This document shows positions 1 through 64,000 of a stretch of DNA of 64,000 nt, piece after piece. This DNA is from Bacteroidetes bacterium RIFCSPLOWO2_12_FULL_37_12 (lineage in GTDB: Bacteria > Bacteroidota > Bacteroidia > 2-12-FULL-37-12): positions 1 through 64,000 of the forward strand of contig MEPC01000033.1 in NCBI GenBank assembly GCA_001769655.1, given 5' to 3'. The notes beneath the pieces were generated by a model, which was not told where the DNA came from, did no database searches, and saw only the letters and a list, made by a program, of their open reading frames with translations. Position 1 is the first letter of the stretch, and the number at the start of each line of letters is the position of its first letter. The position numbers and the translations under genes were made by a program.

Positions 1-98
1 CATCATCCCATCATCCCATCATCCCATCATCCCATCATCCCATCATCCCATCATCCCATCATCCCATCATCCCATCATCCCATCATCCCATCATCCCA
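1..98. repeat. 8-bp tandem repeat array (ATCATCCC)n
   Basis: About twelve uninterrupted copies of the 8-mer ATCATCCC run from the left edge of the window to about position 98, then decay (ATTATTCTATCAC). The array is cut by the window edge, so its true length is unknown. There are no spacers, so it is not CRISPR. It ends about 80 bp upstream of the propeller-phosphatase gene. Because 8 is not a multiple of 3 and no gene covers it, copy-number change would not alter a protein seen here. Confidence 0.95.
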
Positions 99-180
99 TT
101 ATTCTATCACTTCATAGTACATTTGTCTTAATTTTTATTTAACTTTACGACAAAATTTCTTTTTCTTTGTATCTAGTATT

Positions 181-3100
181 ATGAAATTAGTTTTTAGAAG
201 TACCCTATTTCCTCTGTTTGCTTTTCTATATACAATTTTCTCAGACACATTTGCCGAACAATATAATTTCAAGACATTTTCGCTCGAAGAGGGAATGTCA
301 CAATCCACTATTTATACAATATGCCAGGACAAAAGAGGTTACATCTGGTTCGGTACGCTTGGAGGAGGAGTCAGCCGGTTTGACGGTTCTGAATTTACTC
401 ACTTTTCCGTTGAAGATGGATTAGCCGGTAATCAGGTTTACAAAATAATAGAGGACCAATTAGGGAATCTCTGGTTTGGTACCCGTAATGAAGGGGTCTC
501 TGTTTATGATGGAAAAAAATTCCGTACGCTGAATACAAAAAACGGTCTCAAAGCAGGTACAATTCGCGATATGATACAGGATGAAAAAGGAAGAATTTTA
601 CTCGGAACAGAAGGAGGTGGGGTTCACTTATTAAATTTAGCGCAAGGGTTAGATAAAATCGAGATCGAGATTATCAACACAACTTCCGGTTTAATCTCTA
701 ATGCCGTTTATTCATTATGCAAAGATAACTATGGAAATATCTGGGTAGGAACACAAAACGGAATCAGTATTCTGAAAAACTCTACCGGTAAGATCATTAA
801 TTTAGATGAAAAAAATGGTTTGTCAAATCTGAAAATACGATCCATTGAAACGGATAATTCAGGAAATATATGGATTGGCACTTTTGGTGGTAGTGTTTTC
901 TTTGCTGATAATTTATCTATAAACCTAAACCAAACCTACCGTTTTTTAAAACCCTTTTCTGTTTTGAATGATATGCAAATCATGGATATTTTTATTAATA
1001 ACGAAGGGAGTATATGGATGGCGACCTTAGGACAGGGTGTTTTTAAATACAAAAACTTGAAATTAATAAACTATACAGCCGCCGAAGGACTTAGCAACAA
1101 TAATGTAATGACGGTTTTTCAGGATAAAAGCTCCTCTATGTGGTTTGGCACATTCGGCGGTGGAGCAAGCAAACTCGGTGATCTTGCATTTTCATACATC
1201 TCAACCAAAGACGGTTTAACCGATAATCATGTTCGTTCTATGATTCAAACAAACAACGGTGACTTATGGTTGGGAACTTTTGAAGGAGGTGTTAACCTTA
1301 TCCGTGAAAATCAACTAATTAATTATTCAACGAAAAACGGATTAAGTTTCAACAGGGTATTTGCAATTATGGAAGATAAAAACAAAAATATATGGTTTGG
1401 CACTGACGGCGAAGGAGTTTGTAAATTTGATGGAAAAAAATTTGAAAATTATTCTGTAAAAAACGGTTTGTGTCACAATCAGGTTTGGACCATCATTCAG
1501 GATAAAAAAGGAATTATATGGTTTGGTACCTATGGAAATGGAATTTCGGGTTTTGATGGAAAAGAGTTTAAATCCTATAACAAATCTTCCGGGCTTATTC
1601 ACAATTCGGTTTTAACATTATTAGAAGATAACAAAGGCACTATCTGGATTGGTACTTATGAAGGAATAAGTAAAATGGTAAGAAACCAGTATTCAGCATC
1701 GTTCATATCCATTACTACGAGAGAGGGCTTAAGCAATAATCAGGTAATCTCGTTAGTTCAGGATCCTTCCGGAAATATTTGGGCGGGAACTTCTGGAGGA
1801 GGAGTTTGTAAATTAAAAGAATCCGCTGATGGTAGCATTGATATTCGTTGCTATAGTAAAAAAGATGGAATAAATTCCAATAATATTAAATCATTGCTGT
1901 TGGATAATGAAGGAAATATCTGGATTGGAAGTGAGAAAGGCATTGAACGAATAGAAATAAGCAATGACGGAAAAATTAAAAAACTAAAATTTTTTGGGAA
2001 AGAGGAGGGGTTCAACGGTATAGAATGTTATCAGAATTCTGCCTGCAAAGATGCCTCAGGCAATTTATGGTTTGGAACGGTAAAGGGAGCTATAAAATAT
2101 ACTGCATCAGAAGTTAAATTCAATAAAGTGTCACCGCAAACGCATATTACAAACATCAAACTTTTTTTTGAGGATGTGAATTGGATTAATCGAACGCTGG
2201 GAACCGATACTATTCCTTTAGACGAAAGCATCAATTATGAAAAAATATCCGAATGGAATGCTTTACCTGTAAATCCTGTTTTTCCTTACTCACAAAATCA
2301 TTTTACGTTTAGCTTTACCGGCATCAGTCATAAAACACCGGAAAAGGTACGGTATAAATTTAAACTGGAAAATTTTGACAAGGATTGGTTACCGGTAACC
2401 AAAGAAAATACAGCCACTTATGCCAATATTCAACCTGGCAGTTATATTTTTAAAGTGTTATCCTGTAATGAAGAAAATATCTGGAATACAGCGCCGGCGG
2501 AATTTTATTTTACAATAACTCCACCATTTTGGAGGACATGGTGGTTCTATACAGTGATGGCGGGATCGGTTTTAAGTGTAATTGCCGGTACCATAAAAAT
2601 AAGAGAGCGGAACCTCAAACATCAAAAACAACTATTAGAAAATAAAGTAATAGAGAGAACGGAAGAATTGAAAATAACCAACGATAAATTAATTAGTACT
2701 AACAGTGAACTGGAAAAATTATCCATAGTAGCCAGCGAAACGGATAATGCCGTGATTATTGCCGATGCTCAAGGGGTCATTGAATGGGCAAATCAGGCAT
2801 TTACCCGGATGACCGGTTTTTCTATAGATGAATATAAAAAACTGAAAGGTCAATCTCTGGAGGAGGTCAGCAGTAATCCTGAAATACGAAACATTATTTC
2901 TGAAAGTATAGAGCAAAAGAAATCTGTAATCTATGAATCGTTAGTCCGTCATAAAAACGGGGAAGAATATGTTATTCAATCCACGCTTACACCGGTGTTG
3001 AATGAGCATAGGGCAATTTTAAAATTAGTGGTGATTGACACGGATATTACCGAACGGAAAAAAACAGAAATTGAAATCAAAGATAAAAACAGAAAAATTG

Positions 3101-3870
3101 CGCAGAGCATTAATTATGCAAAACGTATTCAGGATACCATCATTCCTGATTCGAACGCCTTAAAATATTTTTTTTCAGATTCTTTTGTGTTTTTAAAATC
3201 AAGAGATGTGGTGAGCGGCGACTTACCCTGGATTTATATCAATGAAGAAGACATTTACATTGCTTCTATTGATTGCACCGGTCATGGGGTTCCCGGCGCC
3301 ATCATGTCCATAGTAGCTCATTTTTTGTTGGATAAAATTATGTCCGAACATTCCGGGCTAGCAACTACTTATATCCTCAATGAATTGCACAAGGGTGTGA
3401 AAAAAACTTTACAACAGGAAAAAAATACCGACTCCCATGACGGGATGGACATGGCATTAATCAACGTGAAATTGAAAGACCGGGAAAAAAATAATTTTGA
3501 ACTGTGTTTTTCAGGAGCCAGAAGACCCCTTTTTCATTTGCATGGAAACGAGATTTTTGAAATAAAAGGAGACCGGTTTCCCATAGGAGGAGTTCAATAC
3601 TCAGGTAAGGGAAAAGAAGTGGCATTTACCGAAAATAAAATAAACATTTCCAGAGGGGATGCCATTTTCCTGTGCTCGGATGGAATCATAGACCAGTTTG
3701 GGCAAAAAGAAAATAAACGGTTCGGAGTGACACGATTATCAGAAACCATCGTGAATAATCATTCCCTCCCAATGGCAGAAATAGGCAATCGTATAAAAAA
3801 ACAATTTGAAGAATGGAAGGGAGAAAATAAACAGTTGGATGATGTGTTGCTGATTGGAATAAGATTTTGA
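181..3870 (+). CDS. Two-component-regulator propeller / Y_Y_Y / PAS / SpoIIE-type serine phosphatase
   Basis: Predicted membrane sensor whose output is a PP2C-like phosphatase instead of a kinase. A signal-peptide-like start (residues 1-25) is followed by Reg_prop propeller blades (about 30-690; recurrent [IL]W[FI]G[ST] after G-[NSI]), a Y_Y_Y domain (about 700-775), one membrane helix (about 783-805), a short coiled coil, a PAS domain (about 845-965) and a SpoIIE domain (about 975-1229). The acidic metal ligands are visible in SGD, DCTGHGVPGA, CSDGI and LDDV, so the phosphatase appears intact. In the family such enzymes dephosphorylate anti-anti-sigma-like partners; none is encoded nearby. 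The gene stands alone and converges on the peptidase gene. The ligand of the propeller is unknown. Confidence 0.9.
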   Translation: MKLVFRSTLFPLFAFLYTIFSDTFAEQYNFKTFSLEEGMSQSTIYTICQDKRGYIWFGTLGGGVSRFDGSEFTHFSVEDGLAGNQVYKIIEDQLGNLWFGTRNEGVSVYDGKKFRTLNTKNGLKAGTIRDMIQDEKGRILLGTEGGGVHLLNLAQGLDKIEIEIINTTSGLISNAVYSLCKDNYGNIWVGTQNGISILKNSTGKIINLDEKNGLSNLKIRSIETDNSGNIWIGTFGGSVFFADNLSINLNQTYRFLKPFSVLNDMQIMDIFINNEGSIWMATLGQGVFKYKNLKLINYTAAEGLSNNNVMTVFQDKSSSMWFGTFGGGASKLGDLAFSYISTKDGLTDNHVRSMIQTNNGDLWLGTFEGGVNLIRENQLINYSTKNGLSFNRVFAIMEDKNKNIWFGTDGEGVCKFDGKKFENYSVKNGLCHNQVWTIIQDKKGIIWFGTYGNGISGFDGKEFKSYNKSSGLIHNSVLTLLEDNKGTIWIGTYEGISKMVRNQYSASFISITTREGLSNNQVISLVQDPSGNIWAGTSGGGVCKLKESADGSIDIRCYSKKDGINSNNIKSLLLDNEGNIWIGSEKGIERIEISNDGKIKKLKFFGKEEGFNGIECYQNSACKDASGNLWFGTVKGAIKYTASEVKFNKVSPQTHITNIKLFFEDVNWINRTLGTDTIPLDESINYEKISEWNALPVNPVFPYSQNHFTFSFTGISHKTPEKVRYKFKLENFDKDWLPVTKENTATYANIQPGSYIFKVLSCNEENIWNTAPAEFYFTITPPFWRTWWFYTVMAGSVLSVIAGTIKIRERNLKHQKQLLENKVIERTEELKITNDKLISTNSELEKLSIVASETDNAVIIADAQGVIEWANQAFTRMTGFSIDEYKKLKGQSLEEVSSNPEIRNIISESIEQKKSVIYESLVRHKNGEEYVIQSTLTPVLNEHRAILKLVVIDTDITERKKTEIEIKDKNRKIAQSINYAKRIQDTIIPDSNALKYFFSDSFVFLKSRDVVSGDLPWIYINEEDIYIASIDCTGHGVPGAIMSIVAHFLLDKIMSEHSGLATTYILNELHKGVKKTLQQEKNTDSHDGMDMALINVKLKDREKNNFELCFSGARRPLFHLHGNEIFEIKGDRFPIGGVQYSGKGKEVAFTENKINISRGDAIFLCSDGIIDQFGQKENKRFGVTRLSETIVNNHSLPMAEIGNRIKKQFEEWKGENKQLDDVLLIGIRF

Positions 3871-3927
3871 CATCCCATCTGGTTTAAGTATGTAGCCACG
3901 TTTGTGCTGTAGGTACTTAGAACCTTT

Positions 3928-5172
3928 TCACTTCTTCACTTTCCCTAATAAATCCTTCACCGCATCCTTGTGTAGCGTAAGTGTCATCATTTTAAGTTTG
4001 ATGAAGTCCTCGTGAAAGAAAAAATAACCGAAGCACTTGTTTCCTTCGCCGCAATTACGTGAACCTGAACCGCTGTCTTTTATTAAAAACCAACTTCCGT
4101 CTTCGCGCTCCTGAATTCCTACTACGTGCATGGCGTGGTCATCGGTAGTGGAACCGTTATTGAACCGCATCTGCCGGGCGCTCTCATCTATGTTACTGTG
4201 TGCAATGTCAAAAGTCGGAACAACTGCCACTTGAGTTTTCCGATCTATTCCGGGTTCACTCACATCTCCACCTATGCTGATGGTAAAACCATTTTTAACG
4301 GCATTTTTAACTGCGTTCATATAATCATCAAGCGGTACGTTCAGATAATCGGAACTACGCCACCAGTTGTCGGGGACATCATACAAAGAGTAGGAATAAT
4401 AAGGCGATACCATTAATGACATTAGGTTTACATAGTTATCGGGATTAATTTTCAGCACTTTTTCCATATATTCCTGAGGGGTAATATCTTTCCCAGCTTC
4501 TTTGACCTTAGTGGGCGGTTCTCCCATGTAGAATGTTAAAATTGATTTGACCGTTGAAAGAGCAGATTCCTCATTCCAATTATTATCGTACTTCATGGAG
4601 CGAAGGAAATCTTTTATTTCATCAAACATTTTTGCATGTGTATGAAATTTTTCGCCTTCTTTTTTTCCGGTATAAAGTTCAAAAGGAACGGCGCCGTATT
4701 TTTTCATTGTTCTGGCGAGTGCGTTGGTTTCAGATCCCTCTCCAATTGACATATCGCCGCGGTTTCGAATAAAATATTTCGTACGTTCAATATATTCCCA
4801 ATACACAAAATACATTTCCGAAAGTTTAACTTGTTTTCCTGTAAGCCGGTAAATTTCACTTTCGTAAAACGAGCTGGTGGCATAACACCAACAGGTATTT
4901 GTATTTCCCTGAGAAACCGGTGAAGTGTGCCACACTTTCTTGTATTGGTCAGGGTCCGTTGGTAGATTTTTCCCGGAGAGGTCAATCACAAAATCCCTTC
5001 TGACCGAGTCCTTATCTTTCTTGTTATTGAAGGACTTAATTTCCTTCATGATGACATTTTTGTAATACCCGGATTCCGAATTACGGTAAACGGCTTTATC
5101 GTTTAGTTGCCCTTGCGAAAAGGCAGTGGCACTAAAGATTAAAAGGGCGAGTGTGATGATTGGTGTTTTCAT
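3928..5172 (-). CDS. Secreted papain-fold (C1B, bleomycin-hydrolase-like) cysteine peptidase
   Basis: The 414-residue protein starts with a signal peptide (about 1-19, ending AFSQ). The papain-type nucleophile region is clear: oxyanion Gln at about 88 (SPVSQG) and Cys94 in NTCWCYATS. The catalytic His is about 346 in DDHAMHVVG. At the place of the usual Asn-Ser-Trp the sequence reads IKDSGSGS, so the Asn is Asp (about 366). C1B peptidases are normally cytosolic aminopeptidases; the signal peptide suggests an envelope or secreted form. The gene lies 114 bp downstream of the repeat-rich secreted protein on the same strand, across a palindromic repeat, so co-transcription is possible but uncertain. 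Confidence 0.82.
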   Translation of the reverse strand: MKTPIITLALLIFSATAFSQGQLNDKAVYRNSESGYYKNVIMKEIKSFNNKKDKDSVRRDFVIDLSGKNLPTDPDQYKKVWHTSPVSQGNTNTCWCYATSSFYESEIYRLTGKQVKLSEMYFVYWEYIERTKYFIRNRGDMSIGEGSETNALARTMKKYGAVPFELYTGKKEGEKFHTHAKMFDEIKDFLRSMKYDNNWNEESALSTVKSILTFYMGEPPTKVKEAGKDITPQEYMEKVLKINPDNYVNLMSLMVSPYYSYSLYDVPDNWWRSSDYLNVPLDDYMNAVKNAVKNGFTISIGGDVSEPGIDRKTQVAVVPTFDIAHSNIDESARQMRFNNGSTTDDHAMHVVGIQEREDGSWFLIKDSGSGSRNCGEGNKCFGYFFFHEDFIKLKMMTLTLHKDAVKDLLGKVKK

Positions 5173-5220
5173 TTGTTTTACATTTTAATTTTTAAATTTT
5201 TAATTTTTCAAATTAATTCA

Positions 5221-5270
5221 AACCTTCAAGGTTACCTACGCTACAAATCCATGCTAAACCTTGAAGGTTT
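5221..5270. repeat. Paired AACCTTnAAGGTT palindromes (copy 1)
   Basis: Two self-complementary 13-mers, AACCTTCAAGGTT (5221-5233) and AACCTTGAAGGTT (within 5256-5270), are inverted copies of each other and flank about 22 bp. The same arrangement recurs at 55290-55340 with a different spacer. It lies between two genes on the minus strand and could fold into a hairpin in their transcript. Confidence 0.85.
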
Positions 5271-5286
5271 ATTATTTTTAACATCT

Positions 5287-6162
5287 TTAAAAATACACGT
5301 ACCTATACGTCCTGAGCGTTTTCACATTCCCATTGGCATCAAGGTCTTTTGTTTCTGTAAGATTGTTTTTATCGTCGTAAACCGCCAGATAAGTATTATA
5401 AATTATATGCTCTCCCTGATATTCGGTTCCTTTAATCAGATTACCTTTTTCATCTCTTATTTTCATCTGGTCAAACTGGTAACTTAAACCTTTCACAAGA
5501 TTTTTTTTGACATCATATTCTGCTACATATTTCAAGGTCAATGATCCATCTTTCTCGTAAAGAATACTTTCTTTCAGTAGTCCGGTATCGTAATATGAAA
5601 AAGTGATTCTTTTCCCTTGAGTATCCATCCCCTTAAAAATAAACTCCTCTGACATTTTCCCAGATGTATTATATTTATATTCAAACCGGGTATCCACAGT
5701 GCCATCAAGTAACACATGTTCTTCCAATACCAGTTGATTTGATTTATTGTATGAATAATGATAACCCCTTTCAAGAAATCCTTCTTTGGTTTCATTTTTC
5801 AATGCTTCTACGCAGTTGCCTTTGAGGTCGTAAATATATACATGCCTTCTCATCAAAGAATCTCCGACAAAAAATTCTCCACGCACCCGGCGTCCAAGAG
5901 AGTCAAGTTCCCATTTGTATCTTATCAATCTTACTCCGCCTTTTCCGTATTTCTCAAATAAAATTTTTCTGCCGTTAGGTGCATATTGATTTACGTATTC
6001 CAATTCACCGTTGCGGTAAATGTATTCGGTTTTAATCCGGTTTTTCACAATGCGATTCAGGGCATCCTTATCTTCAGGGATGAATTGTGCTGATGAGGAG
6101 AAACCAATTCCTATCAGAAGTATAAGTGTTGAAAATACTTTTATTTTATTTCCTAATTCCAT
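5287..6162 (-). CDS. Secreted YD/RHS-like repeat protein of unknown function
   Basis: Not recognised as a named family. The 291-residue product has a signal peptide (about 1-26, ending SSSAQF). The rest is built from degenerate repeats of about 20-25 residues with the pattern Y-x-Y-[DN]-x-x-G/N-[KR/L]-x-x-E, for example YIYDLKGN, YSYNKSNQ, YKYNTSGK and AEYDVKKN. Such YD-like repeats form extended beta-sheet scaffolds in RHS and YwqK/MORN-like proteins. No catalytic domain follows the repeats. It is the upstream partner of the peptidase gene on the minus strand. An envelope structural or binding role is only inference. Confidence 0.6.
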   Translation of the reverse strand: MELGNKIKVFSTLILLIGIGFSSSAQFIPEDKDALNRIVKNRIKTEYIYRNGELEYVNQYAPNGRKILFEKYGKGGVRLIRYKWELDSLGRRVRGEFFVGDSLMRRHVYIYDLKGNCVEALKNETKEGFLERGYHYSYNKSNQLVLEEHVLLDGTVDTRFEYKYNTSGKMSEEFIFKGMDTQGKRITFSYYDTGLLKESILYEKDGSLTLKYVAEYDVKKNLVKGLSYQFDQMKIRDEKGNLIKGTEYQGEHIIYNTYLAVYDDKNNLTETKDLDANGNVKTLRTYRYVYF

Positions 6163-6224
6163 TTTATAAACATATGGATTATTAATAAATGGTCATTTCT
6201 TTTAAAAAAATTTTCCATTCCAAC

Positions 6225-6256
6225 ACCCTTATACCCCTATACCCCTATACCTTCTT
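6225..6256. repeat. ATACCCCT word repeat at gene boundary
   Basis: Short run of the word (T)ATACCCCT, three copies, between the YD-repeat gene and the glutaryl-CoA dehydrogenase gene. The same word, or its complement TATAGGGG, makes longer arrays at 19980-20110 and 46388-46420. Confidence 0.7.
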
Positions 6257-6264
6257 ACATCCCC

Positions 6265-7443
6265 TCATCTAAACGCCGAAACCCCTGTAATATGCTCGCC
6301 TGTGATCAATAAATGAATATCGTGAGTGCCTTCGTAAGTGATTACCGATTCAAGATTCATCATGTGCCTCATGATTGGATAATCGCCGGTGATTCCCATA
6401 GCTCCGTGAATTTGCCGGGCTTCTCTGGCAATATCCAACGCCATTGCTACATTATTTCTTTTAGCGAGTGACACTTGCTGGGTGGATGCTCTTCCCTCGT
6501 TTTTTAAGTTACCCAATCGCCAGCAAAGTAACTGTGCTTTTGTAATTTCAGTAATCATTTCCGATAGTTTTTTCTGTGTGAGTTGGAAGGAGGCAATGGG
6601 TTTGCTGAATTGAATTCTTTCCTGCGAATATCTCAAAGCAGAATCGTAACAATCCATAGCGGCGCCTACAGCTCCCCAGGCAATACCATAGCGCGCCTGG
6701 TCTAAACAACCTAAAGGACCACGAAGTCCTGATGCGTTCGGAAAAAGATTTTCCTTAGGCACTTTCACATTATCAAACACCAATTCACCGGTGGCACTGG
6801 CGCGTAATGACCATTTACCATGGGTTTCGGGAGTAGTAAATCCTTCCATTCCTCTTTCTACAATCAACCCTTTTATTTTTCCATTTTCATCCTTCGCCCA
6901 TACCACTGCCACTTCGGCAAAAGGAGCATTTGAAATCCACATTTTTGCACCATTCAACAGGTAATAACTTCCTTTGTCTTCAAAATGGGTTTTCATAGAA
7001 CCAGGGTCGGAACCATAATCGGGCTCCGTTAATCCAAAACAACCCATCCACTCTCCGGAAGCAAGTTTTGGCAGGTATTTCCGTTTTTGTTCTTCTGAAC
7101 CATATTTATAAATCGGAAACATTACGAGAGAACCCTGAACAGAAGCCGTAGAGCGGATACCGGAATCGCCACGTTCCAATTCCTGCATAATCAAACCATA
7201 CGAAGTATAATCAAGACCACCGCCGCCATATTCGGGAGGAATGGTAGGTCCAAATGCGCCAAGTTTTCCAAGTTCAGGAATAATATGTTTGGGGAAAACA
7301 GCATCCTGTGCGGCTTTTTCTATGATGGGAGAAATATGGGCTTTTACCCAGTCGCGGGCGGTGTTTCTAATAAGAATTTGTTCGGATGTGAAAAGTTCAT
7401 CTAATTGGTAATAGTCCGGTGCGGTGAAGCGGTCTTTGTGCAT
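6265..7443 (-). CDS. gcdH: Glutaryl-CoA dehydrogenase (acyl-CoA dehydrogenase family)
   Basis: FAD enzyme that oxidises and decarboxylates glutaryl-CoA to crotonyl-CoA in lysine/tryptophan breakdown. The length (392 residues) fits. The match to glutaryl-CoA dehydrogenases is specific: RSTASVQGSLVMFPI around the substrate pocket, GCFGLTEPDYGSDPG, and catalytic Glu371 in TYEGTHDIHLLITG. The start is the ATG at 7443; a TAnnTTTG box (TACATTTG, 7463-7470 complement) lies 19 bp upstream, giving a very short leader. Downstream genes are separated by a word-repeat spacer, so it is probably monocistronic. A short-chain acyl-CoA dehydrogenase is the alternative, less likely given the residues listed. 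Confidence 0.9.
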   Translation of the reverse strand: MHKDRFTAPDYYQLDELFTSEQILIRNTARDWVKAHISPIIEKAAQDAVFPKHIIPELGKLGAFGPTIPPEYGGGGLDYTSYGLIMQELERGDSGIRSTASVQGSLVMFPIYKYGSEEQKRKYLPKLASGEWMGCFGLTEPDYGSDPGSMKTHFEDKGSYYLLNGAKMWISNAPFAEVAVVWAKDENGKIKGLIVERGMEGFTTPETHGKWSLRASATGELVFDNVKVPKENLFPNASGLRGPLGCLDQARYGIAWGAVGAAMDCYDSALRYSQERIQFSKPIASFQLTQKKLSEMITEITKAQLLCWRLGNLKNEGRASTQQVSLAKRNNVAMALDIAREARQIHGAMGITGDYPIMRHMMNLESVITYEGTHDIHLLITGEHITGVSAFR

Positions 7444-7462
7444 GATTGGGTTGGGAAAGGTG

Positions 7463-7470
7463 CAAATGTA
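7463..7470 (-). promoter_or_regulatory. -7 box TACATTTG of glutaryl-CoA dehydrogenase gene
   Basis: Exact match to the Bacteroidota -7 consensus TAnnTTTG on the minus strand, 19 bp before the ATG. I found no clear TTG at -33. Confidence 0.5.
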
Positions 7471-7529
7471 GGAAAAAAGAGGAAGTTTTTATATTTTTAC
7501 AAATCCCTTTGTGCTCACAGTGTGCCTCC

Positions 7530-8144
7530 ATGATTAATTCCTCCAAACTTTTCAGCATCATTTCATTAAAAGGAGGACTCTTGTGGCTTTATTTTATAAT
7601 TTCCCTCCCTGTTTTCTCCCAACCCTATAGCTACATTTTTTCGAAAGATAAATATATCATTACCGCAGGATTAGGTGTTTTTAATCTTGCGGATGACTAT
7701 GCCATGCCCCTACAGAAAGGAACAATTGGACCCTTGCATGTTCATCTTGATTATGGCGTTTCGGATTTTATGGGAATTGGTGTTAGTATTAATTACTTAA
7801 ATTCTTTCAAGGAAGATACACCTTATGAAATATATGGTAATGCCAATTCCTATTATAGGGAAACAAATATAATTTCCTGGGGAGTTCTCTTCCGAACAGA
7901 TATTCATTATTTCATTACAGATAAATTTGACCTTTTCTGGGGGTTTGGTCTTGGATACAATCGTACTACAGAATTTATAAAAGGCAACTTTGGGTATCAT
8001 GAATCGAATTATAATAACTCATCCCCTTTTGGAGCTGAATTGACCACAGGATTTCGTTTCTTTATAGCTCCAAATTTTGGATTTTTTCTGGAGGGGGGGC
8101 TTTCAAAATCATTAATACAAAGTGGATTTGCTTTAAGTTTGTAA
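7530..8144 (+). CDS. Small outer-membrane beta-barrel-like protein
   Basis: Unknown protein of 204 residues. I chose the ATG at 7530 over an upstream in-frame ATG at 7446, because only the shorter form begins with a signal peptide (hydrophobic stretch GGLLWLYFIISLPVFSQ). The mature part alternates aromatic and small residues in strands such as YIITAGLGVFNLAD, FDLFWGFGLGYN and FGFFLEGGLSKS, typical of porin-fold outer-membrane proteins (OmpA/outer-membrane-beta-barrel type). It ends 6 bp before the next lipoprotein gene, so the two are very likely co-transcribed. Confidence 0.7.
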   Translation: MINSSKLFSIISLKGGLLWLYFIISLPVFSQPYSYIFSKDKYIITAGLGVFNLADDYAMPLQKGTIGPLHVHLDYGVSDFMGIGVSINYLNSFKEDTPYEIYGNANSYYRETNIISWGVLFRTDIHYFITDKFDLFWGFGLGYNRTTEFIKGNFGYHESNYNNSSPFGAELTTGFRFFIAPNFGFFLEGGLSKSLIQSGFALSL

Positions 8145-8150
8145 GATTTC

Positions 8151-8669
8151 ATGAATTCCATTTCTACAAAAATATTATTGGGTTCTCTGCTGTTCTTGTT
8201 CAGTTGCAGCTACCCTGCTTATCTTCCAAAAGCAGAAAAACTTGGAGTAAATCCGTATGGTGCGGAGATATTGGTTATCAAAAAAAACAGGCAAAATGTC
8301 CACGGTGAATTTCTTTCTTTTGAGAATGATAAAGTAATTATTCTTTTAAACACGTATGAAAGTTTTCCGGTTAAAATTATTTCCATCCCCGTGAGTGACA
8401 TTAAAAATTACTATGTAAAATATTACAAACCCGAGAATTATGGTTGGACCATTCCAACGTACACTCTCCTTTCAATTTCTCACGGATTTTTTGCAATTCT
8501 TACCTTTCCTTTGAATATGTTGGTTAGTTGGTCTATCATTGGGGGTTCTCTTACTGCCTCAAGATATACAAAAGATGATTTAAGTTTTTATTATCTAAAA
8601 CTATACAGTCGCTTTCCACAAGGGATCCCCAAGGATTTTAAAACTGAAGAATTAAAGACAACCGATTAA
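8151..8669 (+). CDS. Putative lipoprotein, unknown function
   Basis: A 172-residue protein with a lipoprotein signal peptide; the lipobox is LFSC with Cys at about 19. After a short soluble part (about 35-105) there is a hydrophobic segment (about 112-140, LLSISHGFFAILTFPLNMLVSW), then a short tail. I recognise no family. Gene spacing of 6 bp links it to the preceding beta-barrel-like gene. The soluble part resembles the small SH3-like barrels found in many Bacteroidota lipoproteins, but that is a guess. Confidence 0.6.
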   Translation: MNSISTKILLGSLLFLFSCSYPAYLPKAEKLGVNPYGAEILVIKKNRQNVHGEFLSFENDKVIILLNTYESFPVKIISIPVSDIKNYYVKYYKPENYGWTIPTYTLLSISHGFFAILTFPLNMLVSWSIIGGSLTASRYTKDDLSFYYLKLYSRFPQGIPKDFKTEELKTTD

Positions 8670-8679
8670 TAAAATAATA

Positions 8680-8840
8680 TTATACTGTAAACGGATCAAC
8701 TTTCAGCAAATGTCTATATTGACATATTGTTTCATAGTTTCATTGTTAATTAACTCCATGATTTCAGCACAACAATGAAACAATGTAGCAATGGAACAAT
8801 GAACAGAGTTACACGAAAATTTATACCGATTGCAGTATAT
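8680..8840. mobile_element. MITE-like element, copy A (imperfect terminal inverted repeats)
   Basis: The left end TTATACTGTAAACGGATC (from 8680) is an imperfect inverted copy (14 of 20) of the right end TTATACCGATTGCAGTATAT (8821-8840). Inside are CAACTTTCAGCAAATGTCT and ACACGAAAATT, which are also found in copy B at 39104-39193. Copy A carries an extra internal stretch of TTTCATTG/CAATGAAAC inverted words (about 8728-8803). No transposase is present. The right end lies 20 bp before the next start codon, so the element forms that gene's leader. Confidence 0.6.
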
Positions 8841-8860
8841 CACAAAAGAACTTTACCAAA

Positions 8861-10459
8861 ATGGATAACCAACTTTCTTTTAAAAAAATAATTTTAATAG
8901 CGATTAACTTCGTTTTTCTAACTTCCTGCTACATCCAAGGACCGCTTATTCGTTCGCATTATGAAAATGTAAATAAACTGATTCACGGCACACAGGGAAT
9001 TTATACAAAGCCCTTTCTTAAGGCACATTTAAAAAACGGACAGATTTGCATTTTCGACTCTACCTGGAGCGTAGATAAAGATAGGAATAATATTTTAGGA
9101 GTGGCAGTGAGATACGATCTCCGAAGAAAAAAAATGACAACAAGCGCTATTGTACTACCTGTAGATAGTGTCGCTATTTTTGAAACGAATCAACTGGAAG
9201 AAAATCCTGAATATCAAAGAATGACAACTATTGGGATTTTGACCGGGGTTAATATTGCGTTGGGTTTTTATTGTTTAATAAATCCAAAGGCATGTTTTGG
9301 TTCCTGCCCTACTTTTTACCTGAACAAAGATGATAATTTTCATTTTGCGGATGCCGAAGGATTTACCGATGCCATTGCTCCCTGTTTGGAATATACAGAC
9401 ATTGATGCATTGAATAACAAAACAGTGAGTAAAAATTTTACATTAACCGTGAAAAACGAAGCCATGGAAACGCATTGCATTCGTTCATTAAAACTCCTTG
9501 CCTATCCAAGAATTGAAAATGAGCGGATCTATCATACCCCCAACGATGAATTCTTTTTATGTGATAAAATAATTCCTTTATCCGGTGCCACAAGTACAGA
9601 AGGCGATATTTCCGTTTTGTTAAAATCAGCCGACCGTTTGGAAAGATTTAGCTTGGCGGATGAAAAAAATCTTATCAGCAAGGAAGAGATTTTTTTGGAA
9701 TTCAACAGTGCCACAGCCATTAAAAACCTGGGAATGATTTTACATTTCCGCCAAACCTTAATGTCAACCTACTTATTGTATTCTGCCTTAGGATACATGG
9801 GTGATAAGGTAAGCGACGTATTTTCAAAAATTGAACTTCAGCCGGAAACCCGGAAAAACTGGGATAAAATAAAAAATGAACTGGGCAGAATTGATGTTTT
9901 TCTCCAAAACTCAGTTACAGGAAAGTGGGAATTTCAAGAACAGATTTTTGAAAGTGGTCCTATTGCTATTAATCGCCAGATGTTGCCTTTAAAAAATTCT
10001 GCATCCGGTTCGGTGTTCAGAATCAAATTAGTTTTAAACAAAGGATTATGGAGAATTGACTATGCCGGATTAACGACTATAAAAGAAAAAGTAGTGCCAC
10101 TTGAAATAATGCCGTTAGAAGTAACTACCAAAGGAGAAAAAAAAGAAGAAGCACTAAAATCATTGTTGGATAAGGAGAATTTTCTGATAAATCTGCCTGG
10201 TGCGGAATATGATGTACGTTTTCAATTTCCCGATGAAAACCAGGATTATGAATTGTTTTTGCAATCAACAGGATATTACTTAGAATGGATAAGGCAGGAA
10301 TGGTTGAAAAATAAGGATCTGGGAAAACTAAAAATGATGGTCATACGTCCTAAGAAATTTCTAAAATACACTGCAAAGGAATACAAACACTATGAGCAGA
10401 CCATGGAGCAGGAATTCTGGAATTCCAAAGTAAATGCTAAGACGGTTTTGAGTGAATAA
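8861..10459 (+). CDS. Large putative lipoprotein with CFGSCPTFY motif
   Basis: A 532-residue protein with an N-terminal hydrophobic segment and a lipobox-like LTSC (Cys about 23). A distinctive CFGSCPTFY motif occurs near residue 150, just after a hydrophobic stretch (about 127-142). The remainder is soluble, mixed alpha/beta, with an apparent C-terminal helical part. I recognise the cysteine motif as recurrent in Bacteroidota envelope proteins but know no function. It starts at the ATG directly after MITE-like copy A, and converges on the copper-protein gene with a 15-bp gap. Confidence 0.65.
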   Translation: MDNQLSFKKIILIAINFVFLTSCYIQGPLIRSHYENVNKLIHGTQGIYTKPFLKAHLKNGQICIFDSTWSVDKDRNNILGVAVRYDLRRKKMTTSAIVLPVDSVAIFETNQLEENPEYQRMTTIGILTGVNIALGFYCLINPKACFGSCPTFYLNKDDNFHFADAEGFTDAIAPCLEYTDIDALNNKTVSKNFTLTVKNEAMETHCIRSLKLLAYPRIENERIYHTPNDEFFLCDKIIPLSGATSTEGDISVLLKSADRLERFSLADEKNLISKEEIFLEFNSATAIKNLGMILHFRQTLMSTYLLYSALGYMGDKVSDVFSKIELQPETRKNWDKIKNELGRIDVFLQNSVTGKWEFQEQIFESGPIAINRQMLPLKNSASGSVFRIKLVLNKGLWRIDYAGLTTIKEKVVPLEIMPLEVTTKGEKKEEALKSLLDKENFLINLPGAEYDVRFQFPDENQDYELFLQSTGYYLEWIRQEWLKNKDLGKLKMMVIRPKKFLKYTAKEYKHYEQTMEQEFWNSKVNAKTVLSE

Positions 10460-10474
10460 AAAAATCTACTCCCC

Positions 10475-11185
10475 TCACTTGCCCAACGTAAAATCCAATG
10501 TTGTTGTCTCTCCTGCACGCACTGTCACGCTCATTCCCTGTATTCCGAATTTTTCATGATAGACCTCAATGAGGTAAGTCCCTTCCGGCACCCAGCGGAT
10601 TTCAAACGTGCCATCGTCATGAGTGACACAAAAGAACGGATGGTCGAATACATGCACATACGCCGACATCCAGGGGTGCACATCGCATTTTAAAGGAATT
10701 GCCATTTCCGGTTTATCAAACCGGTGATAGTGTTTTCTGCCAACTGTCGGTTGCCCTACATTGAATTCACGGTTTTTTAGTGGCATCGCATGCACGTTAT
10801 GAAGAATCTCATCGGAGTTTACTACTTCCAGTCGTTCTCCGAGCATCATAGCGGTTACATGCGGTTGAAAACGACATTCTCTCTGGTCTATAGTGTGAGT
10901 GATATCACAAGCAGGACGATTGCCGGTGGCATTTTTCAAATAAACTACTGCCCATTTAATGGTGTGATCAGAATTAATCACAATATTTTCAAGAAAAGGA
11001 CTCCCTTTATGAAGTAAAACACATTGAGGGTCTCTTGTTAAACTGATGGGTTTTGGCTTAATAGTGGGTCCTTCGTAATAAACTTTTCCGGTAATTTTTC
11101 CAAATTTTTCAGTCGAGGATTTTTCCTGGCAATAACTGTCTTTTCCAAAAAGGAAGAAAATAAGTAGTAGTATATAGGATTGCAT
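10475..11185 (-). CDS. Secreted cupredoxin-like (type-1 copper) protein
   Basis: A 236-residue secreted protein. I place the start at 11185 because a signal peptide (MQSYILLLIFFLFG...) begins there; an upstream ATG at 11314 would add 43 residues without one. The cupredoxin fold carries a plausible type-1 copper site: His in LHNVHAM, then Cys-x-x-His-x-x-Met in CDVHPWM. A carboxypeptidase-regulatory-like beta domain (DGTFEIRWVPEGTYLIEVYHE) forms the C-terminus. Such proteins shuttle electrons to periplasmic oxidases or reductases. Its position next to a Crp/Fnr gene and the cytochrome oxidase operon, and a shared promoter layout, suggest a role in respiration. Confidence 0.8.
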   Translation of the reverse strand: MQSYILLLIFFLFGKDSYCQEKSSTEKFGKITGKVYYEGPTIKPKPISLTRDPQCVLLHKGSPFLENIVINSDHTIKWAVVYLKNATGNRPACDITHTIDQRECRFQPHVTAMMLGERLEVVNSDEILHNVHAMPLKNREFNVGQPTVGRKHYHRFDKPEMAIPLKCDVHPWMSAYVHVFDHPFFCVTHDDGTFEIRWVPEGTYLIEVYHEKFGIQGMSVTVRAGETTTLDFTLGK

Positions 11186-11206
11186 AAATAGTTGATTTAT
11201 ATTTTT

Positions 11207-11250
11207 CAAATTTATTACTAAAATATAGCTATTTGTGTGATAACGCTCAT
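11207..11250 (-). promoter_or_regulatory. Crp/Fnr-type promoter of the copper-protein gene
   Basis: On the minus strand, TAAATTTG (11207-11214) matches the -7 consensus TAnnTTTG and lies 22 bp before the ATG. A TGA-N6-TCA dyad, GTGATAACGCTCAT as read on the plus strand (11237-11250), begins 22 bp upstream of that box. There is no TTG at -33. This is the same spacing as at the cytochrome oxidase and PHA promoters. Confidence 0.55.
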
Positions 11251-11322
11251 CTGTAAAACCATTATTTGTCATTTGAGAATTGCCAATCATTTCATAAAAT
11301 ATGACATTGCTCAACTATAATA

Positions 11323-11336
11323 ATGACAAAAATCAT
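11323..11336. promoter_or_regulatory. Crp/Fnr-type dyad ATGACAAAAATCAT
   Basis: TGA-N6-TCA dyad nearly identical to the two sites before the cytochrome oxidase operon (TGACAAAAATCA core shared exactly). It lies between the divergent copper-protein and Crp/Fnr genes and could serve either, or act as a distal or autoregulatory site. Confidence 0.55.
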
Positions 11337-11573
11337 ATACTAACAGGTTATTTTCCCCGAAAATAGTGTCCGATTTCACAGGTTAATTTCCTTTAATTCT
11401 CATTTACACAGATAGGAAAGAGTTTTAAGTAAAAAATTTAACAACTTTTATCATTAAAAATTATGGTAAAAAATCAGCTTAAAATATGGATAAAAGGAAT
11501 GATGGAATAATGGAAGGATGAATATAAAACACAACATTCCATTACTCCACTTTTTCACTATAATCCAAATTAA

Positions 11574-12290
11574 ATGAAAGTAGCTCAACCACCCGCATGT
11601 ACAAACTGTCAAACCCGTGACAATAATATCATACTGAAAGATTGTCCTATTGACAGGTTGGAACAGCTTAATGAAAATAAATCCTGTGTCGCATACGAAA
11701 AAGGGCAAAATCTATTTCATGAATGTCAGCCCTCGCTGGGTGTTTTTTGTCTGTTCACCGGAAAAGTAAAAATTTTCAGAACTGGTCCCCATGGCAGAGA
11801 ACACATTGTTCGTTTAGCAAAACCAGGCGACCTGATTGGCTACAGGGCTTTATTGGGGGATGAATCTTATACTGCGACTGCAGTGACACTCGAAGATTCG
11901 ACGGCATGCTTTGTTCCAAAAGAAGAGTTTCTTACTGCTATTAAAGGAGATAATCCAAATATTTTTAGCCGATTGTTTAAATTACTAAGCCGGGATTTAG
12001 CGGAAGCGGAAAGGCGGTTAACCAACATGGCTCAAAAATCAGTTCGGGAAAGATTGGCTGAGGCAATTTTGCTGATGGATGCTTCCTATGGTCAGAAAAA
12101 CGGAAATTCGTCCATGATAGATGTTATGTTATCGAGAGAGGACCTTGCCAATTTAGTGGGAACCGCAACGGAGACCGTCATCCGGCTTTTATCAGAATTT
12201 AAAGATGAACGGTTAATCAGGAATGAGGGGAAAAAAATCAGAATTTTAGACAGGAAGCATTTGATGAGGGTGGCGAGTTTGACGGATTAA
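11574..12290 (+). CDS. Crp/Fnr-family transcription factor with N-terminal cysteine cluster
   Basis: A 238-residue regulator: a cyclic-nucleotide-binding-like beta-barrel (about 35-150), a dimerisation helix, and a Crp-type winged helix (about 165-235). The recognition helix reads ATETVIRLLSEF; the Glu and the Arg four residues later match the FNR residues that contact TGA of the TTGAT half site. Cysteines at 9, 12 and 24 plus Cys112 resemble the arrangement of the four [4Fe-4S] ligands of FNR, though the 12-to-24 gap is wider. An oxygen-, redox- or NO-sensing role is therefore plausible but not shown. Neighbours: divergent from a copper protein and upstream of cytochrome oxidase genes. The DNA site it would read, TGA-N6-TCA, occurs in both flanks. 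Confidence 0.85.
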   Translation: MKVAQPPACTNCQTRDNNIILKDCPIDRLEQLNENKSCVAYEKGQNLFHECQPSLGVFCLFTGKVKIFRTGPHGREHIVRLAKPGDLIGYRALLGDESYTATAVTLEDSTACFVPKEEFLTAIKGDNPNIFSRLFKLLSRDLAEAERRLTNMAQKSVRERLAEAILLMDASYGQKNGNSSMIDVMLSREDLANLVGTATETVIRLLSEFKDERLIRNEGKKIRILDRKHLMRVASLTD

Positions 12291-12298
12291 TTAATAAA

Positions 12299-12343
12299 TT
12301 AACCGCGAATTCACGCGAATAATTAGCGTCAATTAGCGGTTAA
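12299..12343. repeat. Imperfect palindromic repeat TTAACCGC...GCGGTTAA
   Basis: A 45-bp interrupted palindrome with outer arms TTAACCGC / GCGGTTAA and inner AATTnACGC / GCGTnAATT. Words of the same kind fill 59886-60035. It sits between the Crp/Fnr gene and the toxin-antitoxin pair. Confidence 0.75.
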
Positions 12344-12412
12344 TTTTTATACTTCTTTGTTCTGGCTTGTCCAGCTTACTTATTGGAAATCAGGAAATCT
12401 GCTTTATGTTTT

Positions 12413-12450
12413 GTTTCTGTTTATTTGTATATTTGCAAATAAATAGAAAC
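12413..12450 (+). promoter_or_regulatory. abiE operator with the -7 box in its centre
   Basis: Inverted repeat with 15-bp arms, GTTTCTGTTTATTTG (12413-12427) and CAAATAAATAGAAAC (12436-12450), one mismatch. The 8-bp spacer is TATATTTG (12428-12435), an exact match to the -7 consensus TAnnTTTG. The palindrome ends 2 bp before the antitoxin ATG. A protein bound here would cover the promoter, as expected for autorepression by an AbiEi antitoxin. Confidence 0.7.
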
Positions 12451-12452
12451 GT

Positions 12453-13070
12453 ATGCTGTTTCAAGATTTTAGAAAAACCTTTTATGAATCGGGCTGTTTC
12501 AGCATCCATCAGCTATTAGCATGGAAACCTGAATTTGATAATAGCACTCTTACTCGATGGTGCCACAGAGGGTATATTATTAAACTCAGAAATGGATATT
12601 ATACTTTCCCGGAATATTTGAACGTAGCAGGTTTTAGTCATTTTATCGCTAATAGAATATATAAACCTTCTTATGTAAGTATTCATCATGCGCTAAGCAT
12701 TTATGGGCTAATTCCGGAAACAGTAATTAATATTACATCGGTAACCTCCCTAAAAACGGCAACCTTTACAAATAAATTCGGAACCTTTTCATATAGGACT
12801 GTAAAACCCGATTTACTTTTTGGGTACACTGAAAATCCATTTATGGGTGGCGCTATTTATATAGCCAGTTTAGAAAAAGCAATTTTAGATTTGTTATATC
12901 TTTATCCATTTTATAATACAAAGGAGGAATTAATCAATCTGAGATTTGATGAAAATGTGCTTGAGAAAGTGCTAAATACAAACTATTTATACCAATATCT
13001 TGAAATTTATAAAAGCCCGGTATTGGAAAAAAAAGTGAAATTATTATTGACCACTTACAGTTTATGCTAA
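12453..13070 (+). CDS. abiEi: AbiEi-like antitoxin / transcriptional regulator
   Basis: A 205-residue protein with an N-terminal winged-helix region (about 1-55, FSIHQLLAWKPEFDNSTLTRWCHRGYIIKL pattern, where a gate helix is followed by a short beta wing reading NGYYTFPE) and a C-terminal domain typical of AbiEi antitoxins (YVSIHHALSIYGLIPE, then the ITSVTS...TFSYRTVKP strands). The stop overlaps the start of the nucleotidyltransferase gene by 7 bp, the usual type IV toxin-antitoxin layout. AbiEi proteins repress their own promoter by binding inverted repeats; a fitting 38-bp palindrome lies directly before the start codon. The pair interrupts the stretch between the Crp/Fnr gene and the cytochrome oxidase operon. 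Confidence 0.82.
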   Translation: MLFQDFRKTFYESGCFSIHQLLAWKPEFDNSTLTRWCHRGYIIKLRNGYYTFPEYLNVAGFSHFIANRIYKPSYVSIHHALSIYGLIPETVINITSVTSLKTATFTNKFGTFSYRTVKPDLLFGYTENPFMGGAIYIASLEKAILDLLYLYPFYNTKEELINLRFDENVLEKVLNTNYLYQYLEIYKSPVLEKKVKLLLTTYSLC

Positions 13071-13858
13071 CAATTAAACAAATAACTTCCTATTTCCCTG
13101 TTCACTTGCATAGCAAGGACAAACTAAGATATGTATTACGGGAATATTTATTGTATAAAGCATTACAATTTCTCTCCGATACAACGTTCGTTAAACACGT
13201 ATGCTTTATTGGTGGCACTAACCTGCGCCTGATTCACGGGATTAACCGGTTCAGTGAAGACCTTGATTTCGATATTAAAAATTTTGACAGAAAAGAATTT
13301 ATTGGGATGACAGATTCATTAATAAATTATTTTAATAAATCTGGAATTCCAGCATTAGCGGAAGATAAAGTGAAAGACAAAAAATTAATGGCATTCAGAC
13401 GGAACATTGTTTTTCCAGGTTTTTTACAAGAGCATGAATTATCGGCAATAAAAGATGAAAAATTTCTGATGAAAATAGAATGTCAGGATCAACTGGTTTT
13501 ATATACACCAAAATTAATATTAATAAGCGGATGCGGAACTTTGTTTAAATTTCCTGCACCCCCTGACAATGTACTTTGTTCTATGAAAATATCCGCTTTA
13601 TTGAAAAGACGAAAAGGAAGGGATTTTTATGATGTGATGTTTTTACTTGGTAAAACAAATCCTGACTACAATTTTTTAAAACAAAGGGTGAATATATCAA
13701 ACGCATCTGAATTAAAATCAGCTTTCCTGAAAGTTATAAAAGAAACAGATATTGCATCAAAAGCTATAGATTTTAAAAACCTTACTCTTGAACCCGGAGA
13801 AAATAAAAAAATACTGTTTTTTAAAGAATTTGTAGAAAAATATTTTTCGTCTTTATAA
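13064..13858 (+). CDS. abiEii: AbiEii-like nucleotidyltransferase toxin
   Basis: A 264-residue nucleotidyltransferase of the AbiEii/AbiGii family. The active site reads FIGGTNLRLIHGINRFSEDLDFD, that is, the GG[ST]-x-R motif followed by DLDFD with the metal-binding aspartates, at about residues 47-69. The C-terminal half carries the conserved KISALLKRRKGRDFYDVMFLL segment. In type IV systems the toxin is silenced without direct antitoxin contact; related MenT toxins modify tRNA. The start overlaps the antitoxin gene by 7 bp. The key residues are present, so the toxin looks functional. A role in phage defence is known for the family, not shown here. Confidence 0.87.
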   Translation: MLTIKQITSYFPVHLHSKDKLRYVLREYLLYKALQFLSDTTFVKHVCFIGGTNLRLIHGINRFSEDLDFDIKNFDRKEFIGMTDSLINYFNKSGIPALAEDKVKDKKLMAFRRNIVFPGFLQEHELSAIKDEKFLMKIECQDQLVLYTPKLILISGCGTLFKFPAPPDNVLCSMKISALLKRRKGRDFYDVMFLLGKTNPDYNFLKQRVNISNASELKSAFLKVIKETDIASKAIDFKNLTLEPGENKKILFFKEFVEKYFSSL

Positions 13859-13893
13859 CATAATTTCATCAAAAACTATGAAACTACCCATAA

Positions 13894-13959
13894 TTGACAA
13901 AAATCAGTTTTGCAACTGACAAAAATCAGTTTATCGTCGCTTTTACCTGCCTAATTTTG
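13894..13959 (+). promoter_or_regulatory. Promoter of the cytochrome oxidase operon with two Crp/Fnr dyads
   Basis: TTGACAAAAATCAG (13894-13907) and CTGACAAAAATCAG (13916-13929) are TGA-N6-TCA dyads whose centres are 22 bp apart. TAATTTTG (13952-13959) matches the -7 box and starts 22 bp after the second dyad, putting that dyad near -41. No TTG occurs at -33, which fits an activator-dependent promoter. A third, weaker copy (CTAATATTTGTCAT, 13967-13980) overlaps the start codon of the first gene. Confidence 0.65.
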
Positions 13960-13978
13960 TCAAAAACTAATATTTGTC

Positions 13979-14827
13979 ATGAATAGCTATGTAAATAAGT
14001 TAAACGCTTTTCTGTTTTTTATCAGCTTATTTATATTGGGCGGTACATTCATCTACCTTCACAAGATACATTCCGAATGGGATTTTCCTAAAAATGTTTC
14101 ACTGAACGGACAAGCAGTGGACAAATTATTCAATAGTTTATTTGTTCAAACAGTTGTGATGTTTGTCGGCTTTCTGGCAATACTCAGCTTTTTCCTGCTA
14201 AAATATGCCGCAGGCAAAAATTCCAAAGCATCTTATATTGAAGGCAATAACAAACGAACTATCTTTTTCATGGTAGGGTTGGGGATATTAATAGTAATTA
14301 TGCTGGAAGTGACTTCGGCGGTTATTGGTTCTTCGTTCTGGCACAAATTGCATGCACCGGTTAAAGGAAATGAAATCCTGCTTGAAGTTACAGGTCAGCA
14401 GTTTGCCTGGACTGTCAGATACCCGGGAAAAGATAAAAAGTTTGGCAGAACGAATCCTTCTCTGATTGATGATGCAAGTGGTAATTCGTTAGGTTTGGAT
14501 TTCGAGGACCCGAATGCCAAAGACGATATTGTACTTTCCGGCGGTGAAATTCATGTACCTATCCATCAGGAAATTGTCGCTTTTATTCGTTCAAAGGATG
14601 TTATTCATGATTTCTTTTTACCGAATTTCCGTTTGCAGATGTATGCCACTCCCGGCTTGGATGTTAAAGTTCGTTTTGTACCTGTTGAAAACGGACAATA
14701 TGAAGTGGTGTGCGCTCAGATTTGCGGATTGGGACATTATAAAATGAGAGGTTTGATAACTGTATTGTCTGAAGAGGATTATAATAAATGGCTTGAGGCG
14801 CAGGAACCATTGAGCGTTTATTTTTAA
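13979..14827 (+). CDS. coxB: Cytochrome c oxidase subunit II
   Basis: A 282-residue CuA-bearing subunit that accepts electrons from cytochrome c or a cupredoxin. Two membrane helices (about 10-28 and 45-70, with a further hydrophobic stretch at 90-112) precede the periplasmic cupredoxin domain. The CuA ligands are visible: His in DVIHDFFLPNF, then C-A-Q-I-C-G-L-G-H-Y-K-M. The middle of the motif is A-Q-I where S-E-I is usual. There is no fused cytochrome c domain. It is the first gene of a five-gene oxidase operon under the dyad-bearing promoter. The product would sit in the cytoplasmic membrane. Confidence 0.95.
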   Translation: MNSYVNKLNAFLFFISLFILGGTFIYLHKIHSEWDFPKNVSLNGQAVDKLFNSLFVQTVVMFVGFLAILSFFLLKYAAGKNSKASYIEGNNKRTIFFMVGLGILIVIMLEVTSAVIGSSFWHKLHAPVKGNEILLEVTGQQFAWTVRYPGKDKKFGRTNPSLIDDASGNSLGLDFEDPNAKDDIVLSGGEIHVPIHQEIVAFIRSKDVIHDFFLPNFRLQMYATPGLDVKVRFVPVENGQYEVVCAQICGLGHYKMRGLITVLSEEDYNKWLEAQEPLSVYF

Positions 14828-14853
14828 ATCTTAATTCATTATTGTATTCAAAA

Positions 14854-16593
14854 ATGAATCACAAACAAAATTTCTGGTCGCATTATATTTTCTCTATGGA
14901 CCATAAAATGATAGGTAAGCAATATCTTTTTGCTACCATCATCATGGCAATAGCCGGGGGGGTTCTATCGTTACTTTTCCGTATTCAATTAGCGAACTCA
15001 GGAGGTGAGACATCTAAATTAATTGAACTATTTGCCGGTAAATGGGGAGAAGGCGGTGTGTTGAAGCCAGAAAGTTATTTAGCCATGATAACCATGCATG
15101 GTACTATCATGGTATTTTTTGTATTAACAGCGGGGTTAATCGGAATTTTTGCCAATTATCTGATTCCATTGCAACTAGGCACAAGAGATATGGCTTCTCC
15201 TCTGCTAAACATGCTTTCATTCTGGACATTTGCATTGTCTTCATTTATCATGCTGTTTTCGATGTTTGTAGAATCGGGCGCGGCATCTGCCGGTTGGACA
15301 GTTTATCCACCTCTTAGTATTTTCAAAGGAGCTATTCCCGGCTCCGGAATGGGTATGACCCTTTGGTTGATTTCCATGGCTTTTTTTATTGTCTCCACTA
15401 CGATGGGAAGTTTAAACTATGTCACTACCATTATTAATTTCCGTGCTGTTGGAATGACACTCTTCCGGATGCCTTTTTTACAATGGACAATTTTTTTGGC
15501 TTCCATACTTGGACTTCTCACGTTTCCGGTTTTATTCGGTGGAGCGCTGATGATGATTTTTGACCGCATGTTCGGCACAGGTTTTCTATTTCCAAAAGGA
15601 TTATTTATTGCAGGAAAGGTTGTAGCAGGCGGATCGGGAAGTCCATTATTGTGGCAACACATTCTCTGGTACCTGGGTCACCCCGAAGTTTACATCGTGT
15701 TACTGCCCGCCTTAGGAATTGTTGCCGAGGTATTAACTACGCATGCCCGCAAACCGTTATTTTCATATAAACTTAGCGTATGGAACATTATTCTTTTGTC
15801 AGTTTTAAGCATTATTGTCTGGGGACATCACATGTTTCAGAGTGGAATGAATCCTGTGTTGGGTGAAATTTTTACAATAACCACCCTGATGATATCAATG
15901 CCTACTGCCATTGTTTTACTAAATCTTTTATTGACTCTTTGGAAAGGCAATATCCACTTTACGCCCCCCATGTTGTTTGGGATCGGGTTTATTGCTCTAT
16001 TTATTCCCGGTGCATTGACCGGACCCTTTCTGGCATCTTCTACCATGGATATTCAGTTTCACAACACCTATTTTGTGGTCGCGCATTTTCATTTTACGAT
16101 GGCAACCTCCTCTTTCTTTGCGCTATTTGCCGGAATATACCACTGGTTTCCTAAAATGTTCGGAAGGGTATTAAATAGCTCGCTGGGTTACATTCATTTC
16201 TGGATAAGTTTTATTGGATCTTATTGCATTTTCTTCCCCATGTTCACCTTGGGAATTTCAGGAGTGCCACGAAGGTATTACGGATTTGGTGAGTTTGATT
16301 ATATTCCTAAATCATTGCAAGGGATGAATGAATTTATAACCATTGTGACCATCGTGGTTTTTTGTGCGCAACTGTTATTTCTGCTGAATTTTTTCTATAA
16401 TATGTTTTTCGGTAAAAAATCTGAGATCAATCCCTGGGAATCCAATACGTTGGAATGGACATTAGACAATCCTGGTCATGGAAACTGGAATGGGAAATTG
16501 CCAGCGGTTTTCAGAGGACCTTATGAATACAGCAAACCGGGGGTATTGAAGGATTATAGTCCGCAGGATGTGGAGGAAGAGGTAAGAGGTTGA
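14854..16593 (+). CDS. ctaD: Cytochrome c oxidase subunit I (heme-copper oxidase)
   Basis: Catalytic subunit that reduces O2 to water and pumps protons; about twelve membrane helices. I use the ATG at 14854, 26 bp after subunit II, in preference to a TTG four codons earlier. Heme and CuB ligands are present: MITMHGT (low-spin heme), GHPEVYI (CuB His and cross-linked Tyr, with the D-channel Glu), WGHHMFQ (two CuB His), and HNTYFVVAHFHF (heme a3 and low-spin heme). The GTRDMASP loop keeps the D-channel Asp. These features define a type A oxidase. The C-terminus ends in a soluble tail. Length (579) is normal for the family. Confidence 0.97.
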   Translation: MNHKQNFWSHYIFSMDHKMIGKQYLFATIIMAIAGGVLSLLFRIQLANSGGETSKLIELFAGKWGEGGVLKPESYLAMITMHGTIMVFFVLTAGLIGIFANYLIPLQLGTRDMASPLLNMLSFWTFALSSFIMLFSMFVESGAASAGWTVYPPLSIFKGAIPGSGMGMTLWLISMAFFIVSTTMGSLNYVTTIINFRAVGMTLFRMPFLQWTIFLASILGLLTFPVLFGGALMMIFDRMFGTGFLFPKGLFIAGKVVAGGSGSPLLWQHILWYLGHPEVYIVLLPALGIVAEVLTTHARKPLFSYKLSVWNIILLSVLSIIVWGHHMFQSGMNPVLGEIFTITTLMISMPTAIVLLNLLLTLWKGNIHFTPPMLFGIGFIALFIPGALTGPFLASSTMDIQFHNTYFVVAHFHFTMATSSFFALFAGIYHWFPKMFGRVLNSSLGYIHFWISFIGSYCIFFPMFTLGISGVPRRYYGFGEFDYIPKSLQGMNEFITIVTIVVFCAQLLFLLNFFYNMFFGKKSEINPWESNTLEWTLDNPGHGNWNGKLPAVFRGPYEYSKPGVLKDYSPQDVEEEVRG

Positions 16594-16619
16594 AAGTTAA
16601 ATGGAATATAAAAAAATGT

Positions 16620-16800
16620 TACTACTCACCACAGAGGCACAGAGAACACTAAGTTACATAGAGAAAAATTAATAAATAACATATAACACTTAACAATAAA
16701 TTACTAACGAAATTTCACTATTCAAAATTTTGTGCTCGTTTATGTAATGCGCTCAAACTTTTACATTTTTTATTTTTTGTTTAGTGTTATATGTTTTTTT
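16620..16800. repeat. Inverted word repeats inside the oxidase operon
   Basis: The 232-bp gap between subunits I and III holds a fragment CCACAGAGGCACAGAGAACA (from 16629) and a long-range hairpin: AACATATAACACTTAACAA (16678-16696) pairs with TTGTTTAGTGTTATATGTT (16777-16795), one mismatch. The second arm is near-identical, inverted, to 42399-42422. A stem of this size between ctaD and the subunit III genes could adjust relative expression or protect the upstream mRNA. Confidence 0.75.
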
Positions 16801-16825
16801 AACCTGATTTGTTTTCGTAAAAAAA

Positions 16826-17398
16826 ATGGAAAACAATAATAGCAAGTCAACCACCAGCCAAATCACCTTCTCACCTTCCCGTCAGTTGATTTTGTGGCTG
16901 ATGATAAGTATAGTCATGCTTTTTGCCGGCTTGACGAGTAGTGTCATTGTAAGTTTAGGTAATGGTAAAATGATTACATTTTCTATTCCCGCTTTGATGT
17001 GGATTTCTACCTGCACAATTATCTTAAGTAGTTTGATTCTGGAAAGAAATTATTTCCAACTTAAAACCGGGAAAATGGCAATATTCATTCGGGAGTCAAA
17101 ATTATCCTTGATTTTTGGATTTGTGTTTTTACTATTACAACTATTAGCTTTCATTAAACTTTATCAGCAGGGAATACATATTTCCAGTGATATTAGTTAT
17201 TCCTATTTATATCTTTTGACATTCACCCACGGGATTCACTTAACGGTTGCCATTGTTTATGGAATATGGGTATTTTTCCGGTTACACAAGACAGCATCAC
17301 ATTCGCTAATGCTATTTGGAAATTTTCGCCTGTTGTGGCACTTTCTAACCGTCTTATGGTTGTATTTGTTTTTATTTCTATTATTAATTTTATCATGA
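16826..17398 (+). CDS. Cytochrome c oxidase subunit III-like protein (first copy)
   Basis: A 190-residue membrane protein with five predicted helices (starting about residues 18, 47, 85, 117 and 160). It follows the subunit III fold: the FTHGIHLTVAIVYGIWVFFRL segment and the terminal LWHFLTVLWLYLFLFL segment match the last two helices of heme-copper oxidase subunit III. The N-terminal part is more diverged. The last bases overlap the next gene as ATGA, indicating translational coupling with the second subunit III. Bacteroidota oxidase operons often have two such genes in tandem. Confidence 0.85.
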   Translation: MENNNSKSTTSQITFSPSRQLILWLMISIVMLFAGLTSSVIVSLGNGKMITFSIPALMWISTCTIILSSLILERNYFQLKTGKMAIFIRESKLSLIFGFVFLLLQLLAFIKLYQQGIHISSDISYSYLYLLTFTHGIHLTVAIVYGIWVFFRLHKTASHSLMLFGNFRLLWHFLTVLWLYLFLFLLLILS

Positions 17399-18060
17399 AC
17401 ACACAAACTCCTGATCAGTACTTTACAAACACTTTAGAATCAACGCCACAAATTCACGGACCGTTTCAGTTAGAATATGGTAAGATCATGATGTGGTTCT
17501 TGCTAATTACCGACCTGTTTACATTTGGCACATTGTTAATTTCGTTAGTTGGTTTCAGGTTTAATGCCACTGATTGGCCCGTAGCAGAAAAAGTTTTTTC
17601 TTCCTTTCCATTTACAGAAAAGCCATTCCCCCTTTTATTTGTAGGTACCATGACATTTATTTTAATTATCAGCAGTTTAACCATGGCAATGGCAGTTGAC
17701 CACGGTTTCAGGATGGATAAAAATAAAGTTATCCGGTATTTAATTTTTACGATTGCCGGAGGAATTGTCTTTCTGGGAAGTCAGGCATGGGAATGGTCAC
17801 ACATGATCCATCAGGGAGCACGTTTAACTTCTAATCCATGGGGAACCTCCTCTTTTTCAGCATTTTTTTTCCTTATCACCGGTTTTCACGGATTGCATGT
17901 ATTTAGCGGAATTGTTTTACTTGTAATTTTATTAATCAACGTGTCAAGGGGTGTTTATGATGTGCGGGGGCATTATCTGATGGTAGAGAAAATCGGATTA
18001 TACTGGCACTTTGTGGATGTGGTCTGGGTATTTGTTTTTACATTTTTTTATTTAATATAA
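17395..18060 (+). CDS. coxC: Cytochrome c oxidase subunit III (second copy)
   Basis: A 221-residue subunit III with five to six membrane helices. I use the ATG at 17395, whose ATGA overlaps the stop of the first copy; a GTG or ATG further upstream would lie inside that gene. Typical segments are QAWEWSHMIHQGARLTSNPWGTSSFSAFFFLITGFHGLHVFSG and the closing YWHFVDVVWVFVFTFFY (each quoted only in part as recognition sites). The conserved ITGFHGLHV His residues and the WHFVD helix are intact. Subunit III stabilises proton uptake and oxygen access to subunit I. Confidence 0.93.
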   Translation: MNTQTPDQYFTNTLESTPQIHGPFQLEYGKIMMWFLLITDLFTFGTLLISLVGFRFNATDWPVAEKVFSSFPFTEKPFPLLFVGTMTFILIISSLTMAMAVDHGFRMDKNKVIRYLIFTIAGGIVFLGSQAWEWSHMIHQGARLTSNPWGTSSFSAFFFLITGFHGLHVFSGIVLLVILLINVSRGVYDVRGHYLMVEKIGLYWHFVDVVWVFVFTFFYLI

Positions 18061-18088
18061 GAACAGTAATAAAAATTATTTTTTTTCC

Positions 18089-18364
18089 ATGCAAAACGCC
18101 ATACTTCCCTCTACCCGAAAATTTTTAATCATTTTCACCTGGTTATTGGTTATAACTTTAATTGAAATTGGAATGGCTTACATCCCTTTATCTAAAACAT
18201 TGCTTACAACAGTTTACCTTCTTTTTACCTTGCTAAAAGTATTCCTTATTGCGGCTTATTTTATGCATTTGAAACACGACCGGATAAATTTCATTCTCAC
18301 CATTTCTCTACCAATTATATTTATCTTTGCACTGCTCTTCGTATTTTTGATGGAGAGGTTTTGA
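18089..18364 (+). CDS. Cytochrome c oxidase subunit IV (small membrane subunit)
   Basis: A 91-residue protein with three predicted membrane helices, matching the prokaryotic subunit IV family (CtaF/CyoD-like) by size and by the KVFLIAAYFMHLKHDRINF segment between helices two and three. It follows subunit III by 28 bp and closes the oxidase operon. A run of TTTAACC words (18418-18456) follows before the histidine kinase gene. Confidence 0.88.
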   Translation: MQNAILPSTRKFLIIFTWLLVITLIEIGMAYIPLSKTLLTTVYLLFTLLKVFLIAAYFMHLKHDRINFILTISLPIIFIFALLFVFLMERF

Positions 18365-18369
18365 TGTTT

Positions 18370-18478
18370 GTTTTATGATATTTTCTATTTTCTATATTCT
18401 ATTTTCTTTCTTCTTTTTTCTTTAACCTTTAACCTTTAACCTTTATCCTTTAACCTTATTTCTTAAATCTTTCATACC
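18370..18478. repeat. TTTTCTAT and TTTAACC word arrays
   Basis: Spacer made of TTTTCTAT-type words (18379-18416) and then tandem copies of CTTTAAC (18419-18457). Same kind of low-complexity spacer as at 62955-63036 and 39196-39240. Confidence 0.7.
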
Positions 18479-18481
18479 TTT

Positions 18482-19978
18482 ATGCGGCAAATCATCCGTT
18501 TGAAGCACAAGGACAAAAAATTACCGTTTGCAGAAACACAGGTTTGGTGGCTCGTAGTCATACTCTCCGCACTTATTTTTGCAATTGACCTGCTTACTCC
18601 TTTGGGTATAGCCATAGGAATACTCTATGTATTCTGTGTGTTATTATCCAGTTGGTTGAGCGGCAGGTTTTCTACCTTGTTAATTTCTATTATCACTACT
18701 GTGCTGATATTTTTTGGAATGTTATGGTCACCCAAACAAGAGTTTTTAGGATTTTCTACCGTAGTTGCCAATCGTATATTATCGTTAATTAGTGTATGGT
18801 TTTCTGCATTTTATTCCATCCGGTTAAAAAGTGTTGACATTTCCTTACGGGAAAGTGAATTAAAATTCAATGCGTTGTTTAATTCTGCCTCTGAGGCAAT
18901 CATTGTCTCCGATGAAAGGGGAGAAATAATTTTATCGAGCAAACGTGCTCAGGAATTATTTGGGTATAGCGAGGATGAAATGCAACGATTATCCATTGAT
19001 TCATTGGTACCCGAGCGGTTTTCTAAGAATCATTCCACGTTGAGAAATCAATACAATCAAGCTCCGAAAACACGGATCATGGGACAAGGAATGGAATTAC
19101 ATGCACGGAAAAAAGACGGCTCAGAGTTTCCGGTTGAAATCAGCTTAAGTTTTGTAAAAAAGAAAGATGGCATTCTTATTACAAGTTTTGTGCTCGATAT
19201 TACAAGAAGAAAATTAGCGGAAGAAGCATTAGTTAAAGCCAATCAGGAACTTGAAAATTTTGCTCTTCAATTAAAAAGATCGAATGTGGACCTCGAACAA
19301 TTTGCGTACGTAGCATCACATGATTTACAGGAACCCCTGAGGAAAATTCAGGCATTTGGGGGTTTGATTTTAAGCGAAGAATCTGCTACGCTGAGTCAGG
19401 AAGGCAAAGATTATTTTAACCGGATTCAGAATGCCGCCGGAAGAATGCAAAAATTAATTAACGATTTACTTTCCTTTTCCCGCATTACTTCTGCTCCGGA
19501 GCCATTCACCAAAGTTGATCTGAATCAGACACTAAAGGATGTTTTAATTGACTTGGAAATTTCTATCAACAAGACAAATGCTGTGATTGAGTCCGAAGTA
19601 CTCCCTGAAATAGAAGCATCTCCCTTGCAAATGAGGCAATTATTTCAAAACTTATTGACAAATTCCATAAAGTTTAAAAAAGACACTTTAGCTCCAATAA
19701 TTCAGATTAAAGTCCATTCAAATGAAATTCTTTCAAAAAATAGTATAAGACCAATTATAGAATTAAGTTTTTCAGATAATGGAAAAGGGTTTGAAGAAAA
19801 ATATGCAGAAAAAATATTTAATTTGTTCCAGCGTTTAGAAAATACACATGCCGAGGGGTCGGGTATCGGTCTGGCAGTTTGTAAAAAGATAGTTACACGA
19901 CACTCAGGTACGATAATCGCCAAAGGTGAACCCGGCAAAGGAGCGGAATTTATAATTGAACTTCCTGTAAGGCAGTGA
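18482..19978 (+). CDS. Membrane PAS sensor histidine kinase
   Basis: A 498-residue kinase. Several membrane helices (about 18-105) are followed by a PAS domain (about 125-245, NALFNSASEAIIVSDERGEI start), a HisKA domain with the phosphoaccepting His at about 280 (YVASHDLQEPLRKIQ, the DLQEP type common in phytochrome-like kinases), and a HATPase domain with N box, SDNGKGF and EGSGIGLAVCKKI. All catalytic motifs are present. The next gene, 157 bp downstream, encodes a single-domain response regulator of the type usually paired with DLQEP kinases. The input signal is unknown; a link to respiration is only positional. Confidence 0.9.
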   Translation: MRQIIRLKHKDKKLPFAETQVWWLVVILSALIFAIDLLTPLGIAIGILYVFCVLLSSWLSGRFSTLLISIITTVLIFFGMLWSPKQEFLGFSTVVANRILSLISVWFSAFYSIRLKSVDISLRESELKFNALFNSASEAIIVSDERGEIILSSKRAQELFGYSEDEMQRLSIDSLVPERFSKNHSTLRNQYNQAPKTRIMGQGMELHARKKDGSEFPVEISLSFVKKKDGILITSFVLDITRRKLAEEALVKANQELENFALQLKRSNVDLEQFAYVASHDLQEPLRKIQAFGGLILSEESATLSQEGKDYFNRIQNAAGRMQKLINDLLSFSRITSAPEPFTKVDLNQTLKDVLIDLEISINKTNAVIESEVLPEIEASPLQMRQLFQNLLTNSIKFKKDTLAPIIQIKVHSNEILSKNSIRPIIELSFSDNGKGFEEKYAEKIFNLFQRLENTHAEGSGIGLAVCKKIVTRHSGTIIAKGEPGKGAEFIIELPVRQ

Positions 19979-20118
19979 AAAGGGGTATAGGGGTATAAAG
20001 GTATAGGGGTATAAGGTAAGAGGTATAGAGAGGTTAATAGAGTTATCAGGGTATGGGGTTAAAGAAAAGTAGAACTTCAATATTTCCTTATACCCTATAC
20101 CCTTATACCCAATACCCA
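19979..20118. repeat. Inverted array of GGGGTATA words
   Basis: AGGGGTATA-type words run forward from 19980 to about 20056, then their complements (TATACCC) run from 20090 to 20118. The two halves can pair into a long hairpin between a kinase gene and its response regulator. Confidence 0.75.
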
Positions 20119-20135
20119 TTTTCTTTTAGAATAAT

Positions 20136-20582
20136 ATGAAACCCAAAATCGTAACCATTTTAATAGCTGATGACGATCCGGAAGATCGTATGCTAGCCAA
20201 AAAAGCGTTGCTTGAAAACCGATTATTTCCCGGTTGCCTGCATTTTGTTGAGAATGGGGAAGAGTTGCTGGATTACCTTCACAACAAAAATCAATTTAAG
20301 GATAAAGAAAAATTTCCATTTCCGGGAATCATTTTATTGGATCTGAATATGCCAAAAAAAGATGGGAGAGAAGCATTAAAAGAAATTAAATCAGACACAC
20401 GTTTATCCGTAATACCCATCATTGCTTTAACTACCTCAAAAGCGGAGGAAGATATTTTAAAAACATATAAATTAGGAGTTAACTCATATATTACCAAGCC
20501 GGTTTCTTTTGAATCGTTGGTACAAGTGATGCGTTCTGTGAGTAAATATTGGTTCGAAATTGTGGAATTACCTAATAATTAA
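20136..20582 (+). CDS. Single-domain response regulator (Rcp1/CheY-like)
   Basis: A 148-residue receiver domain without output domain. Acid pocket ADDDPEDR (about 11-18), phosphoacceptor Asp69 in ILLDLNMPKKDG, Thr in ALTTSK (about 97-102) and Lys in YITKPVSF are all present. The small insertion before the phosphoacceptor strand and the DDDPED start resemble Rcp1, the partner of phytochrome-type kinases. It most likely takes phosphate from the kinase encoded just upstream. It acts through protein contact since no DNA-binding part exists. Confidence 0.93.
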   Translation: MKPKIVTILIADDDPEDRMLAKKALLENRLFPGCLHFVENGEELLDYLHNKNQFKDKEKFPFPGIILLDLNMPKKDGREALKEIKSDTRLSVIPIIALTTSKAEEDILKTYKLGVNSYITKPVSFESLVQVMRSVSKYWFEIVELPNN

Positions 20583-20605
20583 AGAAATATAACACGCTTT
20601 CGTTT

Positions 20606-20634
20606 GTAAAGACACGGTGCGCCGTATCTTTACC
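20606..20634. repeat. Palindrome AAAGACACGGTGCGCCGT... (family GACACGGTG/CACCGTGTC)
   Basis: A 25-bp imperfect palindrome, AAAGACACGGTG / CGCCGTATCTTT. Other members: the perfect 22-bp copy at 32853-32874 and a diverged copy at 40490-40520. It lies in the leader of the receiver-kinase gene. Confidence 0.75.
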
Positions 20635-20662
20635 TAAGAAAACGTCTTTTTTATAAAACGCA

Positions 20663-21877
20663 GTGGATTCACCCATAAAAATACTTTTAGTGGACGATGA
20701 TGTGGAAGACCATATCATCACCCGGACCACCCTAAAAAAAATACCGTATCAGAAATATTTATTGGAATGTGTTTCTGATTTTGAAGAGGGTGTTACCAAA
20801 CTAAAATCCGTTGATTTTGATGTTTGTCTGGTTGATTATCAATTGGGAAAACAAACTGGCTTGGAATTTATTGAACGTATTAAGAAAATTAAGCCATGGA
20901 TAACTTGTATTTTATTGACAGGACAAGGTTTTAGAGAAATAGATGAAATGGCAATGAAAGCAGGCGCTTCCGATTATCTTATAAAAGGAAATGTCACCCC
21001 TGACCAGTTAGAACGTTCTATAAGATATAGTTTGCGACAATCCGGTAATCTGAAAGAAATAAGCACGCTCAATCAGGAATTGGAAGCACGGGTAAATAAA
21101 AGAACTGAAGAACTGGACCTGGCTATTAAAGAGCTGGAAAAAGCCAAAGACGAAATCAGTCATGCTCTGGAAAAAGAAAAGGAATTGAATGAATTGAAAT
21201 CCAGGTTTGTCACCATGGCATCGCATGAATTCAGAACTCCGCTAAGCACCATACTCTCTTCCGCACAATTAATTGACCGCTACAACCAGGATAACGATAA
21301 AGAAAAAGTGATTCGTCATACCCAGAGAATCCGTTCATCTGTTCAGAATATGACGGACATTCTGAATGATTTTCTATCTTTGAGCAAAATGGAAGAGGGT
21401 GCTATCCTTTTATCTCCCAGACAGATAGAATTCAGGATTTTTGTTGAAAAAATATTAGAAGAAGTCAGGGTGTTGGTAAAAGAAGGTCAGAAAATTGTAC
21501 ATTTACACTCCGGTTCAACGGAGCAAGTTCTCCTTGACCCTCAGTTTCTGAAAAACATTATTATTAATCTTTTGTCAAATGCCATTAAATACTCTTACCC
21601 CTTAACACAGATTAAATTCTCGACTCATCTTACTGAGAAGGAATTGCAGATAAAAGTAGAAGACCGCGGCATTGGTATTCCAATAGAAGATTTACCCCAT
21701 CTTTTTACACGTTTTTTCAGAGCTAAAAACGTAATTAATATTCAAGGAACAGGGTTGGGGCTGAATATTGTAAAAAAACATATTGACTTGATGGGTGGGA
21801 CCATTGATTTTAAAAGTGAATTAAACAAAGGTTCTGTTTTTTCAGTAAAGATTCCTTTGGCAACTGAAAATTTGTAA
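20663..21877 (+). CDS. Receiver-histidine kinase hybrid
   Basis: A 404-residue soluble protein: N-terminal receiver (about 1-125; acid pocket DDDVED, phosphoacceptor Asp58 in CLVDYQLG), a coiled coil (about 130-180), a HisKA domain with His at about 188 (TMASHEFRTPLS), and HATPase (NLLSNAIKYS, DRGIGIP, GTGLGLNIVKKH). There is no membrane segment, so it relays signals inside the cell. Translation starts at GTG 20663; no ATG lies close by that keeps the receiver whole. It follows the single-domain regulator by 80 bp, across a palindrome, so the four signalling genes 18482-23126 may be one regulatory unit. Confidence 0.9.
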   Translation: MDSPIKILLVDDDVEDHIITRTTLKKIPYQKYLLECVSDFEEGVTKLKSVDFDVCLVDYQLGKQTGLEFIERIKKIKPWITCILLTGQGFREIDEMAMKAGASDYLIKGNVTPDQLERSIRYSLRQSGNLKEISTLNQELEARVNKRTEELDLAIKELEKAKDEISHALEKEKELNELKSRFVTMASHEFRTPLSTILSSAQLIDRYNQDNDKEKVIRHTQRIRSSVQNMTDILNDFLSLSKMEEGAILLSPRQIEFRIFVEKILEEVRVLVKEGQKIVHLHSGSTEQVLLDPQFLKNIIINLLSNAIKYSYPLTQIKFSTHLTEKELQIKVEDRGIGIPIEDLPHLFTRFFRAKNVINIQGTGLGLNIVKKHIDLMGGTIDFKSELNKGSVFSVKIPLATENL

Positions 21878-21935
21878 TAATTAGTTACTGTTCAGTACTC
21901 GCGCAATTAACCATAAATTGAATAAGAAAAAAATT

Positions 21936-22040
21936 TTTAGCCACGGATTACACAGATTAAAAATGGTATTAAGATTTTTTTATAACATTAATCCGTGTAA
22001 TCCGTGGCTAAATTGTATTTTTTTATCTTGGACTGAACAA
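21936..22040. repeat. About 100-bp palindromic repeat, copy 1 (AGCCACGGATTACACAG...)
   Basis: AGCCACGGATTACACAGATT (from 21939) pairs with AATCCGTGTAATCCGTGGCT (21990-22009), and the repeat runs on through ATTGTATTTTTTTATCTTGG. A closely similar copy, in the same orientation, lies at 23733-23830. Copy 1 forms the leader of the receiver-Crp gene. Confidence 0.85.
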
Positions 22041-22058
22041 TAATTAAAACAAAACAAC

Positions 22059-23126
22059 ATGAAAACAATATTATTAATTGAAGACAACCCTGATGTCAGG
22101 GAAAATACGGCTGAAATACTTGAACTTGCCGGATATAAAGTACATAAAGCAGAAAACGGTAAAACCGGTGTGGATCTGGCGTTGCAAAAGACCCCCGATC
22201 TGATAATCTGTGATATCATGATGCCCGAGCTGGATGGGTATGGAGTACTTCATATTCTGAGCAAAAGCGCCGATACATCCACCATTCCATTTATTTTTCT
22301 GACTGCAAAAACTGAAAAAAGTGATTACCGTAAGGGAATGAACCTGGGCGCTGATGATTATATTACGAAGCCATTTGATGAAACTGATTTATTGAATGCG
22401 GTTGAAATACGCCTGAAAAAGAGTGAGAAATTAAGAGTAGAATATAAAAACGATATAAGCGGATTTCAGGAATTCTTAAAAAAAGCGAGAAGCGTTGAAA
22501 AAATGCTGGAGCTTTCAGACGGAATTAAGGTAGTTCATTTTAAAAAGAAACAAAATGTTTACACCGAAGGACATTATCCTTATGCACTATACTTTTTAAA
22601 TAAAGGGAATGTAAAAACATACAAGACCAATGAATTTGCTAAAGAATACATTACAGGACTTTTTAAGGAAGGGGATTTTCTCGGTTATGTTTCCTTATTG
22701 GAAAATACTGCCTACATTGAAACTTCAGAAACACTAACTGAAAGTGAATTATTAGTAATACCCAAAGAGGATTTTCTAAAACTGATATCTTCTTCGCATG
22801 AGGTCTCGAATACATTTATAAAAATTCTTTCTAAAAATGTAAAGGAAAAAGAAGAACGTTTATTACAGCTTGCCTATAATTCAGTAAGACAGAGAGTGGC
22901 TGAAGCGTTACTGATGATTTTTGACCGGTACGAAAATGAGTTACAAACCAAGGATGGGTTGCAATTCTCAAGGGAGGACTTTGCCTCAGTAGCCGGCACG
23001 GCTATTGAAACCCTTATCAGAACTTTATCGGAATTTAAGGATGAAAAATTGATTGATATTCAAAGTGGAAAAATAAAAATGCTGAGTCGTGAAAAAGTTC
23101 AGCGTCTTGCCCGGCAAGGTTTTTAA
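22059..23126 (+). CDS. Receiver-Crp/Fnr fusion transcription factor
   Basis: A 355-residue protein that joins a response-regulator receiver (about 1-125; IEDNPD, phosphoacceptor Asp52 in ICDIMMPELDG, DDYITKPFD) to a complete Crp/Fnr unit: cyclic-nucleotide-binding barrel (about 155-270) and Crp winged helix (about 285-350). The recognition helix GTAIETLIRTLSEFKDEKLI is almost the same as in the Crp/Fnr protein at 11574 (ATETVIRLLSEFKDERLI), so both may read the same TGA-N6-TCA sites. It lacks the N-terminal cysteines of that protein. Control by phosphorylation is therefore more likely than by a metal cluster. It may receive phosphate from the adjacent kinases. Confidence 0.92.
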   Translation: MKTILLIEDNPDVRENTAEILELAGYKVHKAENGKTGVDLALQKTPDLIICDIMMPELDGYGVLHILSKSADTSTIPFIFLTAKTEKSDYRKGMNLGADDYITKPFDETDLLNAVEIRLKKSEKLRVEYKNDISGFQEFLKKARSVEKMLELSDGIKVVHFKKKQNVYTEGHYPYALYFLNKGNVKTYKTNEFAKEYITGLFKEGDFLGYVSLLENTAYIETSETLTESELLVIPKEDFLKLISSSHEVSNTFIKILSKNVKEKEERLLQLAYNSVRQRVAEALLMIFDRYENELQTKDGLQFSREDFASVAGTAIETLIRTLSEFKDEKLIDIQSGKIKMLSREKVQRLARQGF

Positions 23127-23133
23127 TTTTTAT

Positions 23134-23222
23134 GGGCAGTTCTAAAAATTCAGCCAAATGTCTCCCTTTGGAGGGAGATAAAGAGGGAGGAAAATAAAAA
23201 GATTGAATTTTTAGAACTGCCC
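23134..23222. mobile_element. 89-bp MITE with perfect 19-bp terminal inverted repeats
   Basis: GGGCAGTTCTAAAAATTCA (23134-23152) and its exact complement TGAATTTTTAGAACTGCCC (23204-23222) bound the element. TTAT on both sides (23130-23133 and 23223-23226) looks like a 4-bp target duplication. The interior carries CTCCCTTTGGAGGGAG, a second hairpin. No coding capacity. The right flank supplies the stop codon of the stress-protein gene. It may also act as a bidirectional terminator between convergent genes. Confidence 0.85.
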
Positions 23223-23690
23223 TTATACTGCATTTCTCTTTTGGCAGAATTTAAAGTTTTGATGTTCAGGAACTGTGATGACCGGTACCATGATATTATC
23301 TAATATTCTATATACAGTACTGCCTCCGATACGTTCAAGCCAATTATGTTTTTTCTTTAATCCTACCACAATTAACCCCACTTCGTATTCACGGCATAAA
23401 TAATCTAACGTTTCAGGAACATTGCCTGGACGACAGGCGCTCACAATGTCTCCTGTATAATAATTTACGCGTTTTAAATCATCCGATAATTGTTTTAATC
23501 GGGTAGTTAGTTCAACTTCAATGTCATTTTCTTCCAACAAAGGAACCGGAAAATCGGAAAGTGATACCGGAATAATGTAAGCGTGAAAGAGAATTATTTT
23601 TGCATTGAACAGTTTTGCCAGATTCACCGCATAATGTGCCGCATTTATTGAAGAAGCATGAAAATCAATTCCTACCAAAATACTTTGCAT
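23223..23690 (-). CDS. Universal stress protein family (UspA-like)
   Basis: A 155-residue single USP domain. The start ILVGIDFHASSINAAHYAVNLA and the C-terminal GLIVVGLKKKHNWLERIGGSTVYRILDN segment match the fold; the latter approximates the ATP-binding G-x2-G-x9-G-[ST] motif, although the first glycines are replaced by KKKHNW, so ATP binding is doubtful. The stop codon lies exactly at the edge of the 89-bp MITE, so the last residues (about FCQKRNAV) may have been changed by insertion. USPs are often controlled by Crp/Fnr factors under oxygen limitation; its upstream region carries palindromic repeat copy 2. Confidence 0.85.
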   Translation of the reverse strand: MQSILVGIDFHASSINAAHYAVNLAKLFNAKIILFHAYIIPVSLSDFPVPLLEENDIEVELTTRLKQLSDDLKRVNYYTGDIVSACRPGNVPETLDYLCREYEVGLIVVGLKKKHNWLERIGGSTVYRILDNIMVPVITVPEHQNFKFCQKRNAV

Positions 23691-23732
23691 AGATATTATA
23701 ATTTTTGTAACTGATCAATCGGTTATTTTTTT

Positions 23733-23838
23733 TGCCACTGATTACACTGATTAAAAATTGTTTTAAGATTTTTTGTAACATTAATCCGTGTAATCTGTGG
23801 CTTAATTGTATTTTTTCATCTTGGACAGAATTGTTACC
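23733..23838. repeat. About 100-bp palindromic repeat, copy 2
   Basis: Copy of the repeat at 21936-22040: GCCACTGATTACACTGATTA pairs with AATCCGTGTAATCTGTGGC, followed by TTAATTGTATTTTTTCATCTTGG. It lies upstream of the stress-protein gene (transcribed away from it). The two copies therefore bracket the receiver-Crp and usp genes. The rest of the 254-bp spacer to hemL shows nothing I can name. Confidence 0.85.
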
Positions 23839-23944
23839 AGATTAGTAAATATACAAATTCCAAAAATAAATGAAGTTGGTAAAAGATAGAATGAGGGTGG
23901 TCAGGTGATTTAATGAGATGGCTCAGTTCCCAAGGGGGTGAGCA

Positions 23945-25243
23945 TTACCGTAATTCAGGTACAATCTCTTCATGAATACCTATAATTTTTTTAGATATGT
24001 TTTCCGTTATTGCCATGGATACAAACAAGCTTTCGAAACAAGAAGGAGCAATGTGAATTCCTTTTGAAAGGAGTAAATGAAAATAGTTGCTAAAAAGTTT
24101 TGTATCTGACTGTTTTGCTGAATAAAGATCTGTCACTGCGTTTTTATTGAAAAAAACTGTAAACATGGATCCTATGCTATTAATCGTAACAGAAATTCCA
24201 TTCATACTGAAAATTCTTTCCAAGGCAAGGGTTATCTTTTTTGTGGTTTCATTCAGCTTGCCATAAATTTCAGGATGCTTTTTTAAATAGTTTAACGTGG
24301 CTAACCCAGCCGCTACAGTTATAGGATTTCCGCTCAGGGTTCCCGCCTGATACACAGGACCAGCCGGAGATATCAGGTTCATCAACTCAGCTTTTCCACC
24401 ATAAGCACCCACCGGCATTCCACCTCCGATAATCTTTCCCAGCGTAGTTAAATCCGGTTTTATACCAACCAATGATTGAACACCCCCTTCAGCCAAACGA
24501 AAGCCCGTCATCACTTCATCAAAAATCAAAATTATTTTTTCACAGTCACAAATTTTCCGGAGACCCTCTAAAAAACCCTTCTCCGGCAATACAACCCCCA
24601 TGTTACCAGCCACCGGTTCCACGATGATTGCCGCTAATTGACCTCTTTCTTTCTCTACTAATTGATTGACACTTTTCAGATTATTATAACGTGCCACTAA
24701 AGTGTCACTAACTACAGAGGACGTTACGCCAGGGCTGTCTGGAACGCCTTGTGTCAATGCTCCACTGCCGGCAGAAACTAAAAAAGAATCGGCATGACCA
24801 TGATAACATCCTTCAAATTTTATAATTTTATTTTTTCCTGTAAATGCTCTGGCAAGCCGGATAGCGGACATGCATGCTTCGGTTCCGGAATTAACCAAAC
24901 GCACTTTCTCAATGGATGGCACCATTTCGCATATCAACTCCGCCAGTTGAACCTCGCCTTCGGTAGGAGTACCAAAAGAAAAAGATTTATCTACAGCAGA
25001 TTTTATGGCTTTGACTACGCTGGGGTGGGCATGACCTAAGATCATGGGACCCCAGGAATTGATAAGGTCAATATACGATTTCCCTTCATGGTCGTATAGA
25101 AATGCCCCTTTGGCTGATTTAATAAAAACAGGAGTGCCACCCACTGCTTTAAAAGCACGAACGGGAGAGTTCACTCCTCCGGGGATATACCCTATTGCTC
25201 GTTTAAAAAGTTTGTTATTCAAGGATAAAAATAATTTTTTCAT
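23945..25243 (-). CDS. hemL: Glutamate-1-semialdehyde 2,1-aminomutase
   Basis: PLP enzyme that converts glutamate-1-semialdehyde to 5-aminolevulinate, the start of heme synthesis by the C5 route. The length (432) is standard. Recognition sites: GGVNSPVRAFKAVGG, LINSWGPMILGHAHP, SGTEACMSAIRLARA, the IFDEVMTGFR aspartate and the PLP lysine at about 270 in TTLGKIIGGGMPVGAYGG. The ATG overlaps the stop of the upstream gene by 4 bp, so it is translationally coupled to it and part of the guaA-led operon. Heme supply fits the oxidase genes nearby, but no shared control is seen. Confidence 0.96.
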   Translation of the reverse strand: MKKLFLSLNNKLFKRAIGYIPGGVNSPVRAFKAVGGTPVFIKSAKGAFLYDHEGKSYIDLINSWGPMILGHAHPSVVKAIKSAVDKSFSFGTPTEGEVQLAELICEMVPSIEKVRLVNSGTEACMSAIRLARAFTGKNKIIKFEGCYHGHADSFLVSAGSGALTQGVPDSPGVTSSVVSDTLVARYNNLKSVNQLVEKERGQLAAIIVEPVAGNMGVVLPEKGFLEGLRKICDCEKIILIFDEVMTGFRLAEGGVQSLVGIKPDLTTLGKIIGGGMPVGAYGGKAELMNLISPAGPVYQAGTLSGNPITVAAGLATLNYLKKHPEIYGKLNETTKKITLALERIFSMNGISVTINSIGSMFTVFFNKNAVTDLYSAKQSDTKLFSNYFHLLLSKGIHIAPSCFESLFVSMAITENISKKIIGIHEEIVPELR

Positions 25244-26937
25244 TCCACGTTCAGTGGTTTTAACTGACTTTCCTGAAATCCATAAATAATAACCCGCATA
25301 TTATCGTTATTCATGTGATAGTCAAATTGTAATTGCAACCCTTTGGATAAGGGAAGGGTGTGGATTTTTTCGTGAAAATTTGTGCCAAAATTTTTTAAAA
25401 CAATTCCAAAAAACAGGAGGACATCATACCCCTGAAATGCATATAAGGAAGGAACGGTATTGTAACGGTTAATAAAATTTTTTCTGAAATTGATACATTC
25501 CGGGTTGTTGTAATCAATAATATCGGCGTTTACAAAATGTATGAGATTTTTTTCCATTTGTTCAAATGAAATTGTCTCAAAATTTAACCAGTCAGAAATA
25601 CCCACGATTGGAATTTTTATTCTTAATACATCAAGAATACTAAGTAAATTGGCGATAATTCTTTCTTCGGAACTTGGTACATAGATATGACCGACACCGG
25701 AAAGCGGGAAGCTATTGATAATAGTGGCAACATTGTCCATGTCGGTTTTGGTAATTTCCTTAAAAACGGATACCTCACCGGCTAACCGTTCATATTCTTC
25801 TTTGTAAGCCGTAGCAAAACTTTTATCAATATCGGAACTGCTGAAAAGAATAACCGCTTTTCGTGGGACAAAATGTTCGTAAGCATATTCCGCCATTTTT
25901 TTCGCCTGCATGGAAATGGATGGTTTTACCAGAAAAGCATAATCATTATCTTTTAACAATTCATCGTTAGGCGATAAGGGATTTATCATGGTCACTTCAT
26001 TCTGCTTTGAAAAACGAGCGACTATCCTGCTCGATGCATTGAATACGGGTCCAATCAAAAGATCCATTTTTTTAAATTCCGGTTTGGCAAGCAATTCCTT
26101 TAACCTGAGAGTATCCAATGTCACATCATACGCAAAAATATTTATTTTCAATCCGAGTTTATTCAGCGTGTCCACACCCGCTTTGATGCCCCGTATCATA
26201 TCAAAAGCCATTTGTGCCCTTCGTGATTCCACTTCGGAAGGATTTTTTGTGTCGAGATAGAAAGGAAGTAATATACCGATATTATATGACTCCTTCAGCA
26301 TAAACCGGCTGTTCGACAGAAGGCGGTGACACTCTTTTATTTTCTCTGAATCAAACCTTTTCATAAGTTGTTCGATTAGGTTAAGATTTGCTTCAGAAAA
26401 TTCACTTTCAGCAAGTGTCTGAGCTAACACTTCAGCAATAACAGCATCATACTGAAATGCTTTAGTGAGTTCTACAAGGATTTCTTTTTTTGCATAAGAG
26501 CGCAGATAATGCAATTTCATGTTTTCCTTATCATTTTTTAATTTTTCATCATACACACCGTCGAGATATGAAATTGCCTGCGATAGATTTCCTTTTATAA
26601 ATGAAATATTAGCAAGAAGATAATATACATCTGAAATTTTATTCCAACCCGGAAAATTTTTTCGTAGATTAATCAGCATAAGTAAAGCCGGGTCGTATTT
26701 CTCTAACCGGAATGCTGATAAAGCATAGTAATAGCTGGAGTATGGTGCAAAAGGATTTCCTTCCGTTGTAAGAGCGGCCGGCTTCAACTGTTCCATGGCT
26801 CCTTTGAAATCGTTTTTTTCAAACAATGTTTTCCCTTTCATATACTCCTCTTCCCAATATTTCTTGTCTTTTTTCTGCGAGAAGACAGGGATAGAAATGA
26901 AAATGAGAAGGATTATATAGACGATTGATTGCTTCAT
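25240..26937 (-). CDS. Periplasmic-binding-protein-fold protein with N-terminal TPR region
   Basis: A 565-residue secreted protein: signal peptide (about 1-20), TPR-like helices (about 25-205), then a type I periplasmic binding fold of the Leu/Ile/Val-receptor kind (about 215-560; NIGILLPFYLD, DLLIGPVFNASSRIVARFS, MINPLSPN, FQGYDVLLFFG). No ABC permease or ATPase genes are near. In Bacteroidota similar proteins stand between guaA and hemL, and the fold is also used by LpoA-like cell-wall activators, so a transport role should not be assumed. It overlaps hemL by 4 bp and follows guaA by 36 bp. Confidence 0.8.
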   Translation of the reverse strand: MKQSIVYIILLIFISIPVFSQKKDKKYWEEEYMKGKTLFEKNDFKGAMEQLKPAALTTEGNPFAPYSSYYYALSAFRLEKYDPALLMLINLRKNFPGWNKISDVYYLLANISFIKGNLSQAISYLDGVYDEKLKNDKENMKLHYLRSYAKKEILVELTKAFQYDAVIAEVLAQTLAESEFSEANLNLIEQLMKRFDSEKIKECHRLLSNSRFMLKESYNIGILLPFYLDTKNPSEVESRRAQMAFDMIRGIKAGVDTLNKLGLKINIFAYDVTLDTLRLKELLAKPEFKKMDLLIGPVFNASSRIVARFSKQNEVTMINPLSPNDELLKDNDYAFLVKPSISMQAKKMAEYAYEHFVPRKAVILFSSSDIDKSFATAYKEEYERLAGEVSVFKEITKTDMDNVATIINSFPLSGVGHIYVPSSEERIIANLLSILDVLRIKIPIVGISDWLNFETISFEQMEKNLIHFVNADIIDYNNPECINFRKNFINRYNTVPSLYAFQGYDVLLFFGIVLKNFGTNFHEKIHTLPLSKGLQLQFDYHMNNDNMRVIIYGFQESQLKPLNVE

Positions 26938-26973
26938 TGATTCATGGTTGCGTTGTTGGTTTGTAAATTTTTT

Positions 26974-28500
26974 TTATTCCCACTCAATCGTAGCGGGCGG
27001 TTTTGAACTTATATCGTAAACCACTCTATTTATCCCTTTCACCTGATTAATAATTTTATTTGAAATTTCTCCCAGAAAATCGTAGGGCAATTTACACCAG
27101 TCAGCGGTCATTCCATCTTCGCTGTTTACTGCTCTCAGACAAATTACATTTTCGTAAGTTCGCTCGTCTCCCATAACTCCTACTGAACGGACAGGCAAAA
27201 AAACAGCACCCGCTTGCCATACTTCATTATACAAGTTTCGTTCATTAAGACCTGAAATAAAAATATCATCTGACTCCTGAAGTATTCTGATTCGTTCATT
27301 CGTAACTTCACCTAAGATTCGTACTGCCAGCCCAGGACCTGGAAAAGGATGACGTTGTAAGATTTTATCTTTAATATTCAATGCCACACCCACTCTTCTT
27401 ACTTCATCTTTAAAAAGACGGTTTAAAGGTTCTAATAGTTGAAGATTCATACGTTCGGGAAGTCCACCAACATTATGATGCGACTTTATGGTAGCGGAGG
27501 GTCCGTAAACAGAAACGGACTCAATGACATCGGGATAGATAGTTCCCTGCGCCAACCACTTTACATTTTTAATTTTTTTTGCATTTTTCTCAAAAACTTC
27601 TATAAAGGTTTTTCCAATTATTTTTCTCTTCTGTTCCGGTTCGGAAATTCCCTTTAGTGCAGATAGAAATCTCTTTTCCGCTTTAATTCCAAGCACATTC
27701 AAATTCATTTCTCTATAGGTATTGCAAACCGATTCAAATTCATTTTTTCTCAACAAACCGTTGTCAACAAAAATACATTGAAGATTTTTTCCAATGGCTT
27801 TATCTAACAAAACTGCCGCTACGGTTGAATCAACTCCTCCCGATAATCCCAACACTACTTTTTCATTAGTTACAGTTTGCTTTATACTTTCAATAGTAGA
27901 AGTAATAAATTGTTTGGGAGTCCAATCCTGACTGCATTTACATATATCAAGAACAAAATTTTTCAACAGCGTTTTCCCTTCAATAGTATGGGTTACTTCC
28001 GGATGAAATTGAATGCCAAAAGTTAATTCATTATTATATTGAAATGCGGCATTCTTTACGGAAGGTGTCTCAGCAATACATTTTGAATTCTCAGGTAACT
28101 TTAGTATGCTATCCCCATGAGACATCCAAACCTGTGTGTCTTCGTGTATATCCTTAAAAAGGGGACAAATTTTTTCTTTTATTTTTAACTCAGCTCTACC
28201 GTATTCACGTTTAGCGGATGTTGCCACATTCCCTCCATTCTGTTTTGCTAGAAGCTGGGCGCCGTAACAAACTCCCAGTAAGGGTATTTTTTTCCTTAGT
28301 TTATTTGTGTTACAAACAGGCGCTCTACGAGCATTTACCGAAAAAGGGCTTCCTGACAGAATTATTCCTTTTGTAAAAATATCGGGTTTAGGATTTTTAT
28401 GAAAAGGGTGAATCTCACAATACACATTTAATTCTCTGATACGTCTGGCTATCAGTTGGGTATATTGGGAACCAAAGTCAATGATCAGTATTTTTTCCAT
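26974..28500 (-). CDS. guaA: GMP synthase (glutamine-hydrolysing)
   Basis: Makes GMP from XMP. The glutamine amidotransferase domain (about 1-190) has the nucleophile in [11 protein letters not shown] and the [12 protein letters not shown] His/Glu. The ATP pyrophosphatase domain carries the P-loop [16 protein letters not shown], and the C-terminal dimerisation domain ends with the expected KPPATIEWE. The length is 508, normal. It heads a probable three-gene operon with the binding-protein-like gene and hemL, and diverges from the PHA operon. A TAnnTTTG box (TACTTTTG, 28511-28518 complement) lies 10 bp before the ATG. Confidence 0.97.
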
Positions 28501-28510
28501 TGAAAAAACG

Positions 28511-28518
28511 CAAAAGTA
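28511..28518 (-). promoter_or_regulatory. -7 box TACTTTTG of guaA
   Basis: Exact TAnnTTTG match on the minus strand, 10 bp before the guaA ATG, so the transcript would be nearly leaderless. The -33 region (TTTTTATAG) lacks a TTG. Confidence 0.5.
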
Positions 28519-28556
28519 CTTTTTTTTAACTATAAAAACTTAATTTACCGGAAAAT

Positions 28557-28601
28557 CTGATTTTTATCATATTGCTTAATTACTAATTTTTACTACCTTT
28601 G
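28557..28601 (+). promoter_or_regulatory. Promoter of the PHA operon with a Crp/Fnr dyad
   Basis: TACCTTTG (28594-28601) matches the -7 box and TTG (28572-28574) stands exactly 19 bp upstream, a complete Bacteroidota promoter. Directly before it, CTGATTTTTATCAT (28557-28570) is a TGA-N6-TCA dyad; the gap to the -7 box is 23 bp, so its centre lies near -41. Read on the other strand the dyad is ATGATAAAAATCAG, two mismatches from the sites at 11323 and 13916. The transcript would have a leader of about 85 nt. Confidence 0.65.
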
Positions 28602-28692
28602 CGGCGCAGTTGAGCGAAGTTGCGTGTTTTGCCTTTCCCACCTGTTTTTTTATTCAATCAATTTAACAATTTAATCTATTATTCCTACTAAA

Positions 28693-29472
28693 ATGGAAAA
28701 CAAAACTATTTTTGAATCTGCTGAAACATTCAGGAAGAATGTGGAAAGCGCCAATCAATGGTATCAGAATTTGAATGCATCATTTTTAGATACCTATACC
28801 AAACAATTCGGTCTTACCATGGATATTTATAAAAAATATCTGGATACGATGCTCAATCTGAGTAAAGGCAATATGGAATCAGGTACTCCATTTGACTTAT
28901 TCAAAAGCAATCTCAACCTTTTCATGGAAAATCTGAGCAAGACCTTTACCATTTCAAAAGATATTTTAACACAATTATCGGATTATAGCCAATCCGGGAA
29001 AAATTTTGAAATCTGGTCGGCACAGGGAAAAGAGATTTTTGAGAACACAATGAAAACATTCCGGAATCAAACGGAGCTTATCTGGAAATTTAATACCGAA
29101 TATTTTGAAATTACCAGTAAACAACTGAAAGGGATACCTTTTGATATGAAGGAATTAACTGAAAAATTCAACACCGGTTTAAAGAATGCTTTTACTCAGG
29201 TGACTCAGCAATTAACAACCTTCAACGAAAAACTTATTTCCCAAAATAATTTCACGCAAGAAACCTGGACTAAACTCTACGCTGAAATTACTAAAAATTT
29301 TGATATTCTTTTAACAGAAGTTTTTGCCTTCTGGCAAAATTTTAGCACTGATTTTGAGAAAAATGCAACGGTCAATGCACCCTCAGCCATTTCAAGAGCG
29401 GTTGAGGATTCCATTACACAGCCAAAATACAATTCGCCTCTTAAAAAGAAGGCAACAGAATCAGTTAATTAA
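28693..29472 (+). CDS. Phasin-like PHA granule protein (first)
   Basis: A 259-residue, almost wholly helical protein with many Phe, Asn and Lys residues and amphipathic heptads (for example FKSNLNLFMENLSKTFTI). No signal peptide or membrane helix. The composition and the position at the head of an operon with phaC and phaB support a phasin, a surface protein of PHA granules. A PhaE-like synthase partner is the alternative, but the synthase here has the length of the class I type, which works without PhaE. The C-terminal 30 residues (SRAVEDSITQPKYNSPLKKKAT) are a polar tail. Confidence 0.65.
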   Translation: MENKTIFESAETFRKNVESANQWYQNLNASFLDTYTKQFGLTMDIYKKYLDTMLNLSKGNMESGTPFDLFKSNLNLFMENLSKTFTISKDILTQLSDYSQSGKNFEIWSAQGKEIFENTMKTFRNQTELIWKFNTEYFEITSKQLKGIPFDMKELTEKFNTGLKNAFTQVTQQLTTFNEKLISQNNFTQETWTKLYAEITKNFDILLTEVFAFWQNFSTDFEKNATVNAPSAISRAVEDSITQPKYNSPLKKKATESVN

Positions 29473-29487
29473 TTTAATAATACAACC

Positions 29488-29530
29488 AATCTCTCACTCC
29501 TCTCCATTTGGAGAGGGGCTGGGGTGAGGT
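29488..29530. repeat. CTCTCCATTTGGAGAGGGGCTGG-type repeat
   Basis: Short palindrome CTCTCCATTTGGAGAG followed by GGGCTGGGGTGAGG, between the two phasin-like genes. The core resembles CTCCCTTTGGAGGGAG inside the 89-bp MITE. Confidence 0.75.
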
Positions 29531-29547
29531 CTTAATATAAAATCAAA

Positions 29548-30141
29548 ATGAAAAAAGACATAAATGAACAAGTAGACGAGCTTAAAAAGAATCTTGAGAA
29601 AGGTTTTGAAAAGTCAAAAGAAGCCATCAAAGGGGTTATAGAAAATTATTCCAAACAGGTGGATACAGCACTTACTTCCAATAAAGAGCTGGTTGATATG
29701 ATGAAACATCAAATGAACACAGAGGAAATTGATTCTTCTGTATTGGATTCAATTAAAAAAACTTTCGGTGGCGCCATTGTGCTTTCCGAAGAGATTATTG
29801 ATTCCATCATTGATTCTCATTCAAAAAGAACCCAACTAAATATTGAGTTCACGAAAAAATATATTGAAACCATTCGTGAATTAGCTCTGAGCAAAGAACC
29901 TGATTATGAAAAATTAATCGCTTTGATTCAGGAAAATTTTGAAGCATCGGTTAAACTTTCTTCTGAAAACATGAAGAAAGTGATTGATTCGTACAACAAA
30001 CATTCAAATCTTGCCCTGAACTTCAATAAAAAATTTGTGGATGGCATTAACAATCAGGTAAAGGTAATGTCGAAAGTACAAAGCAAGAACATGGATATAT
30101 ACCGCAACTGGTTGAATGAATGGTGGAAGGAGGAGAAGTAG
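29548..30141 (+). CDS. Phasin-like PHA granule protein (second)
   Basis: A 197-residue helical protein rich in Lys, Glu and Ser, with a long amphipathic coiled coil (KKDINEQVDELKKNLEKGFE start) and two similar halves around DSIIDSHSKRTQLNIEFTKK and KVIDSYNKHSNLALNFNKKF, which look like an internal duplication. No signal peptide or membrane segment. Position between the first phasin-like gene and phaC supports a granule-associated role. It is unlike the first protein in sequence. Spacing is 75 bp upstream and 86 bp downstream, both filled by repeats. Confidence 0.65.
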   Translation: MKKDINEQVDELKKNLEKGFEKSKEAIKGVIENYSKQVDTALTSNKELVDMMKHQMNTEEIDSSVLDSIKKTFGGAIVLSEEIIDSIIDSHSKRTQLNIEFTKKYIETIRELALSKEPDYEKLIALIQENFEASVKLSSENMKKVIDSYNKHSNLALNFNKKFVDGINNQVKVMSKVQSKNMDIYRNWLNEWWKEEK

Positions 30142-30164
30142 GGATAACCCTCACGGTTACCTTT

Positions 30165-30196
30165 GTAATACGGTTGTAATACAGTTGTAATACGTA
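30165..30196. repeat. GTTGTAATAC tandem words
   Basis: Three near-copies of an 11-bp word (TAATACGGTTG, TAATACAGTTG, TAATACGTAAG) in the spacer before phaC. Confidence 0.7.
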
Positions 30197-30227
30197 AGCT
30201 ATTTTGTATTAATAAAATTCCTAATCA

Positions 30228-32054
30228 ATGCAAGACACACCCAAGTCAGATTTTGAAGGGGCTTGGAAAGACATAACCACAGCCGGACAAAAATTTGCAA
30301 AGATGTTCATGGAGAATCTTCCCGATATGATGGAATCGGGAAAATCCGTTGCCGAAGATTTTCAAAAATTTACAAATTCCGCTTTTGCACCTGAGAACGA
30401 GCGTCTGAAAATCTTTGAAATCTACCTTACTTTTCTCCAACAACAAATAGAATTATGGAAACAGTTAACCCTTCACCGGAAGGGGAATGATTATACACCT
30501 GTCATTACCCCTGTGAATGGTGATAAACGTTTTTCATCTCCTGACTGGGAAAAAGAACCCTACTTTTTTGATTATCTGAAGCAAAATTATCTTATGATTT
30601 CCCGTTTGTTTAACGAAATCATAACATCCGTTGAAATGGAGCCAAACACAAAAAAACGGCTCCTTTTTTATACACAACAATATTTAGATTTTTTTTCTCC
30701 CTCGAATTTTTTATTTACAAACCCTGAAGCATTAAACAAAGCAATTTCCAGCGGAGGAAAAAGTTTGATGGCAGGATTTGAAAATTATTTTAATGACTTA
30801 AAGCATGGAAGAATTAGTCAGACAGACAATTCTGCTTTTGAATTGGGTAAAAATATTGCAGGAACCCCAGGTAATGTTGTTTATGAAAATGATTTAATTC
30901 AATTGATTCATTATACATCACCGGTAGTCGTAGAGAAGGGTTTGAAACCCGTCTCTACAAGGACGGGTCAGAAATCCGCCTCTACAACATACGAAATTCC
31001 TCTTTTAATCATACCACCGTGGATAAATAAATATTACATTCTGGATTTACAGGAAGATAATTCATTGGTGAAGTATCTTACGGAACAAAATATCAGTGTC
31101 TTCTTAATTTCCTGGAAAAATCCGGGTTCCCATACAAAAAACTTTTCTTTCGACGATTATGTGGAATTAGGTATAGTTTCAGCCGTTGAACATATCTTGA
31201 AACTTACCATGGCTAAGAAAGTGAACACATTGGGATATTGCATTGGTGGCACTTTATTAGGTATCACGTTGGCTATTCTTGCAAAACGCAAAAGGTCTTT
31301 GATACACTCAGCCACTTTTATGGCATCTATGATTGATTTTTCAGACATCGGAGCTCTCGGAGCTGTCATTGATGAAAAGTTAGTAACAAAACTTGAAAAT
31401 GAATTAACCGGCAAAATGTTTATGGATGGAAGGAGAATGGCAGATGCTTTTAACATGGTGCGCTCTAATGATTTAATCTGGTCGTTTGTTGTAAACAATT
31501 ATTTGCTTGGAAAAAAACCAGCACCTTTTGCCATACTATACTGGACAAATGATAACACAAATCTTTCGTCAAAAATGTATTTGAGTTATTTAAGAAACAT
31601 GGTGTTGGAAAATAAGTTGGTAAAGAAAAATGCATTGAAACTTTGCAACACTGCTATTGATTTATCGCAGGTGAAAATATCCTGTTTTGTAATTGGCACA
31701 AAGGAAGACCATATTTCTCCATGGAAAACAACTTATAAAACCCTTGAACTTTTTTCAACCAGAGCATCTGAAAAGGAATTTATTTTAGGTGAATCGGGGC
31801 ATGTCATGGGGATAGTTAATCCTCCGGTCAAAAAGAAATATGGATTTTTCAGCGGAGGAAAATTGAATCCGGATTCGGAAATCTGGTTAAAAACAGCCAA
31901 AAGAGAAGAAGGTAGCTGGTGGTCCTATTGGGTAAAATGGCTGAAGAAAAAATCCGGGAAGAAAAATATTTCGGATGCATGGATTAAAAGAAAAGTTTAT
32001 AAAATTATTGAAAAAGCGCCGGGGAGGTATGTGCGGGAAGGGATAGAGCGATAG
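30228..32054 (+). CDS. phaC: Class I-type polyhydroxyalkanoate synthase carrying an in-frame repeat
   Basis: Polymerises (R)-3-hydroxyacyl-CoA into PHA. The lipase-like box is GYCIGG with nucleophile Cys338, and the triad is completed by Asp494 (GTKEDHISPW) and His525 (GESGHVMG). The N-terminal domain shows SPDWEKEPYFFDYLKQNY, and PPWINKYYILDL follows. The length (608) fits class I plus an insert: between HYTSP and EIPLLIIPPW there are about 20 residues (VVEKGLKPVSTRTGQKSAS) encoded by an intergenic-type palindromic repeat at 30930-30987. The insert falls in a loop before a core strand, and the reading frame and all catalytic residues remain. Third gene of the PHA operon. Confidence 0.93.
   Translation: MQDTPKSDFEGAWKDITTAGQKFAKMFMENLPDMMESGKSVAEDFQKFTNSAFAPENERLKIFEIYLTFLQQQIELWKQLTLHRKGNDYTPVITPVNGDKRFSSPDWEKEPYFFDYLKQNYLMISRLFNEIITSVEMEPNTKKRLLFYTQQYLDFFSPSNFLFTNPEALNKAISSGGKSLMAGFENYFNDLKHGRISQTDNSAFELGKNIAGTPGNVVYENDLIQLIHYTSPVVVEKGLKPVSTRTGQKSASTTYEIPLLIIPPWINKYYILDLQEDNSLVKYLTEQNISVFLISWKNPGSHTKNFSFDDYVELGIVSAVEHILKLTMAKKVNTLGYCIGGTLLGITLAILAKRKRSLIHSATFMASMIDFSDIGALGAVIDEKLVTKLENELTGKMFMDGRRMADAFNMVRSNDLIWSFVVNNYLLGKKPAPFAILYWTNDNTNLSSKMYLSYLRNMVLENKLVKKNALKLCNTAIDLSQVKISCFVIGTKEDHISPWKTTYKTLELFSTRASEKEFILGESGHVMGIVNPPVKKKYGFFSGGKLNPDSEIWLKTAKREEGSWWSYWVKWLKKKSGKKNISDAWIKRKVYKIIEKAPGRYVREGIER
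30930..30987. repeat. Palindromic repeat in frame inside phaC (family GACGGGTTT/AAACCCGTC)
   Basis: GTAGAGAAGGGTTTG / AAACCCGTCTCTAC (30930-30958) is a 29-bp palindrome with one mismatched pair, followed by ACGGGTCAGAAATCCGCC and a closing CTCTAC. The same family occurs outside genes at 52412-52440 (GTAGAGACGGGTTT / AAAACCCGTC). Here it is open in the phaC frame and is translated. Confidence 0.85.
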
Positions 32055-32085
32055 GAAATTTACAATTTTAGATTTACGATTGAAC

Positions 32086-32850
32086 ATGGAACCCATAAAA
32101 AAAATAGCGCTTATAACCGGAGGCATAGGTGGTATTGGTACTGCAATTTGTGAGCGGTTATATAAAGACGGATGCGTTGTCATTGCCAATTACCGTGACT
32201 TTACCCGTGCTATCAAATGGCGCGAACAAGCAAAAAACTGGAGACAAAATCATTTACGGCTTGGCATTGATGTAAAAATTGTTGAAGGGGATGTGAGTGA
32301 TTTCCGGTCAACATCTACTATGATTAAACAAATTCAGGACGAAATGGGTGTAGTAAATATTCTTGTTAATAATGCCGGAATAACCAGAGATGCTCCTTTA
32401 TACAAAATGAAGCCACAACAATGGTACGAAGTAATCAATACCAATCTTCACAGTGTTTATAATTGTACTCGCCTTGTTATTGAAGGAATGATTGCACAGG
32501 GCTGGGGAAGAATAATAAACATTTCATCTATAAATGGTCAGAAAGGTCAATTTGGTCAGACAAATTATTCTGCGGCTAAAGCAGGAATGCATGGATTTAC
32601 GATGGCACTTGCCGCGGAAGTAGCTAAAAAGGGAATAACTGTAAATACGATTTCACCTGGATATATTGGCACTTCTATGGTGATGGCTGTAAGAGAGGAA
32701 ATAAGAAATCAAATCATTTCGCAGATACCTATAGGAAGATTGGGAAATCCGGAAGAAATTGCACGAGTAGTTTCTTTTCTTGTTTCGGAAGAATCCTCAT
32801 TTATTACAGGTTCGAATATTTCGGCGAATGGCGGACAGTTTATGGGATAG
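32086..32850 (+). CDS. phaB: Acetoacetyl-CoA reductase (SDR family)
   Basis: NAD(P)H-dependent reductase that makes (R)-3-hydroxybutyryl-CoA for the synthase. The ATG at 32086 is preferred to a TTG two codons earlier. SDR motifs: cofactor loop TGGIGGIGTAI, NNAGITRDAPLYKM, the catalytic Ser in INISSINGQKGQFGQ, then YSAAK (Tyr, Lys). The GQFGQTNYSAAKAG stretch is characteristic of PhaB rather than FabG. A basic insertion after strand two (NYRDFTRAIKWREQAKNWRQ) is longer than usual. Length is 254. Last gene of the operon; a perfect 22-bp palindrome follows 2 bp after the stop. Confidence 0.92.
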   Translation: MEPIKKIALITGGIGGIGTAICERLYKDGCVVIANYRDFTRAIKWREQAKNWRQNHLRLGIDVKIVEGDVSDFRSTSTMIKQIQDEMGVVNILVNNAGITRDAPLYKMKPQQWYEVINTNLHSVYNCTRLVIEGMIAQGWGRIINISSINGQKGQFGQTNYSAAKAGMHGFTMALAAEVAKKGITVNTISPGYIGTSMVMAVREEIRNQIISQIPIGRLGNPEEIARVVSFLVSEESSFITGSNISANGGQFMG

Positions 32851-32852
32851 TG

Positions 32853-32874
32853 GAGACACGGTGCACCGTGTCTC
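32853..32874. terminator. Perfect 22-bp palindrome after phaB
   Basis: GAGACACGGTG / CACCGTGTCTC, a perfect inverted repeat placed 2 bp after the phaB stop, between convergent genes. It can form an 11-bp GC-rich stem but has no T tract, so termination or 3'-end protection is inferred. Related copies lie at 20609-20634 and 40490-40520. Confidence 0.6.
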
Positions 32875-32888
32875 TACATGCGATATAT

Positions 32889-34361
32889 CTACAATTTCCA
32901 GGCGAAACCCATGTGGAAATCAAATCCTAATTGGGTAAATTTTAAAAATCCGTTTCCGATTTGTTCCGAACCGATGAAATAATCAATGCTTTTGCTACTA
33001 ATCATCATTTGGGCGCCTAAGGTATAATGTGTATAAGTTCCAACACCCATGTTGATGTTGAAATGAACGCTTCTCCATGCTTTGAAACGATTGATGATGG
33101 TAAATTGGTAATTTGGGTAATAATGATATTTCTGAATATGCAAATAGGTTGAATACCACGGCAACCAGATATAACCAACTCCTAATTCGTAAGCTGTAGG
33201 TAAATTTGTTTTAAATTCCCCTTGAATGGTATCAATTACATAGGACATTAAAAAGCTGTCAATCCAGCGCCATTTCGCGGGATTACCTGCTGTAGGAAAG
33301 TTTTTAACATTCACCAACGGTTCAAAACTGGCAGAAGTATCATAAATAATGTTTACCAATCCGATGTAGGTACTGTCCATTTCATAAACATACCGTACAC
33401 TTTTTTCGCTCCAGGTAATTTTACCGACATCTTTAATAGCACCGGAGACACTCAATTTATCGTTAATGTTGTACGATGCGCCGATAGAAAATCCTCTTCC
33501 ACCACTCTTTCCAATATTTGTAAGCAAAATTGTTTTTACAGTTTGAGTAGCAACCGTAGTCAACCCATCTGACATCTGATTAGTAGTATCATGATTATTC
33601 ACTTCACCATGATAGTAGTAAGGTTTGTTAATCACTTTCTGATAAATGGAATCCTGGTAGTTTGCAATGGTATAAAAAGTACCATGAAAATACGCATGCG
33701 TGGAGTCAACCGGATAGGTTATGAAGTTAGAATTATCGATCTCATTTCCCAGGAAAAGAAGTCCGTAATAACGATGATAATTCACGCCCACTGATAATTT
33801 GTTTCCTTCAAGAAAAGACCTTCGAAGACCATAAGTAAACCTCGCATAGGTGTTCGTATAATTAAATCCATTGGCAAAAGCATTCATGGTTTGATTTACA
33901 TACGGGGCATTTCCCATCAAGGCAAGGTTAACAAAATTATCGGAAACAGAAAGTTGGTTATCGTTAAATAATTGAATGGCATACGTAAATTCCATATTTG
34001 TTTTTTTCTGCACTCTGAATCGCATGGCAAGTATATCCGTTCTGAATTTAAAATTCATGTAATTCATTTTATCACTTATAGGATAACTGGATAGATCGTA
34101 ATCAATATCATCTCCAAAAAGAAAATTGGTCATTCTCACGCTTTTAGGTCCCATGGTGGTCATGGAAAAATTCAGATCCATAGGAGAAAATGTAAAACCA
34201 AATCCTTTCTTATCGTCTCTGAAAACATGTTCGTGCGGGTTTTCGATGCCATCGAGTAGAGTGCCACTGCGGTACAGTTGGGTTTCCTGGGCAAAAGTTC
34301 CCGAACCTACGAGAAGTGTAAGAATACAACTGAAAGTAACGATTTTTAGTGAATGAATCAT
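32889..34361 (-). CDS. DUF5723-like outer-membrane protein
   Basis: A 490-residue protein starting at the ATG at 34361 (a TTG four codons upstream is also open), with a signal peptide (about 1-25, ending GTFAQ). The mature part is rich in aromatic, Asn and Gly residues in alternating strands and ends in FDFHMGFAWKL, with the terminal aromatic pattern of outer-membrane beta barrels. The whole pattern (MTNFLFGDDIDYDL, FRFRTDILAMRFRV-like strands) resembles the DUF5723 family of Bacteroidota. It is probably co-transcribed with the upstream 795-residue lipoprotein. Function unknown. Confidence 0.7.
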   Translation of the reverse strand: MIHSLKIVTFSCILTLLVGSGTFAQETQLYRSGTLLDGIENPHEHVFRDDKKGFGFTFSPMDLNFSMTTMGPKSVRMTNFLFGDDIDYDLSSYPISDKMNYMNFKFRTDILAMRFRVQKKTNMEFTYAIQLFNDNQLSVSDNFVNLALMGNAPYVNQTMNAFANGFNYTNTYARFTYGLRRSFLEGNKLSVGVNYHRYYGLLFLGNEIDNSNFITYPVDSTHAYFHGTFYTIANYQDSIYQKVINKPYYYHGEVNNHDTTNQMSDGLTTVATQTVKTILLTNIGKSGGRGFSIGASYNINDKLSVSGAIKDVGKITWSEKSVRYVYEMDSTYIGLVNIIYDTSASFEPLVNVKNFPTAGNPAKWRWIDSFLMSYVIDTIQGEFKTNLPTAYELGVGYIWLPWYSTYLHIQKYHYYPNYQFTIINRFKAWRSVHFNINMGVGTYTHYTLGAQMMISSKSIDYFIGSEQIGNGFLKFTQLGFDFHMGFAWKL

Positions 34362-34369
34362 TGAATGTT

Positions 34370-34492
34370 GCAATTGGATGTTGGATATTGGATGTTAGAT
34401 ATTAAATAGATTGTAATCAAATAAATCAAATATCAAACATCTAAAATCAAATATCAAACATCAAACATCAAACATCAAACATCTAACATCTT
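34370..34492. repeat. Inverted arrays of 7-bp words (GTTGGAT / ATCAAAC)
   Basis: Forward words TTGGATG, TTGGATA, TTAGATA (34373-34407) face tandem copies of ATCAAAC (34436-34488). The two halves are roughly complementary and can fold into one large hairpin in the spacer between the 795-residue lipoprotein and the DUF5723-like gene. Confidence 0.8.
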
Positions 34493-34498
34493 ACCCCC

Positions 34499-36886
34499 CT
34501 ACCTCTTTATAAAATTCAACTTCAAATCCGCATTCAATGAAATATAAATTTTATAATCAGCATACAATTTTACGAAGGGTGCTACGGTAGTATCCGTTGT
34601 CATGGTAGCCGCGGTGGTCAACCATTTTGCTTTGGAAAACCGTTCAGCGAGTTTTTCATCTGCAATAAAATCATTATACGTTGTTCCCCATTTGCTCCGG
34701 TTTTCACCCACTTTACCATTCAGTTCAGGGGTTGCTTTAGCAACTTCCAGCACACTGTCAGCCAGAAATGAACCAATCACAATAGAATCCTTATCCCTTA
34801 ATAAGATTCTAACTTTTATTTCAAGTGGAAATTGATTAAAGATTCCCAACCTCATCACGCTACCAACGATGCTTACATTTGTTTTACCTACGGAAAACAA
34901 GCTGTCAGTGCTTATTGATTTTGCTGTATCGCTATCGGTTGAATCCTTACCAAATGTAAAGGGCATTGTTTTTTCAACGGTCAATCCATTCATACTGATA
35001 GCCAACGGAAATTCCATGGAAATTTTCCCTTTCAGCTCTGAATTTGTATATACAAAATTATTCATCAGATTACTTTGGTTTATGGAATCCTGGAGGTCAG
35101 TGTATGGGTTTGCAAAAGATATAATACCAAAGCTCAATGCTTTTGGAAAATTAGTTAATATGTTTTCCAATCCCTGACTGTTGGATTTAGTAATTCCAAA
35201 AACACTTTTGGTAGGAGTAAATGAAATTCCGGGATTATCATCTGTTGCCGGTAGGATACTTCCAATAGTTAATGGATTAAGGGAATCAATATCTTTACCG
35301 CTCAAGTCCTTCAAAACAATTTCCTGATTGGTTTTGGCGTTTGTAGAAGATAGCCGGTTTAAGATAAAGTCAATTTTCATTCCTACCGGATTTTCAAATT
35401 TAAAATTAAAACTCACGCTATCCAACCCGAAAGAACCTGCAGTAATAGAAGAAAAGAGCGTAGTATCCGGAAGATCTACATTCTGAGTGAATGGAAGTTT
35501 TTGACTTCCGAAATAACCGGAAGCATAAATAGGGCGCATATCGGCTAATGCCAGTTCAAAGGATACATAGTCCACAATGTCAAAATTAACCATCTTTGTT
35601 CCTTCTGAATTGATGGTAATATCGCCTTTGTAGGATAATTTATTAAAAGGTTGTTTATAGGGAATGCCTGGTAAACTGTCACCGCCGGAGAAATCAAAAA
35701 TAAAACCCTTAAGTTTTCTGGCATTGGTAATTGTTTGTTGACCAGTATCTGGTTTAGAAGGATCATACGCCGGTAATTTGAACGGTAATGTAAGTGGTTC
35801 ATTGGTGCCTATTTCTTTAATGGGAGGAAAAACAAAGTTTGCAGTAATGGGCATTTTAAATTTATTCGTCATAGACATGGTTAGGGTTCCTTCATCCAGA
35901 CGCAACGTTTTCAGACGAATCCCACCGGTTTGTTCTGCAGAAAATTCCAGTACTTTCTCATTGGCGGTTTGTTTTTTCGGAATAAGAGCGCGACCACTTT
36001 TTGCGGCAAGATTTGACATGAGAAATGTGGATTGAACCTTTTGGTCTTCATCTATTTCAACAGAATCCTCCGGTCCAGCACCAGCCGGATCTTTTTCTGA
36101 ACCAGGAGAAGAAAATGAAAGTTTGACATTAAAAGCACCTAAAATCAACTGGCCGTTGGGATTATCTTCAAAGTTCAAACTATAATTCGCAGTTGAATTT
36201 GCTTGAATTAGTGGAATGGAACCAATTAAAAAGGCAGAGTCCTTTAATGTATCCGATAAAATAAATGTCATATTTTCAAGATCTACAGGAAGTCCATTTA
36301 CTACGGTCCACAGAAAGTTCCCTTTTTTGAAAATAATAAAATCCATGAATGGTTCCCCCGTTGAATCATCCTTCATTGCCTGTTTACCGGCATTAATTGT
36401 ATCAGCAGGTAAAGGAGGTATAAAAAATTTATATCCAGGGCATCGGCAAAGTTTTATTGGTGATTGGCATATAGGATTATTCATATCGCAGGGTCCTGGC
36501 ATTTTATCAGCTAAAACGTCCGAAACCGGTGTTGAAAATTTAAAAGTACCCGGAAAAGATAAAAAGCTATCTGCTTGATATTTGCCCTTTTGTTCAAAGT
36601 TCTGTGTAGTTATTTTATCAGACAACTGCCCTATGGGTGTTTCCTGTTCAAATACAACCCTTAAAGATTTATCAGTGGGATTTTTTTGGATAAGGTCTGC
36701 GGGAAGGCGGTCAAAGATATTCATTGTCCCTGCGGCAAGAGGAATCAGGTAATTGGGTTTCCACTTCTCGCTGGGTTTTATTGGGTCGGAAATATCAAGA
36801 CGACAGGCGGGAATGATTGCACCGGCTATGAATAACACAGCAAAAAACCAAAAAGGAAAATTTGGGATGTGGGGTTTATTGGTCAT
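34499..36886 (-). CDS. Large beta-rich putative lipoprotein, unknown function
   Basis: A 795-residue protein with a hydrophobic N-terminus and lipobox IIPAC (Cys about 28). No known domain is evident. It consists of repeating beta-strand segments of 80-120 residues, with recurrent phrases of the type [ST]-[FI]-x-F-x-[FN]-P-[IVT]-x-x-x-[IV] (for instance VSFNFKFENPVGMKIDF and MTNKFKMPITANFVFP), like a string of immunoglobulin- or LEA-type folds. A cysteine-rich loop (GPCDMNNPICQSPIKLCRCP, about 134-153) may hold disulphides. It precedes the DUF5723-like outer-membrane gene, and the pair may form an outer-membrane complex. Confidence 0.65.
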   Translation of the reverse strand: MTNKPHIPNFPFWFFAVLFIAGAIIPACRLDISDPIKPSEKWKPNYLIPLAAGTMNIFDRLPADLIQKNPTDKSLRVVFEQETPIGQLSDKITTQNFEQKGKYQADSFLSFPGTFKFSTPVSDVLADKMPGPCDMNNPICQSPIKLCRCPGYKFFIPPLPADTINAGKQAMKDDSTGEPFMDFIIFKKGNFLWTVVNGLPVDLENMTFILSDTLKDSAFLIGSIPLIQANSTANYSLNFEDNPNGQLILGAFNVKLSFSSPGSEKDPAGAGPEDSVEIDEDQKVQSTFLMSNLAAKSGRALIPKKQTANEKVLEFSAEQTGGIRLKTLRLDEGTLTMSMTNKFKMPITANFVFPPIKEIGTNEPLTLPFKLPAYDPSKPDTGQQTITNARKLKGFIFDFSGGDSLPGIPYKQPFNKLSYKGDITINSEGTKMVNFDIVDYVSFELALADMRPIYASGYFGSQKLPFTQNVDLPDTTLFSSITAGSFGLDSVSFNFKFENPVGMKIDFILNRLSSTNAKTNQEIVLKDLSGKDIDSLNPLTIGSILPATDDNPGISFTPTKSVFGITKSNSQGLENILTNFPKALSFGIISFANPYTDLQDSINQSNLMNNFVYTNSELKGKISMEFPLAISMNGLTVEKTMPFTFGKDSTDSDTAKSISTDSLFSVGKTNVSIVGSVMRLGIFNQFPLEIKVRILLRDKDSIVIGSFLADSVLEVAKATPELNGKVGENRSKWGTTYNDFIADEKLAERFSKAKWLTTAATMTTDTTVAPFVKLYADYKIYISLNADLKLNFIKR

Positions 36887-37014
36887 TGGTCAATGGTCAT
36901 TTATCGCCTTTGTTTGTGTCCTCACAAACGAAGGAATTGGTCATTAAGGTTGTAAAAATAGTAAATTTTTATAAAAAACAATACAAATGACTAATTTTAT
37001 GGGGTCAAATTCAA

Positions 37015-39036
37015 ATGAACTTCCAACTTTCATCATCATTTCGTCCTGCCGGAGACCAACCAAAAGCAATAAATCAATTGGTTGAAGGGTTAGAAAAAGG
37101 AGAGACCGCTCAGGTTCTCCTGGGGGTTACCGGCTCGGGTAAAACATTTACCATTGCAAATGTAATAGAAAAAATTCAAAAACCAACATTAATATTAACT
37201 CATAACAAAACCCTTGCGGCACAACTATTCGGGGAATTCCGTCAATTCTTTCCGGAAAATGCAGTGGAATACTTTATATCCTATTATGATTATTACCAAC
37301 CGGAGGCGTATTTGCCGGTATCTGACCTCTATATAGAAAAGGATCTTTCCATTAACGCTGAGATTGAAAAACTCCGCTTAAGAGCAACCTCGTCACTCCT
37401 TTCTGGTCGAAAAGATGTTATTGTGGTCGCTTCTGTATCTTGTATTTATGGAATTGGAAATCCCGAAGAGTTTGCTCAAAACATTATTCGCATTCAGGTA
37501 AAAGACAACATTGATAGAGATTCACTTTTGTTTGCATTGGTAGATATTTTATTTTCAAGGTCCGACAAGGACTTTCAACCCGGTACCTTCCGGGTCAGAG
37601 GAGATACGTTGGATGTATTTCCGGTTTACTCAAGTTTTGCCTATCGCATTATTTTTAATGGAAATGAAATAGAACATATTTCTTCCATTGAACCGGTTTC
37701 CTGTAAAATGATAAAAAGTGAAAGCGCAATATCACTTTTTCCAAAAAGTTTATTTATTACGGGAAAAGACGTTATGGAACTTGCCATGAGCGATATAAAA
37801 AAAGAACTTGAACTTCAGGTCAACTATTTATACCGGCAGGGAAAAGAACAGGAAGCAAAACGTTTATCTGAACGCACTTCCCTCGACATGGAAATGCTTA
37901 AAGAATTAGGATATTGCTCCGGTGTAGAAAATTATTCCCGTTTTTTTGACAGACGAAAACCAGGTGACAGACCGTTCTGTTTATTAGATTATTTTCCGGA
38001 AGATTTTTTAATGGTCGTAGATGAAAGTCATGCCACCATTCCACAAGTACGGGGAATGTATCATGGAGATCGGAGCCGTAAACAATCATTAGTCGAATAT
38101 GGATTCCGGTTGCCCTCTGCCTTAGACAATCGTCCGTTACGGTTTGATGAGTTTGAAATCATGGTTCCGCAAACTATATATATAAGTGCTACTCCCGCAA
38201 AATATGAATTGGAAAAATCAGAAGGGGTCATAGTAGAACAAATTGTAAGACCCACCGGATTATTGGAGCCGGTAGTGGATATCCGTCCAAGCATGAATCA
38301 GATCAATGACCTGATGAATGAAATTCAGAAACGCGCTGCCTCAAAAGAAAGGGTATTGGTAACTACACTTACCAAGCGAATGGCTGAGGAGTTATGTAAA
38401 TACTTCGATAAAAAAAATATCAGTAGCCGGTTTTTACATTCAGAAATCAAAGCACTCGACCGGATTGATATTTTAAGGGACTTACGGCTGGGTGAATTTG
38501 ATGTTTTGATAGGAGTAAATCTTCTTCGGGAAGGGTTGGATTTACCCGAAGTTTCTTTAGTTGCTATATTAGATGCAGATAAAGAAGGATTTTTACGAAA
38601 TGAAACGTCGTTAATCCAAACCGCCGGGCGCGCCGCCAGAAACCTGAACAGTTTAGTCATTTTATATGCCGATAAACTGACCGGTTCCATTCAGAAAGCA
38701 TCGGATGAAATAAACCGGAGACGAATGATTCAGATTCAATACAACGAAAAAAATAATATTATTCCTCAGTCCATTTTGAAAACCAAAGAATCCATATTAG
38801 AACAAACCACTATAGGGGAATCAAAATCAGCAAAACAAATCTATGCAGAGCCCTTTGAAATTAAAATGGTGGCAGATCCCCTCTTGCCGTATTTATCGAA
38901 AGATCAATTAAAGAAACTTGCGGGTACTACCAGAAAAAAAATGGAAAAAGCCGCCAAAGATTGGGATTTTCTTTCTGCGGCGAGATACAGGGATGAATTA
39001 AAAGAGATTGAGCGAAAAATCGGAGATAACTTTTAA
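37015..39036 (+). CDS. uvrB: Excinuclease ABC subunit B
   Basis: DNA damage-recognition helicase of nucleotide excision repair. The 673 residues include Walker A (GVTGSGKTFTIANV), the beta-hairpin region YYDYYQPEAYLP, DEXX (VVDESHATIPQVRGMYHGD), helicase motifs ISATPAKYE and GVNLLREGLDLPEVSLVAILDADKEGFLR, and the C-terminal UVR motif (DWDFLSAARYRDELKEIE) that binds UvrC. The gene stands alone between divergent lipoprotein genes and the acyl-CoA module. The 110 bp upstream contain GGTCATTGGTCAATGGTCA words and no clear promoter beyond TAATTTTA near 36993. Confidence 0.97.
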   Translation: MNFQLSSSFRPAGDQPKAINQLVEGLEKGETAQVLLGVTGSGKTFTIANVIEKIQKPTLILTHNKTLAAQLFGEFRQFFPENAVEYFISYYDYYQPEAYLPVSDLYIEKDLSINAEIEKLRLRATSSLLSGRKDVIVVASVSCIYGIGNPEEFAQNIIRIQVKDNIDRDSLLFALVDILFSRSDKDFQPGTFRVRGDTLDVFPVYSSFAYRIIFNGNEIEHISSIEPVSCKMIKSESAISLFPKSLFITGKDVMELAMSDIKKELELQVNYLYRQGKEQEAKRLSERTSLDMEMLKELGYCSGVENYSRFFDRRKPGDRPFCLLDYFPEDFLMVVDESHATIPQVRGMYHGDRSRKQSLVEYGFRLPSALDNRPLRFDEFEIMVPQTIYISATPAKYELEKSEGVIVEQIVRPTGLLEPVVDIRPSMNQINDLMNEIQKRAASKERVLVTTLTKRMAEELCKYFDKKNISSRFLHSEIKALDRIDILRDLRLGEFDVLIGVNLLREGLDLPEVSLVAILDADKEGFLRNETSLIQTAGRAARNLNSLVILYADKLTGSIQKASDEINRRRMIQIQYNEKNNIIPQSILKTKESILEQTTIGESKSAKQIYAEPFEIKMVADPLLPYLSKDQLKKLAGTTRKKMEKAAKDWDFLSAARYRDELKEIERKIGDNF

Positions 39037-39051
39037 TATTTAAAAAAATAT

Positions 39052-39059
39052 TATATTTG
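39052..39059 (+). promoter_or_regulatory. -7 box TATATTTG before the acyl-CoA module
   Basis: Exact TAnnTTTG match 16 bp after the uvrB stop. If used, the leader of the thiolase-like gene would be about 180 nt and would contain MITE-like copy B and the TTTAACA word array. Confidence 0.4.
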
Positions 39060-39103
39060 CACACTCAATTTTTTTTGCTTTCAGCAATTAACAATTAGCA
39101 ATT

Positions 39104-39193
39104 GTTCTGTTAACGGAGCAAATTTCAGCAAAAATCTATATAACCATATAACAATCATATTGAGAACACGAATTTTATACCGATTGCAGTATA
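39104..39193. mobile_element. MITE-like element, copy B
   Basis: TTCTGTTAACGGAGCAAA (from 39105) is an imperfect inverted copy of TTTATACCGATTGCAGTATA (39174-39193). Its interior (TTTCAGCAAAAATCTATAT, then GAACACGAATTT) matches the ends of copy A at 8680-8840 without the extra central insert. The right 20 bp are identical in the two copies. Both copies lie directly upstream of a start codon on the same strand. A TTTAACA / CTTAACA word array (39196-39240) follows. Confidence 0.6.
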
Positions 39194-39247
39194 ATTAACA
39201 TTTAACATTTAACACTTAACAATAAACACTTAATAATTAAATAAAAA

Positions 39248-40480
39248 ATGCGAAGAGTAGGACTAGTAGGCGCAGGCATTACCGATTGCCGTAGCCGTTG
39301 GGTGGAAGCCACTTATTGGAATCTTTTTCAACAAGCGACCAAAGCCACTTTAGAAGATGCCAAAGTAACTACTGATGAAGTGGATTCAGTGGTTTATGGT
39401 ATTTATAATGATATTTTCGAACACCAGGCAATTCCTGAAAGCTCCTTGACAGGAATTATTGGGATGGCACATAAACCCGGGGTCAGGGTAACCTCCGGAG
39501 GCGCTACAGGATTTTATGCCATGCGTGCCGCCATTATGGAAGTGGCTTCAGGTTATTCAGATCTGGTGCTGTGCATTGGAGGAGAAAAAGCAACTGACTG
39601 CTTTGACCCCGTTTCTAAAACACAAACTCCAATGGTTATTGATACCATTGCAAAATCATGGGACCCGTTTTTTGAATATCCTCTTGGTGCCACTGCCAGC
39701 GATTCGTATATGCAGGTTTGCATGGCATATAACGACAATTATCCTAACGATATCACAGACCCTGAAATCCGTGCTACTATTATTGAAATGCTCTGCCGGC
39801 AGGGAAACCGGAATCCTTACGGGCAACGCAGGGATGAAAAAGTTACAAAGCAACAAGTATTGGAATCGCGTTGGATTATAGCTCCTTTTCTCCGTTTATT
39901 AGAAGTGTGCATGTACACAGAGGGTGCGGGAGGTTTGTTGTTTGCCAGTGAAGAAAAAGCTAAAGAGATAAGTAAAAGAACCGGAAGTCCTATTATCTGG
40001 ATTAAAGGAGTTGGTGCCGCGAATGAATCTTACAATCCCGGACGTGGGGGGCTTTATAAACCATTACATAGAATTGAATCAGACCGGATTGCCGCTGAGC
40101 GTGCATACAAAATGGCAGGAGTGACACCCAAAGACATTCAATTAGTAGAACTTCATGATGCATTTATTGCGCAATTTATGGTAACCATGGGAGAATTAGG
40201 ATTTGTTCCCATAGGAAAAACCAGGGATTTAGTTGAAAAGCATATCATGGCTGATATCCGGGAATTAGGTGAAAATGAACATCCCAAAAAAGGTCAAATT
40301 TTAATAAATCCATCCGGTGGACTTATTTTCGGCGGACATTTCGTTGGTGGTTCTAATATGTTTTCTACATGGTCGCTAAGAAGAGAAATGATAAACCGGA
40401 GCATACGTTACGGATTAGTTCACGGAACAGGCGCTATTAATGCAGTGTTTGGCGGTGCGGTTGTGTTTGAACTGGAATAA
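39248..40480 (+). CDS. Thiolase-superfamily protein lacking the nucleophilic Cys (possible aldolase-type)
   Basis: A 410-residue protein with the SCP-x/non-decarboxylating thiolase fold. Where thiolases have the acylated cysteine (V-x-x-x-C-[AS]-[ST]-G), this reads VTSGGATG, with Gly85 in place of Cys. The ELHDAFIAQ and NPSGGLIFGGHFVGG motifs are kept, but the last thiolase cysteine is absent (HGTGAINAVFGGAVV). So normal thiolysis or Claisen condensation is unlikely. Cys-less members such as Ltp2 are retro-aldolases that act with a DUF35 partner; the next gene encodes exactly such a protein. It is annotated elsewhere as acetyl-CoA acetyltransferase by similarity, which I think is misleading. 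Confidence 0.8.
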   Translation: MRRVGLVGAGITDCRSRWVEATYWNLFQQATKATLEDAKVTTDEVDSVVYGIYNDIFEHQAIPESSLTGIIGMAHKPGVRVTSGGATGFYAMRAAIMEVASGYSDLVLCIGGEKATDCFDPVSKTQTPMVIDTIAKSWDPFFEYPLGATASDSYMQVCMAYNDNYPNDITDPEIRATIIEMLCRQGNRNPYGQRRDEKVTKQQVLESRWIIAPFLRLLEVCMYTEGAGGLLFASEEKAKEISKRTGSPIIWIKGVGAANESYNPGRGGLYKPLHRIESDRIAAERAYKMAGVTPKDIQLVELHDAFIAQFMVTMGELGFVPIGKTRDLVEKHIMADIRELGENEHPKKGQILINPSGGLIFGGHFVGGSNMFSTWSLRREMINRSIRYGLVHGTGAINAVFGGAVVFELE

Positions 40481-40489
40481 TTTTTATTT

Positions 40490-40522
40490 GTTGTAGTGAC
40501 ACAGTTCACCGTGTCACCACAT
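40490..40522. repeat. Diverged GACACGGTG-type palindrome
   Basis: GTAGTGACACAGTTC / ACCGTGTCACCAC, an imperfect member of the palindrome family at 32853-32874, in the 94-bp spacer between the thiolase-like gene and its DUF35 partner. Confidence 0.7.
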
Positions 40523-40574
40523 TATGATTTATAGATAATATTTAAAAATAGTTTTTTAAAATCAGAAAACAATC

Positions 40575-41561
40575 ATGAGTGAAATGGTATTACGCCCCGA
40601 ATTCAATCTTCCCAAAGGAACTTCTGAAGTTCTTGGGAAAGATGGAAAAACCTACCTGCAATTCAATTCCAGCATGGCTACCCTGTATCAGCAGACGTAT
40701 GGGGAACATTCCCGGTTTTTTCTTGCCTTAAGGGATGCAAAGCTTATCGGAAGCAAATGCACCCAATGCGGACAAGTGATGGTATCTGCGGCAACGTGGA
40801 ATTGTCCTTTCTGCAATTTTGCGGAAATGAAAGAAGTGGTACTCCCTCACAAAGGAATTTTAGCTCAAACTGCTCCTATCACCATTTTCCCTTCGCAATC
40901 CTTTATTGGACAGGCACCTTTCTGCAGGGGATATGTGGATATTGCCACGCAGGAAAAAGTGGCATCGTTTCTCCCTTCACGGTTGCGCACTACTACCGGC
41001 ATACCACGACCCGGTGTTTTTGTAAAAGGCATTGAACTGAAATTGGTTTTTAAAGACAAAAGAGAGGGTTCCATTCTCGATATTTTCTGGGTCCCCATGA
41101 AAGAAATTCCTAAAAAACTAAGGAATAAAGCGCCACTTTTTGAAAGTGAACTTAACTTTGAAAATCCAAAACTTCCAAAACTAAAAATTAATAAGAATCT
41201 GAAACCGGTTTACGTCAAATTACTTCAATCGCTAAACGAAATGTCGCTCAAAGTATTGAAAAGTCCACGGGCACAAAAAGATCTGGCTGGTAAAAAATAC
41301 CGGATTGGTGTAAAAACCGGAGGTGGAGATTTTACATTTATTATTGAAAAAAACAAAATGAAAGTAGAGCCAAAAGTTGCAAAAAAAACTGATTTTGTGA
41401 TTGTGGCAAATAACCCAAAAACTTTTAACGATTGGATAAACGACGGTTCTTTAACGGATGCGGTTATTGAAGGAAAGTTATGGCTTCCTTCGCGCGAAGC
41501 ATTTATTTTCTTACCCATGTTGGATCGACTTCCAAGATCTATAAGGAGGGATGGAGTGTAA
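40575..41561 (+). CDS. DUF35 zinc-ribbon/OB-fold protein fused to an SCP2 domain
   Basis: A 328-residue fusion. Residues about 45-180 are a DUF35 unit: rubredoxin-like zinc ribbon with Cys62, 65, 77 and 80, followed by an acyl-CoA-binding OB fold (KGILAQTAPITIFPSQSF, PRPGVFVKGIELKLVF). Residues about 215-325 are an SCP2 sterol-carrier-like domain (LAGKKYRIGVKTGGGDFTFIIEKNKM, then WINDGSLTDAVIEGKLWL). DUF35 proteins escort or channel acyl-CoAs for thiolase-fold partners; SCP2 domains bind lipids or CoA esters. The fusion next to a Cys-less thiolase suggests a substrate-channelling complex. The enoyl-CoA hydratase-like gene follows by 5 bp. Confidence 0.85.
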   Translation: MSEMVLRPEFNLPKGTSEVLGKDGKTYLQFNSSMATLYQQTYGEHSRFFLALRDAKLIGSKCTQCGQVMVSAATWNCPFCNFAEMKEVVLPHKGILAQTAPITIFPSQSFIGQAPFCRGYVDIATQEKVASFLPSRLRTTTGIPRPGVFVKGIELKLVFKDKREGSILDIFWVPMKEIPKKLRNKAPLFESELNFENPKLPKLKINKNLKPVYVKLLQSLNEMSLKVLKSPRAQKDLAGKKYRIGVKTGGGDFTFIIEKNKMKVEPKVAKKTDFVIVANNPKTFNDWINDGSLTDAVIEGKLWLPSREAFIFLPMLDRLPRSIRRDGV

Positions 41562-41566
41562 TAGTC

Positions 41567-42325
41567 ATGTTGTCTAACGTAAAAACTCATATTCACCAAG
41601 AGGTAGCAACCATTACTTTTTTTCATCCTAAAAGCAATTCACTTCCAGGTGAATTGTTGAGAGAACTAACCTATCAAATAACTTCTGCCGGAAATAATCC
41701 AATTGTAAAAGTAATCATTATAAAAAGCGAAGGAGACAAAACGTTTTGTGGCGGCGCTTCTTTTGATGATTTAATTGCAATCAAAAATTTTGAAGATGGA
41801 AAAAAATTTTTCCTCACGTTGGCAGAAGTTATTAATGCCATGCGGAATGTCCCCAAATTTATCATTGCGCGAATACAAGGAAAGGCAGTAGGAGGAGGTG
41901 TAGGACTTGCGGCATCAGCGGATTATGCGTTTGCCGTTAAAGATGCATCCATCCGTTTGAGTGAACTTGCACTTGGAATCGGTCCTTTTGTAGTAGGTCC
42001 CGCTGTAGAAAGAAAAATAGGAAATTCGGCTTTTACTTCGTTAACTATAAACCCCACTGTCTGGAAGACAGCAGAATGGGCGAGAGAAAAAGGTCTTTAC
42101 GCTGAAGTAGTTGATAGTGTCGCTGAGATGGATGCCGCCATCCAATCGCTTGCCGAAAAACTTGCACACAGCAATCCTGAAGCCATGGCACAATTAAAAA
42201 AGGTAATGTGGAGTGGCACGGAGCATTGGGATAAATTACTGGTAGAAAGGGCAGAAATGAGCGGAAGGTTTTTGCTATCGGAGTTTACGCAAAAGGCGTT
42301 GAAGAGCTTAGTAACTAATAAGTAA
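41567..42325 (+). CDS. Enoyl-CoA hydratase/isomerase family protein
   Basis: A 252-residue crotonase-fold protein. The ATG at 41567 follows the DUF35-SCP2 stop by 5 bp; a longer frame from 41480 would overlap that gene. The oxyanion site FCGGASFDDL and GGGVG are present. Of the two catalytic glutamates of hydratases, the second is kept (LSELALGIGPF), whereas the position of the first (usually GG[GC]-x-E-L) reads GGGVGLA, so hydration in the standard manner is doubtful. Methylglutaconyl-CoA hydratase-like proteins are the nearest type I recognise. Tight spacing makes it the third gene of the acyl-CoA module. Confidence 0.85.
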   Translation: MLSNVKTHIHQEVATITFFHPKSNSLPGELLRELTYQITSAGNNPIVKVIIIKSEGDKTFCGGASFDDLIAIKNFEDGKKFFLTLAEVINAMRNVPKFIIARIQGKAVGGGVGLAASADYAFAVKDASIRLSELALGIGPFVVGPAVERKIGNSAFTSLTINPTVWKTAEWAREKGLYAEVVDSVAEMDAAIQSLAEKLAHSNPEAMAQLKKVMWSGTEHWDKLLVERAEMSGRFLLSEFTQKALKSLVTNK

Positions 42326-42398
42326 GTTCACCGCATTTTTTGGAAAAATCTTTTCATTTCCTCAATAAAAAATGATACACTTAACTTTCAATAATTTT

Positions 42399-42422
42399 AA
42401 CATATAACACTAAACAAAAAAT
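42399..42422. repeat. AACATATAACACTAAACA repeat
   Basis: This 24-bp stretch is the exact complement of 16772-16795 in the cytochrome oxidase operon. Here it lies in the 171-bp spacer between convergent genes, facing TTTTTTGTTATATATTTT (42461-42478), with which it can pair in part. Confidence 0.8.
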
Positions 42423-42496
42423 GAATAATGTCTAAGGATTTGCACTTTATCATTATAAATTTTTTGTTATATATTTTTTATTATTTTTAAATTTCT

Positions 42497-44509
42497 TTAT
42501 TTCTTCAATGCCACCTTATACAGCACCCATCCCATCAACCCAAACAACAACGCTCCGAGAATATCATACCCGCCTCTGCCAAACATTTCAACCAATCCAT
42601 GCTCCGCGCTTATTTTCTGAAGCTGGTTAAAAATGTTTTCGTTGATGGACAACAGTGCCACTACCACTCCAAATAATGCTCCGCCTGCTACCAAGCCGGT
42701 AGCAAATAAACTTCCTTTACCAAGCTCCGCATCTTCCAACGTGTCACCGCGTTTCTTCATTCTCCAATCAACAATACCTTTTATAGCGCCACCTGCAAAA
42801 ATCGGTAGGGTAGTGGATAATGGAAGATATGCGCCCACGGCAAATGACAGGGATTTTACACCACATAATTCCATGGTAATAGATAAAAATACCCCGACCA
42901 ATACAAATTGCCAATCGAGGTTAAAGGAAAGCAGTCCTTTTATTAAAGTCGCCATCAAGGTTCCTTGTGGGGCAGGAAACTTTTCTCCTATTGCATGTTG
43001 TATTCCCCTTGCGGCAAGTTCCGGTGTGGGAATATCTAAAAGTTTAATGGTCATCCCAATGACAACAGACGAAACAATGACACCAATAAATAAGGCGATC
43101 TGCTGATACCGTGGAGTGGCACCAATAATATATCCTGTTTTTAAATCCTGTGAAGTGGCACCGGCATTTGCCGCGGCGATGCAAATCATGCTTCCGACCA
43201 CTAATGCCATTGGCTCATAATAGTTTCCTGTCCATCCAAAAGCAATGAAAAATAATGCCGTGCCCATCAGCGTGGCTATTGTCATTCCGGAAATAGGATT
43301 AGAACTTGAGCCAATAATTCCTACAATTCGGCTGGAGACCGTAACAAAGAAAAATCCGAAAACAATTACGAGTAATCCAACTAATAATTTTCCAAAAATA
43401 TTATCCCCGGGAATTTGTGGAAGCACCGCCAAGGTGATGACCAATACTAAGCAACCAATAATAACTATTTTAAAAGAGAGGTCGTTTTCAACGCGTGACA
43501 CTGCTGTCATTTTATCTTTATTTTTTAAAGATGCCACACTTTCTTTAAATGATGACACTATGGTGGGAAATGTTTTCATCAGAGTTATAAAACCACCCGC
43601 CGCCACTGCACCGGCACCAATCTGACGAATATATGCTTTATATACAGCAGAGGGTGTATTGGCAAAAAGATGCGTAGTTTCATCCCAACCGAAATTTTTC
43701 AAATCATAACCCAGCTTTATTAATTGAGTGGCAATGATATCGGCGGGTACCAGAGAAGCGAGGAGTGGAATCAATCCTAACCAGGCAAGAACACCTCCTG
43801 CAACCAACACTCCGGCAATACGAGGTCCGATGATGTAACCTACGCCGAGATATTCAGGAGTTATTTCTCCGTTGACTGTAGCAGAGGGAAAAAATTGATT
43901 TGCTTGTTTTGATACCCAGGCAGGCGTCTCGGAAATTATATGAAATATTTTTTGGAGGAAAGCATACAGGAATGCGATTCCCAAACCCTGATAAGCGGTT
44001 TTTGCAAAATCGCCCCCTTTGTCACCGGCTATCAAAACCGACGCGCAGGCAGTGCCTTCGGGGTATGGTAAATTTTCGTGTTCTTTGACAATCAATGAAC
44101 GTCTTAATGGAATCATCATTAAAGTTCCCAGCAGACCTCCGAAAATGGCAAGGGTAAGAATTGTCCAATAATTAAAAAACGACTCGCCTTGACTTTCAGG
44201 GCTTAAAAATAAAAAAGCAGGGAGTGTAAAAACGACCCCAGCGGCAACAGATTCCCCTGCTGAGCCGGTAGTTTGAATAATATTGTTCTCAAGAATGTTT
44301 GTTTTCAAAAACTTTTTTCCAAGAGAAATGGCAAGCACTGCAATAGGAATGGAAGCAGAAACTGTTAATCCGGCTTTCAAGGCGAGATAAACGGTAGCGG
44401 CGCCGAATAATAAGCCAAACAAGGCACCGGTGATTACTGCCTTAACCGTAAATTCGGGAATGATTTTATCGGAAGGAATGTAGGGGCGGAATTCTTTGAT
44501 GTCGGACAT
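42497..44509 (-). CDS. OPT-family oligopeptide transporter
   Basis: A 670-residue membrane protein with about 14-16 helices. Family signs: the N-terminal [22 protein letters not shown], the [23 protein letters not shown] stretch and the later [23 protein letters not shown] segment typical of bacterial OPT proteins. It imports oligopeptides by proton symport in the cytoplasmic membrane (family knowledge). The POT transporter gene lies upstream on the same strand, separated by 181 bp with a 25-bp perfect hairpin. With the secreted peptidase at 3928, it suggests peptides as a nutrient source. Confidence 0.92.
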
Positions 44510-44572
44510 GTGATTTCGAATTAGTGTCTAAACAATAATATATTAACAATTTTCGGAAAAATATTTTTTATT

Positions 44573-44652
44573 AATATCGAATATTGAACAAGGAATAATG
44601 AATTTCGAAATTTACTTCAACATTCGATATTCCTTGTTCAATATTCGATATT
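44573..44652. terminator. Perfect 25-bp stem hairpin between the transporter genes
   Basis: Arms 44573-44597 (starting AATATCGAATATTGAACAAG) and 44628-44652 (ending TTCAATATTCGATATT) are exact complements with a 30-nt loop that has an inner TTCGAA. A run of eight T follows on the plus strand. Both neighbours are read from the minus strand, where T-rich sequence (ATATTTTTTA region) also follows the stem. Likely terminates or insulates the POT transcript from the OPT gene. Confidence 0.65.
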
Positions 44653-44690
44653 TTTTTTATTGTGGTTTGTCCACTTTGAAGTGTAAATAA

Positions 44691-46388
44691 TCACTTCACC
44701 CCGTGCATCATCTTCTTCAACCTGGGAGTCAGCATCAATAATAAAATTCCTGCGCCAGCGGGTAAAATCACGAACATAAATACAAATTCATACAAATTAT
44801 GAATGGTAAATCCTGCAAAAACCGGATAATCAGCCCGGATATTCAAATCTTTTAACAGGGTTAACTGCTCGGCTGTCGGTGTCACTGTTTTGTCAAGTAT
44901 GGCTTTAAGATCTATGCCGGCTTTTTGTGCATCGAGATATTTAGGTCCGGTAGGAGGTAAAAGCGCACCGAGTGTTCCGGTGAGTGCATAACCCGCCGCA
45001 TTGGCAAGAAACCATACACCCATAAGTAAAGAAGAAAAGCGTTTGGGAGATAATTTTGAAACCAATGACAGACCGATGGGGGATAAACACAACTCTCCGA
45101 GCGTATGAAAAAGATACATTACAATGAGCCAGATGATTCCGATTTTTGCGGTATGCTCTAATCCTTTTACTTGTGTGGCAAGTATGTAATATCCCAGTGC
45201 CATTAATAAAAGTCCTATGGCTTGTTTGACCGGAGAAATCGGATCCATGTCCTTTTTTGCAAGCCATATCCATAACCAACTGAATGGAAATGCAAATAAA
45301 ATAATAAAAATGGCATTGAAATTTTGTACCTGACTTGGAGGCATATCCCAACCAAAAATGTGGCAGTCGGTTTGCTGGTCAGCAATAAACGTAAGGGATG
45401 AACCTGCCTGTTCGAAGCATGCCCAGAAGAAAATCACAAAAAAGCTGACGATGTACAATACTAATATTCTCTCCTTCTCAATTTTTGTAATCGTTTTATC
45501 GCTTATAATTAAGAATGCCAAACTCAGACCGGCTGAATAAATAAAGGGATACAACCATTCTTTAATAGGGTTGTGTTTTAGCGCCTCTGGATTGTAAGAT
45601 AAAAAATGAAATCCGAATGTGAGGATTACCATCATAAAAACGGTAGTAATAAGCGATTTTTGGGTAAAATGTGCTTTTTCTGATTCCGCAAGTTCGTGAT
45701 GAGGTGCGTTAGTAAAAGTTGGTTTAGTGCCGATGGGCTGACCTTCCGGTGTCACTATATATTTATTTTTCAAAAAGTAAAAAACCAAGGTCCCGATGAC
45801 CATAGCTACTGCCGCGGCAAGAAAACCCCATTTGAAAGCAGTAAAATCTCTTAAATCATTCACTTTTACATCCCCTACTAATGAGCAAACAAAATTTCCG
45901 AGTAACGCTCCGATATTAATTCCAAGGTAAAAAATAGTGAACGCAGAATCGAGGCGGTTATCTCCTTTAGGATAAAGGGAGCCGACCATAGAAGAAATAT
46001 TTGGTTTGAAAAAACCGTTTCCAAAAATGAGAATGAAGAGGGCGGTCCACAGGATAATTCGCGCCAATTCCAGGTTAGTGCCATACAATGTGGCGCTAAA
46101 AAACAACAATACCTGCCCGATTGCCATAGTGGAACCACCGAGCAATATGCAATTTCTGTTGCCTAAAAACCTATCAGCCATATAACCGCCAAGCATGGGG
46201 ATTAAATAGCACAAACCTAGAAAACCCCCGTAGATGATAGAGGAATCCTCGTCTCCGTATTTGAGCGCCTGCGCTATGAATAAGGCAAGGATTGCCCTCA
46301 TTCCATAGAAGTTAAAGCGTTCCCACATTTCTGTGGTAAAGAGTACATAAAGTCCGTTGGGGTGTTTTACTTTGGGGGTTGAATCCAT
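44691..46388 (-). CDS. POT/PTR-family peptide transporter (MFS)
   Basis: A 565-residue proton-coupled di/tripeptide importer with about 14 membrane helices. POT signatures are present: WERFNFYGMRAILALFI (helix 1 with the E-x-F-x-Y-[FY]-G-x-R-like proton site), GGYMADRFLGNRN, and FYLGINIGALLGNF (PTR2 signature). An insertion between helices (about 205-235) and a loop near the C-terminus (ALLPPTGPKYLDAQKAG...) are family variable regions. The start at 46388 is followed upstream by a GGGGTATA word array (46388-46425). Confidence 0.93.
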   Translation of the reverse strand: MDSTPKVKHPNGLYVLFTTEMWERFNFYGMRAILALFIAQALKYGDEDSSIIYGGFLGLCYLIPMLGGYMADRFLGNRNCILLGGSTMAIGQVLLFFSATLYGTNLELARIILWTALFILIFGNGFFKPNISSMVGSLYPKGDNRLDSAFTIFYLGINIGALLGNFVCSLVGDVKVNDLRDFTAFKWGFLAAAVAMVIGTLVFYFLKNKYIVTPEGQPIGTKPTFTNAPHHELAESEKAHFTQKSLITTVFMMVILTFGFHFLSYNPEALKHNPIKEWLYPFIYSAGLSLAFLIISDKTITKIEKERILVLYIVSFFVIFFWACFEQAGSSLTFIADQQTDCHIFGWDMPPSQVQNFNAIFIILFAFPFSWLWIWLAKKDMDPISPVKQAIGLLLMALGYYILATQVKGLEHTAKIGIIWLIVMYLFHTLGELCLSPIGLSLVSKLSPKRFSSLLMGVWFLANAAGYALTGTLGALLPPTGPKYLDAQKAGIDLKAILDKTVTPTAEQLTLLKDLNIRADYPVFAGFTIHNLYEFVFMFVILPAGAGILLLMLTPRLKKMMHGVK

Positions 46389-46425
46389 GGGGTATAGGGG
46401 TATAAGGGTATAAAGGTATAAGGGA
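46388..46425. repeat. GGGTATA word array
   Basis: Four copies of the word GGGTATA(A)G directly at the start codon of the peptide transporter gene, which means the words form its leader. Same words as at 19980-20118. Confidence 0.75.
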
Positions 46426-46564
46426 AGTATTCCTGAATTATTTCTATATCTTTTTAAATTTTTGCGAAGGTAGGAATTATTATCTAAAATGGCAACAGGG
46501 GAGAGATGTAATTTTTCCTTTTCAAATTTATAAATTGTCGCACTTACTAACTGAACTCAGCTAA

Positions 46565-47605
46565 TCAGAAATACGTTTTTACAGCGAATTCAAATTGATT
46601 AATAAACATTTCTTTAAAAGGGGAAATTGCATTCTGTTCATAAAACAACAGCAATGCTTTTTTATATTCGACTGAGTCAACTGACCTGAACGATATTGGG
46701 CAATGTTTGTGATACATTAAAATTGCATTGCATATAATCCTTGCGGTTCTTTTATTTCCATCGGTAAATGGCTGTATGTATGATGTAAGCACAAGCGACA
46801 AAAAAGCTTTTTCAAATATATTTTTTCTCTTATTAATCAAATTACACATACTTAAAACGGCTTCTTTAATTTGAAACTCATTATCTAATGGACGGTAATT
46901 TGTTCCGGTTATCCCTACTCTTCTTTTTCTTATATTCTTTTCTATAGATAGTTCTTTTGTCAATAAGCTATGGATATCTTCTATTTTCGGCAAAGTCAAT
47001 GGCACCAGATATTTTGGGTTTTCAATAATAAAATCTATGGCTTCCTTATGATTTAAAAGCATAATGGCTTCTTCTTTTGTTTTACCCGATGCGGTCATTT
47101 TTTGTTTAAGTAATCTTTCTGTTTCAAGTAATGTATAGGTATTGCCTTCTATTTGAGATGACTTCCAGCTTAGGTCTATAGCGAGTCGTTCTAATTCTTT
47201 AGTGTATTCTGACCGGTTAAGCTGTAAAATGTTATTTTTATATGCTGTTTGCAAGGATGTTAATTTTTTTTCTTCCGATTCGGTAAATAAAGTTACATTC
47301 CTTAATGTATCTTGAATCAGAGAAAAATTAAAATTCTTCTTTATTTTTCTTTGGTCAACTTCATTTTTATAATAACCCTCAATATCTACAGGTTGAAACA
47401 GTTCATAAACCGGAGATAGTGAATACTTCGTTCCTTTTCCTTTTCCTGTAGTTATGAGTAGATTTTCATTGGTTAATCGGGTTATAATTCGTTTAACCGT
47501 TGCATAACTAACGGATGAATTGATTCCATCATGAATATCTTTTGAAGAACATTCATTATTATTTTTAATAAATTCCAGCAGAGCTGTTTCTCTTTGAGCT
47601 AACAT
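46565..47605 (-). CDS. Fic-domain protein with N-terminal winged helix; catalytic His replaced by Gln
   Basis: A 346-residue protein: winged helix (about 1-70, AQRETALLEFIKNN start), linker helices with the inhibitory motif S-x-x-x-E-G (SSQIEGN), and the Fic core. The Fic motif reads IQPFTDGNKRTAR where HPFx[DE]GN[GK]RxxR is standard; the His that activates the target hydroxyl is Gln. I place the start at the ATG 47605; a GTG 27 bp upstream lies on the -7 box. AMPylation activity is doubtful, and this type may act mainly as a regulator. The promoter region has several AGCTCA words, fitting self-regulation. Confidence 0.85.
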   Translation of the reverse strand: MLAQRETALLEFIKNNNECSSKDIHDGINSSVSYATVKRIITRLTNENLLITTGKGKGTKYSLSPVYELFQPVDIEGYYKNEVDQRKIKKNFNFSLIQDTLRNVTLFTESEEKKLTSLQTAYKNNILQLNRSEYTKELERLAIDLSWKSSQIEGNTYTLLETERLLKQKMTASGKTKEEAIMLLNHKEAIDFIIENPKYLVPLTLPKIEDIHSLLTKELSIEKNIRKRRVGITGTNYRPLDNEFQIKEAVLSMCNLINKRKNIFEKAFLSLVLTSYIQPFTDGNKRTARIICNAILMYHKHCPISFRSVDSVEYKKALLLFYEQNAISPFKEMFINQFEFAVKTYF

Positions 47606-47631
47606 GTTGGTAAAATACAAATTTAAGCTCA

Positions 47632-47700
47632 CAAATATACAAAATGTGGCTCAATTAGTTTCATTTATGAGCTTTAATAATCTTAAAATGAGCTGTAACG
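47632..47700 (-). promoter_or_regulatory. fic promoter with repeated AGCTCA words
   Basis: On the minus strand TATATTTG (47632-47639 complement) matches TAnnTTTG, 26 bp before the ATG. Around it are TGAGCTTAAAT (overlapping the box downstream), AAAGCTCATAAA and CAGCTCATTTTAA (upstream), so AGCTCA occurs twice in one orientation and once inverted. These are candidate operator half sites for the winged helix of the Fic protein. Confidence 0.45.
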
Positions 47701-47815
47701 ACTGCCAATTGAGGTTACGCGTTTCTTAGTATTAAAAATTGGTGTATTTTTGTATTTGAATAATAACTGTATAATAACATTTTTGAAAGAATCAGTATTA
47801 ACCCAAACCAAATAG

Positions 47816-47971
47816 GTGGTAAACCATGCATTAGAAATTGAGGAAAGAATTATTATATCTGCAGATACTGATTTTGGAATTTTAATTTCCCAATGGCATA
47901 AAAATAAACCTTCTACAATTATTTTTAGAAAAGGAACGGATAGAGACCCAATAAAACAGATTGAATTTTAA
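47816..47971 (+). pseudogene. Remnant of a DUF5615-like (PIN-type) toxin gene
   Basis: An open stretch without a proper start reads HALEIEERIIISADTDFGIL, then ISQWHKNKPSTIIFRKGTDRD, ending in TAA. ISADTDFG-x-L with a following KPS-x-[IV]-x-FR is the core of DUF5615 PIN-like proteins of type II toxin-antitoxin loci. The N-terminal third is missing (a TAG lies just before). No antitoxin is adjacent. It lies in the 600-bp gap next to the Fic gene. Confidence 0.55.
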
Positions 47972-48134
47972 AGTTATATCTACAGAGAGAAGATTTTATA
48001 ATTCCGTATGGCAACAGGGAAACGAATTTATAATAATTGAAATAGATTTTAGTGAGATGAACGGGCAAAACTACATTCTGGAAGTGTCTGCAGGCAATGC
48101 AAAGCAATATTTCAGGGTGGGAGTGGTGAAATAA
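47955..48134 (+). pseudogene. Fragment resembling the C-terminal strands of a secreted protein
   Basis: An open frame without start encodes LNFKVISTERRFYNSVWQ, QGNEFIIIEIDFSEMNG and QNYILEVSAGNAKQYFRVGV and then stops. The alternating hydrophobic pattern and short length resemble the end of a beta-sandwich (T9SS-like C-terminal) domain, but I cannot name a family. It overlaps the toxin remnant by 17 bp in another frame. The rest of the gap 47640-48222 shows nothing further. Confidence 0.3.
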
Positions 48135-48222
48135 TAGATGGGTTTTGTTGACTCAGATTACGTGTATTTGCGCGGATTGGAAAAGCAGATTTTTTTAACA
48201 ATAAAATATCGAAAACCCCCCC

Positions 48223-48768
48223 TCACTCCTCCCCATACCTCTTCAGCAACGTTGACAATACCACCGCCTTTTTTAGGTTATTTTTTTCTCTAAGCCATTT
48301 TTTCAAAGGCAATTCGTTTCCTGATTTATTCAGAGCGGGTGATGCTATGATTTTTCTTTCCCTTGTTTTTCTGGGTTCGTATTCTATGCTGTAAACATCT
48401 TTTTTGGGTTCAGCGCTTTTTTCATGCACCATCGGTTCATGCACCTTTTTCCTTTCAAGAGTAGTGTAAGCGCTGAACGGCTTCTGAGCCACCTCTTTTT
48501 TTACTACTGGTTTTGGCTCCGGCTCCATTTCCTGCTTGAATTTTCTTTCCAACTCTTCCAGAATGGTCTCAAAACTCGTTTTGCGTTCATTAGGATTTTC
48601 ATCATCCTGACTCTCCCCATCCACAGGCGCAGGTCTTCTTGAGTCATCCATTCTCCTTTGTTCAAGGGCTTTTTCCCTCTTCTTTTTTGCAGTTCTGAAA
48701 CTATAGAAAAGGTAAAATATCCCCGCAATGATATAAAAAATGGTTTCGTAATTTAAACTTATTCTCAT
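48223..48768 (-). CDS. Membrane-anchored, charged protein of unknown function
   Basis: A 181-residue protein with one N-terminal membrane helix (about 6-25, NYETIFYIIAGIFYLFYSF) and a long, highly charged, mostly disordered cytosolic part (RRMDDSRRPAPVDGESQDDEN). The C-terminal 40 residues (NELPLKKWLREKNNLKKAVVLSTLLKRYGE) look helical and conserved. The ATG at 48768 is used; a GTG three codons earlier is possible. It diverges from smc with 69 bp between them. Such small anchored proteins next to smc are seen in Bacteroidota, but their role is not known to me. Confidence 0.65.
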   Translation of the reverse strand: MRISLNYETIFYIIAGIFYLFYSFRTAKKKREKALEQRRMDDSRRPAPVDGESQDDENPNERKTSFETILEELERKFKQEMEPEPKPVVKKEVAQKPFSAYTTLERKKVHEPMVHEKSAEPKKDVYSIEYEPRKTRERKIIASPALNKSGNELPLKKWLREKNNLKKAVVLSTLLKRYGEE

Positions 48769-48815
48769 TTTATCCACAATCAGGTTTTTCAGGTGTTATA
48801 ATGTTTGATAAAAGT

Positions 48816-48823
48816 TATTTTTG
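48816..48823 (+). promoter_or_regulatory. -7 box TATTTTTG of smc
   Basis: Exact TAnnTTTG match 14 bp before the ATG at 48838, implying a very short leader and supporting that start over a TTG at 48805. No TTG at the -33 position. Confidence 0.5.
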
Positions 48824-48837
48824 CAGAAAATAAAATC

Positions 48838-51800
48838 ATGCGCCTTCAAAAACTCGAAATTAAAGGATTCAAAAGCTTCGGCGACAAAGTTACAATAAAT
48901 TTTGATGAAGGAGTAACTGCCGTTGTAGGTCCTAACGGTTGCGGTAAATCAAATATAGTAGATGCCATTCGCTGGGTGCTTGGTGAGCAGAAAACAACCG
49001 TATTGCGCTCTGACAAGATGGAGAACGTGATTTTCAATGGATCCGAAAACCGGAAGCCCCTGCAAATGGCGGAGGTTTCTCTCAGTTTTGAAAATACACA
49101 AAACGTCCTGCCAACCGAATATTCCCAGGTTACCATCACCCGGAAATTATTTCGCGAAGGGGAAGGGGAATATTGCCTGAATGGTGTTCCCTGCCGTTTG
49201 AAAGATATTACCGATTTGTTTCTCGACACCGGAATTGGTCCCGATTCGTATGCCATTATAGAATTAAAAATGGTTGAAAATCTGCTGAATGATAAAGATA
49301 ATTCCCGCATGCAGATTTTTGAAGAAGCCGCCGGCATTTCAAAATATAAAATCAGGAAAAAAGCAACTTTGAGAAAGTTAGAAGGTGTGGAAGAAAGTTT
49401 AAAGCAAGTGGATAATATATTGTTTGAAATTGAAAAAACGCTGAAATCCTACGAAAAGCAAGCCGCTCAAACCGAAAGATATAATAAGCTGAAAACTCGC
49501 CTGAAAGAGCTTTCATTGGAACACGCCCGTTTCTTTCTTACCGATAAAAATAAACTTTATCAGGAACTCCAGAAACAACAAACCGAATTCAGTGATAAGC
49601 AGGTGGCACTCGGTACTCAATCAGAAACAGCCGAAGCACATTCAGAAAAAACCAAATTAATTCTGATCGAAAAAGAAAAAACGTTAAAATCATGCCAGCA
49701 GGAATTCAATCAATATACCGGTTTGATTGTTGAAAAAGAAAATGATAAAAAATTAAAAAATGAGCGGTTGAAATTTTTGAGATCCCGCGACTCTGCTCTG
49801 AATGAACAAATCGGTAATGATAAGTTTTCCCTGGCGGAATCCACCATGCGGCTTGAATCACTCGATGCCGGCAAAACCCAGGAAACAGGCATTATGTTAA
49901 AAATGCAATCGGAACTGGATAACACAAAATCGTTATACGAACAACAATCCCTGCTTACCACTCAGTTGAAAGAGAAACTTTCAAAATTGCAGTTGGATGC
50001 AAAAAAATTACAGACCGAAGTATTCAGCGGAATCAAGGACATTGATATTAAAAAAATACAAATTGAAAGTTTTCGACAGGAACTTGAAAAAAACAAGATT
50101 GATTCGCAGACCAAAAATCAGGAACTTTCCGCCTTCGATAAAGCGCTAATGAAAGCGGAAGAATTAAAAATCAGCAAAGAATCCGCCCGTGCCCTTCTGC
50201 TGGAAAAAGAAGAAAATAACTTACGTGAAATTCAATCGCTTGAACAAAAAATTGAAACCTGTAAAGACGAAATCAGCAGAATCTCAAGGCAGATGGATGC
50301 CAAGGAAAATGAGTTTCAACTTACAAAATCCATGGTTGAAAATCTGGAAGGATTTCCGGAATCCATAAAGTTTTTGAAAAAAAATGCACCGTGGACTCAC
50401 GATGCTCCTTTGCTGTCTGATATTCTGACTTGCCCGGAAGAATATAAACTTGCCATTGAAAATTACCTGGAACCCTACCTTAATTTTTATGTGTTGAACA
50501 ACCTGGGAGAGGCATGGCAAGCTGTTAATCTTCTGAACTCTGCCGCAAAAGGAAAAGCACACTTTTTTATACTTGAACAACTCGAAAATTTTCAACCACA
50601 GATTATTTATGATTTTGAAAATGCAATTTCTGCATTCCAGATAGTTGAATGTGAGCAGAAGTACCGCAAGCTGGTGGAATTTTTATTAGACAATGTTTAT
50701 ATAGTCATTAAAGAGCAGGAAGAACCCATCACTGAGACGAAATCCATATTTATAACACAGAACGGCAAGTTTATCAAAAAACAATTTTCACTGTCCGGCG
50801 GTTCCATCGGATTGTTTGAAGGGAAAATAATAGGGCGTGCCAAAAATCTGGAAAAATTAAAAAAGGAAATCAAAAATTTAAGTCAGGAGGAAAAACAGTT
50901 CAAAAACGAATTGGATGATTTACAAAAAACTCTGAAAGAAAATAAAGGGTTTCCGCTAAGAGAAGCATTGATGCAAGCCGGTGAGGAATTAAATCTGTCT
51001 CAGCAGGATTTTGCATCGTTAAAAACCAAATGCGAACAACACCGGGCATTTCTTTCCAACACTTCACTCAGGCAGGAACACATTGAGCAAGAAATCGAAA
51101 AACTCTCTGCTGAAATTATTAAAAATACACCGGTAGTTGATAATTTACAGGAAAAATTAAAACTCCTCGAAGCAGAAATTTCTGACTCAGAAATCCGCTT
51201 TGAAAACGAAAATAATCTGCTTTCAGAAAACTCAGATGAATATAACCGTCAGAATCTGACTTTCCATCAGCAACAAAACAAAATCGGGAATATTGAAAAT
51301 GAAATAAATTTTCTTAAGAAAGCGCTGATTGATTCTTCCACGCGGTTACAGAATAATCAGCTTGAAAGCAAAGAAGTGCAGGCGGAAATTAATGCTATCA
51401 TTGAAAAGGAACTGACCGGTGACGAAGAAATGATGGCAATGTATCGTCAAAAAGAAATCATGGAAAAGACCACCGCGCAGGCAGAAGAAGAATTTTATAA
51501 GGTAAGGGGAGAAATTGAAGCAAATGAAAAAAATATCCGGGAAATTCAACGGCAGAAATCCCATTATAGTGATTTATTGCAATCTATTCAAAATCAACTG
51601 AACGAATTAAAATTAGGTCTGACTTCCATGAAGGAACGGCTTGCCATTGAATTTCATCAGGATATTGAAGAATTGATGCAACAAGCGCCTTCCGAAGAAA
51701 CTAATTTTGAAGAACTTGAAAAAAACATTGCGGACCTGAAAAGAAAAATCGAAAATATGGGAATCATTAATCCATTGGCGCTGGAGTCATTCAATGAGGT

Positions 51801-52368
51801 AAAACAACGGTACGATTTTCTTACCAACCAAAAAAATGATTTAATAACTTCGCAAGGTACCTTGATGCAAACCATTGGTGAAATTGAAATTGTTGCCAAA
51901 GAAGCATTTCTGAACGCATTAACTAAAATTAAGGAAAATTTCGTGAAGGTTTTCAGAACGTTGTTTTCGGAAGAAGACCAATGCGATATAATTATCACTG
52001 ACCCATTAAATCCGCTCGATTCAGATATAGAAATCATCGCCAAGCCCAAAGGGAAACGTCCTCTTACAATTAACCAGCTATCCACCGGAGAAAAAACAAT
52101 TACTGCTATTGCTTTGTTATTCTCAATTTATCTATTGAAGCCGGCGCCCTTCTGCGTGCTCGATGAGGTAGATGCACCCCTCGACGATAATAACACGGAG
52201 AAATTCAATAACATTATAAGGGAATTTTCAAAAGATTCTCAGTTTGTTCTTATTACGCACAACAAACGCACTATGGAAAAGGCAGATATTATTTACGGAA
52301 TTACGATGGTGGAAAAGGGAGTTAGCCGCGTGGTGCCGGTGGATTTACGGGCGATGGTGGAAAATTAA
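48838..52368 (+). CDS. smc: Chromosome segregation ATPase SMC
   Basis: A 1176-residue condensin subunit. N-terminal ATPase half with Walker A [21 protein letters not shown], two long coiled coils (about 165-500 and 665-1010), a hinge (about 510-655, [16 protein letters not shown]), and the C-terminal half with the ABC signature and Walker B ([18 protein letters not shown]). The signature reads [10 protein letters not shown]; the second Gly of the usual LSGGEK is Thr. The start ATG 48838 gives the canonical [17 protein letters not shown] beginning. The gene precedes nuoA by 85 bp. Confidence 0.97.
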   Translation: [1176 protein letters not shown]

Positions 52369-52386
52369 AATTCAAAAATTTTATTA

Positions 52387-52440
52387 TATCTTTGTATTTC
52401 TTTTTAATTCTGTAGAGACGGGTTTAAAACCCGTCATTAC
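52387..52440 (+). promoter_or_regulatory. nuoA promoter -7 box and palindromic leader
   Basis: TATCTTTG (52387-52394) matches TAnnTTTG, 60 bp before nuoA. The leader contains GTAGAGACGGGTTT / AAAACCCGTCATTAC (52412-52440), the intergenic sibling of the repeat found inside phaC. Confidence 0.5.
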
Positions 52441-52453
52441 CAATTTCTAATTC

Positions 52454-52948
52454 ATGGACGAAATAAAAACTTTTTCCGAATACGGTCAACTCTCAGAGTT
52501 TGGCAAGGTCTTCATCTTTATCTGCGGTGGCGCCCTCTTTGTAGTCGGAGGTTTTTTTACCAATTGGTTAATACGACCACATCGCCCTAATCCCGAAAAA
52601 TTAATTTCTTACGAATGTGGGGAAGACCCGGTTGGTTCTTCCTGGGTTCAGTTTAACATGCGTTTTTATGTAGTGGCACTGATTTTTATACTTTTCGATG
52701 TGGAAATTGTTTTTATTTTTCCCTGGGCAGTGGTGTTTGGAAATGAAATTCTGATAGCAGAAACCGGTGGATTGTGGGGTTGGTTTTCTTTAGTTGAAAT
52801 GTTATTATTTGTCGGCATATTAATTTTAGGATTAGCGTATGTGTGGATAAAAGGAGATCTGGATTGGGTGAAACCAAGAGTGCTTGAATCGGATTATAAA
52901 TCAAAAATCCCTGGAAAGGTATATGAAGAATTTAATAAGAATGTATAA
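52454..52948 (+). CDS. nuoA: NADH-quinone oxidoreductase subunit A
   Basis: A 164-residue membrane subunit of complex I with three helices (about 18-38, 78-98 and 110-132). Conserved loop [35 protein letters not shown], including the Cys-Gly-x-x-P motif, identifies it (quoted in part). N- and C-terminal extensions are modest. First gene of a nuoABCD cluster, 85 bp after smc. It acts in the membrane arm, at the quinone-site interface. Confidence 0.96.
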
Positions 52949-52979
52949 TTAACAGTTAACAATTAACAATTAATATTTA

Positions 52980-53477
52980 ATGGGGCTTCTTGACTACAAA
53001 TTCGATCAGGGGCGTGTAATTATCACACGGGTAGATGATGTTCTGAATTGGGCACGCCTTTCATCTATCTGGCCTATTGGTTTTGGACTTGCCTGTTGTG
53101 CCATTGAAATGATGGCTACCATGGCATCGGGACATGATCTGGATCGTTTCGGTGTTTTTCCAAGACCTTCTCCCCGTCAATCTGATTTAATGCTCGTTGC
53201 CGGTACTGTTACATTTAAAATGGCTGAGCGCGTGAAGAGATTATATGAACAAATGCCCGAACCTCGTTATGTTCTTTCCATGGGCTCCTGTTCCAATTGC
53301 GGCGGACCCTATTGGGAATATGGATATCATGTGCTAAAAGGAGTGGACAGAGTTATTCCGGTTGATGTGTATGTACCCGGATGCCCACCTAGACCGGAGG
53401 CGCTTATTGGTGGAATTTTAAAACTTCAGGAAAAAATCAGAAATGAAAGTTTGTTGAATCCCGCCGCGTTGGTATAA
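52980..53477 (+). CDS. nuoB: NADH-quinone oxidoreductase subunit B
   Basis: Carries the N2 [4Fe-4S] cluster that reduces quinone. The 165-residue protein has all four cluster cysteines: the tandem pair in [20 protein letters not shown] and [10 protein letters not shown]. The [19 protein letters not shown] helix is standard. It starts 31 bp after nuoA; the spacer is a run of AACAATTA words. Confidence 0.97.
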
Positions 53478-53524
53478 AGGAATAAAAATAGAAAATAGAA
53501 GATAGAAAATAGAAAATATACAAA

Positions 53525-54022
53525 ATGCTCCACGAAATAAAATCCCTTCTAATAGATAAATTCGGATCAGAAGTAATTCAATCTGAAAACCCGAGTGGAT
53601 TACAACCCTGGCTTGCAATTAAGGTGGATTTCATTGAAAAGGTCTGTCACGAACTTCATGATAATCCAAAAACTTTTTTTGATTTTCTTTCTTGCCTTTC
53701 GGGAGTTGACAATGGTCCTCAACAGAATACATTGGAGGTAATTTATAACCTTTGTTCCATCCCTCATAAAACCCAGTTGACGTTGAAAGTCATTGTGCCA
53801 CGACAAACAGAAGATGGTTCTTTACCCTCAGTGCCATCCGTTTGCAGTGTTTGGGGAACTGCTAATTGGCACGAGCGCGAAGCGTATGATATGATAGGGA
53901 TAAATTTTATTAATCATCCTGATCTGAGAAGAATTCTTTGTCCTCAGGATTGGGAAGGATACCCATTACGAAAAGATTATAAGACACAGGAATTTTATCA
54001 TGGTATTAAGGTGGAATATTAA
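53525..54022 (+). CDS. nuoC: NADH-quinone oxidoreductase subunit C
   Basis: A 165-residue hydrophilic subunit of the complex I connecting arm. The C-terminal signature [24 protein letters not shown] and [11 protein letters not shown] is exact for NuoC. It is not fused to NuoD, unlike in enterobacteria. A TAGAAAATAGAAGATAGAA word run (53487-53520) fills the gap from nuoB, and nuoD follows by 14 bp. Confidence 0.95.
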
Positions 54023-54036
54023 AAAATGAAAAATAT

Positions 54037-55257
54037 ATGACCACAGACCTTCGAGATTATAAATTTGAAAAAGAACTTCTAACCAGGTCGGCTCCTAATA
54101 AAACCCGTTTGCAGGATTTGAAAACGGAAGAGATGATTCTGAATATGGGTCCTCAGCATCCATCTACGCATGGTGTTTTGAGATTAGAGTTAGTGACTGA
54201 CGGAGAAATTGTTGTAGAAGTAATTCCTCACCTCGGTTATTTACATCGGTGCTTTGAAAAACATGCCGAAGCGCTAACTTATGATCAGGTAATCCCTTAT
54301 GTGGACAGAATGGATTATCTCGCGGCAATGAATTCCGAACATGCGTATGCTATGGGAGTTGAACGCATGATGGGAATTGATAAAAATATTCCAAAGCGTG
54401 TTGAATATATCCGGGTTTTAGTATCTGAATTAAACCGCTTGGGCTCACATTTTATTGCCATCGGAACTTACGGTATTGACATTGGGGCATTTACACCTTT
54501 CCTTTGGCTTTTCCGTGACAGGGAGCATATTATGAATTTACTCGAATGGGCTTCTGGTGCAAGAATGTTATACAATTATGTGTGGATTGGTGGTTTGCTT
54601 TATGATTTGCCTGTTGGCTTTGAACAGAGAACGAGAGATTTTATAAACTACCTGGAGCCAAAATTGGAAGAGTTATACAAACTTCTTCTTGAAAATAAAA
54701 TTTTTGTGATGCGTGCCGCTAATGTAGGAGTATTACCACTTGATTTAGCTATTAATTACGGATGTTCAGGACCCGTGCTACGTGGCTCCGGACTTAAGTG
54801 GGATTTAAGAAGGATTGATAACTATTCTGTTTATCCTGAACTTGAATTTGATGTACCGGTGGGTAAAGGTGAAATGGGAAAGGTAGGGGATTGCTGGGAT
54901 AGAAATTGGGTAAGAATGCAGGAATGTTACGAGTCGGTTAAAATTATTAAACAATGTATTGAGAAATTAGAAGGTGAACATAAACGCACTCCGGTTTTTG
55001 ATCCAAGAGAATTTATTCCAAAAAAACTGATTCCATCAGCAATGGAATATTACGTGAGAGCTGAAAATCCGAGAGGAGAGCTAGGATTTTATTTTAAGTC
55101 GGACGGAAAAAAAGATAAGCCATTCCGATGTAAAGCACGTTCGGGTTGTTTTATAAACTTATCAGTCGTTCCGGAAATTTCCAGAGGGTGCATGATTGCA
55201 GATTTGATTGCGATTCTGGGGTCAGTGGATATTGTGCTGGGTGAAGTGGATAGGTGA
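54037..55257 (+). CDS. nuoD: NADH-quinone oxidoreductase subunit D
   Basis: A 406-residue quinone-site subunit related to hydrogenase large subunits. Recognition sites: [17 protein letters not shown] at the start, HRCFEKHAE, the [14 protein letters not shown] segment and the C-terminal ending [15 protein letters not shown]. His and Tyr residues of the quinone pocket are retained ([14 protein letters not shown]). It is the last complex I gene here; nuoE-nuoN do not follow. The 139-bp spacer after it holds a palindromic repeat pair, then cyanophycinase. Confidence 0.97.
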
Positions 55258-55289
55258 TGAAGGAAGAAGAAGATAGAAAATATAATAGA

Positions 55290-55340
55290 ACCTTCAAGGT
55301 TTGATACGGTTTTGAGGCGCCAGATAACCTTGAAGGTTTA
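55290..55340. repeat. Paired AACCTTnAAGGTT palindromes (copy 2)
   Basis: AACCTTCAAGGTTT (55290-55303) and AACCTTGAAGGTTT (55327-55340) flank 23 bp rich in GC. Same organisation as at 5221-5270. It marks the abrupt end of the nuo cluster. Confidence 0.85.
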
Positions 55341-55396
55341 AATGTTTTTAGAAACTATAAAAGAGGAACACTAACAAAAATTATTTATATTCAATA

Positions 55397-56260
55397 ATGT
55401 CACCCCAAGGTAAACTAATAATTATCGGAGGAGCCGAAGACAAAGGCACTTTCAGTGAACCTACCTTTATTCAAAAAAACAATCTGAATTTTTTTTCACT
55501 TGGAATCCTGAAAAAAATATTAGTTGAAATTAATAATAACAACCCTTCGATTGAAGTAATTACTACTGCATCCATTATACCTGAAGAAGTGGGAGAAATG
55601 TATATCAGTGCATTTAGTCAGATTGGCGCCACTAATGTAAAATATCTGGATATTCGTTCCAGGGAAGATGTGAATAACCCGGAATTTATTGCCCGTGTCA
55701 CTAAAGCCGATGCAGTTTTATTTTCGGGTGGTAATCAATTACGGTTGAGTTCCATTCTTGGCGGCACCCAGGTGCATGATATCATATTAAAAAGATACCG
55801 TGAAGAAGAAGGATTTGTAATAGCCGGCACGAGTGCTGGTGCGGCGGCTTGTTCAAACACCATGATTTATGAAGGAAGTTCCTCTGAGGCGCTATTGAAA
55901 GGTTCAGTGAAAATTACAACCGGTTTGGGGTTTATTAACGATGTCATCATTGATTCTCATTTTGTGAAAAGAGGAAGATTTGGGCGATTATTTGCCGCCA
56001 TCGCTTCAAACCCGGGTGTTCTCGGTATTGGTCTGGGAGAAGATACCGGATTACTGATTACTGAGGGAAAAAATATGGAGGCAGTTGGTTCCGGACTTGT
56101 GGTTTTTGTAGATGGCAGACATATTTTGTCCACCAACGTTTACGAAATACCGGATGGCTCTCCTATTAGTGTCGAAAATTTGATTGTTCATGTACTTGCA
56201 AAAGGAAATGGATTTGATTTGACAACAAGGAAGATGCAAGTGCAGGCAAATCATGCGTAG
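55397..56260 (+). CDS. cphB: Cyanophycinase (S51 peptidase family)
   Basis: A 287-residue serine hydrolase that cuts cyanophycin (multi-L-arginyl-poly-L-aspartate) into beta-Asp-Arg dipeptides. The start GKLIIIGGAEDK, the FSGGNQLRL segment and the nucleophile elbow GTSAGAAA (Ser about 146), and the following DSHFVKRGRFGRLFAAI with catalytic His, fit the family. No signal peptide, so it acts on internal polymer. The synthetase gene cphA usually lies next door but is not in this window. Convergent with tsf, 7 bp apart. Confidence 0.9.
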   Translation: MSPQGKLIIIGGAEDKGTFSEPTFIQKNNLNFFSLGILKKILVEINNNNPSIEVITTASIIPEEVGEMYISAFSQIGATNVKYLDIRSREDVNNPEFIARVTKADAVLFSGGNQLRLSSILGGTQVHDIILKRYREEEGFVIAGTSAGAAACSNTMIYEGSSSEALLKGSVKITTGLGFINDVIIDSHFVKRGRFGRLFAAIASNPGVLGIGLGEDTGLLITEGKNMEAVGSGLVVFVDGRHILSTNVYEIPDGSPISVENLIVHVLAKGNGFDLTTRKMQVQANHA

Positions 56261-56267
56261 GGTAATT

Positions 56268-57116
56268 TCAACCCCCCAGTGCCACTCTCACAAACTCTGA
56301 AACGGTCAGTCCCTTTTTAACTTTTTCCAACATCTGTCTAACCGTGAGGGATGAATCTTTTACAAAGTCCTGATTTAGTAAGGTAGCTTCTTTATAAAAC
56401 TTAGTTAATCGCCCTTGTGCTATTTTCTCAAGCATGGCTTCTGGTTTCCCTTCATTGCGTGCTTGCTCTTTGGCAATTTCTAATTCTTTTTGTAAGGTTT
56501 CAGCCCTGACATCCTCTTTATCTACCGCAACTGGTTTCATTGCCGCCACTTGCATTGCCACATCTTTTGCCGCTTCACTTACATCGCATCCTTCTGCATT
56601 TTTAAGTGCCACCAATACTCCGATTTTTGATCCCATGTGTGTATAAGATACCACTTTTTCCCCATGAAGGCAGCGATAAGTACGGATTTCAATCTTTTCA
56701 CCGATTTTTGCCATTAAGTCAAACAAATGGTCATTTACAGATTTTCCATTTAAAGGGAGTGATTTCAGTTCGTCTGTATTTTTTGGATGATTATGGTTTA
56801 AAAGGGAAAGTATGTTTTTACCTAACCCAATAAAATCTACATTTCTTGCTACAAAGTCAGTTTCACAGTTTAATTCAATGACAAAACCTTCATTTCCTGA
56901 AGAGTTTATACCTGTAAAAACTGCTCCTTCCTTGGCTTCTTTTTCAGCCCGGCTTGCTGAAACTTTTTGTCCTTTTTTCCTGAGAAACTCAATGGCTTTT
57001 TCAAGATCCCCTTGCGCCTCTGTTAATGCTTTTTTACAGTCCATCATACCGGCTCCAGTAAGAGAGCGAAGTTTTGTAACTTCTGCCGCTGAAATTTGTG
57101 TCACCGTTGTTTCCAT
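56268..57116 (-). CDS. tsf: Elongation factor Ts
   Basis: Nucleotide exchange factor for EF-Tu. The start ATG 57116 gives the usual METTVTQISAAEVTKLR beginning (upstream in-frame codons are non-conserved spacer). The EF-Tu-contacting motif TGAGMMDCKKALTEA and NCETDFVARN are present. At 282 residues it has the long form with two core subdomains plus the C-terminal module. It follows rpsB by 40 bp in the rplM-rpsI-rpsB-tsf operon. Confidence 0.96.
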   Translation of the reverse strand: METTVTQISAAEVTKLRSLTGAGMMDCKKALTEAQGDLEKAIEFLRKKGQKVSASRAEKEAKEGAVFTGINSSGNEGFVIELNCETDFVARNVDFIGLGKNILSLLNHNHPKNTDELKSLPLNGKSVNDHLFDLMAKIGEKIEIRTYRCLHGEKVVSYTHMGSKIGVLVALKNAEGCDVSEAAKDVAMQVAAMKPVAVDKEDVRAETLQKELEIAKEQARNEGKPEAMLEKIAQGRLTKFYKEATLLNQDFVKDSSLTVRQMLEKVKKGLTVSEFVRVALGG

Positions 57117-57156
57117 TTTTTTATTCGTAAATCTAAAATCGTAAATCGTAATTACC

Positions 57157-57951
57157 CTATGCAACTGCCGGTGTTGAAATAGTTTCGCTAACTGCTTTAA
57201 CTTCCAGTGTTTCCTTTACCGCTTCTGTTTGAACTATCGGTTTTCCTGTTTCTTCTTTTTCCCTCCTTCTCTCTGTCAATCCTTCTTCAATGGCATCAAA
57301 CAATACAGAGGTTAGTAATGCCACAGAGGTAGAAGCATCGTCATTTGCCGGTATTACAAAGTCAACAATTCCAGGGTCAGAGTTAGTATCCACAATTGCA
57401 AATGTGGGAATATTTAACTTTTGCGCTTCACGAATGGCAATACTTTCCCGTTTAATATCCACTACAAAAATAGCGGCAGGTAAACGATTTAGATCTGCAA
57501 TCCCCTTTAACACTCTTTCAAGTTTCAATTTATTCCGGCTAATCATTAATTTTTCTTTCTTAGAAATGTTTTCAAACGAATTTTCAGTCATCATCTTCTC
57601 AATGTTGCTTAATTTCTTTATTGATTTTCTGATGGTTGAAAAATTAGTAAGCATACCCCCTAACCACCTTTCGGTAACATACGGCATATTCAACTTGTTT
57701 GCCGCGGTTACTATAATATCCCTGAATTGATTTTTTGTTGATACAAAAAGAATTTTTTTACCGGATTTGGCAATTTGCTTTAATGCATGAGCTGCTTTAT
57801 TTAATTGAACCATCGTTTGGTTTACATCCACCAAATGGATTCCGTTTTTTTCCATAAAAATATAAGGCGCCATTGCCGGATGCCATTTCCGTGTGAGATG
57901 CCCATAATGAACACCCGCATTCAAGAGATCTTCTGTTGTGATTTGTTGCAT
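57157..57951 (-). CDS. rpsB: Ribosomal protein S2
   Basis: A 264-residue small-subunit protein. The ATG 57951 gives the conserved TTEDLLNAGVHYGHLTRKWHP start; a longer frame from 58035 would run into rpsI. MLTNFSTIRKSIKKL and NIPTFAIVDTNSDP are S2 hallmarks. The C-terminal tail (about 225-264) is an extension rich in Glu, Thr and Val, common in Bacteroidota S2. It is the third gene of the ribosomal operon; tsf follows by 40 bp. Confidence 0.97.
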   Translation of the reverse strand: MQQITTEDLLNAGVHYGHLTRKWHPAMAPYIFMEKNGIHLVDVNQTMVQLNKAAHALKQIAKSGKKILFVSTKNQFRDIIVTAANKLNMPYVTERWLGGMLTNFSTIRKSIKKLSNIEKMMTENSFENISKKEKLMISRNKLKLERVLKGIADLNRLPAAIFVVDIKRESIAIREAQKLNIPTFAIVDTNSDPGIVDFVIPANDDASTSVALLTSVLFDAIEEGLTERRREKEETGKPIVQTEAVKETLEVKAVSETISTPAVA

Positions 57952-57988
57952 GTTGAGTTTTAAGTTTTGAGGTTTAAGTTTAAAAAAA

Positions 57989-58375
57989 TTATCGCTTACT
58001 GAATTGGAAACGTTTCCTTGCCTTTTTTCTGCCATATTTTTTTCTTTCCACCATTCTTGGATCCCGGGTTAGAAAGCCGGCTTTTTTTAATGGGGAACGG
58101 AATGAATTATCCACCTTGCATAATGCTCTGGCTATTCCCAAACGGACTGCCTCTGCCTGCCCGGTAATCCCTCCACCCAACACGTTGGCAGTGACATCAT
58201 ATTTATTCACATTCTCAGATTTTTGAAATGGTTGATTAACAAGAATCTGAAGCACATCAATTGGAAAATATTTTTTATACTCCAAATTGTTTATGATTAT
58301 TTTGCCTGTACCTGGTTTTACACGAACCCGGGCTACTGCTGTTTTTCTACGTCCTGTCGTTTTAATTTCTGTCAT
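57989..58375 (-). CDS. rpsI: Ribosomal protein S9
   Basis: A 128-residue protein ending with the invariant basic tail [17 protein letters not shown] that reaches the decoding site. [19 protein letters not shown] and [19 protein letters not shown] are standard. It follows rplM by 44 bp and precedes rpsB by 37 bp. Confidence 0.98.
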
Positions 58376-58419
58376 TGTTTAATTTATATGTTAAATTGTT
58401 GAAATGGAAAACCGTATTC

Positions 58420-58866
58420 TCAACTGACGACCGCAGGTTTCTGACTTACATGCGGATGATTCGTCCCTTCATACACGTGAAGATGCCTGAACATCTCACG
58501 TCCTAAGATATTTTTGGGTAACATTCGTTTTACTGCCAACTCCATCAATCTGACCGGTGACTTATCTTTTATTTGTCTTGCTGTATGCACGCGCTGTCCA
58601 CCAGGGTAACCTGTATAGGTACGATATTCCTTTTTATCCAATTTTTTACCGGACAATCTGACTTGAGCGCTGTTTATTACTATTACATGGTCTCCTGTAT
58701 TTATATGGGTAGTAAAATTTCTTTTATGCTTTCCTATCAGGTAATGGGCAATACGGGAAGCAACTCTGCCTAAAAATGCGTTTTTTGCATCTATCAAAAC
58801 CCATTTCTTATGAATGGTTTCTTTGTTGGCTGAGCGGGTCGGATAACTGGCTACTATCTTATTCAA
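58420..58866 (-). CDS. rplM: Ribosomal protein L13 (TTG start)
   Basis: A 148-residue large-subunit protein with TRSANKETIHKKWVLIDA, GRVASRIAHYLIGKHK and the MLPKNILGREMFRHLHVYEG end region. No ATG precedes the conserved part in frame, so I infer a TTG start at 58866, six codons before the first family-conserved residues. A complete promoter lies 36 bp upstream. First gene of the rplM-rpsI-rpsB-tsf operon, the usual Bacteroidota order. Confidence 0.94.
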   Translation of the reverse strand: MNKIVASYPTRSANKETIHKKWVLIDAKNAFLGRVASRIAHYLIGKHKRNFTTHINTGDHVIVINSAQVRLSGKKLDKKEYRTYTGYPGGQRVHTARQIKDKSPVRLMELAVKRMLPKNILGREMFRHLHVYEGTNHPHVSQKPAVVS

Positions 58867-58901
58867 TTTGGTTAATCTTTATGTTTTTTAAAAAAGGAGT
58901 G

Positions 58902-58933
58902 CAAATTTAAGGAATTCTTTTATTAAAAGCAAA
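58902..58933 (-). promoter_or_regulatory. Promoter of the L13-S9-S2-EF-Ts operon
   Basis: On the minus strand TTTG (58930-58933 complement), 20 bp, then TAAATTTG (58902-58909 complement): a full match to the Bacteroidota -33/-7 consensus. It places transcription start about 30 nt before the TTG codon of rplM and supports that start. Confidence 0.7.
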
Positions 58934-58939
58934 TTCATA

Positions 58940-59012
58940 GGAATATTAGAATAATGGAATGTTGGAATGTTGGCTTCACCCCCCATTATTTCAACATTCC
59001 ATTATTCCATTT
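58940..59012. repeat. Inverted GGAATGTTGGAAT words
   Basis: AATAATGGAATGTTGG (from about 58951) pairs with AACATTCCATTATT (58992-59005) around a C-rich loop. Related words occur at 11494-11552 and 63259-63316. It separates the divergent rplM and tatC promoters. Confidence 0.75.
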
Positions 59013-59025
59013 TGATTCAGAGTGG

Positions 59026-59033
59026 TATATTTG
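59026..59033 (+). promoter_or_regulatory. -7 box TATATTTG of tatC
   Basis: Exact TAnnTTTG match, 16 bp before the ATG at 59050. This supports that start over the open frame extending upstream through the repeat. Confidence 0.5.
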
Positions 59034-59049
59034 CACCCCCACACTCACC

Positions 59050-59853
59050 ATGACCAGAGAAATGTCTTTTTTCGACCACCTTGAGGAACTTCGATGGTGC
59101 CTCATTAAGGCAATAAGCGCTATCTTGGTGTTCAGTATTGCCGCATTTTTTGCGAAGGAATTTATATGGCACGACATCATACTTGCTCCGGCAAGACCTG
59201 ATTTTATTTCATACAAGGTGCTTTGTAAATTAGGACTATTGATCAATCAAAATAGCTGGTGCATTGAAAAATTGAACTTTATCCTTCAAAGCAGAAACAT
59301 GTCGGGCCAATTTACCATGCACCTCACTGGGTCTTTTATCATAGGATTTATTCTGGCTTTTCCTTACGTATTTTATCAAATCTGGATTTTTATAAAACCA
59401 GCCCTTTCTAACAAAGAAGTTATGATTACTCAGGGCATTATTTGGGTTGTTTCTATCTTATTTCTGACCGGTGTGCTTTTTGGCTATTATCTTATGTCTC
59501 CTCTGACCATTAATTTTCTGGGTGGCTACCAGATTGACCCGGAAATCGTCAACCAGTTTGACATTATTTCTTATGTTTCTACGCTGAGTTTAATCATTCT
59601 TTCCTGTGGGATTATTTTCGAATTGCCCGTAATAATATTTATTCTTGCGAAAATGGGAATAACCACTCCCGGTTTTTTAAGACACTACCGCCGTCATTCC
59701 TTTGTAATTATTTTAATAATTGCCGCCATTATTTCACCGGGTCCCGATGTCTTCAGCCAGCTTATTATGGCTTTGCCTTTGGTGGTGCTTTATGAAGTGA
59801 GTATATGGGTAGCCGCCTGGGTTGAGAATAGGAAGACGGTAAAATTGGGTTAA
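59050..59853 (+). CDS. tatC: Twin-arginine translocase subunit TatC
   Basis: A 267-residue, six-helix membrane receptor for twin-arginine signal peptides. The signature SFFDHLEELRWCLIK at the N-terminus and SPGPDVFSQLIMALPLVVLYEVSIW near helix 5-6 are diagnostic, and the conserved Glu in HLEELR is present. I start at ATG 59050; 59062 is also possible. The region between helix 1 and 2 (about 45-85) is longer than in E. coli, as is usual in Bacteroidota. tatA/B are not nearby. Confidence 0.95.
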   Translation: MTREMSFFDHLEELRWCLIKAISAILVFSIAAFFAKEFIWHDIILAPARPDFISYKVLCKLGLLINQNSWCIEKLNFILQSRNMSGQFTMHLTGSFIIGFILAFPYVFYQIWIFIKPALSNKEVMITQGIIWVVSILFLTGVLFGYYLMSPLTINFLGGYQIDPEIVNQFDIISYVSTLSLIILSCGIIFELPVIIFILAKMGITTPGFLRHYRRHSFVIILIIAAIISPGPDVFSQLIMALPLVVLYEVSIWVAAWVENRKTVKLG

Positions 59854-59879
59854 ATCACGCCTAATCTGGACGAGCCAGA

Positions 59880-60040
59880 TCCAAACAGGAAAAAATTTTA
59901 CCGCTAATTTACGCTAATTATTCGCGAATAAACGCGAACAATTAAATAAAAAAAATTAACCGATAGTTTACGCTCATTATTCGCGTAAATTCGCGATTAA
60001 TTTTTTATTCGCGTAAATTAGCTGTTAATTTTTTTATTCT
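59880..60040. repeat. Array of TTTACGC / GCGAATTA palindromic words
   Basis: About 160 bp of alternating words such as CCGCTAATTTACGCTAATTA, TTCGCGAATAAACGCGAA and ATTCGCGTAAATTAGC. They form several overlapping imperfect palindromes of the type also present once at 12299-12343. It occupies nearly the whole spacer before the TPR gene. Confidence 0.85.
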
Positions 60041-60052
60041 ACATATTACATA

Positions 60053-61672
60053 ATGCGTTTTACATTCTACATTTCCTGTTTCCTGTTTTGCGTTTTACAT
60101 TCTTCCGCGCAACAACCCAACAATTCCGTCGAGCATAACCGCACCATTGATTCTCTGCTTACCCTACTCAAATCCGACCGCAAAGACACCAATAAAGTAA
60201 AACATCTTTATCAGTTAAGTTTTGAATACAGACAAGCCGATATGTATGTTGAAGGTCTGAAGTATGGCCACGATGCACTAAATCTATCAATCCGGCTTCA
60301 TTTTAGAAAAGGTATGGCTGATTCATATAATAATATCGGCATTATTCACTGGAATAAAGGCGAATACGACAAAGCAATGGAATTTTATTTCAAAAGTTTA
60401 AAGATAACAGAAGAACTCGGTAACAAAAAAGGAACGGCTAATACGTACAACAATATCGGCATTATTTACTGGAACAAAGGTGATTACGACAAGGCATTGG
60501 AATTTTATTTCAAAAGTTTAAAGATTGCAGAAGAATTCAGTGACAGAAAAAAAATAGCTAATACATACAACAATATCGGATTGATTTACTGGAATAAAGG
60601 CGACAATGACAAAGCTTTGGAATTTTATTTCAAAAGTTTAAAGATAAGAGAGGAAATTGACGACAAAAAAGGAATGGCTATGTCTTACAATAATATCGGC
60701 ATTATTCACAAGAATAAAGGCGACTACGACAAAGCATTGGAATTTTATTTTAAGAATTTATCAATAACGGAAAAGATCGGTGACAAAAACGGAATGGCGG
60801 CTACTTATGGCAACATCGGGAACTTATATTGTAAGGACGCCCAATTTGGGCGTCCCTTCAAAAAATTTGCAGATGCAAGAATATACCTGAACAAGGGCTT
60901 GAAACTCTCCACAGAAATCGGAACGAAAGAATATATAAGAAATGCTTTTGATGGTTTATCTCAATTAGAAAGTGCGCTCGGCAATTGGAAATCCGCTTTT
61001 CATTACCATCAATTGTATTCCCTCTACAGCGACAGCTTATTTAACGAAAAAACCACCAAGCAAATCGCCGACATGCAGACAAAATACGAAGCGGATAAAA
61101 AAGAAAAAGAGAACAGCATTTTACGCAAGAACAAGGAAATACGCATCCTACAAGAAAAGCAAAAAGAGGAACAGCAACGGCTCTTAGAGGAAAAAATAGA
61201 AAGACGAAACCGCTTGCAATATTCTGCCATTGTTCTCGGGTTGTTTGTGTTATTTCTCGGGATATTCCTTTTTGCAAAACGATTCGGAAAATTTACAGAA
61301 CACCGGCATTACCGGAAATTCATGAAAATCACGGAAGTGTCACTGTTTATTTCGTTCCTGATTTTTTTTGAATTTATCACGGTTGTATTGGACCCGTACG
61401 TAGAAAAATTTACTGGTGGCGAACCCCTATTCAAACTCATTCTCAATGCCGTGCTCGCAACTATTATTTTTCCCATTCACCACTACCTTGAAAAGAAACT
61501 CTCCGGCGCGTTTATTCCTGGCGGTGGAAATAATAGCGGTGTTGGGAAATATCTTATTGCCTTTGGCTTGCTTTGGTTATTATCAAATACAGAATTAAAA
61601 ACATTTGAACAGTTGAACAATAGAACATTCGAACATTTGAACAATAGAACATTTGAACATTTGAACATTTGA
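60053..61672 (+). CDS. TPR-repeat membrane protein with an in-frame palindrome
   Basis: A 539-residue protein: signal peptide (about 1-20), at least six TPR-like units of 40 residues, a coiled coil (about 340-385), then a C-terminal region with three to four membrane helices (about 390-510). The units at 60311-60790 are spaced by exactly 120 bp and nearly identical, showing recent duplication. In the fifth unit the palindrome GGACGCCCAATTTGGGCGTCC adds DAQFGRP, compared with the neighbouring paralogue. The last 28 residues (KTFEQLNNRTFEHLNN...) are translated from an intergenic word array. No kinase or cyclase output domain follows; the role is unknown. Confidence 0.8.
   Translation: MRFTFYISCFLFCVLHSSAQQPNNSVEHNRTIDSLLTLLKSDRKDTNKVKHLYQLSFEYRQADMYVEGLKYGHDALNLSIRLHFRKGMADSYNNIGIIHWNKGEYDKAMEFYFKSLKITEELGNKKGTANTYNNIGIIYWNKGDYDKALEFYFKSLKIAEEFSDRKKIANTYNNIGLIYWNKGDNDKALEFYFKSLKIREEIDDKKGMAMSYNNIGIIHKNKGDYDKALEFYFKNLSITEKIGDKNGMAATYGNIGNLYCKDAQFGRPFKKFADARIYLNKGLKLSTEIGTKEYIRNAFDGLSQLESALGNWKSAFHYHQLYSLYSDSLFNEKTTKQIADMQTKYEADKKEKENSILRKNKEIRILQEKQKEEQQRLLEEKIERRNRLQYSAIVLGLFVLFLGIFLFAKRFGKFTEHRHYRKFMKITEVSLFISFLIFFEFITVVLDPYVEKFTGGEPLFKLILNAVLATIIFPIHHYLEKKLSGAFIPGGGNNSGVGKYLIAFGLLWLLSNTELKTFEQLNNRTFEHLNNRTFEHLNI
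60835..60856. repeat. 21-bp palindrome in frame in the TPR gene
   Basis: GGACGCCCAA-T-TTGGGCGTCC (60835-60855) has perfect 10-bp arms. The paralogous gene at 61677 is shorter by exactly 21 bp at this place, so the palindrome looks like a clean seven-codon insertion. Confidence 0.85.
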
Positions 61673-61790
61673 ACATTTGAACAATCGAACAATCGAACAT
61701 TCGAATTACGAACAATCGAACAAACAGTCCGGGTATTTTCATTCATCTTTCTATTGTTCTAATGTTCGGTTGTTCGATTGTTCTTTTTGG
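61590..61790. repeat. Inverted array of GAACAATCGAACATTT words
   Basis: Words GAACATTTGAACAATAGAA run forward (61605-61722) and their complements (TTGTTCTAATGTTCGG, TTGTTCGATTGTTC) run at 61752-61785. It covers the 3' end of the intact TPR gene and the 5' end of the broken copy, and is read as protein in both. Confidence 0.85.
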
Positions 61791-62963
61791 AACTTTTTCG
61801 GAAACCTGAATACCTTCTTTGGACTTGGTACTTCCTCTTTCGCTCAAACCCCAACCATTGACTCCCTTTCCCGCTTGCTGAACACAACCCAAGCAAGCCG
61901 GAGTGACACAAATCGTATAAACACCCTGAACGCTCTTGCCTCTGAACTACAATCCACCAACCCCGATACCGCTCTTATCCTATATAACCAGGCATTGGAA
62001 ATTGCACAAAATATTTCCGTTTCTTCTATCAGTTTAAAATTTGTTGCTACCGCTTACATCAACATCGGACTTATTCATGTAGATAAAGGCGATAATGAGA
62101 AAGCATTGGAATTTTATTTGAAGGCCTTATCAATAAGAGAAGAAATAGGGGACAAAAACAAAATGGCTGCTTCTTACGGCAACATCGGCACTATTCACCA
62201 TGATAATGGTGATTATGAGAAAGCATTGGAATTTTATTTGAGGTCATCATCAATAACAGAAGAAATCGGGGACAAAAACGGAATGGCTGGTTCTTACATC
62301 AACATCGGTCTCTTAAATACTGACATTAAAAAATTTGCGGAGGCAAGAATATATTTGAACAAGGGATTGCAACTCTCTAAAGAAATCGGAACAAAAAGTT
62401 TTTCTGCATCATCTTATTCGGGCTTATCCCAATTAGACAGCACCCTCGGCAATTGGAAATCCGCTTACCAATACCATAAATTATATTCCGTTTATAACGA
62501 CAGCATATTGAACGAAGAAACAACCAAGCAAATCGCCGATATGCAAACGCGCTACGAAACCGATAAAAAAGAAAAAGAAAATCAATTATTGAGAAAAGAA
62601 GCGCAATTGATTGAACTGCAAAAAAAGCGCGCTGCAGAAGAAGCAAAAATACAAGCGGAGGAAATAAGCAAACGAAACTTGTTGTAATATACCGGTATTG
62701 CCATAGTGCTTTTCATACTCGGCATGTCCCTCGGTATTTTCAAACGCATTAAAGTTCCTGCCAGAGTGATGGAAGTTGCGGTATTTGTAGTATTCATGTT
62801 ATTCTTTGAATTTACCTTAGTGCTCACCGATCCGGTAATTGATTATGTGACCGGAGGCGCTCCGCTGTTGAAATTGATGTTCAATTCTGTGATTGCGGCT
62901 GTGTTATTTTTTCTGCATCGGAGGAGTGAGAGGTGGGTGTTGAGGAAGGGAGGGGAAAAATAG
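61677..62963 (+). pseudogene. Broken paralogue of the TPR membrane protein
   Basis: Same architecture as the gene upstream: TIDSLSRLLNT, TPR units (IGLIHVDKGDNEKALEFYLKA), then NEETTKQIADMQTRYETDKKEKEN and a coiled coil, followed by the membrane region (AIVLFILGMSLGIF, VFVVFMLFFEFTLVLTDPV). A single in-frame TAA at 62685-62687 cuts it before the membrane part; the paralogue has CAA (RLQYSAIV against LL*YTGIAIV). No signal peptide is evident, because the 5' end lies in the repeat array. It has two TPR units fewer. Either a pseudogene or a truncated soluble form. Confidence 0.8.
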
Positions 62964-63036
62964 AAAATAGAAAATAGAAAATAGAAAATAGAAAATAGAA
63001 AATAGAAAATAGAAAATAGAAAATAGAAAATAGAAA
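62955..63036. repeat. TAGAAAA tandem array
   Basis: About eleven copies of the 7-bp word ATAGAAA run from 62960 to 63036. It begins at the stop codon of the broken TPR gene. Shorter runs lie at 18380-18416 (complement) and 53487-53518. Confidence 0.9.
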
Positions 63037-63103
63037 ATGTGATCCCGTTATAACAATTTAACAATCATCGAAAAACCATTATACTCAGCATAAAAAAATG
63101 TTC

Positions 63104-63198
63104 TCACGCAAAGGCGCAAAGTGCGCAAAGAAAAAAATCATTAATGATTTTTTTTCTCTACGTACTTAATACTTTGCGCACTTTGCGCCTTTGCGTGA
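63104..63198. repeat. Cruciform repeat with perfect 27-bp arms
   Basis: Arms 63104-63130 (TCACGCAAAGGCGCAAAGTG...) and 63172-63198 (its exact complement, ending CGCCTTTGCGTGA) enclose a second perfect palindrome of A7-TCATTAATGA-T7 (63131-63154). A fragment of a similar CACAGAGG element lies at 16629. No coding content and no clear target duplication. The 436-bp gap 62964-63399 consists of this, the TAGAAAA array and GGAATATGGAATAATGG words (63259-63320). Confidence 0.9.
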
Positions 63199-63399
63199 CA
63201 TATTTAAAGCGAAAATTAAAATATACCTGAGTAGAGTGGTATGAAAGTAGAAATTAGAAAATGGTATTGGAAATATGGAATAATGGAAGCGAACCCAATA
63301 TTCCAACATTCCAATATATTCGCATACCCGTGTCTGATGAGCATATATAATTTACATTTTGTATCTTTACCGGCTTTTAACCTTAAAACTGATAAATTC

Positions 63400-64000
63400 A
63401 TGCTTCACCAAGATAACGTAATTCAATCTATTGAAATGAACGATGGCAAGACCATCACACTCGAAACAGGTATGCTCGCCCGGCAAGCCGATGGTTCGGT
63501 AGTCGTAAAAATGGGCGATACCATGCTTCTGGCAACCGTCGTTTCTTCCCAAAAACACAAAGAAGGCGCCGATTTTATGCCCCTTTCCGTTGACTATCAG
63601 GAGAAATTTGCCGCATCCGGAAGAATTCCCGGTGGTTTTTTAAGACGCGAATCCCGCTTGTCTGACTATGAAATTCTCATCTCCCGATTAGTGGACCGTG
63701 CCTTAAGACCTCTCTTCCCGGAAGATTTTCACTCAGAAACGCAAGTGCTCATTTCAATGATTTCCTCCGATAAAAATATTATGCCCGATTCTCTGGCGGC
63801 TCTGGCGGCTTCCACTGCATTAACTATTTCAGATATTCCTTTTAAAGGTCCCATTTCAGAAGTAAGAGTCGCTAAGATAAATGGTAATTTTGTCATTAAC
63901 CCCCTCCTCTCAGAAATTCCATCCGCCACCTTAGACCTGATGGTTGCGGCAACAAAAGAAAATATAATAATGGTGGAAGGTGAAATGAAAGAAGTCAGCG
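63400..64000 (+). CDS. pnp: Polyribonucleotide nucleotidyltransferase, N-terminal part
   Basis: The 3'-to-5' exoribonuclease of RNA turnover, cut by the window edge after about 200 codons. The start [19 protein letters not shown], then [54 protein letters not shown] and [15 protein letters not shown] identify the first RNase PH domain (each quoted in part). A near-match to the -7 box (TATCTTTA, 63362-63369) lies 30 bp upstream. rpsO, often its neighbour, is not present here. Confidence 0.96.

Follow-up and report, generated by a model that had tools for sequence, protein, structure and literature searches.

Positions 39248-42325 of the window, the 64,000-nucleotide stretch that was analysed, hold three genes on the + strand, encoding a thiolase-fold protein, a DUF35-SCP2 protein and a crotonase, with gaps of 94 and 5 bp between them; scanning the window for Rfam families and tRNAs gave no matches. 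The original prediction had described here a Cys-less thiolase, a DUF35-SCP2 fusion and, 5 bp further on, a crotonase with one of its catalytic Glu missing, and the sequence confirmed this description. The genes and residues discussed below are located as follows:

39248..40480, + strand: Cys-less thiolase-fold subunit, 410 aa (Pfam, AlphaFold2, fold matches)
39500..39502, + strand: codon of Gly85, which stands in place of the nucleophilic Cys of thiolases (GGATG motif, identical in every homolog covering it)
39599..39601, + strand: codon of Cys118, EKATDC motif, invariant in the family
40154..40156, + strand: His303 of HDAF, at the position of TcLtp2 Tyr294 (alignment; PMC12329534)
40337..40339, + strand: His364 of GGH, at the position of TcLtp2 Tyr344 / CtSal Gln352 (alignment; PMC12329534)
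40421..40423, + strand: His392 of HGTG, at the position of the His in the HN/HT motif of thiolases (MAFFT alignment)
40575..41561, + strand: DUF35-SCP2 fusion subunit, 328 aa (49 homologs aligned, structure, fold search)
40710..41108, + strand, approximate limits: DUF35 part, zinc ribbon (Cys62, 65, 77, 80) and OB fold (matches 6ok1_B, 9myr_B, 7pxp_A)
41187..41552, + strand, approximate limits: SCP2 domain (sub-threshold Pfam SCP2; fold matches 2cx7, UbiJ)
41567..42325, + strand: crotonase-family protein, 252 aa (ECH_1, 116.9 bits)

In the thiolase-fold protein both Thiolase_N and Thiolase_C_1 exceed their Pfam cut-offs, and the best fold matches of its AlphaFold2 model (pTM 0.86) are the archaeal acetoacetyl-CoA thiolase and, after it, SCP2-thiolases. 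The nucleophile column reads VEAACASG in 6esq and VTSGGATG here, Gly85 replacing the Cys, while the Cys of the SCP2-thiolase HDCF motif is replaced by Ala305 (HDAF here). The loss of both cysteines, already noticed in the original prediction, holds for the homologs too: the catalytic Cys of active thiolases is Gly in each family member covering the position, and the thiolase HDxF and GH histidines are retained as His303 and His364. Gly85, His303, Ala305, His364 and His392 are identical in all the family members covering them; the sister family has Gln at the position of His392.

The SCP2 domain of the second protein, when the window sequence is taken alone, scores 17.4 bits, below the Pfam cut-off of 21.3. 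No DUF35 Pfam match was found in this protein, nor any PF01796 (Pfam DUF35) match in a search of its own genome; presumably its OB part has diverged, so that a profile and a structure are needed to see the DUF35 part. Among 49 homologs of the DUF35-SCP2 protein, zf-ChsH2 matched 41 and SCP2 matched 14 (E ≤ 0.01). A fold search with its AlphaFold2 model (mean pLDDT 87, pTM 0.82) retrieved first the Ltp2 and Sal DUF35 subunits, followed by the SCP2 folds 2cx7 and UbiJ, and the four zinc cysteines are invariant in the 49 aligned homologs, giving a C4 zinc ribbon beside the OB fold. Thus the fusion, weak in the single sequence, is real by homolog profiles and fold search. It had also been thought to set this locus apart from known complexes; as a domain arrangement it is not new, since it was already listed in 2010 (PMC2954200), but we found no functional study of it in the literature.

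The real unit at this locus consists of the first two genes. In a homolog set of 57 fetched loci, from Myxococcota, Planctomycetota, Zixibacteria, Patescibacteria, Desulfobacterota, Chloroflexi and others, the thiolase-fold protein is Cys-less wherever it is readable. The DUF35-SCP2 gene adjoins the thiolase gene in 51 of the 57; at the other six a contig end cuts the locus or the thiolase is truncated, and the neighbour is present at every intact locus with room for it. Such conservation over many phyla is far beyond chance. Within its own phylum, relatives of P0002 were found in 1 of 395 genomes, that one being the genome of the window; the pair is therefore rare there, and this genome probably acquired it by transfer. 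It is single copy in 15 of the 17 genomes examined and occurs in two Patescibacteria, G397 and G1269; no ACAD or crotonase (ECH) match was found in G397, a MAG that may be incomplete.

The crotonase is not a conserved part of this unit. The three genes had been taken as a trio, a view that the neighbourhood survey ruled out: in most relatives no crotonase lies beside the pair, and in the closest one (G395) the ortholog (72%) is on another contig. In the organism studied here it is probably co-transcribed with the pair and could supply 3-hydroxyacyl-CoA. It keeps one of the two catalytic glutamates, Glu133, and has Gly113 at the position of the first, which is not unusual because 3i47, the closest solved crotonase, carries the same Gly.

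The proposal that the enzymes cleave or form hydroxyacyl-CoAs gained support from relatives in the anaerobe branch, where a hydratase, an aldehyde ferredoxin oxidoreductase (AOR), an acetoacetate-CoA ligase and a 3-oxoacid CoA-transferase lie near the pair; the ligase and the transferase exceed their NCBIfam cut-offs. In group 3 (35 loci) acyl-CoA genes cluster close to the pair (within 3 kb), and almost all share its strand. Counted as loci with the gene within 3 kb versus 5–10 kb away, they were 7 versus 0 for CoA-transferase and likewise for AMP ligase, 10 versus 2 for ACAD, 3 versus 0 for AOR, 2 versus 0 for MaoC and 4 versus 3 for crotonase. A separate check confirmed the AOR, MaoC and CoA-transferase assignments near the pair; the AOR cases may represent one lineage. 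At L051 carboxylase, crotonase, AtuA, ligase and ACAD genes lie upstream of the pair. Groups 1 and 2 are mostly without catabolic neighbours, and in the window's own branch the pair is mostly an orphan bicistron; L008, in that branch, has 3-oxoacid CoA-transferase, thiolase, HBDH and ACAD genes beside it. The acyl-CoA neighbours of the anaerobe branch suit a retro-aldol lyase, and equally suit other acyl-CoA enzymes.

Taken together, the pair is a conserved and so far uncharacterised form of DUF35-thiolase complex and probably a non-covalent acyl-CoA aldolase. In its specific form, an acyl-CoA C-C lyase/aldolase built from two subunits in the manner of the DUF35-thiolase complexes and working without an acyl-enzyme intermediate, we hold this reading to be about evenly balanced between true and false. 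The thiolase-fold subunit would form a dimer flanked by DUF35, the arrangement of Ltp2-ChsH2 and Sal-Shy; the region of Gly85 would bind the beta-hydroxyl, and SCP2 may hold the hydrophobic part of the substrate. His303 and His364 could take over from the two tyrosines that serve Ltp2 as base and acid, removing a proton from the 3-hydroxyacyl-CoA and returning one to the CoA enolate. In the anaerobe branch the reaction is most probably a retro-aldol cleavage of 3-hydroxyacyl-CoA, which would release an aldehyde, a ketone or a beta-keto acid together with acetyl-CoA or some other acyl-CoA, and the window's branch likely performs the same chemistry. This explanation accounts best for the invariant residues of the 57 homologs, the conserved pair, the DUF35 fold, the His/Tyr alignment and the neighbours in group 3; the missing Ltp2 tyrosines and Sal Cys304, the context of groups 1 and 2, G397 and a poorly modelled active-site loop speak against it.

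A bolder hypothesis, which we regard as unlikely, is that these are His/His thiolase-fold aldolases of separate origin from the steroid aldolases. Splitting tertiary 3-hydroxyacyl-CoAs (3-hydroxy-3-alkylglutaryl-CoAs, for instance) into a beta-keto acid and acetyl-CoA, they would take the place of HMG-CoA lyase in anaerobes, differing from it in fold and having an SCP2 domain as a built-in part of the complex. The neighbours at L008, L025, L034 and L051 are compatible with such a replacement of HMG-CoA lyase, whereas AOR at other loci points to aldehydes and away from it.

The orphan bicistrons of groups 1 and 2, mostly amid unrelated genes, the single copy in most genomes and the occurrence in the two Patescibacteria could also reflect a synthetic direction in the window's branch, i.e., an aldol or Claisen-type condensation giving 3-hydroxyacyl-CoA that would go into a lipid or another product. 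We consider this quite improbable: no biosynthetic genes were recognised beside the pair, L008 of the same branch adjoins the acyl-CoA genes named above, and the possible incompleteness of G397 weakens its testimony. Decarboxylating condensing enzymes in general use two His and no Cys, the set-up seen here, and a KS-Q-like decarboxylase of the same fold, whose two histidines would stabilise the enolate from a malonyl-CoA-type substrate, has to be weighed as well. TbSLP slowly decarboxylates malonyl-CoA, but CtSal has no such activity (PMC12329534); carboxylase parts do occur near the pair at L051, but this is the one locus at which carboxylase genes were recognised beside the SCP2-fused family, and we judge a decarboxylase distinctly unlikely.

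A genuine thiolase, with its nucleophile moved to Cys118 of EKATDC, is very unlikely. The nucleophile column itself is always Gly, and the column of Cys118 is not the nucleophile in 6esq, SCP2-thiolase or other relatives. Nevertheless, most members of the sister family have Cys118 as well, and it lies in a loop (residues 116-152) of AlphaFold2 confidence <50; because it is invariant in the family, it leaves a small probability for the displaced cysteine that would have undone the original prediction. Finally, the loss of both thiolase cysteines and the SCP2 domain of the partner would fit a non-catalytic, thiolase-derived scaffold binding lipid or acyl-CoA, but two active-site histidines and many surrounding residues are invariant over many phyla, which such a scaffold would not need, and we hold this reading, too, to be very unlikely.

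The pair adds a widely scattered, strongly conserved enzyme pair to a family of few known members, mostly steroid enzymes, and its signature, GGATG, HDAF and GGH together with an adjacent DUF35-SCP2 gene, makes it easy to search for. Should the aldolase reading be true, thiolase-fold aldolases are not confined to steroids, two distinct catalytic dyads evolved on one scaffold, and a missing C-C cleaving step is supplied for many acyl-CoA operons in uncultured anaerobes.

In the literature we found no characterised enzyme from either this family or the sister family, and all other NCBIfam thiolase models scored far below cut-off. Membership in BbsAB (benzoylsuccinyl-CoA thiolase, 7PXP) was likewise rejected, at 55.1 against 750 bits for BbsB and 21.1 against 250 for BbsA (NCBIfam cut-offs). 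BbsAB is similarly a two-gene thiolase-DUF35 complex of anaerobic acyl-CoA catabolism, but it acts on a 3-keto substrate and has no SCP2. By sequence and fold the closest solved thiolase, at 24% identity, is that of the archaeal acetoacetyl-CoA thiolase/DUF35/HMG-CoA synthase complex (6ESQ, 6ET9), which also has a DUF35 partner; its catalytic Cys and HMG-CoA synthase subunit were not found here. Eukaryotic SCPx (SCP2-thiolase) likewise brings together a thiolase fold and an SCP2 domain, but has the catalytic cysteines and carries SCP2 on the thiolase chain, not on the DUF35 chain.

Compared with the steroid enzymes, the pair shares with Ltp2-ChsH2 (6OK1) the Cys-less thiolase fold, the invariant Gly at the nucleophile position and the DUF35 partner encoded next door. 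Ltp2's partner ChsH2 is fused to a MaoC-type domain, in place of the SCP2 found here. The Ltp2 catalytic tyrosines, whose retention had been proposed as a check, are both absent: Tyr294 and Tyr344 correspond to the invariant His303 and His364, and the YDHF of Ltp2 (YDxF/Y in Ltp2 and Sal) to HDAF in all homologs. A tree constraint joining the family, its sister family and Ltp2/Sal was rejected (AU p=0.0147, with few reference sequences), so that residues and tree rule out membership in Ltp2/Sal. Of the Ltp2-like complex originally predicted, the pairing of a Cys-less thiolase with DUF35 stands. Sal-Shy (9MYR, PMC12329534) also has Gly for the nucleophilic Cys and a DUF35 partner, but where it has the catalytic residues Tyr302 and Cys304 the window protein has His303 and Ala305, its zinc site is C3H1 instead of C4, and Shy is fused to MaoC. 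In fold, the DUF35 half of the window protein matches best the DUF35 subunit of Ltp2-ChsH2 and second best that of Sal-Shy.

The original prediction had placed three consecutive genes at 39248-42325, and the positions of all three were found to be correct:

39248-40480, + strand: P0001, thiolase-fold protein (Pfam thiolase domains)
40575-41561, + strand: P0002, DUF35-SCP2 protein (homolog alignment, AlphaFold2 fold matches)
41567-42325, + strand: P0003, crotonase (Pfam ECH_1)

The gaps between them are 94 bp (P0001/P0002) and 5 bp (P0002/P0003). Searched against Pfam as a single sequence, P0002 gave a weak SCP2 score and no DUF35 match; phmmer retrieved the DUF35 structures 3irb (E 3e-6) and 6esq_E (E 1.3e-3), and among 49 aligned homologs zf-ChsH2 was detected in 41 and SCP2 in 14. 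Ranked by their match to the AlphaFold2 model (pTM 0.82), the DUF35 partners of the aldolases Ltp2 and Sal came first, followed by BbsA, archaeal DUF35 and finally SCP2 proteins. The homolog profiles and fold matches together therefore show that the predicted DUF35-SCP2 fusion is real. Such fusions were already mentioned in 2010, with no function given (PMC2954200), and in the open-licence literature we found no paper on the Cys-less thiolase/DUF35-SCP2 family.

The loss of both thiolase cysteines in P0001 was confirmed by alignment. The nucleophile motif VEAACASG of the archaeal thiolase complex 6esq reads VTSGGATG in P0001, with Gly85 in the Cys column, and where SCP2-thiolases carry HDCF it has HDAF (His303, Ala305); the GH-motif histidine is His364. 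All four residues are invariant in the family alignments.

Scanning 84,980 genomes with P0001 yielded 57 loci, in 51 of which a DUF35-SCP2 gene lies downstream of the thiolase gene (two of the 51 are cut by a contig end). Five of the other six end near the thiolase gene; the sixth (L059, 9908-12720) carries a truncated thiolase immediately upstream of an acetoacetate-CoA ligase gene, with a gene for a beta-keto acid cleavage enzyme (BKACE) upstream, and is probably a decayed locus. By identity to P0001 the family falls into group 1 (72-91%; a Bacteroidetes MAG, Myxococcales/Polyangiaceae and other Deltaproteobacteria MAGs, Planctomycetota, Zixibacteria, Schekmanbacteria and Kerfeldbacteria), group 2 (53-58%; mainly Deltaproteobacteria and Desulfobacterales, with one Acidobacteria) and group 3 (about 45-50%; Dehalococcoidia and other Chloroflexi, Desulfo-lineages, Bacillota and others). 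The pair is rare and patchy across bacteria: under class and phylum names inferred from centre-locus titles, it occurs in about 8 of 85 genomes of one Desulfobacterota-type class (four more have the sister family), in about a dozen of 294 genomes of the Dehalococcoidia class, and at phylum level in 3 of 195 Myxococcota-type and 2 of 380 Patescibacteria genomes. No P0002 homolog was matched among 394 other genomes of the window's phylum. In the majority of 17 searched genomes there is one copy. High identity scattered over phyla suggests horizontal transfer of the pair. In two Dehalococcoidia-class genomes (L119, L120) a stop codon interrupts the thiolase, and the adjoining DUF35-SCP2 frame is intact.

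In groups 1 and 2 the pair is mostly an orphan bicistron among unrelated genes. The exceptions are L008, with CoA-transferase, thiolase, HBDH and ACADs nearby, and L006, with a crotonase 109 bp upstream. The window's crotonase, P0003, is not a conserved neighbour in this branch: in the genome whose thiolase is 91% identical to P0001 (G395) a 72% ortholog of P0003 lies on another contig than the pair. P0003 does lack one catalytic Glu, as had been noticed: Gly113 occupies the first position and Glu133 is kept at the second, as in its nearest solved relative, 3i47, likewise without the first. A Patescibacteria MAG with the pair (G397) gave no ACAD (PF00441) or crotonase (PF00378) match, an absence that in a MAG is no proof. 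A uvrB gene adjoins the pair both in the window (37015-39036) and in this Kerfeldbacteria contig (L009/L142, G397:C52), in opposite relative orientation, which is probably a coincidence.

Elsewhere in the window, an acyl-CoA dehydrogenase gene (6265-7443) lies unlinked, about 32 kb from the pair, and 13064-13858 encodes an AbiEii-type nucleotidyltransferase, which matches PF08843 at 56 bits and belongs to a type IV toxin-antitoxin family. Two further stretches of the same genome were noted. One (L149, G000:C21:1-17520; 4175-7436) encodes a 6-oxocyclohex-1-ene-1-carbonyl-CoA hydratase and a 6-hydroxycyclohex-1-ene-1-carbonyl-CoA dehydrogenase, above NCBIfam cut-offs, and a crotonase resembling cyclohexadienecarbonyl-CoA hydratase, below cut-off; this is an anaerobic benzoyl-CoA pathway in what seems to be a Bacteroidota genome. 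The other (L146, G000:C12:14000-33000; 3476-19001) holds caprolactamase/hydantoinase-like subunits, an ACAD, a thiolase, a type III CoA-transferase, a methylmalonyl-CoA mutase-resembling protein, a B12-binding-like protein and a possible indolepyruvate oxidoreductase, and by eye we take it to be similar to anaerobic indoleacetate degradation clusters.

In group 3 the pair sits in an acyl-CoA context. Homologs of acyl-CoA gene families were counted in its 35 loci at up to 3 kb from the pair, with a control zone 5-10 kb away; as the representative queries came from the same loci, favouring matches near the pair, the contrast is indicative rather than a formal test. The counts were 7 v 0 for CoA-transferase, 7 v 0 for AMP ligase, 10 v 2 for ACAD, 3 v 0 for AOR (three loci that may be one lineage), 2 v 0 for MaoC, 4 v 2 for ADP-forming ligase and 4 v 3 for crotonase. 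Pfam/NCBIfam confirmed MaoC (L038), AOR (L033), CoA-transferase (L028, L050) and 3-oxoacid CoA-transferase (L008, L025), and NCBIfam, above cut-off, acetoacetate-CoA ligase (L034, L059). Upstream of the pair in L051, on the same strand, are a carboxyltransferase, biotin carboxylase, biotin carrier, crotonase, AtuA, ligase and ACAD. A retro-aldol step would, we infer, be served by a hydratase ahead of the pair and by an enzyme behind it that processes aldehydes or 3-oxoacids.

Our best reading, in which we place about even confidence, is that the pair is a non-covalent acyl-CoA lyase/aldolase, whose two subunits would form a complex, with His303 and His364 possibly acting as a His/His dyad and SCP2 as a putative lipid-holding domain. 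For the window's own branch, an enzyme working in the synthetic aldol direction is an unlikely alternative. A decarboxylase is somewhat less likely again. A thiolase using Cys118 as nucleophile we consider improbable; this residue (EKATDC motif) is invariant, and it lies within a low-confidence loop of the model (residues 116-152). That the pair, with its invariant histidines, serves as a scaffold is the most doubtful reading.

The sister family (L108-L111, L122), about 39% identical to P0001, is likewise Cys-less with HDAF and GH present; its DUF35 partner, of about 183-196 aa, is without SCP2, and BKACE, MaoC, ACAD and AMP ligase genes neighbour it in several loci. In a maximum-likelihood tree, built on few reference sequences taken from printed alignments and including a BbsB fragment, the family, the sister family and other Cys-less relatives stand apart from Ltp2/Sal, a split supported at 95%, and a constrained tree joining family, sister and Ltp2/Sal was rejected (AU p=0.0147). 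The catalytic residues are Tyr294 (in YDHF) and Tyr344 in TcLtp2, and Tyr302 and Cys304 (in YDCY) in CtSal, where Gln352 replaces Tyr344 (PMC12329534). Alignment with 6ok1_A puts Tyr294 in the column of His303, and Tyr344, ten residues past the N of NTHGG, in that of His364. The Ltp2 tyrosines are thus not kept in P0001, which has thiolase-type histidines at both sites; with the constrained tree rejected as well, membership of the family in Ltp2/Sal is rejected. The Ltp2 and Sal aldolases both have Gly at the nucleophile position, as P0001 does, and any resemblance in the way they work would be at most by analogy.
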